A program made the position numbers and the translations under genes. Below the pieces are notes generated by a model that was not told the DNA's origin, searched no databases, and saw only the letters and a list, made by a program, of their open reading frames with translations. 28,780 nt of DNA, taken from a virus. Below, one piece after another: positions 1 to 28,780 of this stretch; the first letter of the stretch is position 1; every line of letters starts with the position of its first letter. The stretch covers positions 1 to 28,780 of the IMG/VR virus record IMGVR_UViG_3300009545_000016. One strand, 5' to 3'.

Positions 1-123
1 CAGCCGAACCCGCTGGACCCGTATGACGGGTTGGGTGCGGTGGAACCGATGATGGCCGATATCGAGTCGGCGCATTTCATCTCGGACTGGAACCGGAACT
101 TTTTCCGTAATTCGGCGCAGCCG
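1..123. repeat. Terminal direct repeat, left copy (circular join)
   Basis: Bases 1-123 are identical to 28658-28780. The portal reading frame continues without interruption from the right copy into the sequence after the left copy, so the repeat marks one locus read twice. A circular molecule, or a circularly permuted genome, of about 28,657 bp is implied. The exact short overlap in the middle of a gene is typical of assembler overlap and not of a biological terminal repeat. Confidence 0.95.
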
Positions 124-738
124 GGCGGCTACGTCACTGTGCCGGAGCGGTTGTCGGATGAGCAGTTCGAGGAGATGACGACGCGGTGGGCTGAACAGCA
201 TCAGGGTATTCAGCGTGCGCACCGGGTGGCGTTCCTGGAGTCGGGGGCCACGTGGAATCCGGCTGGCTACTCGATGAAGGACATGCAGTTCACGGAGTTG
301 CGTCAGGACACCCGCGACACGACGTATGAGGGTTTTGGTGTGTCGAAGGGCATGTTGGGTGTTGTTGACGATGTGAACCGCGCCAACATCGAGGGTTCCG
401 AATACATTTATGCCAAGTATCGGATGGTTCCGCGGCTTGAGCGAATTAAGGGTGTTCTGAACAGCCAGCTCCTTCCGCTTTTCGGTGCGACGGGCCAGGG
501 CGTGGAGTTCGATTACGACAACCCGGTTCCTGAGGACTGGCAGGCGGACGCCGCGACCCTGAAGGAACAGGCCAAGGCCGCTATTGAATTGGTCGAGGCT
601 GGTTATGACCCGATGGACGTTTTGAAGACCATTGGTATGCCGGAAATGAAGTTCGTGGGGCCTCCGGCCTTGTTGACGTTGCCGAAAGGGCAGCCAGGAA
701 TGGGGCCGGATAACGGCGACAGTGAGGAGGACAAGTAA
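1..738 (+). CDS. Phage portal protein, C-terminal part (continues from 28121)
   Basis: This is the C-terminal 245 residues of the portal protein whose start lies at 28121. Joining the two parts over the 123-bp terminal overlap gives one protein of about 424 residues, a usual size for HK97-type portals. The portal forms the dodecameric ring at the capsid vertex through which DNA is packaged and ejected. The family signs are the run PNPLDPYDGLGAVEPM (first codons of this part) and the following stretch containing WNRNFFRN, both typical of portals of this kind. The gene sits between large terminase and prohead protease, the standard order. Its stop codon TAA (736-738) overlaps the next ATG by one base, indicating translational coupling. 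The ATG at 31 is internal and not the start. Confidence 0.93.
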   Translation, partial: QPNPLDPYDGLGAVEPMMADIESAHFISDWNRNFFRNSAQPGGYVTVPERLSDEQFEEMTTRWAEQHQGIQRAHRVAFLESGATWNPAGYSMKDMQFTELRQDTRDTTYEGFGVSKGMLGVVDDVNRANIEGSEYIYAKYRMVPRLERIKGVLNSQLLPLFGATGQGVEFDYDNPVPEDWQADAATLKEQAKAAIELVEAGYDPMDVLKTIGMPEMKFVGPPALLTLPKGQPGMGPDNGDSEEDK

Positions 739-1931
739 TGCCCGCTATTGCTATGCACCACACGGCCACGGAGGACAGCGCGTGGGACGGGCCGGCCGCT
801 GTCGCCGCCATGCCCAAGGACCATGCCGTACTGGAGTACTGCCACGCCTGGTGGTCGCAGGAAGCCGCCGATGCTCCGCACAAGGAGAACGATGACGACA
901 TCGACGAGCAGAAGGGCCAGTACAAGTTCCCGCATCACCGCACCAAGGGCGGTCCGGCGAACATTCCCGGGTGCCGGAATGGTTTGGCGCGGCTGTCCGG
1001 CGCGGACATTCCTGATGGCGACCGTGCTGGGGTGAAGGCACATCTTCAGGCGCATCTGGATGACTTCAACAAGAAGTCTGACGGTGGGGACAACATGTTT
1101 GGGTTGCGGGTTGTGGATAGCGCGGCGTGGTCGCGTGCCTTGCGGATCGGGAATCTGACTTCGGAGGAGCGGGTTCGGGAGCACGCGGCCCGCGCCCAGA
1201 AGCTGTCCAACCGGCAGGACTTCTTTCGCATCACGAACGCCACTTCGACTGAGGCGACGCTGGAAATCTATGACGAGATCGGGTTCTGGGGTGTCAATGC
1301 CCAGGATTTCAATCGTCAGCTGAAGGATGTCACCGCACCGATTTTGACGGTTCGGCTCAACAGTCCTGGCGGCGACGTGTTCGACGGCATCGCCATTTTG
1401 AACATGTTGCGTTCGCACCCGGCGACGAAGAACGTTTTTGTTGACAGCGTGGCGGCTAGCGCCGCGTCGTTCATTGCGATGGCCGGGGATTCCATCACGA
1501 TGATGCCGAATTCGTCGATGATGATTCATGACGCGTCCGGTGTGTGCATGGGCGATGCCGCTGATATGACTGCGATGGCGGATTTGCTCGACAAGATGAG
1601 CAATAACATTGCGAGCATTTATGCCTCGCGTGCCGGGGGCGATGCGGCTACGTGGCGTGATGTCATGCGCGGTGAGCAGTGGTACAGCGCCGATGAGGCG
1701 GTGGCCGCTGGACTGGCGGATCGGGTGGCTGAGGCTCCTTCTGCCGAAAAATCTTCGGCGGAGAACCGCTCTGACCGTTGGAACTTCAGCTTCTTCAACT
1801 ACACTGGCCGTAGCGGAGCGCCCACTCCGGTTACGGCGACGGCCGACACGACGTCACCGTTCGTGTTCGACCCGGACCTCTTCCGCGCCGCAGTACGCGA
1901 CGCGGTAACTCCAGAAGGAGGGCGGCTGTGA
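738..1931 (+). CDS. Prohead protease, ClpP (S14)-like, with N-terminal HH-domain
   Basis: The 397-residue protein has two parts. Residues 1-115 form a Cys/His-containing domain (C35, a His pair near 66-67, C79, motif GLARL) that is often fused to actinophage prohead proteases; its role is not known to me. Residues about 160-335 are a ClpP-like serine protease with NSPGGDVFDG, the nucleophile Ser about 241 in AASAAS and His about 264 in MIHDASG. In HK97-like phages this enzyme cleaves scaffold and capsid N-termini during head maturation. Its place between portal and capsid fits. The start overlaps the portal stop by one base and its own stop overlaps the capsid GTG (1928) by four. The alternative, a separate small gene for the N-terminal domain, is unlikely because the frame is open throughout. 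Confidence 0.93.
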   Translation: MPAIAMHHTATEDSAWDGPAAVAAMPKDHAVLEYCHAWWSQEAADAPHKENDDDIDEQKGQYKFPHHRTKGGPANIPGCRNGLARLSGADIPDGDRAGVKAHLQAHLDDFNKKSDGGDNMFGLRVVDSAAWSRALRIGNLTSEERVREHAARAQKLSNRQDFFRITNATSTEATLEIYDEIGFWGVNAQDFNRQLKDVTAPILTVRLNSPGGDVFDGIAILNMLRSHPATKNVFVDSVAASAASFIAMAGDSITMMPNSSMMIHDASGVCMGDAADMTAMADLLDKMSNNIASIYASRAGGDAATWRDVMRGEQWYSADEAVAAGLADRVAEAPSAEKSSAENRSDRWNFSFFNYTGRSGAPTPVTATADTTSPFVFDPDLFRAAVRDAVTPEGGRL

Positions 1932-3295
1932 CCGCACCAACCATTCCCACCACCGCCTCCGAACTGGAGGAGATGTTGGGTGACGCCGGCAAGATGAAGA
2001 ACGTCTTCGCCGACAAGCGCGCGTTCGGCGAGTTCATCCAGAACTACGCCCGCAACGTCATGAACCGTGACGAGTCCATCGCGACCCAGGTCCGCGAAGA
2101 GACCCAGCGGGTCATCCGCGACATGCTCAAGGACAACAAGGCGTCGTTCGCGAACACCAAGCTGAACCCGCTGGACGACAAGGTCCCCTCGCTGCGCCGT
2201 GGTGGCGTGTACAACAAGCGCGCCGCAGGTGTGGCCCTGGACGGTGAGTTCCGCGACCAGGCCGAGTTCTTCCAGTCCATCTGGCACAAGGCGAACGCCC
2301 TGCGCAACTGGGGTGAGCTGGAAGGCAAGCGGAACCGGGCGGCCGAGGTCCTGAACTCGTTCGGGTCGACCGTCCCGGACGCCGGTGGATTCCTGGTGCC
2401 GGAGATCCTGCGTTCCGAGCTGCTGTCCGTGGCGCTGGAGAACAGCATCGTCCGTTCCCGGGCGACCACGATCCCGATGGACTCGCTGCGCGTGCCGATC
2501 CCGACCGTGGACGACACGAGCCACGTTTCCAGTGTCTACGGTGGAATGACGTACTACTGGGCGGAGGAAGGCGCGAGCCTCACCGAATCCCAGGCGTCGT
2601 TCGGTCGCGTTGTGCTGGAAGCGAAGAAGCTCACCGGCTACGCCGAGGTCCCCAACGAGCTGGTAGCCGACGCGCCCGCGTTCCAGGGCTTCTTCTCGCA
2701 GAAGTTCCCCCAGGGCCTCGCGTACTTCGAGGACGTGGCGTTCCTGAACGGCACGGGTGTGGGTGAGCCGGAAGGGCTCCTGAACGCCGGCTGCGCTGTC
2801 CAGGTCACGAAGGAAACCGGCCAGTCGTCCGGCACCATCGTGTGGGAAAACCTGGTCAAGATGTACGCCCGCATGTTGCCGACGTCGCTGAGCAACGCTG
2901 TGTGGATCGCGTCGATCGACACCTTCCCGCAGCTGGCCACGATGTCGCTGTCCGTGGGCACCGGTGGTTCCGCTATCTGGCTCGGTCACTACGCGGACCC
3001 GGGCGCGAACACGCCACCTGTGACGATCCTGGGCCGCCCGGTCATCTTCACGGAGAAGACGCCGGCTCTGGGCACCGCTGGTGACATCACGTTCGCTGAC
3101 CTGTCGTACTACCTGATCGGTGACCGCCAGGTCATGACCGCCGAGTCGAGCCCGCACTACAAGTTCCAGCAGGACAAGACCGCGTTCCGCATCATCGAGC
3201 GTGTGGATGGCCGGAACTGGCTCCGTTCGGCGATCACCCCGCACAACAACAGCTCCAACACTCTTTCGCCTGTCGTTCAGATCGCGGCTCGCTGA
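1928..3295 (+). CDS. Major capsid protein, HK97 fold
   Basis: This 455-residue protein is the head shell subunit. Residues 1-140 are charged and helix-rich (for example IATQVREETQRVIRDML), as expected of the delta/scaffold domain that the upstream protease removes. The mature shell domain begins around 150 with DAGGFLVPE, a sequence seen in many HK97-type capsids, followed by the P-domain run and a C-terminal section with GDRQVM and TAFRIIERVDGRNW. Length and position directly after the protease agree. The start codon is GTG at 1928, inside an overlap with the protease stop, so translation is probably coupled. Scaffold seems to be built into the capsid gene, as no separate scaffold gene is present. 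A large hairpin follows the stop codon. Confidence 0.95.
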   Translation: MTAPTIPTTASELEEMLGDAGKMKNVFADKRAFGEFIQNYARNVMNRDESIATQVREETQRVIRDMLKDNKASFANTKLNPLDDKVPSLRRGGVYNKRAAGVALDGEFRDQAEFFQSIWHKANALRNWGELEGKRNRAAEVLNSFGSTVPDAGGFLVPEILRSELLSVALENSIVRSRATTIPMDSLRVPIPTVDDTSHVSSVYGGMTYYWAEEGASLTESQASFGRVVLEAKKLTGYAEVPNELVADAPAFQGFFSQKFPQGLAYFEDVAFLNGTGVGEPEGLLNAGCAVQVTKETGQSSGTIVWENLVKMYARMLPTSLSNAVWIASIDTFPQLATMSLSVGTGGSAIWLGHYADPGANTPPVTILGRPVIFTEKTPALGTAGDITFADLSYYLIGDRQVMTAESSPHYKFQQDKTAFRIIERVDGRNWLRSAITPHNNSSNTLSPVVQIAAR

Positions 3296-3309
3296 TCTGA
3301 ATCCCCCCT

Positions 3310-3358
3310 CTCACCGCCGTGAGCGGACACGAATTCCGTGAACGCTCACGGCGGTGAG
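3310..3358 (+). terminator. Strong hairpin after capsid gene
   Basis: A perfect 16-bp inverted repeat, CTCACCGCCGTGAGCG (3310-3325) with its complement at 3343-3358, encloses a 17-base loop that can extend with a further 4-bp stem (CACG/CGTG). No T-tract follows, so it is either a partial terminator setting capsid abundance or an mRNA stabiliser. The next gene starts 46 bases later. Confidence 0.6.
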
Positions 3359-3404
3359 GGAAACCAGCCGGCAGTGACGCCCCGGCGAGAAAGGAAAGGT
3401 CACT

Positions 3405-3833
3405 ATGGAGGGACTTGGCCGCCTCTACACGGCGGTTCCCAGCGAGACGACCACGGCGACGTGGGTCAATTGCCAGGACACGGCCGGTGTCGCTATCTGG
3501 GCGTTGACCGCGACGTCCGGAAACGTGACGGTTCAGGTCGCGAAGGACGCGGCCGGAACGGGCGCGATCAACTTCGACGGCACCGCCGGCACGGACGGAA
3601 TCACCCGGTACTGGACGTGGGCATCCGGCGTGTGGACGCTCCACACCCAGGCGGCGGCGGCGACGTTCACGTGTGCAACCGGTGGTCTGGCGGTTGCGGA
3701 GATTTCTGCGAACGGTTTGCCGGACACGTTCAAGTACATCAACGCGTCGCACTCGTCGGCTCACCTTCTGGTGATGCCACACGACCTGTTGGTTCAGCGG
3801 AAGCCGAACAACCTGCGCAACCTGACGGCGTGA
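3405..3833 (+). CDS. Small beta-rich structural protein after capsid
   Basis: This 142-residue protein has no signal peptide and no membrane segment, and is rich in Thr, Ala and Val with short alternating hydrophobic runs that suggest beta sandwich structure. The ribosome site GAAAGGAAAGG lies just ahead of ATG 3405. It is the first of three small proteins placed directly after the capsid gene, the usual place for head decoration or head fibre proteins, so a head-surface role is inferred. I do not recognise the family with certainty. It could also be a minor tail protein. Confidence 0.6.
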   Translation: MEGLGRLYTAVPSETTTATWVNCQDTAGVAIWALTATSGNVTVQVAKDAAGTGAINFDGTAGTDGITRYWTWASGVWTLHTQAAAATFTCATGGLAVAEISANGLPDTFKYINASHSSAHLLVMPHDLLVQRKPNNLRNLTA

Positions 3834-3843
3834 GGCGGCGACC

Positions 3844-4326
3844 ATGGCGAATTTCATCAATGGGACGCAACAGCGTCTCCTGCACATGGGCCTCAAGGTG
3901 GAGGAGCCGGCGGCTGTGCTTCCGGCGACCGCCACGGCGCACCTGTTCACTGTTGCGGGTGGCCGGGTGATCGTGACGGGCCTGGTGGGGCAGTGCACCA
4001 CCGTGTGCACCAGCACCGCGACCACTGTGTCCGTGGGCGTGACCCCGACGTCGGGGACCGCGTCGACCACGGGCATCTGTACCGCGACCGCTGTTACCTC
4101 CGCCGAGGTCGGGACGCTTGTGTCGCTCCCGTCGGGGGCGAAGGGCGCGCTGGTGGTCGGCACCGGGGCAACCGCTGGTGGGGCTGTTCAGGTTCAGGGT
4201 CCAGGCGGGTATGTGGTGGAGCCGGGAACGATCGACATCACCACGTCGGCGACGAACACGGGCGCGTTCAAGTGGACGCTGTTCTACATTCCGCTGGACG
4301 ACGGCGCGTCCGTGACGGCGGTGTGA
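3844..4326 (+). CDS. Small Ala/Thr/Gly-rich structural protein, possible head decoration
   Basis: The 160-residue product has a short N-terminal helix (NGTQQRLLHMGLKVEEP) and then a long stretch of short beta-type repeats rich in Thr, Val and Gly, ending in FKWTLFYIPLDDG. It is most likely a virion surface protein such as a capsid decoration or fibre, judged from composition and place. The 21 bases around its start (3832-3852, beginning GAGGCGGCGACC) are identical to those around the tape measure start at 9184. The stop is followed within one base by the GTG start of the next gene. The family was not recognised. Confidence 0.6.
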   Translation: MANFINGTQQRLLHMGLKVEEPAAVLPATATAHLFTVAGGRVIVTGLVGQCTTVCTSTATTVSVGVTPTSGTASTTGICTATAVTSAEVGTLVSLPSGAKGALVVGTGATAGGAVQVQGPGGYVVEPGTIDITTSATNTGAFKWTLFYIPLDDGASVTAV

Positions 4327-4327
4327 T

Positions 4328-4765
4328 GTGACGGCCACCGGTTCGATTGCGGTCACCACGTCGAAGTTGTCCGGCTCCGGCGGGGTGGTGAAGACGTCGA
4401 TTGTGTGGACGTCGGATGCCTCCGCTGGTTCGGTCACGGGGAACACGCTGGCGATGCGGCCGGGGTCGATCGTGCTGGTCGAGTTCATTCCGGGCGCGGG
4501 TGGCGTGCAGCCTACGGACCTGTACGACGTCGATTTCTTGGACGACAACGGGACCAGCATGTTCGACGACGGCACGGGAACCTCGATTGGGGCGAATTTG
4601 TCGCAGACGAATGCAACCCACAAGGTTCCGTTCATTACCGGCGGCACATCCACGTATGTGCGGGTGTGGCTTCATGGTGCATCCGCGTATCAGCCAACTG
4701 TGGCGAACGCGGGTAACTCGAAACAGGGCACGATCAACATCTACCAGGTGTCGGGCGTGCTCTAA
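4328..4765 (+). CDS. Small beta-rich structural protein
   Basis: The 145-residue protein begins with GTG at 4328, one base after the previous stop; the nearby ATG at 4326 runs straight into a stop codon and cannot be used. The sequence has acidic, Thr/Ser-rich beta-type stretches (DLYDVDFLDDNGTSMFDDGTG) and no membrane segment. With its two neighbours it forms a set of three small proteins between capsid and connectors. A trimeric head fibre or decoration protein is a reasonable inference, but no motif proves it. A hairpin follows directly. Confidence 0.55.
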   Translation: MTATGSIAVTTSKLSGSGGVVKTSIVWTSDASAGSVTGNTLAMRPGSIVLVEFIPGAGGVQPTDLYDVDFLDDNGTSMFDDGTGTSIGANLSQTNATHKVPFITGGTSTYVRVWLHGASAYQPTVANAGNSKQGTINIYQVSGVL

Positions 4766-4771
4766 ATAGGC

Positions 4772-4815
4772 CACAGACCGGTGGCGTGTAAGACCTCCTC
4801 CGCCACCGGTCTGTG
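4772..4815 (+). terminator. Hairpin inside head operon
   Basis: A perfect 15-bp inverted repeat, CACAGACCGGTGGCG (4772-4786) and its complement (4801-4815), has a 14-base loop. It lies seven bases after the stop of the preceding gene and just before the next start. No T-tract follows, so partial termination or mRNA end protection is more likely than full termination. Confidence 0.6.
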
Positions 4816-4878
4816 TTCCAGAGGGAGATATTCGATGCCACGGGTGAACGCGGGCGGTGTGTCCGGAATCGAGGAGCC

Positions 4879-5082
4879 ATGGTCAGCCCTGGTGGAGCCG
4901 GATGGTACGGACTCGTCTCCATCCTCCGAACCAACGCCGAAGAGCGACGGGTCTTCCGTGAGCGAATCCCCGTCGCTTGTCCTCACGACGGAGAGCCCCT
5001 CACGGGCGGCCCAAACGGGGAATGGTTCTGCAAGTTCGACGGGTGGATCTGGGACGGAAGCGTAGAAGACGCCCAACCCTAG
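4879..5082 (+). CDS. Small Cys-containing actinophage protein
   Basis: This 67-residue reading (ATG 4879) carries GWYGLVSILR followed by ACPHDGEPL and FCKFDGW, a pattern found in many short actinophage proteins in the head-tail gene region. Only two Cys are present, so a zinc site would need His or a dimer. Function is unknown. The start is uncertain: ATG 4813 in the same frame would give 89 residues but has a poor ribosome site, while the GAGGAG before 4879 lies only two bases away. A second, overlapping frame starting at 4835 has a better placed ribosome site (see findings). Confidence 0.6.
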   Translation: MVSPGGAGWYGLVSILRTNAEERRVFRERIPVACPHDGEPLTGGPNGEWFCKFDGWIWDGSVEDAQP

Positions 5083-5148
5083 AACCGCGGGGTGTCAACA
5101 ACTTGATACGAGCATTATTCCGTAGAAAGCAATCGGAAGAAGTAGCCA

Positions 5149-6225
5149 ATGAGCGCCACCGTCAATGGTGAAGGCGTGTTCTATTGCACGCGAGAGGACG
5201 TGAAGTCCGCCCTGGGATTCCAGTCGACGTCCCAGGTGTCGAACGCGCGCATCGACCGCAAGATCGAAGCCGCTTCCCGCTCGATCGAAGCCGACTTCCT
5301 CCGCTACTTCTTCCCCAGCACCGACACCCAGACGTTCGACTGGCCCACCCACCAGTTCGACATCCCCTGGCGGCTGTGGCTGGACCAACGGGAGCTGGCC
5401 GCCCCCGCCACGGCCGTCACCGTGTCCAACGGTGGACCCGACGTCACCACGTCGTGCTTCTTCCGCCCCGACTACGGGCCGCCGTACACGCACATCGAAA
5501 TCAACCTCGGTTCCCAGGCCGCGTTCAACTCCGGGTCCAGCTACCAGCGCGCCATCACCGTCACCGGCCAGTTTGGCTACACGGCGGCGGAAACCACGGG
5601 CGGGACGCTCGCCGCGTCCATCAACGCGTCGGTGACGACGCTGACCGTGTCCGATGCCGCCCTGGTCGGTGTCGGCTCCATCCTGCGCATCGACACCGAA
5701 CGCCTGATCGTCACCGACAAGTCCATGGTGGACACGACGCTGACCACTCAGGGCGCGTTGACCGCGAACAACGCCAGCGTCTCGGTGCCGGTCACCGACG
5801 GCACCAAGTTCAGCGTCGGGGAAGTCCTGCTGATCGACTCCGAACGGGTCCTGATCACCGACATCGCCGGCAACACCCTGACGGTGAAACGCGCCTGGGA
5901 AGGCACGGTTCTCGCCGCGCACACCACGAACGCGGCCATCTACGCGGAACGCGGGTGCACCGTGACGCGGGGTGCGTTGGGCACCACGGCCGCGTCCCAC
6001 ACCTCGACCACAGCGATCGCTGTGCACAAGGTGCCCACGCTGATCCGGGACCTGTGCATTGCGGAGGCCACCACGGGCCTGATCCAGGAAATGGCCGGCT
6101 ACGCCCGCACGGTCGGCACCGACAACGTGCGTCAAGTCCTTGGTGTGGGGCTGGAAGACCTCCGTGACCGCGCCCGCGCCCGCTACGCCCGTGTCCGTAC
6201 GCGCACGACGGCGAGGTTGATCTGA
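5149..6225 (+). CDS. Head-tail adaptor (gp6-like connector) with beta-repeat insertion
   Basis: The 358-residue protein starts with a helical connector section (YCTREDVKSALGF, then RIDRKIEAASRSIEADFLRYFFP) typical of proteins that bind beneath the portal. It ends with another helical section (LIRDLCIAEATTGLIQEMAGY...). Between about 145 and 305 lies an insertion with repeated beta motifs: VGSILRIDTERLIVTD, VGEVLLIDSERVLITD, LTVKRAWEGT and TVTRGALGTTAASH. Such insertions are common in actinophage adaptors and make the protein longer than the bare fold. The ribosome site CGGAAGAAG precedes ATG 5149, after a short AT-richer spacer (5083-5148). The stop TGA at 6223-6225 abuts the next ATG. Confidence 0.8.
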   Translation: MSATVNGEGVFYCTREDVKSALGFQSTSQVSNARIDRKIEAASRSIEADFLRYFFPSTDTQTFDWPTHQFDIPWRLWLDQRELAAPATAVTVSNGGPDVTTSCFFRPDYGPPYTHIEINLGSQAAFNSGSSYQRAITVTGQFGYTAAETTGGTLAASINASVTTLTVSDAALVGVGSILRIDTERLIVTDKSMVDTTLTTQGALTANNASVSVPVTDGTKFSVGEVLLIDSERVLITDIAGNTLTVKRAWEGTVLAAHTTNAAIYAERGCTVTRGALGTTAASHTSTTAIAVHKVPTLIRDLCIAEATTGLIQEMAGYARTVGTDNVRQVLGVGLEDLRDRARARYARVRTRTTARLI

Positions 6226-6603
6226 ATGGCCACAGTGGACTTGAGCGGGCCGTTCTTCGACGACCGGTATGACGCAGCCGCCGCACGGATGACGGTCCAC
6301 GCCGAGGACGACATCGCCACGCACGGCGCGGACATCGTCCGTGACGTCCTGGGGACCTCGATCCGGATCGACGGCCCCGGCTACGCCGCGCGGCACGTCA
6401 CCACGACACGGTCCGGCGGCCGGGAGATCACCGACAACAACGCGACCTACGGGCCGTGGCTGGAAGGCATCGGCTCCCGCAACGCGCCCAAGACCCGATT
6501 TCCCGGGTATCACGCGTTCCGTCGGTCTGTGCAACGCATTGAAGAGCACGCCGCCGAATACGCGGCGGAAGCAGTGAACACATTCGTTCGGGAGGTGAGC
6601 TGA
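6226..6603 (+). CDS. Head-tail joining / HK97 gp10-like tail component
   Basis: This protein of 125 residues contains GPWLEGIGSRN followed by TRFPGYHAFRRSVQRIEEHA, a pattern shared by small actinophage connector proteins placed between adaptor and tail terminator. It probably acts in joining the head to the tail, for example as a stopper or neck protein. It has a helical C-terminus and no membrane segment. It begins directly after the adaptor stop, and its own stop is one base before the next start, so the three connector genes are tightly packed. The exact step is not shown by the sequence. Confidence 0.7.
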   Translation: MATVDLSGPFFDDRYDAAAARMTVHAEDDIATHGADIVRDVLGTSIRIDGPGYAARHVTTTRSGGREITDNNATYGPWLEGIGSRNAPKTRFPGYHAFRRSVQRIEEHAAEYAAEAVNTFVREVS

Positions 6604-6604
6604 C

Positions 6605-7063
6605 ATGGCGTTGGACACGCAGGCCCTGATGGACAACGTCGTGTCGGTGGCGCAGGCGTCCGGCCTGTTCGACCGGGTGAACGCCTACGAGCCGAAACAG
6701 GCCCCAGGAAATGGGCTCACGGCGTCGGTGTGGGTGCAGTCCATCACCCCGTATCCGCAGTTGTCGGGGCTGGCGGCGACGTCAGCGCGGGTGGAACTCA
6801 CGCTCCGGATCTACACGAACATGCTTGCGGACCCGTTGGACGCGATCGACCCGAACGTGATGAACGCGGCGTCCGTGCTGATCGGAATGTTCAGCGGTGA
6901 TTTCACCCTGGACAACAGTGTGGAGTGCGTTGATCTGTTGGGCCAGGCCGGCGCACCCCTGGGCGCGCGTGCCGGTTACGTGAATATCGACAACAAGCTG
7001 ATGCGGATCATGGACATTACCGTTCCGTTGTTGCTCAACGATGTATGGACGCAGGTGGCATAA
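6605..7063 (+). CDS. Tail terminator / tail completion protein
   Basis: The 152-residue protein has a mixed alpha/beta pattern (N-terminal helix ALMDNVVSVAQASGLFDRVN, then strands SVWVQSITPY and VELTLRIYTN, then C-terminal MDITVPLLLNDVW). This is the usual pattern of the protein that caps the tail tube and joins it to the head. Its place just ahead of the tail tube gene supports this. The stop TAA (7061-7063) is adjacent to the tail tube ATG at 7064. Confidence 0.7.
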   Translation: MALDTQALMDNVVSVAQASGLFDRVNAYEPKQAPGNGLTASVWVQSITPYPQLSGLAATSARVELTLRIYTNMLADPLDAIDPNVMNAASVLIGMFSGDFTLDNSVECVDLLGQAGAPLGARAGYVNIDNKLMRIMDITVPLLLNDVWTQVA

Positions 7064-7810
7064 ATGGCAAAGCAGTCAGGTCTTGGCGACAACCTGTACA
7101 TCGACGGCAACAATGTGTCCGGCGATGTGGGTTCGGTGGACACGATCGCGGCACCCCAGAACCTGTTGGATGTGACGGGGATCGACAAGTCCGCGCACGA
7201 ACGGATCGGCGCGCTTCGGGACGGTGAGATCAAGTTCACCGCGTTCTTCAACGCCGCCACGGGCCAGATCCATTCCGTGTTGAAGACGCTCCCCACGACC
7301 GACCGATTCGTGACCTACAACCGGGGAACCGTGATCGGGAACCCGGCCGCGTCGATCCTGGCCAAGCAAATCGGCTACGACGGCAAACGCGGCAACGACG
7401 GCTCGTACACGTTCGACGTGGACTGTCAGGGAAACGGGTACGGCCTGGAGTGGGGAAACCAGCTGACGGCCGGGTTCCGCACGGACACGGCGGCCACGAA
7501 CGGCGCGTCCTACGACTTTGGTGCGGCCACATCGTTCGGGTTCCAGGCGTACTTGCATGTGAACGCGTTCACCGGAACCGATGTGACGATCAAGTTGCAG
7601 GACTCGGCGGACAACTCGTCATTCACTGACATCACGTCGGGAGCGTTCACGGCCGTGACCGGCGCTACCCCGTTGGCGCAGCGGATCGCAGTCGGCGGGA
7701 CCGCGACCGTGCGCCGCTATGTGCGGGTGGTTACGGCCACGACAGGCGGATTCACGAGCATCACGTTCTCCGTGATGCTCGTCAAGAACACGGCGGCGGT
7801 GACGTTCTGA
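7064..7810 (+). CDS. Major tail tube protein with C-terminal beta domain
   Basis: The 248-residue protein shares its N-terminal half with the product at 8219-8638: both begin MAKQSGLG and share TGxDKSAHER, a FNxA stretch and KTxP. Residues about 1-150 are taken as the tube fold. Residues about 155-248 form an extra Thr/Val-rich beta domain (VTIKLQDSADNSSF, RRYVRVVTATTGG) that is likely exposed on the outside of the tail. The tail tube subunit polymerises around the tape measure. The gene follows the tail terminator and its stop overlaps the next ATG by one base. Which of the two paralogs forms most of the tube cannot be told from sequence. Confidence 0.8.
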   Translation: MAKQSGLGDNLYIDGNNVSGDVGSVDTIAAPQNLLDVTGIDKSAHERIGALRDGEIKFTAFFNAATGQIHSVLKTLPTTDRFVTYNRGTVIGNPAASILAKQIGYDGKRGNDGSYTFDVDCQGNGYGLEWGNQLTAGFRTDTAATNGASYDFGAATSFGFQAYLHVNAFTGTDVTIKLQDSADNSSFTDITSGAFTAVTGATPLAQRIAVGGTATVRRYVRVVTATTGGFTSITFSVMLVKNTAAVTF

Positions 7811-8205
7811 TGTATTCCCAGGTGCATTACAAGATCCTGAACCCGGCGTCCACGCACTTCCGTCCCGCCACATGCGAAGAGGTCGACTGCGCCGGCTACC
7901 TGAACGGCTGGAAATCCGTGATCGATGAGTCCACGGACCTCGGCCGCACACAGGCCGAGTACATCCGCCGCAGGTCAGGGCGCATGTTCACGGAGGACCG
8001 GACCGTAGCCGGCTTGACCGAGTTCACGTTCCCGGCTGGCCAGTCGTGCTTCCGGTCCGGTGAGCACAAAACCAACATCGGCCGCGCCCCGCTGTTCGTC
8101 GTGGACGCCGGGGACCGCCGGTACCGGCATTCGTCGGCCGACAGCTGGGCGGATGACCTGCGCACGCACACGAGCCAGATCATCGACGAGATCAACAAGG
8201 GATAA
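7810..8205 (+). CDS. Conserved actinophage tail-region protein, function unknown
   Basis: This 131-residue protein carries CEEVDCAGYLNGWKSVID, then QAEYIRRRSGRMFTE and a middle part ending AGQSCF, with a HKT...R...LFVV segment. The same layout occurs in small proteins near the tail tube gene of other actinophages, as far as I recall. It has three Cys and several His, so metal binding is possible. It lies between the two tail tube paralogs, which suggests a role in tail assembly, but no reaction or partner can be named. Confidence 0.65.
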   Translation: MYSQVHYKILNPASTHFRPATCEEVDCAGYLNGWKSVIDESTDLGRTQAEYIRRRSGRMFTEDRTVAGLTEFTFPAGQSCFRSGEHKTNIGRAPLFVVDAGDRRYRHSSADSWADDLRTHTSQIIDEINKG

Positions 8206-8218
8206 GAGGTAAACCGAC

Positions 8219-8638
8219 ATGGCCAAGCAGAGTGGTCTTGGGTATTCCGTCAACGTCGATGACGCGGCCGGCACTGCCCGGGACCTTTCCAACGACATCA
8301 CCAACTTCGATTACGCCACCCCGAAGGGTGTGCAGGACACCACTGGTGTGGACAAGTCGGCACACGAGCGGCTGTTGCTCCTCGCGGACTTCTCCATCAC
8401 GTTCAACGGGGTGTTCAACAACGCGTCGAACAAGTCGCACGACGTGTTCAAGACCGTTCCGTCCGGCTCGGTTGCCCGCACCGTCACCCTCGCCATCACG
8501 AGCCCGGCATCGGTGACCAGCACCCTGGCGAACGAAACGCTGTTCTCCGACTACCAGATCAAGCGCGACACCGACGGAAAGCTCACCTGGGTAGCTCCCG
8601 GTGTGCTCGCTGACGGCACCGTGCCGGCCTGGACGTGA
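8219..8638 (+). CDS. Second tail tube protein paralog (short form)
   Basis: The 139-residue protein is a shorter relative of the 248-residue tail tube protein at 7064. It shares MAKQSGLG at the start, TGVDKSAHER, FNNAS and FKTVP at matching positions, and it lacks the C-terminal beta domain. The ribosome site AAGAGGT lies well placed before ATG 8219. It may be the main tube subunit with the longer protein as decorated variant, or the two may alternate. Its stop overlaps the GTG start of the tail chaperone gene (8635), the normal next gene after the tail tube. Confidence 0.8.
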   Translation: MAKQSGLGYSVNVDDAAGTARDLSNDITNFDYATPKGVQDTTGVDKSAHERLLLLADFSITFNGVFNNASNKSHDVFKTVPSGSVARTVTLAITSPASVTSTLANETLFSDYQIKRDTDGKLTWVAPGVLADGTVPAWT

Positions 8639-9063
8639 TTCCTGTGGGATTCGCCGCTCCACGCCGCACGTACTCCCTCGAATTCGAGGGCGACGAGTTC
8701 GACGGCCTGATCGTGAAGGTCAGGCCGCCGACCGTCGGCGAGGCCCTGGACAACATGGACCTTGCCTGGATGACCGACGACACACTGACGGAAAAGGACC
8801 GGCTCGACCGGCTGTACCAGCTGTACACGCTGTTCTCGTCCCGGCTCGTGTCGTGGAACGTGGAATGCGACGGAACCGAGGTCCCCGCGACCTTGGCTGG
8901 GCTCCTGACGCTCGACAACGACTTCGGGATCCGCATCGTGCGGTCCTGGCTGTTCGAAACGTCGATGGTGCCCCGCCCTTTGGACGAAAGCTCAACCAGT
9001 GGCGTGCCGTCGGTCGAGTTCTCGATTCCGATGGACGAGACCTCGGCCGCCCTCGCGAGCTGA
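8635..9063 (+). CDS. Tail assembly chaperone, short form (gpG-like)
   Basis: The 142-residue product begins at GTG 8635, overlapping the previous stop. It is acidic and mainly helical (TVGEALDNMDLAWM, KDRLDRLYQLYTLFSSRL). It sits between tail tube and tape measure, where siphophages encode a pair of chaperones that coat the tape measure before tube assembly. The longer partner is made by a frameshift, described at 8635-9194. The normal frame ends at TGA 9061-9063. Confidence 0.8.
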   Translation: MIPVGFAAPRRTYSLEFEGDEFDGLIVKVRPPTVGEALDNMDLAWMTDDTLTEKDRLDRLYQLYTLFSSRLVSWNVECDGTEVPATLAGLLTLDNDFGIRIVRSWLFETSMVPRPLDESSTSGVPSVEFSIPMDETSAALAS

Positions 9064-9194
9064 CCCACGCCGAAACAGTCCTGGCCCTGTGCGACCGGTT
9101 CCACTGTTTGCCCAGCCAGCTGTACGCGGAAGACGCCGAACTGTTGCAAATGCTGCTGATCGTGAAGGAAGGAGGCGGCGACCATGGCGAATGA
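8635..9194 (+). CDS. Tail assembly chaperone, long form (gpGT-like) by -1 frameshift
   Basis: A ribosome moving back one base near 8976-8982 would join the short chaperone to an open frame that runs to TGA 9192-9194, giving about 186 residues. The heptamer there is CCCTTTG, read as C CCT TTG in the normal frame, which fits the X XXY YYZ pattern for -1 slippage, although it is not one of the strongest sites. The added part reads RKLNQWRAVGRVLDSD, then RELTHAETVLALCDRF and QLYAEDAELLQMLLIVKEGGG. It is protein-like and helical, as in other GT extensions. It has no plausible start of its own and overlaps the tape measure start by eleven bases. Confidence 0.7.
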
Positions 9195-11622
9195 GGTGTC
9201 CATCAAGGTCACCGCGAAGGACGAGACCGCCTCCACCCGGAACGTTATCCGCGCCGGGTTCGGTGTCACCGGAAAGGAAGCCGGAGACGCGTTCGGCACG
9301 GAACTGGACAAGGCAGCCAAGACCGGCGGCACGAAAGCCGGTGAGGATGTCGCCAAATCCACGAAGGACGCGGCGAAGAAAGAAGGCAGCTCCGGCGGCG
9401 GCTTGAACCCCATGTTGTTGGGGCTGGTCACGGGTGCGCCCGCGATCGGTGCCGCCGCCGGTGTTGCCCTGGTAGGTGGTCTCGGGGTCGGGCTGGTCGG
9501 CCTCGGGGCCACCGTCGCGGCACGCAACGACCAGGTGAAGGCGTCGTTCACGCTCCTGACCGCCGACCTGTCCCGTACCGCCGACTCGTGGGGGTCGGTG
9601 CTGGCGAAGCCGGCGGCGGCGGCGATCAACCAGGTCACCGCCGAGTTCGATCAGCTGAAGCCGGCGATCGGCAACGCCCTGGGCAACGTAGGCGGCCAGT
9701 TCTCGACCCTGACGGGCACCCTGACGGACTTCGCGTCCCGTGCCATGCCCGGCGTGGTCGCCGCGTCCAGCCGCCTTTCCCCGGTGTTTCAGGGCTTGCG
9801 TACGGACGCCGGCACGCTGGGCGCATCGGTCGGGGGCGCGTTCGACACCGTGTCTCGGCATTCGGATTCGTTGGGAACGTCGATCAGCTCCATTGAGCGG
9901 ATCATCGCTACGACCGTGAACACGGCCGCGCCTTTGGTGGCGCGGCTGTCCGACGAGTTCGCCCAGCACTCCGGCCAGATCGAAGCCGCCGTGTCGGCCG
10001 TGGGCTCCACGATCACCGCGTTGTCGTCCACGGCGCTTCCTGTGCTGGGCACGGCGATCGGCGGGGATCTGCGGCTGGTCACCGGGTTCCTGAACGCGTT
10101 GGGCCCAGCTGACGCTGTGCTGGGCGCGTTCGGTGGGGCCGCCTTGTCGGCGTACATGAACGTCAGGTTGCTGTCGAACCTGTCCGAGCCACTGTCCAAA
10201 ATGGCCGGTTCCCTCAAGAGCGCCGGCACCGAAGGAACCACGTTCGGCACGGTCACTACCAAGGCCGGAACCGCACTGGAAAAGGTCGGTGGCGCGCTCC
10301 CCGCGATCGGGATCGGCCTGACCGCCATCGGCATGGTGATGGACCTGGCGGCCCAGCACGGCCAGGACCTCGCCAAGGCCGGGGACGACGTCGCGAAGGG
10401 CTTGGAGGCTGGCGGCACGGCCGCCGCTGTGGCGCGTGGGCAGTTGGCCGGGTGGCAGCGGGACGCGGCGACCGCACAGAAGACGCTGGACGGCCTGACC
10501 TTGTCCACGACGATGAGCGTGGCGGCGGCCGGCCGGTTCGGCACCGCGTCCAGCCAGGCGAACGCGTCGCAGGCGAACGCGAATCAGACACTGTCGGATT
10601 CGAAGACGAAGATCCAGGAGGCGTTGGACAAGTACAACGCGTACACGGCCACGCTCGGGGTCGCGGCGATCACGTCCGACCAGTTGGCGGGCAAGACCGC
10701 GGTTTATGCGGACTCGGCTCAGAACGCGTCGTCCAACACGGCGCAGCTGAAGGCCACGATGGACACGCTGAATTCGGCCGCGTCGACAGCGGATCAGCGG
10801 ATTCAGGCGCTTCAAACAAGCTTGGCGCTCATGTCGGACAACGGCCTGGAGAAGGCACAGGACTACGCGGCGCAGACCAGCACCGCCCTGGACAACTTCG
10901 CCACCCAGGCCGCGACCGCCAAGGGCGCGACTTTCACCCTCAACGGCGAGTTGGACACCAACTCGGCGCGGGGTCGTGCTGTGCTGACCGTTCTTGAGCA
11001 AGCCCGCGCCGGGTGGGTGGGTCAAGCACAGGCCATGGCGGATGCTGGGCAGTCCACCGCTCAGATCAATGGGGCGTTGCAGAACAACCAGAACCAGCTG
11101 ATTGGTGTGTTGCGGGCCGCTGGGTTGACTCAGGATCAAATCAACGGCCTGATTCAGACGTACCACCTTGTTCCTGGTGAGATTTCCACGCGGGTGGACG
11201 CGGACACCAGTCCCGCTGTGGGCGCGGTTCAGAACCTGGTGCGCTACATCAACGGCACCCGCGCTGTGGTCACGGTCGACACCCAGACCGGCAACACCAC
11301 GTCGTTGAACTTCGGTGGTGGCCGGCGGGCGTCCGCGCATGGCGGGGTTGTGGGCGCGGCGGCGAATGGCCGGACGATCGGCTCCGACCTGATGTTGGTG
11401 GGGGAGCAGGGCCCGGAGCTGATTCGGGCGGCGGCCGGCTCCACGGTGATCCCGAACTCTGGCGTGTCGCAGGAGATCCGGAACGCGATGGGCGGCGGTG
11501 GGCAGGCGGCGGGGGTTCAGGTCAGTTTCGCTGGGGATCTGGATTCTCAGTTCGCGTCGCTGTTCATGAAGTTCCTCCGGTCCGGCTCCATCCAGATCAA
11601 GCAGCAGTACATTCAGAAGTGA
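9184..11622 (+). CDS. Tape measure protein
   Basis: At 812 residues this is the longest protein of the window, as expected for the protein that sets tail length; by the usual rule of about 1.5 angstrom per residue the tail would be near 120 nm. It is Ala/Gly/Thr-rich with long helical stretches. Residues about 76-113 form a hydrophobic Gly-rich segment (GLVTGAPAIGAAAGVALVGG), as often seen in tape measures. Near the C-terminus is MLVGEQGPELIRAAAGSTVIPN, a well-known tape-measure signature. Ribosome site GGAAGGAGG precedes ATG 9184. I see no lysozyme or peptidase domain in it. The 21 bases around the start match those of the gene at 3844. Confidence 0.92.
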   Translation: MANEVSIKVTAKDETASTRNVIRAGFGVTGKEAGDAFGTELDKAAKTGGTKAGEDVAKSTKDAAKKEGSSGGGLNPMLLGLVTGAPAIGAAAGVALVGGLGVGLVGLGATVAARNDQVKASFTLLTADLSRTADSWGSVLAKPAAAAINQVTAEFDQLKPAIGNALGNVGGQFSTLTGTLTDFASRAMPGVVAASSRLSPVFQGLRTDAGTLGASVGGAFDTVSRHSDSLGTSISSIERIIATTVNTAAPLVARLSDEFAQHSGQIEAAVSAVGSTITALSSTALPVLGTAIGGDLRLVTGFLNALGPADAVLGAFGGAALSAYMNVRLLSNLSEPLSKMAGSLKSAGTEGTTFGTVTTKAGTALEKVGGALPAIGIGLTAIGMVMDLAAQHGQDLAKAGDDVAKGLEAGGTAAAVARGQLAGWQRDAATAQKTLDGLTLSTTMSVAAAGRFGTASSQANASQANANQTLSDSKTKIQEALDKYNAYTATLGVAAITSDQLAGKTAVYADSAQNASSNTAQLKATMDTLNSAASTADQRIQALQTSLALMSDNGLEKAQDYAAQTSTALDNFATQAATAKGATFTLNGELDTNSARGRAVLTVLEQARAGWVGQAQAMADAGQSTAQINGALQNNQNQLIGVLRAAGLTQDQINGLIQTYHLVPGEISTRVDADTSPAVGAVQNLVRYINGTRAVVTVDTQTGNTTSLNFGGGRRASAHGGVVGAAANGRTIGSDLMLVGEQGPELIRAAAGSTVIPNSGVSQEIRNAMGGGGQAAGVQVSFAGDLDSQFASLFMKFLRSGSIQIKQQYIQK

Positions 11623-11631
11623 GGCATTGGA

Positions 11632-12120
11632 ATGCACCGCTACAAGTGCTTTAACGCGGCAATGGCTACTACGGCCGCCCAGGGCATCGTGGCGACGGGA
11701 ACGAGCATCAAGACCATGCTCCAGATCGCCACCCCGTCGACTCGGCAGATCCAGTTGATTTCGTGGGGCTTTACCCTGTCCGCCCAGAACGCTGGTCTGA
11801 TCGAGCTTCTTCAGACCGATGTGGCCGCGACCGTCACCGCCCACGTGGCGGCTGGTGTTCAGCCGCTGGACCCCAATGCTCCAGCGTCATTGATGACGCT
11901 GGGCACGTCCGCGACCGGGTACACGGCAACTGCCGAAGGGTCGATCACGGCTACGCGCATGTTCGACAGCATCCTCACCACTGGAACATTCACATGCGAG
12001 TATGAATACCAGTGGATGCCGGACGAGCGGCCGATTGTCGCCGTGTCGAAGTTCCTTCGCGTACGCGCCACGATGGGCACCACCACCAACATGGCGTGCT
12101 GGGTCGTGTGGGACGAGTGA
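11632..12120 (+). CDS. Minor tail protein, conserved actinophage type
   Basis: This protein of 162 residues has a C-terminal part (YEYQWMPDERPIVAVSKFLR, then CWVVWDE) that I recall from small proteins placed beside the tape measure gene in other actinophages. The pattern is beta-rich and there is no signal peptide or membrane segment. It is probably a tail tip or tail surface component. The spacer from the tape measure stop is nine bases. Its general look resembles the proteins encoded at 3405-4765, but I cannot show common descent by eye. Confidence 0.65.
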   Translation: MHRYKCFNAAMATTAAQGIVATGTSIKTMLQIATPSTRQIQLISWGFTLSAQNAGLIELLQTDVAATVTAHVAAGVQPLDPNAPASLMTLGTSATGYTATAEGSITATRMFDSILTTGTFTCEYEYQWMPDERPIVAVSKFLRVRATMGTTTNMACWVVWDE

Positions 12121-12153
12121 CGTAACCCGACACGACAAAATCGGAGGTGAGAA

Positions 12154-14466
12154 ATGGGCATCGCCGCCCGCGTGTCTGGATTCCAGAAACGCATGTCCAA
12201 CACGCCCGGCCCCCTCATGGGTGGCAGCACGCCGGGTGTGCCGATTCTGGTCGGCCAGTTCGGGAACCGGCTGTTCCTGGTGGTGGAGATTGCGTGGGGC
12301 GCGAATCTGGCGGCGAACTCGTCCACATGGCCATGGGTGGATGTCACGTCGGATGTTCAGATTGAGACGGACAAGAACATCACCATCAGCACCGGCCGTT
12401 CGGATGAGCACGCCACCACACCTCCGGCGACGTGCCGGTTCGTGCTGGACAACCGCGCGAACAGGTACAGCCAATCCCCCCTGGGGGCGTGGTGGCCGAA
12501 CGTGAAACGCGGCACCCCGGTTCGGGTGCGGCTGATTCTGGACAGTATCTCGTACACGGTGTTCGAGGGGAACGCGACCGGTTTCACGCCGGAATGGGAC
12601 ACGACCGGAAACTACGCGATCGCACATGTGGAAGCGGCGGGCTTGTTCCGGCGCGTGGGGCAGGGAAACGCGCCTCTTCAGTCGACAATGCGTTTGTACA
12701 CGCCGAGTGTTTCGGGGCTTCTTCAGTACTGGCCGATGGAGGACCAGTCGGGTGCCCCCGCGTTCGCGTCGGGCATTACCGGCGGTGTGCCGATGTCGTA
12801 CGTGTTGGGGTCGGATGTCATCACCCAGCCGAATGCGTCGTTCTCGTTGCATCAGGACACGACGTTTGTGTGTTCGGACGCGTTGCCGATCATGAACGGG
12901 TCGGCCTACGCCAGCATCCCGACGTACACCGGCACCGAGAAGTGCCAGGTCCGGATGCTGATCGACTGGCCGCAGGCGGCGAACGCGCTTGCGGACGGCT
13001 CGACCGTGTTCAGCCTGTACATGACCGGCACCATCGGCCGCTACGACGTCAACTATCACACCGGCGGTTCCCTCACGATCGCGATCTACGATCAGGGCGG
13101 AGCGAAGATTGCGGAAACCGGCTCGATCGCGCTCATCCTGAACGGCATTCCGCTGTGCGTCCAGCTGTCCATCTCGTACAACGCTGGCCTGTCCGCGACA
13201 GCGTTCACCCTGTACACAATGGGCACGGGTGGCGGGTCGCCCACGGTGAACGGGTTCACGTCAGGAACCACAAACGTCGGTGTCGCCACCTCGTTGGTGT
13301 TGTTGCCCGGCAACGTGAACACGCACGTCGGTATTGGGCACGTCACGGTGCAGTCCACCACCACGGACCTGACGGAAATGTCCGGGCCCGTCACCGCGTT
13401 CGACGGGGAGACGGTCCAGGCGCGAATCAACCGGTTGTTGGCGTTGGTGAACGTGGAGACCGCCACCTACAACAGCGACGGTGTGCACACGTCGAAGCTG
13501 ATGGGGCCGCAGCGGATCGACACGTTGCTGAACCTGTTGCGGGAGGCTGAGCAAACCGAACCTGGTGTGCTGTTCGACGGCTTGAACGGGTCGCTGTCGT
13601 TCTATTCACGCACGGCGGAGGAGAACCAGGCGGCTGGCCTCACTATCGACGCCACGAGTGGCATGATCGCGCCTCCGTTCCAACCGCTGGATGACGATCT
13701 TCAGTTGCGGAACAGGTGGGTGGTGTCGCATCGAAACGGATCGTCGGTGACGTTTCAGGACACCACGGGCCCGCTCGGGGTGAACACGGTCGGCTTGTAC
13801 GGCGACTCGGTGACGGTGAACGTCAACCAGAACCCCAGCGGCGTGTACACCGGGCCATTGGGGGTGAAGGCCCTCGCGGATCAGGCGGGGTGGCGTGTGC
13901 ATGAGAACACGATCGAGGGGTACCGGTACCCCTCGTTGAATCTTGCGTTTCACCATTCGCCCACGCTGTTGTCGCCATGGCTGACGCTGGGTCTTCTGGG
14001 ACGTGTGGACGTGACGAACGTTGCTTCCGTGTACACGCAGATGCCGAACACGTCTGTGTCGCTTCTGGTGCAGGGCATGACGTGGACCATCACCCAGTTC
14101 CTGTTGTCGGTGTCGGCGAACTGCTCCCCGTACGAACCGTGGCGGGTGGTGCAGTTGGCACAGACTTCGGGGGACACCGCCGAGTTCCTGTGCCATCTCG
14201 ACAGCACGGGGAGTTCGTTGGCGGCGGCGGCGAACGCGGGCGACACATCGCTTTCGGTGCAGACGACCAGCGGTCTTCCGTTGTGGTCGACCGACGCTGA
14301 TGATGTGCCGTTCGTGGTGAAGGTCGGCGGTATCCCAGTGACAGTGACGGCGGTATCCGGGTCCAGTTCGCCGCAAACATTCACGGTTACCGGGGCAACA
14401 ATGACGAAACAGCTGGCGGCCGGAAGCGGTGTCACTGTGTGGCAGGAAACTGCTCTGACCCTGTAA
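12154..14466 (+). CDS. Large minor tail protein with LamG-like insertion
   Basis: The 770-residue protein starts at ATG 12154 with ribosome site CGGAGGTGAG. Residues about 30-165 resemble distal tail or baseplate-hub domains (VPILVGQFGNRLFLVVEI, CRFVLDNRANRYS). Residues about 180-430 (LLQYWPMEDQSG, then a long beta section to VGIGHVTVQST) look like a concanavalin A/LamG-type carbohydrate-binding domain. The rest (LARINRLLALVNVE-like helix, then LLNLLREAEQTEPGVLFDGL and a long beta region) matches the hub-type proteins of actinophages. The likely job is tail tip structure and binding to host surface sugars. No peptidoglycan hydrolase motif was seen. It is the best receptor-binding candidate here. 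Confidence 0.75.
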   Translation: MGIAARVSGFQKRMSNTPGPLMGGSTPGVPILVGQFGNRLFLVVEIAWGANLAANSSTWPWVDVTSDVQIETDKNITISTGRSDEHATTPPATCRFVLDNRANRYSQSPLGAWWPNVKRGTPVRVRLILDSISYTVFEGNATGFTPEWDTTGNYAIAHVEAAGLFRRVGQGNAPLQSTMRLYTPSVSGLLQYWPMEDQSGAPAFASGITGGVPMSYVLGSDVITQPNASFSLHQDTTFVCSDALPIMNGSAYASIPTYTGTEKCQVRMLIDWPQAANALADGSTVFSLYMTGTIGRYDVNYHTGGSLTIAIYDQGGAKIAETGSIALILNGIPLCVQLSISYNAGLSATAFTLYTMGTGGGSPTVNGFTSGTTNVGVATSLVLLPGNVNTHVGIGHVTVQSTTTDLTEMSGPVTAFDGETVQARINRLLALVNVETATYNSDGVHTSKLMGPQRIDTLLNLLREAEQTEPGVLFDGLNGSLSFYSRTAEENQAAGLTIDATSGMIAPPFQPLDDDLQLRNRWVVSHRNGSSVTFQDTTGPLGVNTVGLYGDSVTVNVNQNPSGVYTGPLGVKALADQAGWRVHENTIEGYRYPSLNLAFHHSPTLLSPWLTLGLLGRVDVTNVASVYTQMPNTSVSLLVQGMTWTITQFLLSVSANCSPYEPWRVVQLAQTSGDTAEFLCHLDSTGSSLAAAANAGDTSLSVQTTSGLPLWSTDADDVPFVVKVGGIPVTVTAVSGSSSPQTFTVTGATMTKQLAAGSGVTVWQETALTL

Positions 14467-14476
14467 GGAGGGGAAA

Positions 14477-14944
14477 ATGTCGTTCACCGCGGGGCAGAAA
14501 CTCGCCGCATCGGACCTAGACCAGATCGGTTCGACCGCATTCCAGTTCTTGGGCGCTGCGCAAAGCACATCGACCATCAACATGACGTCCAGCTACCAGG
14601 ACCTGACTGGCACGTCGGTCACGTTCACCACTCAATACGCCAACACGAAGATGCTGATCATCGGCATTTTCGACTGCGCTTTCACCAACGGCGTGGACAT
14701 TGGTGTGACCGGCGCGTACCTGGTGGGTGCGGCCGTGGTGGACGGCGTTAACCTGCACGCGTCCGGTGAGGCGCACTACAACGGCCAGCGGGCCACCGTG
14801 TCACAGACCTGGAATGTCACGCTGCCATTGGCGGGAAGCCACACCGTCAAACTTCAGGCCACCTACTTCGGGCCGGGACCTTCGGGTGCAATTCAAACTG
14901 TAGGTGCGTCCACTCGCTGGTCCGGTATCGTGTTCGGCCCGTAA
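14477..14944 (+). CDS. Minor tail protein / tail fibre-like
   Basis: The 155-residue product begins SFTAGQKLAASDLDQIGST, a start typical of phage tail fibre and appendage proteins (F..G..L.A.DL). A beta-rich body follows, with MTSSYQDLTGTSVTFTT and a C-terminal WSGIVFGP. This resembles compact trimeric beta domains at the end of tail fibres. Ribosome site AAGGAGGGG stands before ATG 14477. It follows the large tail protein and probably forms part of the tail tip with it. Binding target is unknown. Confidence 0.65.
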   Translation: MSFTAGQKLAASDLDQIGSTAFQFLGAAQSTSTINMTSSYQDLTGTSVTFTTQYANTKMLIIGIFDCAFTNGVDIGVTGAYLVGAAVVDGVNLHASGEAHYNGQRATVSQTWNVTLPLAGSHTVKLQATYFGPGPSGAIQTVGASTRWSGIVFGP

Positions 14945-14959
14945 CGAGGAAGGAGAATA

Positions 14960-15313
14960 ATGGCTGACGATTACAGTCCGGTAGCAAGTAAATATAAGGC
15001 GATGCGGTGGACCGGCGACAACACGGCTGCTTTTCAGGCGTGGGTTCAGACGTTCACGAACATTCACCAGTTCACCACGGATGACTGGTCGGTCTCGTTG
15101 AACGCCCACTACAACGTCAACGCGTTGAATCTGTCGTGGACGGCACCGAACGGGTACAGCACCTTGTCCATGATTGTGCCGTTGGGCGGTTGGGCCGTGT
15201 TCGGACCGTACTGGGGAACCGATCCCACGCTGTACTGGCAGTTCGTGGGCCGCACGCCGTGGACCGCTTTTGTTGACGACGAGTTCCAGCGGGAATACGT
15301 CGCCACGGTCTAG
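14960..15313 (+). CDS. Small protein, possibly PGDYG-like phage domain
   Basis: This 117-residue protein carries KYKAMRWTGDNTAAFQAWVQ near the start, and later VPLGGWAVFGPYWG and DDEFQREYVATV. That arrangement matches a small domain found in many phage proteins, in which an AxQWTGDN start is followed by a PGDW-like turn and an F...Y.... end. The function of the family is not known to me. It is the last gene of the structural operon, where lysis genes are often found, but it has no signal or membrane segment and no catalytic motif. Ribosome site GAGGAAGGAG precedes ATG 14960. Confidence 0.6.
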   Translation: MADDYSPVASKYKAMRWTGDNTAAFQAWVQTFTNIHQFTTDDWSVSLNAHYNVNALNLSWTAPNGYSTLSMIVPLGGWAVFGPYWGTDPTLYWQFVGRTPWTAFVDDEFQREYVATV

Positions 15314-15320
15314 GCACACA

Positions 15321-15353
15321 ACAGCCCCCTGTTCACGGTGAACAGGGGGCTGT
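15321..15353. terminator. Hairpin between convergent operons
   Basis: ACAGCCCCCTGTTCAC (15321-15336) is followed after one base by its complement (15338-15353). The folded stem is about 14 bp with a small loop. It lies eight bases after the last structural gene and 15 bases before the stop of the minus-strand gene, so it can end transcription from both sides. Confidence 0.8.
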
Positions 15354-15367
15354 GTGGTGGCTGGTGA

Positions 15368-15712
15368 TCAGTAGCAGCGCAACGCCAGCGTCAGCAGCAC
15401 CGCGCCCGGATCTACGGTCCCCTGCACGCCGTAGCCCTGCATCCGGGCCAGCTCCGCCCGGTACTCCGTGTACAGCGCGGACCCGGGGGCGTTGCCGTCG
15501 TTGACGAACTCGTCGAACGGCTTGGTCTGGGCACCGGAGCACCACGCCGGCTGTGCTGCTGTCGGCGTGGTGCTGGCCGTCGGCTTCGCCTGGGCCGTGC
15601 CGTGCTGGCCGAAGCCGAGGCCCAACACGAACGCGACCGCGCACGCCAGGGCGGCGGCCCCGATCCATTTGAGCGGCCGGAACTGGCTGGTGTGGGTGAT
15701 CACGTGAGGCAT
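15368..15712 (-). CDS. Small exported or membrane-anchored protein
   Basis: The 114-residue protein has a positively charged start (about 15 residues) and a hydrophobic segment near residues 16-35 (WIGAAALACAVAFVLGLGFG). This is a signal peptide or signal anchor. After a Thr/Pro/Ala linker comes a short domain with two Cys (PAWCSGAQTK and LALRCY) that could form a disulphide bond outside the cell. Ribosome site AAAGGACC is well placed before ATG 15712. It is transcribed after the TraB-like gene but separated from it by 173 bp of repeats. The function is unknown; a cell-surface role in transfer, or an unrecognised lysis role, are both open. Confidence 0.65.
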   Translation of the reverse strand: MPHVITHTSQFRPLKWIGAAALACAVAFVLGLGFGQHGTAQAKPTASTTPTAAQPAWCSGAQTKPFDEFVNDGNAPGSALYTEYRAELARMQGYGVQGTVDPGAVLLTLALRCY

Positions 15713-15743
15713 GACAGGGGGTCCTTTCGATCATGGAAGAGAC

Positions 15744-15851
15744 GGAGCAGAAGGCGGAGCACCACGCCGAACGGGGAGCACATGCTCCACGGGGTGCTCC
15801 GCCCACTGCACCGCCCCTGACCTGAGGTGGAGCAGCGGAGCAGACGGAGCA
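15744..15851. repeat. GGAGCA repeat cluster after the TraB-like gene
   Basis: Six direct copies of GGAGCA start at 15744, 15756, 15775, 15829, 15837 and 15846; two inverted copies (TGCTCC) start at 15783 and 15795. The copies at 15744, 15837 and 15846 share CGGAGCAGA. The middle of the cluster folds as nested inverted repeats. The cluster is in the gene-free gap between the TraB-like gene and the small exported protein. A cis-acting transfer locus (clt) is one candidate role. Confidence 0.65.
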
Positions 15852-15885
15852 GAGCGGGCCGGGAAACCCGCCCTCAGCCCCCGTT

Positions 15886-18117
15886 TCAGCCATCCCCGTC
15901 GGTGATGGCCTGCTGCTCCATCGCGTGCCGGACGTCGTCGCCTGCCACGTACCGCTGGCCCGCCTCACCGTTGACGCGGCCAATCTGGATTTCCACCTCG
16001 AAGACACGGAGCCCGGCGGCGAGATCCTGGGGACCCCACTTGCCGTAGGTGTCCGGCCACTTCTCCTTGAGCCGTTGGAGGATGTCCGCCGACTTGACCC
16101 GGTCCACGCCCTCCATGACCCTGGCGGCGTCGGCCAGAAGTTCCCGCGCGGCCACCGGCTCCGGTGCCGGCGTGTCCTGCACACCGAACTTGCGGCGCAA
16201 CTCCACCGACCGGCGAATGACCTCCGCCGCCTCCACACCGTTCACGTAGTGCGTGCGGACGATCGTGAACGCCTGCCCCGCCGGGATGTCCTCCACCTCA
16301 CCCGTCGCGACCACCGTGCCGGCATCGCGTCCGGGACGGAGATCCTGCGGGCGTGCGCCCCGGTCGGCGGCGTCGGCGAGGATCATCTTCGCCGTCTCCG
16401 CGTTGGGCACGTTCAACGCGGCCCGCACGTGCGCGCCCTCCCGGACCTGAACCGGAAGCGTGCGGTTGTCGGGGCGTTGGGTTGCCTGGATCAAGTGGAT
16501 GTTCACAGCGCGTGCCTGGTCGTGCAGCCGCTTCGCCGCACGCCACGCCCTGGCGTCGTCCTTCGTGCCGCCGATCGGGTGTGGCGCGGCGTAGAGGATC
16601 TGGCACTCATCCACGATCACGTAGATCGGGTGGAACCCGGATCCCTTCTTCCGCGACAACTCCCGAGTCAACGTCAGGTTCTTCTCGGTCTTCACCTTGT
16701 AGCGGCGGCCCATCTCCGCCACCGCCCACTCCAACATCGACGCTGTGGCGTCGGCGTCCTCATCGGCGCTGCCCTCGATCAGCACACGCGCCCGATCCTT
16801 GAACATGGACCAGTCCCCATCGCCCTTCAAGTCGGAGATCAGCAACTCCACCGTCGGGTCCAGGGCTAGTCCCAGCGCCAACAAGCGGACCGTGGTTGTC
16901 TTGCCCTGCTTGGACGTCGCGCCCACAAGCCAGTGCTTCTGCAACATGCCCACGCTGACCTGCTCCGACCGCATGGTGACGCCCCATGGCAACCGGTCCC
17001 GCCACACATCGACCACACCGTCATGCAGCAACGGCCACGTCGGGGCGGGCCGGTCCATCGCGCCCTTGTCGGCGATCCACAGGTCCAGAACACGGGCGTC
17101 CTGGTCCGGGTCACGCTGGGGCCACACTTCGTGACGGTGCCGGTACAGGTTGCCGGCCAGACGCTCCACAGTGGTCGAACCCAGCACGTCAGCGGCCATC
17201 ACGCCAAGCGGCAACCGCACCTGGCAGTACGTTCCGCCGCCCTGCTCCCGGGGCGGCACAACGAACTCCAGTGGCACACCCGCCGCGATGGCCTTCGACA
17301 AGGCGGTGATCTTCACCGCCGCCAGGGCGGCCGTGATCGCATCGGCGGTGATCACGATGTCCTGCACACGTTCCGCCGGGGACGCCAACCACATCGGCAC
17401 CGACACCGCGCGCCGGCCCTCCCACCACGCCGTGAACAGCCACGCCGGCACGAACGCGTAGAACGCGACATGGATCAGGAACGTCAGCACCATCGCGCCG
17501 ATGCCCCACAGGTCACCCAACAGGCCCCACCACGACGCCCAGTCCAGACCGAGACTCGGAGTCAGCTCGAACGCCACACCGAGAACCGTCAGGATCCCGG
17601 CCAGCACCACCACCGCGACCAGCACACCCAGGCACGCGCGGGTAACCGTCGTGGGAAGGTTCCGCATCCGGGCGTGCCGGGCCTCACGGGCGTGATGCAA
17701 CCGGTCCTGCCACAGGGCGAGTGCTTCCACATCCCCGGCGGCGCGGGCGTTGCGGATCTGCTCCCGGAAAACGCCGTGCGTCGCGGCGGCGAATACCCGC
17801 CGACCCCACACCACGTGTCCGTAGGAAACGGTGAACCCGTGCCGAACAATGGGCCGCACAATGCGGCCGGCAATACGAGTGCCCTTGTGCTGGCGAACGC
17901 TGGCGACAGTGGTCGCCAGCCGCTGTCCACGGGCCTTGCGGAATTCGTTCTCGTCGACGATTTCGGCGTCGTAGATGGGGCCGCTGTCCACCGCTGGCGG
18001 TGCTGGCGTCGCCAGCTCCTCCGAGCTGTCGCCAGCTGTCGCCAGCTCACCACCAGCCTGGACGGTGGGGAACGGATAGACGCGCCCCAACTCCTCGTTC
18101 TCGACCGGGTCCACCAT
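15886..18117 (-). CDS. FtsK/SpoIIIE-family DNA translocase, TraB-like
   Basis: The 743-residue protein resembles the hexameric ATPases that move double-stranded DNA between mycelial cells in actinomycete conjugation. Two membrane segments lie at about 161-185 and 203-233. The motor domain follows with Walker A GATSKQGKTT (about 399-408), Walker B IYVIVDECQ (about 498-506) and the FtsK-like ATQRPDNRTLP. The C-terminal 85 residues (VKSADILQRLKEKWPDTYGK, WGPQDLAAGLR) look like a winged-helix domain, which in TraB reads 8-bp DNA repeats. ATG 18117 follows the DUF2637 stop by one base; GTG 18126 or 18129 would add three or four residues. It lacks relaxase partners, as expected for this transfer type. 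A role in packaging or segregation cannot be excluded. Confidence 0.88.
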   Translation of the reverse strand: MVDPVENEELGRVYPFPTVQAGGELATAGDSSEELATPAPPAVDSGPIYDAEIVDENEFRKARGQRLATTVASVRQHKGTRIAGRIVRPIVRHGFTVSYGHVVWGRRVFAAATHGVFREQIRNARAAGDVEALALWQDRLHHAREARHARMRNLPTTVTRACLGVLVAVVVLAGILTVLGVAFELTPSLGLDWASWWGLLGDLWGIGAMVLTFLIHVAFYAFVPAWLFTAWWEGRRAVSVPMWLASPAERVQDIVITADAITAALAAVKITALSKAIAAGVPLEFVVPPREQGGGTYCQVRLPLGVMAADVLGSTTVERLAGNLYRHRHEVWPQRDPDQDARVLDLWIADKGAMDRPAPTWPLLHDGVVDVWRDRLPWGVTMRSEQVSVGMLQKHWLVGATSKQGKTTTVRLLALGLALDPTVELLISDLKGDGDWSMFKDRARVLIEGSADEDADATASMLEWAVAEMGRRYKVKTEKNLTLTRELSRKKGSGFHPIYVIVDECQILYAAPHPIGGTKDDARAWRAAKRLHDQARAVNIHLIQATQRPDNRTLPVQVREGAHVRAALNVPNAETAKMILADAADRGARPQDLRPGRDAGTVVATGEVEDIPAGQAFTIVRTHYVNGVEAAEVIRRSVELRRKFGVQDTPAPEPVAARELLADAARVMEGVDRVKSADILQRLKEKWPDTYGKWGPQDLAAGLRVFEVEIQIGRVNGEAGQRYVAGDDVRHAMEQQAITDGDG

Positions 18118-18833
18118 GTCACTCACCACCCTTTTCGCCAGCCATCGCCAACAGGGCGAAACCGGACACCACCATCAGTCCGTCGACCACCAGCGGTCCG
18201 ACACCGGCCCCCAGGGGGCTGTAGCCCCAGGAGCCGAGCACATCGCGGATGTGGCCGTAGGAGATGACCGCCGATCCGAGGGCCACGGTGCCCGCGCCGC
18301 CGTACCGGGCGAAGCCCCACAGCGCCCCGCGACGCCACTGCACGCGGGACAGGACCTCAACGGAGATCAACAGGGCCAGTGGCCACACAGCGGCCCCGAC
18401 CTGCGCGAAGATGCTGGGTTGCCAGTCGGCGGGGGCGTGCTCCGGGACAATGCGTGCAGCGAGCACGTTCGCGGCGACGGACACGATCGACCCGAACGAG
18501 AACCCCATCCACGCGACGAACTTGCCGCCCCCTGGGGCGGCTCCATGCCCTGCCCCAGGGGTCTGTTTCGGGCTGGCGACAGCTGGCGACAGCGGTTCGC
18601 CAACGGTCGCCAGCTCGTTGGCCACCACCGTCTCCACGGGGCTGTCCACGGCCGGCACCGGGGGCACGGTGGCGGTGCTGTCGCCAGTGTCACCACCAGC
18701 GTTCGCCAGCTCGTCCGCCAGCTCCGCCAACGCCTTGCGGACCGCGTAGTCCGTGGCCCCGGTTGCCTTGACCAGAGCGGGCCGACCGGGCTCCGGTTCG
18801 CCGGCCTGGCGAGCGCTGGTGACCAGCTGGCGA
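17889..18833. repeat. TCGCCAGC octamer family within the translocase and DUF2637 genes
   Basis: Twelve exact copies of TCGCCAGC or its complement GCTGGCGA lie within 945 bp: starts at 17889, 17899, 17913, 18009, 18029, 18039, 18135, 18572, 18582, 18607, 18703 and 18826. Several are 10 or 20 bp apart. I noticed only two exact copies elsewhere (4447 and 9600). The copies are read in all three coding frames, so the DNA sequence and not the protein appears to be kept. Confidence 0.7.
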
Positions 18834-18871
18834 ACCTGGTCCGCCAGCACAGCGCCATTCGTCGCCGTCAT
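18119..18871 (-). CDS. DUF2637 membrane protein (plasmid-spread type)
   Basis: The 250-residue protein has a soluble, Ala/Pro/Thr-rich N-terminal part (1-135) with an HTH-like run (TGATDYAVRKALAELADEL). The C-terminal DUF2637 domain shows GFSFGSIVSVAANVLAA, WPLALLISVEVLSRVQW, and the ending GPLVVDGLMVVSGFALLA, giving about four membrane segments. DUF2637 proteins are typical neighbours of FtsK/TraB genes on actinomycete plasmids and AICEs, where spread (Spd) proteins help pass DNA along the mycelium. Start ATG 18871 was chosen because it overlaps the upstream stop (ATGA); a longer frame to 18964 would run over the neighbour. The stop lies one base before the translocase ATG, so both are probably made together. 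Confidence 0.85.
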   Translation of the reverse strand: MTATNGAVLADQVRQLVTSARQAGEPEPGRPALVKATGATDYAVRKALAELADELANAGGDTGDSTATVPPVPAVDSPVETVVANELATVGEPLSPAVASPKQTPGAGHGAAPGGGKFVAWMGFSFGSIVSVAANVLAARIVPEHAPADWQPSIFAQVGAAVWPLALLISVEVLSRVQWRRGALWGFARYGGAGTVALGSAVISYGHIRDVLGSWGYSPLGAGVGPLVVDGLMVVSGFALLAMAGEKGGE

Positions 18872-19056
18872 TTCGTGTTCCCCAATGCCTGAGCGAATGT
18901 CACGAGGCTGTTGGTGACGTGGTGCCCGTCGGGGGTCATCACGATCACCGCAATCAGCGCGCATACCAGGGCGACTTTCACAATGAAATGTGCCCGGTAT
19001 TTGATGGCGGCGGCGAGAAAACCGCCGCCGACCACCATCAACAAGAACCCGGTCAT
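18868..19056 (-). CDS. Small membrane protein, Spd-like
   Basis: This 62-residue protein has two hydrophobic segments (GFLLMVVGGGFLAAAI near 3-18 and VKVALVCALIAVIVM near 26-41) and a short soluble tail. It is coupled to the DUF2637 gene by a four-base overlap and follows the previous gene by one base. Tiny membrane proteins at this point are common in the spread operons of actinomycete conjugative elements. It probably sits in the membrane with the translocase or DUF2637 protein; a direct partner is not shown by the sequence. Confidence 0.7.
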   Translation of the reverse strand: MTGFLLMVVGGGFLAAAIKYRAHFIVKVALVCALIAVIVMTPDGHHVTNSLVTFAQALGNTK

Positions 19057-19057
19057 G

Positions 19058-19264
19058 TCACACCCGGTCCGTGTACGTCCGGGTCTGTGCCGACAGGTCG
19101 GCGCGCATCAAGGTCAACTCGGTGGTGAGGACACCCAACGTCACCAGGGCCAGCCGTGCGGCGTTCTGGTCGTTCTCGCGGGGCGCGTTCGGGTCGCGGG
19201 ACTCCCACATCGCAAGGGCGTCGCCGAGTCCGTCCACCAGGGACCGGAGTTCGCGGATGCTCAC
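19058..19264 (-). CDS. Small soluble helical protein in transfer operon
   Basis: The 68-residue product starts at GTG 19264, overlapping the previous stop codon (GTGA). Longer upstream reading in the same frame (to 19414) is a shadow of the neighbour. The sequence is helical: SIRELRSLVDGLGDALAMWE and ARLALVTLGVLTTELTLMRADL. No motif was recognised. It sits in a tight run of four overlapping or adjacent small genes ahead of the translocase and is likely co-regulated with them. Confidence 0.65.
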   Translation of the reverse strand: MSIRELRSLVDGLGDALAMWESRDPNAPRENDQNAARLALVTLGVLTTELTLMRADLSAQTRTYTDRV

Positions 19265-19479
19265 TGGTCGCCTCCCAGCCACGTGCAGGCGAACACCTGG
19301 GAGCCGGTCTCCGAGAAACCGATCGGGCGGTGGGGCACGGCAACCAGGAGGTAGGAGACGCCGCATACGGCGCAGGACAGCCCGTCGGCCTGTTCCGGCG
19401 TCAGGTTGTGCCACACCCGGTTCGGGTTGGCTTCCGCGTCACGGAAGGTAGCGGCGTGCGTGACAGAATGTGCAGTCAT
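19261..19479 (-). CDS. Small Cys-rich protein, first gene of transfer operon
   Basis: The 72-residue protein has CAVCGVSYL in its middle and a Cys near the C-terminus (QVFACTWLGG), with several His in the N-terminal part. This pattern of short zinc-binding-like proteins is frequent in actinomycete mobile elements. Start ATG 19479 has ribosome site GAGAGG, which lies in the loop of a 6-bp hairpin (19482-19499). As the first gene of the minus operon it may be a regulator or a small transfer accessory; no function is established. Confidence 0.65.
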   Translation of the reverse strand: MTAHSVTHAATFRDAEANPNRVWHNLTPEQADGLSCAVCGVSYLLVAVPHRPIGFSETGSQVFACTWLGGDQ

Positions 19480-19481
19480 GG

Positions 19482-19499
19482 CGGGAACCTCTCTTCCCG
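19482..19499 (-). promoter_or_regulatory. Inverted repeat around ribosome site of transfer operon
   Basis: CGGGAA and TTCCCG flank six bases that, on the minus strand, form part of the GAGAGG ribosome site of the gene starting at 19479. The dyad may be a repressor operator or an mRNA hairpin that displays or hides the ribosome site. Confidence 0.45.
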
Positions 19500-19503
19500 T
19501 CTA

Positions 19504-19540
19504 GGCCCCGTCTGGTGCGTGAGACCACCAGACGCGGGCC
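19504..19540. promoter_or_regulatory. Long inverted repeat in divergent promoter region
   Basis: CGTCTGGTG (19509-19517) and CACCAGACG (19526-19534) form a perfect 9-bp dyad. It extends outward by GGCCC/GGGCC with a one-base bulge. It lies between the divergent transfer operon and integrase gene, a natural place for an operator or for a terminator that shields one from the other. Confidence 0.5.
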
Positions 19541-19553
19541 GCCTAAACTGGGG

Positions 19554-19593
19554 CCATTAGCGAGAGGACTGGTCGCAGACCGTTCGCTAGTGG
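19554..19593. other. Candidate attP for the serine integrase
   Basis: CCATTAGCGA (19554-19563) and TCGCTAGTGG (19584-19593) match as an inverted repeat at nine of ten positions. An inner GGTC/GACC pair (19571-19574, 19578-19581) lies between them. The size (about 40 bp), imperfect dyad and position just upstream of int are what is expected of attP sites of large serine integrases. The core dinucleotide cannot be named. Confidence 0.45.
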
Positions 19594-19606
19594 CACACTC
19601 TACCGC

Positions 19607-21034
19607 ATGACGGTGACCGCACACAGTTACGCGAGGATTTCCACTCGCAAACAGCGCTCCATCGAGCGCCAGCACACGGACAACACGGCAGCGGCCACCG
19701 AACACGGCTGGGCCGTCGGCCGCCGCTACGAGGACACCGGCAGTGCATCCAGCTACTCACAGAAACCACGCGGTGACTTTCAACGACTCATGGCCGACCT
19801 ACGTGCCGGAAACATCCCCTCACAGGACGTTCTGATCCTGTGGGAGTCCAGCCGGGGATCCCGCGAACAAGTCGAATGGGGAACCCTGCTAAACCTGTTG
19901 CGGGACAACAGGATCGGCGTACACGTCACCAGCCACCGCCGCACCTACGACCTGACCAACCCGCGTGACCGCCGGTCCCTGGATGAGGACGGCGTCGACT
20001 CCGCGTACGAGTCCGGGAAGACCAGCGGCCGGGTGCACATCGCGGCCGTGGAGAACGCCCAGACGGGCCGCCCCTGGGGTCCGGTGCCGTTCGGCTACAC
20101 GCGCGTCTTCGATCCCGTCACCGGCCGCCTGATCGGCCAGGAGAAGGACCCCAAGCGCGCCCCGATCGTCGCGGAACTGTTCGCACGGCTGGAAGCCGGC
20201 CACTCCCTGCGGTCCATCGCCGCCGACTTCGCCGAACGCGGCATCACCCGCGCGCCCCGTGAAGGACGCCCTGAGGGGCCGATCTCTGCGGCCCAGCTGC
20301 GCAACATGGCGATGCAGGCCGGGTACGCCGGCATCCGGGCGTCGGACACGATCGGGCAGACGTTCGACGCGGTGTGGCCGGCGATCGTCACCCCACGCCA
20401 ATACCACGCCGTGCACCGGATCCTGACCGACTCGGCACGGAAGACGTCCCGTCCCGGCCGGGGCAAGTGGTTCCTGTCGATGATCGGGAAGTGCGGCGCG
20501 GACGACTGCGACAGCCCCCTGTCCGTCCGGTACCGACGCGGCCCCCGCTACCGGTGTCACGAGAAGTCCCACGTCCTGATCGACATGGAGGAACTGGACC
20601 AGGTCGCGGAGACCGTGATCCTGGACTACCTGAACCGGAACGACGTGGTGGAAGCCCTGTCGGCGGCGTGGTCGGCGGAAGATCAGCGGCTGGCCACGAT
20701 CCGTGACCAGTTGGACACAGTGCGGGCGGAGTTGCGGGAGTTGGCGGCCGGGGTCGGCGCGGGGAAGGTCACGTTGGACTTCGCGGCGATGGCGGAGCCG
20801 GGGGTTCGCCGCCGCATCAAGGACTTGGAGGCGCAGGAGCGGGACGCGGCGTTGCCGGCCGTGTTGCGGGGCCTGGTCGGTGTCGGGCTGACGCGGGCGC
20901 AGTGGCGGGCGAAGCCGATGAGCACGCGCCGGGAGGTGGCCCGGTTGCTGTTGTCGCCGAAGTACTTGGGGGAGTTGCGGGTGGGTCGTGTGGATGAGTT
21001 GCGGATCCGGTTCGACCGGGCGGCGGTGGCGTGA
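19607..21034 (+). CDS. Large serine recombinase (site-specific integrase)
   Basis: The 475-residue protein catalyses integration of the circular element into the host chromosome between attP and attB. The N-terminal catalytic domain begins SYARISTRKQ, where Ser12 is the likely nucleophile, followed by the conserved ILWESSRGSRE and the DGVDSAYESGKTSGRV helix. The recombinase domain starts near 150 (GPVPFGYTRV). A zinc-ribbon-like part has KCGADDCDSP with a later CHEK. A coiled-coil stretch lies at about 345-420. The C-terminal part ends in REVARLLLSPKYLGELRVGR. The length is at the small end for this family. Candidate attP lies directly upstream and a 50-residue gene overlaps its end. Confidence 0.93.
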   Translation: MTVTAHSYARISTRKQRSIERQHTDNTAAATEHGWAVGRRYEDTGSASSYSQKPRGDFQRLMADLRAGNIPSQDVLILWESSRGSREQVEWGTLLNLLRDNRIGVHVTSHRRTYDLTNPRDRRSLDEDGVDSAYESGKTSGRVHIAAVENAQTGRPWGPVPFGYTRVFDPVTGRLIGQEKDPKRAPIVAELFARLEAGHSLRSIAADFAERGITRAPREGRPEGPISAAQLRNMAMQAGYAGIRASDTIGQTFDAVWPAIVTPRQYHAVHRILTDSARKTSRPGRGKWFLSMIGKCGADDCDSPLSVRYRRGPRYRCHEKSHVLIDMEELDQVAETVILDYLNRNDVVEALSAAWSAEDQRLATIRDQLDTVRAELRELAAGVGAGKVTLDFAAMAEPGVRRRIKDLEAQERDAALPAVLRGLVGVGLTRAQWRAKPMSTRREVARLLLSPKYLGELRVGRVDELRIRFDRAAVA

Positions 21035-21186
21035 TGAGCAGGTGGGACGAGCTGATGCAGAAGTTGGACGAGGGCTGGACGGCGGAGGCGGCGGAGATCG
21101 ACGACGCGGTGACGCGGGCTCCGGTGCCGGAGGGCGAGGAGTTGACGACCTTGGCCGGCCTCTTGAAGCCCGTGACCGAACCGTGA
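21034..21186 (+). CDS. 50-residue acidic protein coupled to integrase
   Basis: A short open frame begins at ATG 21034, overlapping the integrase stop by one base, and ends at TGA 21184-21186. It reads MSRWDELMQKLDEGWTAEAA, then EIDDAVTRAPVPEGEEL and a short tail. It is acidic and helical at the start. No family was recognised. The coupling suggests a real gene, and a recombination directionality factor or integrase partner is a possible role, without direct evidence. Confidence 0.55.
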   Translation: MSRWDELMQKLDEGWTAEAAEIDDAVTRAPVPEGEELTTLAGLLKPVTEP

Positions 21187-21239
21187 TGTTTGGCGTGCGG
21201 CGGTGTGCTGGTGTGCATCGCCGCAGGTCAGAGAATTGC

Positions 21240-21287
21240 AACCAAGAAAGCCCGGTTAGTCAATTATTTGGCCGCGGGCTCTTGGTT
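21240..21287 (+). terminator. Hairpin after integrase unit
   Basis: AACCAAGAAAGCCCG (21240-21254) pairs with CGGGCTCTTGGTT (21275-21287), leaving a two-base bulge and a loop of 20 bases. It ends the integrase unit, or it is a DNA-level dyad overlapping the two GGTTNGTCAA sites. Confidence 0.5.
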
Positions 21288-21293
21288 TGTCAA
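21254..21293. promoter_or_regulatory. Two GGTTNGTCAA sites, candidate operators
   Basis: GGTTAGTCAA (21254-21263) and GGTTTGTCAA (21284-21293) are spaced exactly 30 bp. The same decamer, in one or other orientation, occurs upstream of the replication genes (21770s) and upstream of the larger HTH gene (24669). A shared repressor, most likely one of the two encoded HTH proteins, is inferred. Confidence 0.55.
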
Positions 21294-21320
21294 CACCTTA
21301 GCTCCGGGGATGAACGCCGG

Positions 21321-21349
21321 TTGCGCACTACAGGTGTGGGCCGTAGTCT
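21321..21349 (+). promoter_or_regulatory. Possible promoter for the Cro/CI-like gene
   Basis: TTGCGC (21321-21326) and TAGTCT (21344-21349) are separated by 17 bases and lie about 90 bases before ATG 21442. The match to a sigma-70-type promoter is moderate. Operator-like sites lie just upstream. Confidence 0.35.
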
Positions 21350-21441
21350 TGTGTTGTGCCCGCCGGAGACAATCCGGTGCCTAAATGGGAATCTCCTACT
21401 TGGCTGTAAAGGGCGCACTCAATCACCCTTTGGAGCATCCA

Positions 21442-21669
21442 ATGCGCCGCGTGTTCAGTCACACCCGCCTGAAGACCGTACGCCAGGAACGTCGGATTTC
21501 CCGCGAATACCTGGGAGAAAAGGTCGGACGCACCATGACAGCTGTACGCGACATCGAACAGGGCCTTCACTTCCCCTCGGTTCCCGTACTCGCCGCCATG
21601 GCCGACGTGCTCAACGTCAAGATTGATGATCTCTTCGTCACCGTGACCGAGGACGCGCACAGCGCATGA
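21442..21669 (+). CDS. XRE-family (Cro/CI-like) HTH regulator
   Basis: The 75-residue protein is almost entirely one helix-turn-helix domain: TRLKTVRQERRISREYLGEK, then VGRTMTAVRDIEQG and VPVLAAMADVLNVKIDDLF, the standard XRE layout. ATG 21442 was chosen because GGAG lies seven bases ahead; an earlier in-frame ATG at 21385 has no ribosome site. It is placed between integrase and replication genes with repeated operator-like decamers on both sides (21254, 21284, 21770s). A role as lysogeny or copy-control switch is likely. Target sites are inferred only. Confidence 0.85.
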   Translation: MRRVFSHTRLKTVRQERRISREYLGEKVGRTMTAVRDIEQGLHFPSVPVLAAMADVLNVKIDDLFVTVTEDAHSA

Positions 21670-21673
21670 AAAA

Positions 21674-21708
21674 GGCCCCGCCCGGTGTTAGCAGCACCGA
21701 ACGAGGCC
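21674..21708. terminator. Stem-loop after Cro/CI-like gene
   Basis: GGCC..CG..CGGTG pairs with CACCG..CG..GGCC around a TTAGCAG loop. Five A bases precede it, so on the minus strand it ends in a T-tract; on the plus strand there is no T-tract. It may act in both directions or as an attenuator. Confidence 0.5.
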
Positions 21709-21770
21709 AGCGTCCCAGGAACTCCTTGGCGAAAGTCTGAGACAACTCATCAAGCGACCCGATGATACCA

Positions 21771-21791
21771 GTTGACTAACCAACAGTCAAT
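21771..21791. promoter_or_regulatory. Operator-like dyad before replication genes
   Basis: The sequence TTGACTAACCAACAGTCAA holds a 6-bp inverted repeat (TTGACT/AGTCAA) and the complement of GGTTAGTCAA, the decamer also found at 21254, 21284 and 24669. It lies about 35 bases before the first replication gene. The TTGACT also resembles a -35 box, but no convincing -10 follows at the right distance. Confidence 0.5.
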
Positions 21792-21821
21792 CCATCGGGG
21801 AAAACGGAAAGGCCAGAACCA

Positions 21822-22100
21822 ATGGCCAGCGGACTCAACCGCGAAGACCAGGCGCGGATCATCATCAACACCGCGCACTCCGCCACCAGCGGCGGATGGG
21901 CATGGGAACCCACCATGCACAACGGCAAGCCCGTGATCAACCCGGGCTCCACCGTCGAAATCACCGTCGACCTCGTCGCCGCACTCGCACACGCCACCGG
22001 CATCAACGGCCACAAATACCCCTGCCGCCTCGACGCCGTACAAAACGCCGTAGCCGTCCTTCGCGGCCAGGCACAATTCATTGGACGTGACGCCGCGTGA
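21822..22100 (+). CDS. Small protein coupled to replication helicase
   Basis: The 92-residue protein reads ASGLNREDQARIIINTAHS, then a region with GKPVINPGSTVEITVDLVAALAHATG and a helical C-terminus (RLDAVQNAVAVLRGQAQ). The family was not recognised. Ribosome site GGAAAGG precedes ATG 21822, and the stop overlaps the helicase GTG start (22097), so the two are made together. A replication accessory role, for example origin binding or helicase loading, is an inference from this coupling. Confidence 0.65.
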   Translation: MASGLNREDQARIIINTAHSATSGGWAWEPTMHNGKPVINPGSTVEITVDLVAALAHATGINGHKYPCRLDAVQNAVAVLRGQAQFIGRDAA

Positions 22101-23977
22101 GCACCGCCGAGAACGTGGACAACACCAGCGACACCGTACAGACGCCACAATCGAAGACTCCACTCATGGACGCCTGCAAAGCCAAGAAGGCGGCAGGGGA
22201 GTACGTAAGTGGCTCGGAGTACCGGGCGGCCTACGAGGAAGAACGGGAGGCGAACCAAGCGGAATACAAGGCTAGGCAAGCAGCCCAGAAACCGAAGAAG
22301 AACACCAAGGCCACCAAGCCGGAAGTGTCGGACGAAGAGAAGGCGCAACTCGACGCCCTTCTGTCCAAGATCAAGACCACCGGCGACATGAAGTGGGACG
22401 ACGAACTTCATTACGGCTGGTCCGACGACGCCACCGCCAAGCGCCTCGCCGAAGTCCAGGCACACAACCAGGGCGGCAACACCCTCGCCTGGGACCCCAC
22501 CGCGCCCAGCAGCACACGCGGCGGCGACAACGGAGCATGGCGCACCTGGGACGGCAACCGGTGGAAGCTCGACACCAACAACAAGGAAGGCCGCAAGCAC
22601 GGCAAGACCGTCGCCCACGCCTGCCGCCAACGCTACGCCGAATGGGTCGCCTGCCTGACCGACAAGTCATTCGCAAAACTCGAAAAGAGCGCACAGGAAT
22701 ACGTCAAGAACAAGGTCTCGGCCTGGGGTGGCTACTCCATGAAGGTCGGCAACACCGGCGGCATCGCCGGCGGCCTCACACTCCTTCAAAGCGAACCCGG
22801 CATGACCCCCGACGTTGAATGGGACAACGACCCCACCCTGCTGGCCACGCCCAACGGCACCATCGAACTCAATGACGGCTACGGCGTCCAATTCCACCAG
22901 GCACGCCGCGAAGACTGGCTCACCCGCTCCACCAGCGTTGGAATCACGCAGGACGACTACCTGAACGGATACGTGCCAACTCGATTCGAAAAACTCCTTG
23001 AAGAAACACTTCCGAGTGAAGATGTGCGCCGCTACTTCCAAAAGGTCATGGGATACATTCTCATGGGCGAGAATCCCAAGCGGAAGTTTATTGTTCTGCA
23101 CGGGCCGACCAGCTCCGGTAAGACCACCATCATGCGCATCATCGCTGACGTGCTCGGGGAATACGCAAGCGACTTCAGCCTCTCACTGTTCCGCGCGAAC
23201 AAGGACGAAAAAGCACGCCCTGACATCATTCGCGCAATGAACGCGCGCATGATCTACGCCAGCGAAACATCACAACGATGGGAACTGGACGCCGACCAAA
23301 TCAAGCGCATGACCGGCGGCGACAAGGTCAGCGCCCGCCTCAACTACGGCAACGACTTCACTAGCCGCCAACCCGCATTCACTCCCGTCCTGGCCACCAA
23401 CCAAGCCCCACGCATCACCGGATCCGACGAAGCCATCTGGCGGCGACTCATCGTCTTCGGCTTCGACAACACCATCGAGGCACACCGCGAAGACCCTGGA
23501 CTTGTCACCCGCGTCGTCCGTGAAGAAGGCCCCGCCATCCTCGCGTGGCTCCTGGACGGATGGGACATGTACAACAACGGTGCCCTGATCGAAGACGGCT
23601 GGGACAACAACAGGGCCGACACCTACGTTGAACCCGGACTCGACGACATGCCCGCCGACGTCGTCACCGCCACCATGAAGTTCCGGAGCAACCTGACCCT
23701 CGAAGACCAGTGGGTCAGCGAGCACACCATCCGCAACGAAGGCACGCCACCCGTCACAAGCGCCGCCGTGTACGGCGCGTACACGGCATGGTGCGAGGCC
23801 AACGGCTTCAACCCGAACAACTCCAAGGTGCTGTCCCCTGCCCTCAACCGTGCGGGGTACTCGCTCAAGAAGCACGGTGGCGTGTGGTGCCGGTTCAACC
23901 TGGAGCTGTCCAAGGAAGCAATCGATGCCGCACACCGCCCACGCGGTGGCGTGTCGCTGGACGACACCGACGAGTAG
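22097..23977 (+). CDS. SF3 helicase, P4/D5 type, replication initiator
   Basis: The 626-residue protein carries a D5-like section (about 240-330, with LLATPNGTIELNDG and MGYILMGENPKRKFIVLHG) and a superfamily 3 helicase core. Walker A is GPTSSGKTT (336-344), Walker B-like ARMIYASE (about 383-390) and sensor ATNQAPRI (near 433). SF3 helicases of phages and plasmids unwind the origin and start replication. The N-terminal 220 residues are charged and lack the primase active site (DxD/sxH type) usual in full P4-type proteins, so priming would need a host or other protein. The start is GTG, coupled to the 92-residue gene. A palindrome array directly follows. Confidence 0.87.
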   Translation: MSTAENVDNTSDTVQTPQSKTPLMDACKAKKAAGEYVSGSEYRAAYEEEREANQAEYKARQAAQKPKKNTKATKPEVSDEEKAQLDALLSKIKTTGDMKWDDELHYGWSDDATAKRLAEVQAHNQGGNTLAWDPTAPSSTRGGDNGAWRTWDGNRWKLDTNNKEGRKHGKTVAHACRQRYAEWVACLTDKSFAKLEKSAQEYVKNKVSAWGGYSMKVGNTGGIAGGLTLLQSEPGMTPDVEWDNDPTLLATPNGTIELNDGYGVQFHQARREDWLTRSTSVGITQDDYLNGYVPTRFEKLLEETLPSEDVRRYFQKVMGYILMGENPKRKFIVLHGPTSSGKTTIMRIIADVLGEYASDFSLSLFRANKDEKARPDIIRAMNARMIYASETSQRWELDADQIKRMTGGDKVSARLNYGNDFTSRQPAFTPVLATNQAPRITGSDEAIWRRLIVFGFDNTIEAHREDPGLVTRVVREEGPAILAWLLDGWDMYNNGALIEDGWDNNRADTYVEPGLDDMPADVVTATMKFRSNLTLEDQWVSEHTIRNEGTPPVTSAAVYGAYTAWCEANGFNPNNSKVLSPALNRAGYSLKKHGGVWCRFNLELSKEAIDAAHRPRGGVSLDDTDE

Positions 23978-24023
23978 CCGACCTGCTGGACGTATCCCAA
24001 ACGGATACGTCCAGCAACGTCCA

Positions 24024-24054
24024 CCCCCCGTTTCCGCAGGTCACGGGGGGTTTT
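24024..24054 (+). terminator. Intrinsic terminator of replication operon
   Basis: CCCCCCG (24024-24030) and CGGGGGG (24044-24050) form a GC-rich stem followed directly by TTTT. The 13-base loop is the motif B sequence TTTCCGCAGGTCA, so the terminator and the repeat are combined. Confidence 0.75.
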
Positions 24055-24171
24055 CTATGTTCAAACCAAGATCAACAACTGGACGTATCCAAACCGGATA
24101 CGTCCACGCGTTTCCGCAGGTCAGAGGCGGTTTTTGCACAGCCGTGGACGTATCGGACGTATATTTTCACA

Positions 24172-24185
24172 CCTACGCGTGTAGG
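24172..24185. repeat. Small perfect hairpin near array centre
   Basis: CCTAC and GTAGG enclose GCGT. It lies in the central part of the palindrome array between the two tandem half-site clusters. Confidence 0.5.
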
Positions 24186-24220
24186 AGGGCGGATCCGTCG
24201 CTGTGCCGGACACGAACACG

Positions 24221-24240
24221 CCCCCGTGCGCGCACGGGGG
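24221..24240. repeat. 20-bp perfect palindrome near array centre
   Basis: CCCCCGTGCG is followed at once by its complement CGCACGGGGG. The palindrome is about 20 bp to the right of the array axis and has no counterpart on the left side. It may extrude as a cruciform or bind a dimeric protein. Confidence 0.6.
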
Positions 24241-24305
24241 ACAGTTTCAGTCGAAAATACGTCCGATACGTCCACCACGTCGTGGATTAAGGGTCTGACC
24301 TGCAA

Positions 24306-24348
24306 AAAGGTGGTGGACGTATCCGTTTGGGATACGTCCACCACCTTT
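24306..24348 (-). terminator. 19-bp palindrome, terminator for the minus-strand gene
   Basis: AAAGGTGGTGGACGTATCC (24306-24324) faces its exact complement (24330-24348) over GTTTG. Read on the minus strand the stem is followed by a run of five T, so it can terminate transcription of the gene at 24646-24440. It is also the longest of the motif A palindromes. Confidence 0.65.
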
Positions 24349-24439
24349 GCCCCACTCCGCGCTCCCGCGTGTGCCCTGACCTGCGGAAACACGGCCCTGG
24401 ACGCCGTGGACGTATCCAAACCGGATACGTCCACCGGCG

Positions 24440-24646
24440 TTACGGCTCCAACGGCGGGATGTGGCAGTGCACGGCGACCATGTCCGTCACGCTCTTGTAC
24501 ATGGTCTGGCCGTCCCGCATCGCGACCCACTTCAGGTAGTCGTTCGCGCCGGGCACGTCCCCGGCGGACAGGTGGCCCATGACGAAGTGGAAGTGCAGCA
24601 GGGCGCGCTGTGCGCGTGCCTCCTGCTCCGTCTGATCGGTGCTCAC
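24440..24646 (-). CDS. Small protein of unknown function beside the array
   Basis: The 68-residue protein starts at GTG 24646 with ribosome site GGGGAG seven bases ahead. It has an acidic helical start (STDQTEQEARAQRALLHFHF) followed by NDYLKWVAMRDGQTMYKSVT. No family was recognised; similar short proteins with a His-rich end occur in actinomycete genomes. It is read toward the palindrome array, convergent with the helicase, and divergent from the larger HTH gene. The shared upstream gap has one GGTTNGTCAA site. Confidence 0.6.
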   Translation of the reverse strand: MSTDQTEQEARAQRALLHFHFVMGHLSAGDVPGANDYLKWVAMRDGQTMYKSVTDMVAVHCHIPPLEP

Positions 24647-24668
24647 CGTGGACTCCCCAGAATGTCTT

Positions 24669-24678
24669 GGTTGGTCAA
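24669..24678. promoter_or_regulatory. GGTTGGTCAA operator-like site
   Basis: This decamer matches the sites at 21254 and 21284 and the complement of that near 21772; the longer match to 21281-21294 is CTTGGTTNGTCAAC. It lies in the 106-bp gap between the divergent genes at 24646 and 24753, so it could control both. A weak -10-like TACGCT stands at 24687-24692. Confidence 0.5.
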
Positions 24679-24752
24679 CTACGGGATACGCTGGTCCTGA
24701 CCGGCAACCGGCGGAACGACCGCCGCGTTCACAACCACGGGCAGGTGTTCAC

Positions 24753-25457
24753 ATGACCGGTGAACAGCTCCGCGAACTCCGAGAAGCCGCCGGCATCGGG
24801 CTCCGCGAAATGGCGCGGCGCACCTTCTACTCCGCCGCGTGCCTATCCATGGTCGAGACCGGTCACCGGGTGCTGACCGACGATATCCGCGCTGCCTACG
24901 AACGCGTGCTCGGTCTTGAACTGCGAGGTGACACCGTGCAACGACGCGACTTCCTGTGGCTTTTGGGGGTAGCCGGCGCGAACGCGACGGTCGCCACCGA
25001 CCTGGCCGCCTCGATCGCTGGCGGCGACGCCGGCCCGCTGGCCACCGTGCAGACCAGCCACGGCATCGACCACGCCCTAGCCGCCCTCACCGACCGGGCC
25101 ACCGTCCGTGTCCTGCACCGCTGGGCCGCCGACGAGCCGGACCCGGTGTTGCGGGTCAACGCCACCGGGATCCTCGCGAAGCTGCCCGGCCAGGCCGAAG
25201 CGGAGACCGTTGCTGAACTTCTCGGCCGCGACAGTGACGTCCGGTTGCGGTACGTGACCGCCGTGGTTGCCCGCGTGTGCGGCATCACCTGGGCCAACGC
25301 CGCCCTGATCGCCGCCGGCCAGGAGATGTTCAGCAAGCCCCGCACCGCCGCCCAGTTGCTGATCAAGGAAGTGGTGAACCCGCGTGACGCGGGCGCACGG
25401 TGGTGCTCCGCCGCTGTGCTGCAAACCCTTGCCCCCCGACTCGGAGGAACCGCGTGA
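24753..25457 (+). CDS. XRE-family HTH regulator with large C-terminal domain
   Basis: The 234-residue protein has an N-terminal XRE-type HTH (residues 1-50: GEQLRELREAAGIGLREMAR, then SAACLSMVETGHRVLTDD). The helical, Ala/Leu-rich C-terminal part (about 90-234: LADRATVRVLHRWAADEPDP-like, ILAKLPGQAEAETVAELLG) is similar in character to actinomycete regulators found on integrative elements. Ribosome site AGGTG precedes ATG 24753; earlier in-frame GTG codons have no such site. It is the second HTH protein of the element, and the C-terminal domain may sense a signal. Its stop overlaps the next gene's GTG (25454). Confidence 0.8.
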   Translation: MTGEQLRELREAAGIGLREMARRTFYSAACLSMVETGHRVLTDDIRAAYERVLGLELRGDTVQRRDFLWLLGVAGANATVATDLAASIAGGDAGPLATVQTSHGIDHALAALTDRATVRVLHRWAADEPDPVLRVNATGILAKLPGQAEAETVAELLGRDSDVRLRYVTAVVARVCGITWANAALIAAGQEMFSKPRTAAQLLIKEVVNPRDAGARWCSAAVLQTLAPRLGGTA

Positions 25458-25783
25458 TCGTGATCGACGTCCGCAACGGTGAGCTGATGGGCGCGTTGGC
25501 CATGGAAGCCCGGGAACGGGGCCTGATGAACGCCGCGATCGTGTCCCTGATCGGCGGTGTGGATGCCTTCACCGTGTCGACGATGCCGGCCGACGACGCC
25601 ACCAAGGACGTGATCACCGCCTACGAGGTGCCGGCCGAGATGCACGGCTCCGGGGAGATTCGGGGTGGTGCTGTGCATGTGCACGCCACGTTCGGTGTGG
25701 AGGGTGACCGGGCTGTTGTCGGTCACGTGCATGAGGCGCACATCGGGACGCACTTCGCGCGGGCCTACCTGATCCCGCTGTAA
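25454..25783 (+). CDS. PPC/DUF296-domain protein
   Basis: The 109-residue protein matches the PPC (plants and prokaryotes conserved, DUF296) domain. Marks are GALAMEARERGLMNAAIVSLIGGV, and at the end GAVHVHATFGVEGDRAVVGH and VHEAHIG, a His-rich strand pattern of the trimeric fold. Plant versions are joined to AT-hook DNA-binding domains; bacterial single-domain versions are mostly uncharacterised, and this one has no AT-hook. Start GTG 25454 overlaps the HTH gene stop and has ribosome site GGAGG. Coupling to the regulator suggests a regulatory partner role, which is an inference. Confidence 0.8.
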   Translation: MIVIDVRNGELMGALAMEARERGLMNAAIVSLIGGVDAFTVSTMPADDATKDVITAYEVPAEMHGSGEIRGGAVHVHATFGVEGDRAVVGHVHEAHIGTHFARAYLIPL

Positions 25784-25797
25784 CCGACCAGTCACTG

Positions 25798-25825
25798 AGC
25801 CGGCCCGATCCGTCGGGCCGGCTTT
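25798..25825 (+). terminator. Intrinsic terminator after regulator operon
   Basis: AGCCGGCCCGA (25798-25808) pairs perfectly with TCGGGCCGGCT (25813-25823) over a four-base loop and is followed by TT. This is a strong GC-rich stem that separates the regulator genes from the late promoter. Confidence 0.85.
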
Positions 25826-25840
25826 CGTCGCGCCCAATTA

Positions 25841-25881
25841 CGGAACTGGCCAGTTCCGGAACGCTCCAGTTCCGTTATGAT
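25841..25881 (+). promoter_or_regulatory. Late promoter region with two 18-bp operators
   Basis: CGGAACTGGCCAGTTCCG (25841-25858) is a perfect palindrome. CGGAACGCTCCAGTTCCG (25857-25874) repeats its ends and overlaps it by two bases. A good -10 box, TATGAT, follows at 25876-25881, so a dimeric regulator bound here would cover the -35 region. The 90-base leader to ATG 25972 contains smaller dyads. This region probably controls the whole packaging and structural operon. Confidence 0.65.
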
Positions 25882-25971
25882 GTGTGTAGAGAGCACGGAT
25901 CCCAGAGACGGCCGACACCCCCGAACCCGGGGTTAACCAGACGGCCTTAAACGCGTGAGGGGAGGGCCGTG

Positions 25972-26424
25972 ATGCCTGTTTCACGGTCCTCCGCCGCTCG
26001 TGAAGCGAGCGAGGAACGCAAGGCTGAAATCATGCGCCTTCGTCGTGAGGGTCATTCTTTCGCGGCGATCGGCGAGAAGTTCGGTATTAGCACCCCGCGT
26101 GTTCACCAGATTTGGCGGAAAGCGCTTTCCGACATTCCGGTTCCGGAGATTGAGGCGCTTCGGGCCGAGTCCGCGGAACGCTTGGACGACGTCCTGAGCA
26201 GGGCGTATGCGGTCCTGGCGGACCTGAACCCGCTTGTGCAGATGGGTAAGGAACTTCCGTACAAGGACCAGCAACTTCTGTTGGCGACCTTGAAGGAAAT
26301 CCGTCAGACCGAGGCGCAACGCGCCCGCCTGTTCGGCCTGGACGCACCGGTGAAAACCGAGGTGTCCGGCACCCAGAACGTTCGCTACGAAGTGGTGGGC
26401 GTGGATTTGGAGGCGTTGTCGTGA
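25972..26424 (+). CDS. Small terminase subunit
   Basis: The 150-residue protein has an N-terminal HTH (EERKAEIMRLRREGHSFAAI followed by KFGISTPRVHQIWRKAL) and a helical C-terminal part (LATLKEIRQTEAQRARLFGL). This is the layout of small terminase subunits, which bind viral DNA at the packaging start and hand it to the large subunit two genes downstream. Ribosome site GAGGGGAGGG precedes ATG 25972; a GTG directly before it (25969) is an alternative start. It is first in the late operon. A free-standing transcription factor is a less likely alternative given its place. Confidence 0.8.
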   Translation: MPVSRSSAAREASEERKAEIMRLRREGHSFAAIGEKFGISTPRVHQIWRKALSDIPVPEIEALRAESAERLDDVLSRAYAVLADLNPLVQMGKELPYKDQQLLLATLKEIRQTEAQRARLFGLDAPVKTEVSGTQNVRYEVVGVDLEALS

Positions 26425-26516
26425 CGCCCCGGAACGACCAGATCGACACGGCGTTGATCGCCGCGATCCTGGCCGTAGATGTGCTGTTGCTGATCGTGTT
26501 CTGGGGGCGGCTGTGA
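26421..26516 (+). CDS. 31-residue membrane microprotein between terminase genes
   Basis: An open frame from GTG 26421 to TGA 26514-26516 reads MTPRNDQIDTALIAAILAVD and then VLLLIVFWGRL. It has one clear membrane segment (about 11-29) and a charged N-terminus. Its start overlaps the small terminase stop, and its stop overlaps the GTG start of the large terminase, so both junctions are coupled. The coupling and the strict hydrophobic pattern support a real gene. Function is unknown; a membrane-acting role in lysis or superinfection control is possible. Confidence 0.6.
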   Translation: MTPRNDQIDTALIAAILAVDVLLLIVFWGRL

Positions 26517-27853
26517 CCGCCGCCGTCCTGACGCACCGGTTCGTGCCCCGGGGCACCGCGCGCCGGCTCCTGGAGTGCCGCGCCAAGGAAGTCCTGCTGT
26601 CCGGTCCGGCCGGCACCGGGAAGTCCCGGGTGTGCTTGGAGAAGATGCACCTGATGGCGCTCAAGAACCCCGGCTTCCGGGGCTTGATCGTCCGCAAGAC
26701 GGCCGTGTCCCTGTCGTCCAGCGCGCTGGTGACGTTCACGGAGCATGTGGCGGCGGAGTCGCTGGCCGCTGGTCATGTGCGTTGGTACGGCGGGTCCCAG
26801 GAGAAGGCCGCCTGCTACCGGTATTCGAACAAGTCGATCATCAACGTCGGTGGCATGGACAAGCCCACCAAGGTCATGTCCACCGAGTACGACGCGATCT
26901 ACGTTCAAGAAGCCATCGAGCTGACCCTGACCGACTGGGAAGCGCTTACCACCCGTCTGCGTAACGGAAAAGTGTCGTTCCAACAGTTGATGGCCGACAC
27001 GAACCCGGACACGGACACGCACTGGCTCAAGAAGCGCTGCGACACCGGGGCCACGCTCCTGTTGGAGTCCCGCCACGAGGACAACCCCACGATCGTCAAC
27101 GCTGACGGCTCGTATACGGAGCGCGGCGCGGACTACATGGCCACCCTGGACGCACTCACGGGTGTTCGACACGCCCGGCTCCGGAAAGGCTTGTGGGTTG
27201 CGGCCGAGGGCCAGATTTACGAGGAGTGGGACCCGGCCGTTCACCTGATCGACCAGTTCGAGATCCCCGCCGGATGGACTCGGTGGTGGGCCGTGGACTT
27301 CGGGTTCCGGAACCCGTTCGTGTGCCAACGCTGGGCGCAGGATCCGGATGGCCGCCTGTATCTGTACTCGGAGATTTACCGGACTGAACGCCTGGTGGAG
27401 GAGCACGCCTCCGATGTGCTGGCCCAGGTCGCTCGGCTCGGTACGAAGGCGGATGGGAACGCGGGGGTTCGGATCTGGAAAGAGCCGAAACCGCGTGCGA
27501 TCGTCACGGATCATGATGCGGAAGGCCGCGCCACGTTCGTGGAAAAGGTCGGGTTGCCGACCGTGGCCGCGTCGAAGGCCGTGAAGGACGGCATCCAGGC
27601 TGTTCAGTCCCGCCTGAAGCCGTATAAGGACGGGAAGCCGCGCCTGTTCATCATGCGCGACGCATTGACGTACCGGGACCCCGGGTTGGTGACCCGCGCA
27701 TTGCCCACGTGCACCGCTGAGGAAGTCGGCGGCTACGTGTGGAACGCGACCAAAGAGGAACCGGTGAAAGAGAACGACCACGGCATGGATGCCATGCGCT
27801 ATCTGGTGATGCATGTGGACAAGGGAACGTCGAAATACGTGAGGTGGTTGTGA
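26513..27853 (+). CDS. Large terminase subunit
   Basis: The 446-residue packaging motor and nuclease starts at GTG 26513. The ATPase domain has Walker A LSGPAGTGKSR (about 29-39) and Walker B-type AIYVQEAIELT (about 129-139), with the TNP motif (TNPDTDTHWL) near 162. The C-terminal RNase H-like nuclease shows AVDFGFRNPF (near 262), TDHDAEGR (near 337) and DHGMDAMRY (near 423), each with acidic residues for metal binding. In the virion pathway it fills the prohead through the portal encoded downstream. The packaging mode (cos or headful) cannot be read from this sequence. The stop overlaps the next ATG by one base. Confidence 0.93.
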   Translation: MTAAVLTHRFVPRGTARRLLECRAKEVLLSGPAGTGKSRVCLEKMHLMALKNPGFRGLIVRKTAVSLSSSALVTFTEHVAAESLAAGHVRWYGGSQEKAACYRYSNKSIINVGGMDKPTKVMSTEYDAIYVQEAIELTLTDWEALTTRLRNGKVSFQQLMADTNPDTDTHWLKKRCDTGATLLLESRHEDNPTIVNADGSYTERGADYMATLDALTGVRHARLRKGLWVAAEGQIYEEWDPAVHLIDQFEIPAGWTRWWAVDFGFRNPFVCQRWAQDPDGRLYLYSEIYRTERLVEEHASDVLAQVARLGTKADGNAGVRIWKEPKPRAIVTDHDAEGRATFVEKVGLPTVAASKAVKDGIQAVQSRLKPYKDGKPRLFIMRDALTYRDPGLVTRALPTCTAEEVGGYVWNATKEEPVKENDHGMDAMRYLVMHVDKGTSKYVRWL

Positions 27854-28137
27854 TGGCCGTGTTGAACACCGCGCGTAGGCCGCTCCTGGATTCCACGGTG
27901 GCCGCGTTCAAGCCGCGTGTGGCCAGTTCGAAGCCGAAGCGGGAATACTTCCGGGCCGCGTCGGCGTGGTTGCGGCGCAATGCGTCCATGGTCCGCACTG
28001 GTGTGTTCGCGACGGTGGGTTTCGGCGCGCCGTGTGTGGCCGCGTTCGAGTGGTGCCAGCCGGCCGGGTGGGTCGCGGTCGGTGTGGCCGCGCTGTTGTT
28101 CGACAAGGCGGTGAACACGGATGAGCGTCCTCGGTAA
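27853..28137 (+). CDS. Small membrane protein between terminase and portal
   Basis: The 94-residue protein has a basic N-terminal half (RPLLDSTVAAFKPRVASSKP, REYFRAASAWLRR) and two hydrophobic segments (MVRTGVFATVGFGAPCVAAF near 46-65 and PAGWVAVGVAALLF near 70-83). The start ATG overlaps the large terminase stop and the end overlaps the portal start by 17 bases. Small membrane proteins here are seen in other actinophages, but a function is not known to me. A holin-like role is possible since no other holin is recognised. Confidence 0.65.
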   Translation: MAVLNTARRPLLDSTVAAFKPRVASSKPKREYFRAASAWLRRNASMVRTGVFATVGFGAPCVAAFEWCQPAGWVAVGVAALLFDKAVNTDERPR

Positions 28138-28780
28138 TTTGACGCGTTCCCGTAAGGCCGCTGACTCCTCGCCTGTGCCGTTCGCTTCCCGTGCCCAGGC
28201 GATTATGGGTGCGCTCCAGGGCCGTAGCGATCCTGAGAAGCAGATGCAGCTGATGACCCGGAACGGGACGCTGTTCTCCACGGTGTCGCTGTTGGCGAAC
28301 TCGACGGCCCAGGTGAACTGGCGGCTGTTCCGGCACTCGGATGGGCGCGGCCGGATCTCCAGTCCGGACCCGCGTCGCGAGGTGTCGAATCACGCGGCCT
28401 TGGACTTGTGGAACACGCCGAACGATTTCATGCCCCGCCAGTTGTTTGTGGAGTCGTTCCAACAGCACCTGGAGCTGACGGGCAAGGCGTTTTGGGTGTT
28501 GTCCCCGTCGGGGGCCGGGCCGTTGGACATGTGGCCGGTGATGCCGCATCGCATGGTTGCTGTGCCGGATCAGAAGCGGTTCCTCGCCGGATGGGTGTAT
28601 CTGGGTCCGAACGGGGAGCAGATTCCGTTCCCGCGTGACGAAGTGATCTGGGTTCGTCAGCCGAACCCGCTGGACCCGTATGACGGGTTGGGTGCGGTGG
28701 AACCGATGATGGCCGATATCGAGTCGGCGCATTTCATCTCGGACTGGAACCGGAACTTTTTCCGTAATTCGGCGCAGCCG
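28121..28780 (+). CDS. Phage portal protein, N-terminal part (continues at 1)
   Basis: The start ATG 28121 overlaps the end of the preceding gene. The frame stays open to the window end and continues in frame into the sequence after 123 (the last 123 bases duplicate the first 123). The N-terminal 179 residues before the repeat include the basic start, MTRNGTLFSTVSLLANSTAQ, LTGKAFWVL and a DEVIWVR motif, all usual in HK97-type portals (for example the section before the PNPLDPYDG loop). Its total length is about 424 residues. It was not listed as one gene only because the circle is cut inside it. Confidence 0.92.
   Translation, partial: MSVLGNLTRSRKAADSSPVPFASRAQAIMGALQGRSDPEKQMQLMTRNGTLFSTVSLLANSTAQVNWRLFRHSDGRGRISSPDPRREVSNHAALDLWNTPNDFMPRQLFVESFQQHLELTGKAFWVLSPSGAGPLDMWPVMPHRMVAVPDQKRFLAGWVYLGPNGEQIPFPRDEVIWVRQPNPLDPYDGLGAVEPMMADIESAHFISDWNRNFFRNSAQP
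28658..28780. repeat. Terminal direct repeat, right copy (circular join)
   Basis: Identical to bases 1-123. Counting this copy only once gives a circle of about 28,657 bp. Confidence 0.95.

Follow-up and report, generated by a model that had tools for sequence, protein, structure and literature searches.

A conjugation-type TraB module on a temperate siphovirus genome suggests two routes of spread in actinomycetes

TraB-type transfer systems and their overlap with phages

Phages and conjugative elements are commonly handled as separate. TraB, the translocase of actinomycete-type conjugation, works without a relaxase, and typing that is keyed to relaxases therefore misses TraB modules. Spd proteins and TraB work at septa (PMC5133688), and the TraB sites of the Streptomyces plasmid pSVH1 have the consensus GACCCGGA (PMC5133688). 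The window analyzed here, i.e., the whole stretch of 28,780 nucleotides of record IMGVR_UViG_3300009545_000016, shares an FtsK-type TraB with spd-like genes upstream with the TraB conjugation systems of pSVH1 and pIJ101-type plasmids and, as in pSVH1, a short-repeat array directly 3′ of traB. The repeat itself is different, being GGAGCA in the window. Moreover, the window has a D5 primase where pSVH1 and pIJ101-type plasmids have a rolling-circle Rep, and, unlike on these plasmids, the module is located on a complete tailed-phage genome.

The closest TraBs are found in AICEs, with which the window also shares the layout of integration, replication and tra functions; a serine recombinase is allowed in these elements. 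AICEs are recognized by Tra (PF01580), an integrase (PF07508) and a Rep that is RepSA, DUF3631 or Prim-Pol (Ghinet et al., 2011, PMC3218068). Both the Tra and the integrase family are present in the window, and its replication ORF is of the D5_N/primase type, with no RepSA, DUF3631 or Prim-Pol. In contrast to AICEs, the window additionally carries virion genes.

Recent work on phage-plasmids located conjugation functions chiefly in derivatives from which phage genes had been lost (PMC10879196). A published precedent for joining phage and conjugal transfer genes is the Streptomyces plasmid-phage pZL12 (phage ZL12), which differs by its size of 90 kb, its Tra3-like and SCP1-like genes and its ParAB; the window TraB has no match in pZL12. 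Two Pseudonocardia circles, pPaSha2 (CP052773) and P. broussonetiae unnamed3 (NZ_CP053567), likewise hold head-tail genes and a DUF2637-TraB pair on a single closed molecule, although their phage types and TraB lineages are others. Mycobacterial and Bacillus phages possess FtsK/HerA-type ATPases as well, but the protein of prophiGD51-2, for example, gives no hit with the TraB profile at 1e-6 and matches PF01580 weakly.

A circular siphovirus genome

An exact 123-bp direct terminal repeat closes the record to a circle of 28,657 bp, and the portal ORF (phrog_2662) reads across the joint, from 28121..28780 into 1..738 on the plus strand. On the same strand follow a ClpP-like head maturation protease (738..1931; phrog_2976 E=1e-87, PF00574), an HK97-type major capsid protein (1928..3295; phrog_10, PF05065 E=3e-52), a major tail protein (7064..7810; phrog_9522), a presumed tape measure protein of 812 aa (9184..11622), assigned by size, position and weak matches to phage relatives, and a further tail protein (12154..14466; phrog_5313 E=2e-106). 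Beyond the transfer operon, the plus strand encodes a serine integrase (19607..21034; PF00239, PF07508, phrog_95), a D5-type primase/helicase (22097..23977; PF08706, phrog_1156 E=6e-94), a probable small terminase (25969..26424; position, 29–37% identity to the equivalents of relatives, phrog_645 and HTH matches) and the large terminase TerL (26513..27853; phrog_2 E=2e-29, 69% to that of the isolate prophage G181). Beside the primase gene, four 28-nt palindromic iterons, GGACGTATCC-N-GGATACGTCC (23986..24433), form a candidate origin. Among the ORFs scanned, no endolysin or holin and no ParA/ParB partition genes were recognized.

The gene set is that of a temperate siphovirus (Caudoviricetes), and its host is a filamentous soil actinomycete, most likely of the Pseudonocardiaceae. 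A capsid-only satellite (cfPICI-like) was ruled out, as tail genes are present in the window and in the TraB phages L226 and L227.

The conjugation-type operon

A first-pass annotation had described a six-gene minus-strand operon with a TraB/FtsK translocase at 15368–19479, on one circle with terminase, portal, capsid, tail and integrase genes. This description is borne out by the ORFs, the PF01580 match and the FtsK-like model on the one hand, and by the terminal repeat and the family matches given above on the other. The operon runs on the strand opposite to the late genes and adjoins the tail genes, as it does in G181.

TraB (15886..18129, minus strand) is an FtsK/SpoIIIE-type double-stranded DNA translocase, identified by a PF01580 score above the family cut-off (E=2e-8), by its predicted fold and by its position in the tree. 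All the TraB elements that had been claimed were found, i.e., Walker A (GATSKQGKTT), Walker B (IYVIVDEC) and, as predictions, two or three hydrophobic segments at the N-terminus and a winged-helix end. The motor spans approximately residues 260–650 and the predicted C-terminal winged helix approximately residues 664–746. An AlphaFold model built from 43 sequences has a mean pLDDT of 85 (a model from two sequences, with pLDDT 36, was discarded); its best Foldseek matches are the FtsK motors of E. coli and Pseudomonas (E=4e-15), and its C-terminus shows the helix-strand-helix-helix-hairpin order of a winged helix. Compared to its AICE relatives, TraB has a dN/dS of approximately 0.45.

Upstream of traB lies the gene for a DUF2637 or Spd-like protein (18119..18871, minus strand), with an HTH-like N-terminal part and membrane helices in the TM scan. 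Its probable start is at 18871, although 18964 is open too. The assignment to DUF2637 stands for the orthologue in G181, which clears the Pfam cut-off (30.2 bits; 48% over 241 aa), whereas the window protein itself remains a sub-threshold match to PF10935 (18.4 vs 22.8 bits). In G181 this orthologue occupies the same slot, beside a TraB from another clade. SpdB2 of pSVH1 has no Pfam match; the window protein is Spd-like, and its equivalence to SpdB2 is putative.

The other four genes, all on the minus strand, encode small proteins. A 62-aa protein with two hydrophobic, predicted transmembrane segments (18868..19056) has a stop codon overlapping the DUF2637 start (ATGA). The ORF at 19058..19414 encodes a protein of approximately 102–118 aa (probable start 19366), 39% identical over 105 aa to L047:12099-12455; this homologue adjoins TraB in G226. 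The first gene of the operon (19261..19479) encodes a 72-aa Cys-containing protein without a family. The last one, behind the repeat array (15368..15712), encodes a protein of 114 aa that has a single hydrophobic segment at its N-terminal end and likewise a homologue in G226 (L047:8790-9053, 54% over 48 aa). The zinc-like part of the earlier label "small membrane/zinc-like proteins" lacks any family match.

Ancestry and distribution of TraB

The window TraB falls within a clade of AICE TraBs (support 95/94). In this tree nine label changes are needed for nine phage TraBs; in a larger tree, 37 phage-borne TraBs and 36 others need 13, and the minimum over 36–37 phage-borne TraBs is 11. The larger tree omits the TraB-like protein of G395 (L147), which is too divergent. 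Phage-borne TraBs are thus scattered over the trees, which rules out a phage-only translocase clade and leaves the conjugation-type reading of the first-pass annotation standing. Judged from its sequence, TraB is a translocase of the plasmid and AICE kind. Conjugative plasmids were matched in the TraB search, pSVH1 among them. The closest isolate relatives have AICE neighbors (int, xis, primpol, DUF3631, RRQRL-Zn); neither portal nor capsid genes lie within 40 kb of them. In the larger tree, the window TraB is sister to that of L157, a phage contig, so that the most recent step could have led from one phage to another.

Among nine isolate prophages with the terminase type of the window, one has TraB, which is thus accessory; the distribution is mosaic, with TraB lineages swapped among related phages. 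An assembly chimera was also ruled out, since the phage block and DUF2637-TraB occur together in the closed circles pPaSha2 and P. broussonetiae unnamed3 and in the isolate prophages G181 and G306. The relatives L006 and L008 are closed circular plasmid forms. MOB typing of these records returns "non-mobilizable." The new element here is the recurrence of TraB-type modules in actinobacterial prophages, in isolates and in metagenomes; none was detected among INPHARED phages, where TraB had no match at the limits used. IMG/VR was searched with alignments of TraB sub-clades.

The repeat array behind traB

Eight copies of GGAGCA, six on the plus and two on the minus strand, lie in the non-coding DNA that immediately follows the 3′ end of traB (15735..15855). 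They form the densest 6-mer cluster anywhere in the circle, with 8 copies per 150 bp; in 100 simulated circles the count did not exceed 6. The identical scan on pSVH1 recovers the published TraB sites, likewise 3′ of traB. Among 35 loci, a GGAGCA array was found elsewhere only in G226, where the TraB winged helix is also the most similar. Between the window and G226, the repeats are conserved at 47 of 48 positions and the rest of the footprint at 75 of 126 (60%; Fisher 4e-8). Array similarity tracks that of the winged helix rather than that of the motor (partial Mantel r 0.30–0.36, p=0.0005), a correlation that could reflect joint inheritance, as both lie on adjacent DNA. Arrays are present behind 10 of 28 portal-bearing phage traBs, vs 11 of 221 control gene ends. 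The array is therefore a candidate clt/TRS, i.e., a possible target site of the TraB winged helix, and its match and conservation behind traB indicate that motor, partner and target travel together. It is a line of evidence that the first-pass annotation lacked. A second cluster, GCTGGCGA (12 of 14 copies at 17889–18833), was rejected as clt: it lies within coding sequence, where it specifies repeated ELA(T) peptides, and is absent from the top over-represented words of the scanned relatives.

Two proposed routes of spread and the alternatives

It is fairly probable that a temperate siphovirus took over an actinomycete-type conjugation module and that TraB moves the phage DNA, as a non-lytic route besides virions. 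TraB would act as a membrane-anchored FtsK-like pump, the winged helix of which would recognize the GGAGCA repeats that follow traB. The pump would transport the circular double-stranded phage genome over contact sites between hyphae or, alternatively, through hyphal cross-walls, aided by the Spd-type DUF2637 protein and the small membrane proteins. The intact-looking pump, helper proteins and recognition sites suggest that the prophage could spread as released particles and, when used in lysogens, by mycelial transfer. More generally, a recurrent class of two-route actinobacterial phages, with winged helices matched to their own clt arrays and translocases repeatedly exchanged with AICEs and plasmids, is slightly favored. 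If true, crossing septa without lysis in a multicellular host would alter models of infection, lysogeny and gene transfer. The conjugation pump, its partner genes and a candidate target site share 28.7 kb with a full set of genes for head, tail and packaging, and a system this small makes the two-route idea directly testable.

Among the alternatives, spreading within a single infected or lysogenic mycelium, through its cross-walls and not between mycelia, survives best but is unlikely. It agrees with the septal action of Spd proteins and TraB (PMC5133688) and with the DUF2637 and small membrane proteins of the operon; in known systems, however, one TraB performs both steps, and nothing in the sequence tells the two apart. 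Still less probable is a role in segregation or dimer handling, with the FtsK-like pump ensuring that growing hyphae or spores retain an extrachromosomal prophage. The iteron-like candidate origin, the plasmid forms of L006 and L008 and the lack of a recognized ParA/ParB among the scanned ORFs fit such a role, which the TRS array would serve too, but the TraB family and a clt-like array are typical of transfer systems, and the serine integrase permits integration.

Transfer by TraB also accounts better for the locus than a phage function proper, i.e., reuse in packaging, DNA entry or lysis-lysogeny control. Despite the position of traB right behind the tail genes, also in G181, this is very improbable: the virus has its own terminase, most prophages of the same type lack TraB, traB is opposite to the late genes and its descent is among AICE TraBs. 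Weakest of all is a functionless passenger, i.e., an AICE fragment that entered recently or is decaying, as the mosaic distribution and exchange of TraB lineages might suggest, since the ORFs are intact with the dN/dS given above, AICE int and rep are absent, the GGAGCA repeats were retained while flanking DNA diverged, and the same slot is occupied in G181.

Phage genome and candidate transfer operon

The window spans an entire IMG/VR record. Its exact direct terminal repeat of 123 bp indicates a circular genome of 28,657 bp, and the portal ORF is continuous across the circle joint. The late genes on the plus strand encode the small and large terminase, portal, ClpP-like head protease, HK97-type capsid, head-tail proteins, major tail protein, a presumed tape measure and a phrog_5313 tail protein, with a serine integrase and D5 primase downstream. 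The six-gene minus-strand operon with a translocase, reported in the first-pass annotation on the same circle as the phage genes, is located between the tail genes and the integrase. No endolysin or holin was recognised among the window ORFs scanned with Pfam and PHROGs. A PCC-domain (PF03479) protein, unusual for a phage, is encoded at 25400-25783. Upstream of the small terminase gene (25820-25880), GGAACTGG/CCAGTTCC form inverted repeats that resemble an operator and are possibly a late-gene control site. Just behind the D5 primase gene, four 28-nt palindromic iterons and half-sites (23986-24433), including the element's most over-represented 8-mer, GGACGTAT, form a candidate origin of replication.

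Family and ancestry of TraB

The translocase TraB (15886-18129, minus strand) matches PF01580 in a Pfam search and known FtsK structures in a profile search, and its C-terminal residues 664-746 are predicted with high confidence to adopt a winged-helix arrangement, which agrees with its initial description as an FtsK-type translocase with a winged-helix end. The AlphaFold model built from 43 sequences (pLDDT 85) best matches FtsK motor domains; pCW3's coupling protein TcpA comes next, and packaging ATPases rank far below these. Of the 14 copies of GCTGGCGA, 12 lie at 17889-18833, in sequence that codes for the N-terminus of TraB and for the DUF2637 protein (18119-18871, minus strand), where ELA/ELAT peptides are repeated.

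Neither the window TraB (at 1e-5) nor a plasmid TraB (at 0.01) has a match in 50,697 phage records; 43 plasmids, including pSVH1, match TraB. TraB-like matches occur in 288 of 390 genomes of the Pseudonocardia pini family, surveyed with at most two candidates scored per genome. The twelve nearest TraBs scored (49-63% to the window) come from this family, with AICE-type surroundings among them, and a profile search of their neighbourhoods found no portal or capsid, PF05065 detecting the window's own capsid as positive control. A tree of 43 TraBs, a check proposed earlier, nests the window TraB in the clade of these AICE-type proteins (support 95/94) and scatters the phage TraBs, nine of which require nine changes. 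A larger tree requires 13 changes, at least 11 of them forced. It also contains one big clade of mostly phage TraBs, which therefore points to inheritance within phages too, and the sister of the window TraB is found on a phage contig with a different tail type (L157).

Recurrence in other phages

The phage block and DUF2637-TraB occur together in closed circular Pseudonocardia records of 41.9 and 27.4 kb and in two prophages of isolate genomes (G181 and G306). By sequence comparison, the G181 prophage is genuinely related to the window, with 69% for the terminase, 47% for the capsid and 56% for the major tail protein. The TraB-DUF2637 pair sits at the same position and on the same strand in both, with 48% identity between the DUF2637 proteins over 241 aa, and the G181 TraB falls in a different AICE clade. 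Likewise, the G306 prophage and the P. broussonetiae element are about 70% alike in their head and terminase sequences and have unlike TraBs. The translocase is thus swapped between phages, whereas its slot or its partner is retained.

Sub-clade alignments used as queries retrieved about 65 contigs with TraB from IMG/VR, and a portal scored above the Pfam cut-off in 28 of the 50 examined. In several of these, TraB adjoins terminase-portal-protease-capsid; among three read further, two have a tail protein, one of them together with a tape measure. TraB is not the rule among phages of the window's type, being present in one of nine isolate prophages with the window-type terminase and in 3 of 43 IMG/VR capsid relatives, mostly fragmentary. 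Two window-type phages encode a DUF2637-type protein with no TraB found nearby (L062:4817-5560; L109:14377-15057). Two IMG/VR 'viral' contigs (L175, L180) resemble AICEs, with TraB, primpol, xis and integrase, and the reference set used matched no structural proteins in them.

A published element combining phage genes with conjugal transfer is the plasmid-phage pZL12, as cited in PMC3583192 and PMC4487206; PhiNon1 has been likened to it (PMC5431353). Both pZL12 and the window join phage and transfer genes, but the pZL12 record has Tra3-like genes, whereas the window TraB has no match there in a sequence search. The phage-plasmid reviews and surveys consulted report functions for conjugation chiefly from derivatives whose phage genes have been lost (PMC10879196, PMC12977533). 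A literature search that covered few subscription papers found TraB modules with clt nowhere presented as a recurring component of actinobacterial phages. At the level of sequence, a TraB module with a candidate clt on a phage is well supported.

A candidate TraB target site

Every TraB locus was scanned for dense short repeats. In pSVH1, the scan picks GACCCGGA/CCCGGA at the traB end, which is the published TraB recognition sequence (PMC5133688). In the window, the top repeat of the whole circle is GGAGCA, with eight copies in the non-coding interval immediately 3' of traB (15735-15855), compared to at most six in 100 simulated circles. Among 35 TraB loci, only one other, L047 in isolate genome G226, has this repeat, in seven copies with nearly the same spacing. 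Its winged helix is also the nearest to that of the window TraB (62%; next 44%), with just 48% identity between the motors. TraBs with nearer motors (up to 73%) have different winged helices and different repeats. Array similarity tracks the winged helix with the motor held constant, and the converse is not seen. Because winged helix and array adjoin, joint inheritance contributes to their correlation. In the alignment of both loci, repeat bases are identical at 47 of 48 positions versus 75 of 126 other bases (p=4e-8). Arrays lie 3' of 10/28 portal-bearing phage traBs and 22/39 others, versus 11/221 control gene ends.

Of the steps in the proposed mechanism, those observed are the identity of the genes, the predicted fold of TraB and its ancestry, the conservation of the array, and recurrence. 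On the model of Streptomyces TraB (PMC5133688), TraB would form an assembly anchored in the membrane, grip the array and push the circular genome into an adjacent hypha; with Spd-type partners, the genome would also pass through cross-walls. Expression would take place in lysogeny, and the position of the operon on a strand apart from the lytic genes fits expression separate from theirs.

Since no clt has been reported for the AICE pSAM2 (PMC9513070), traB-end arrays may help AICE work too. AICE-type loci commonly carry an array of short repeats immediately 3' of traB (L041-L060, L157-L224). At L047 (G226 C1, about 11.55 Mb) the window's cassette is found as a 114-aa protein, clt array, TraB, DUF2637 and a 118-aa protein, and no portal, capsid or matching terminase was found in the G226 genome. 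Another locus, L050 (G216:C8:82000-101999), contains 18 copies of TCACGTCC in 20 kb, mostly on the plus strand before about 8.5 kb and all on the minus strand past 10.1 kb, so that they point toward the traB region, a polarity resembling that of a KOPS-type polar motif.
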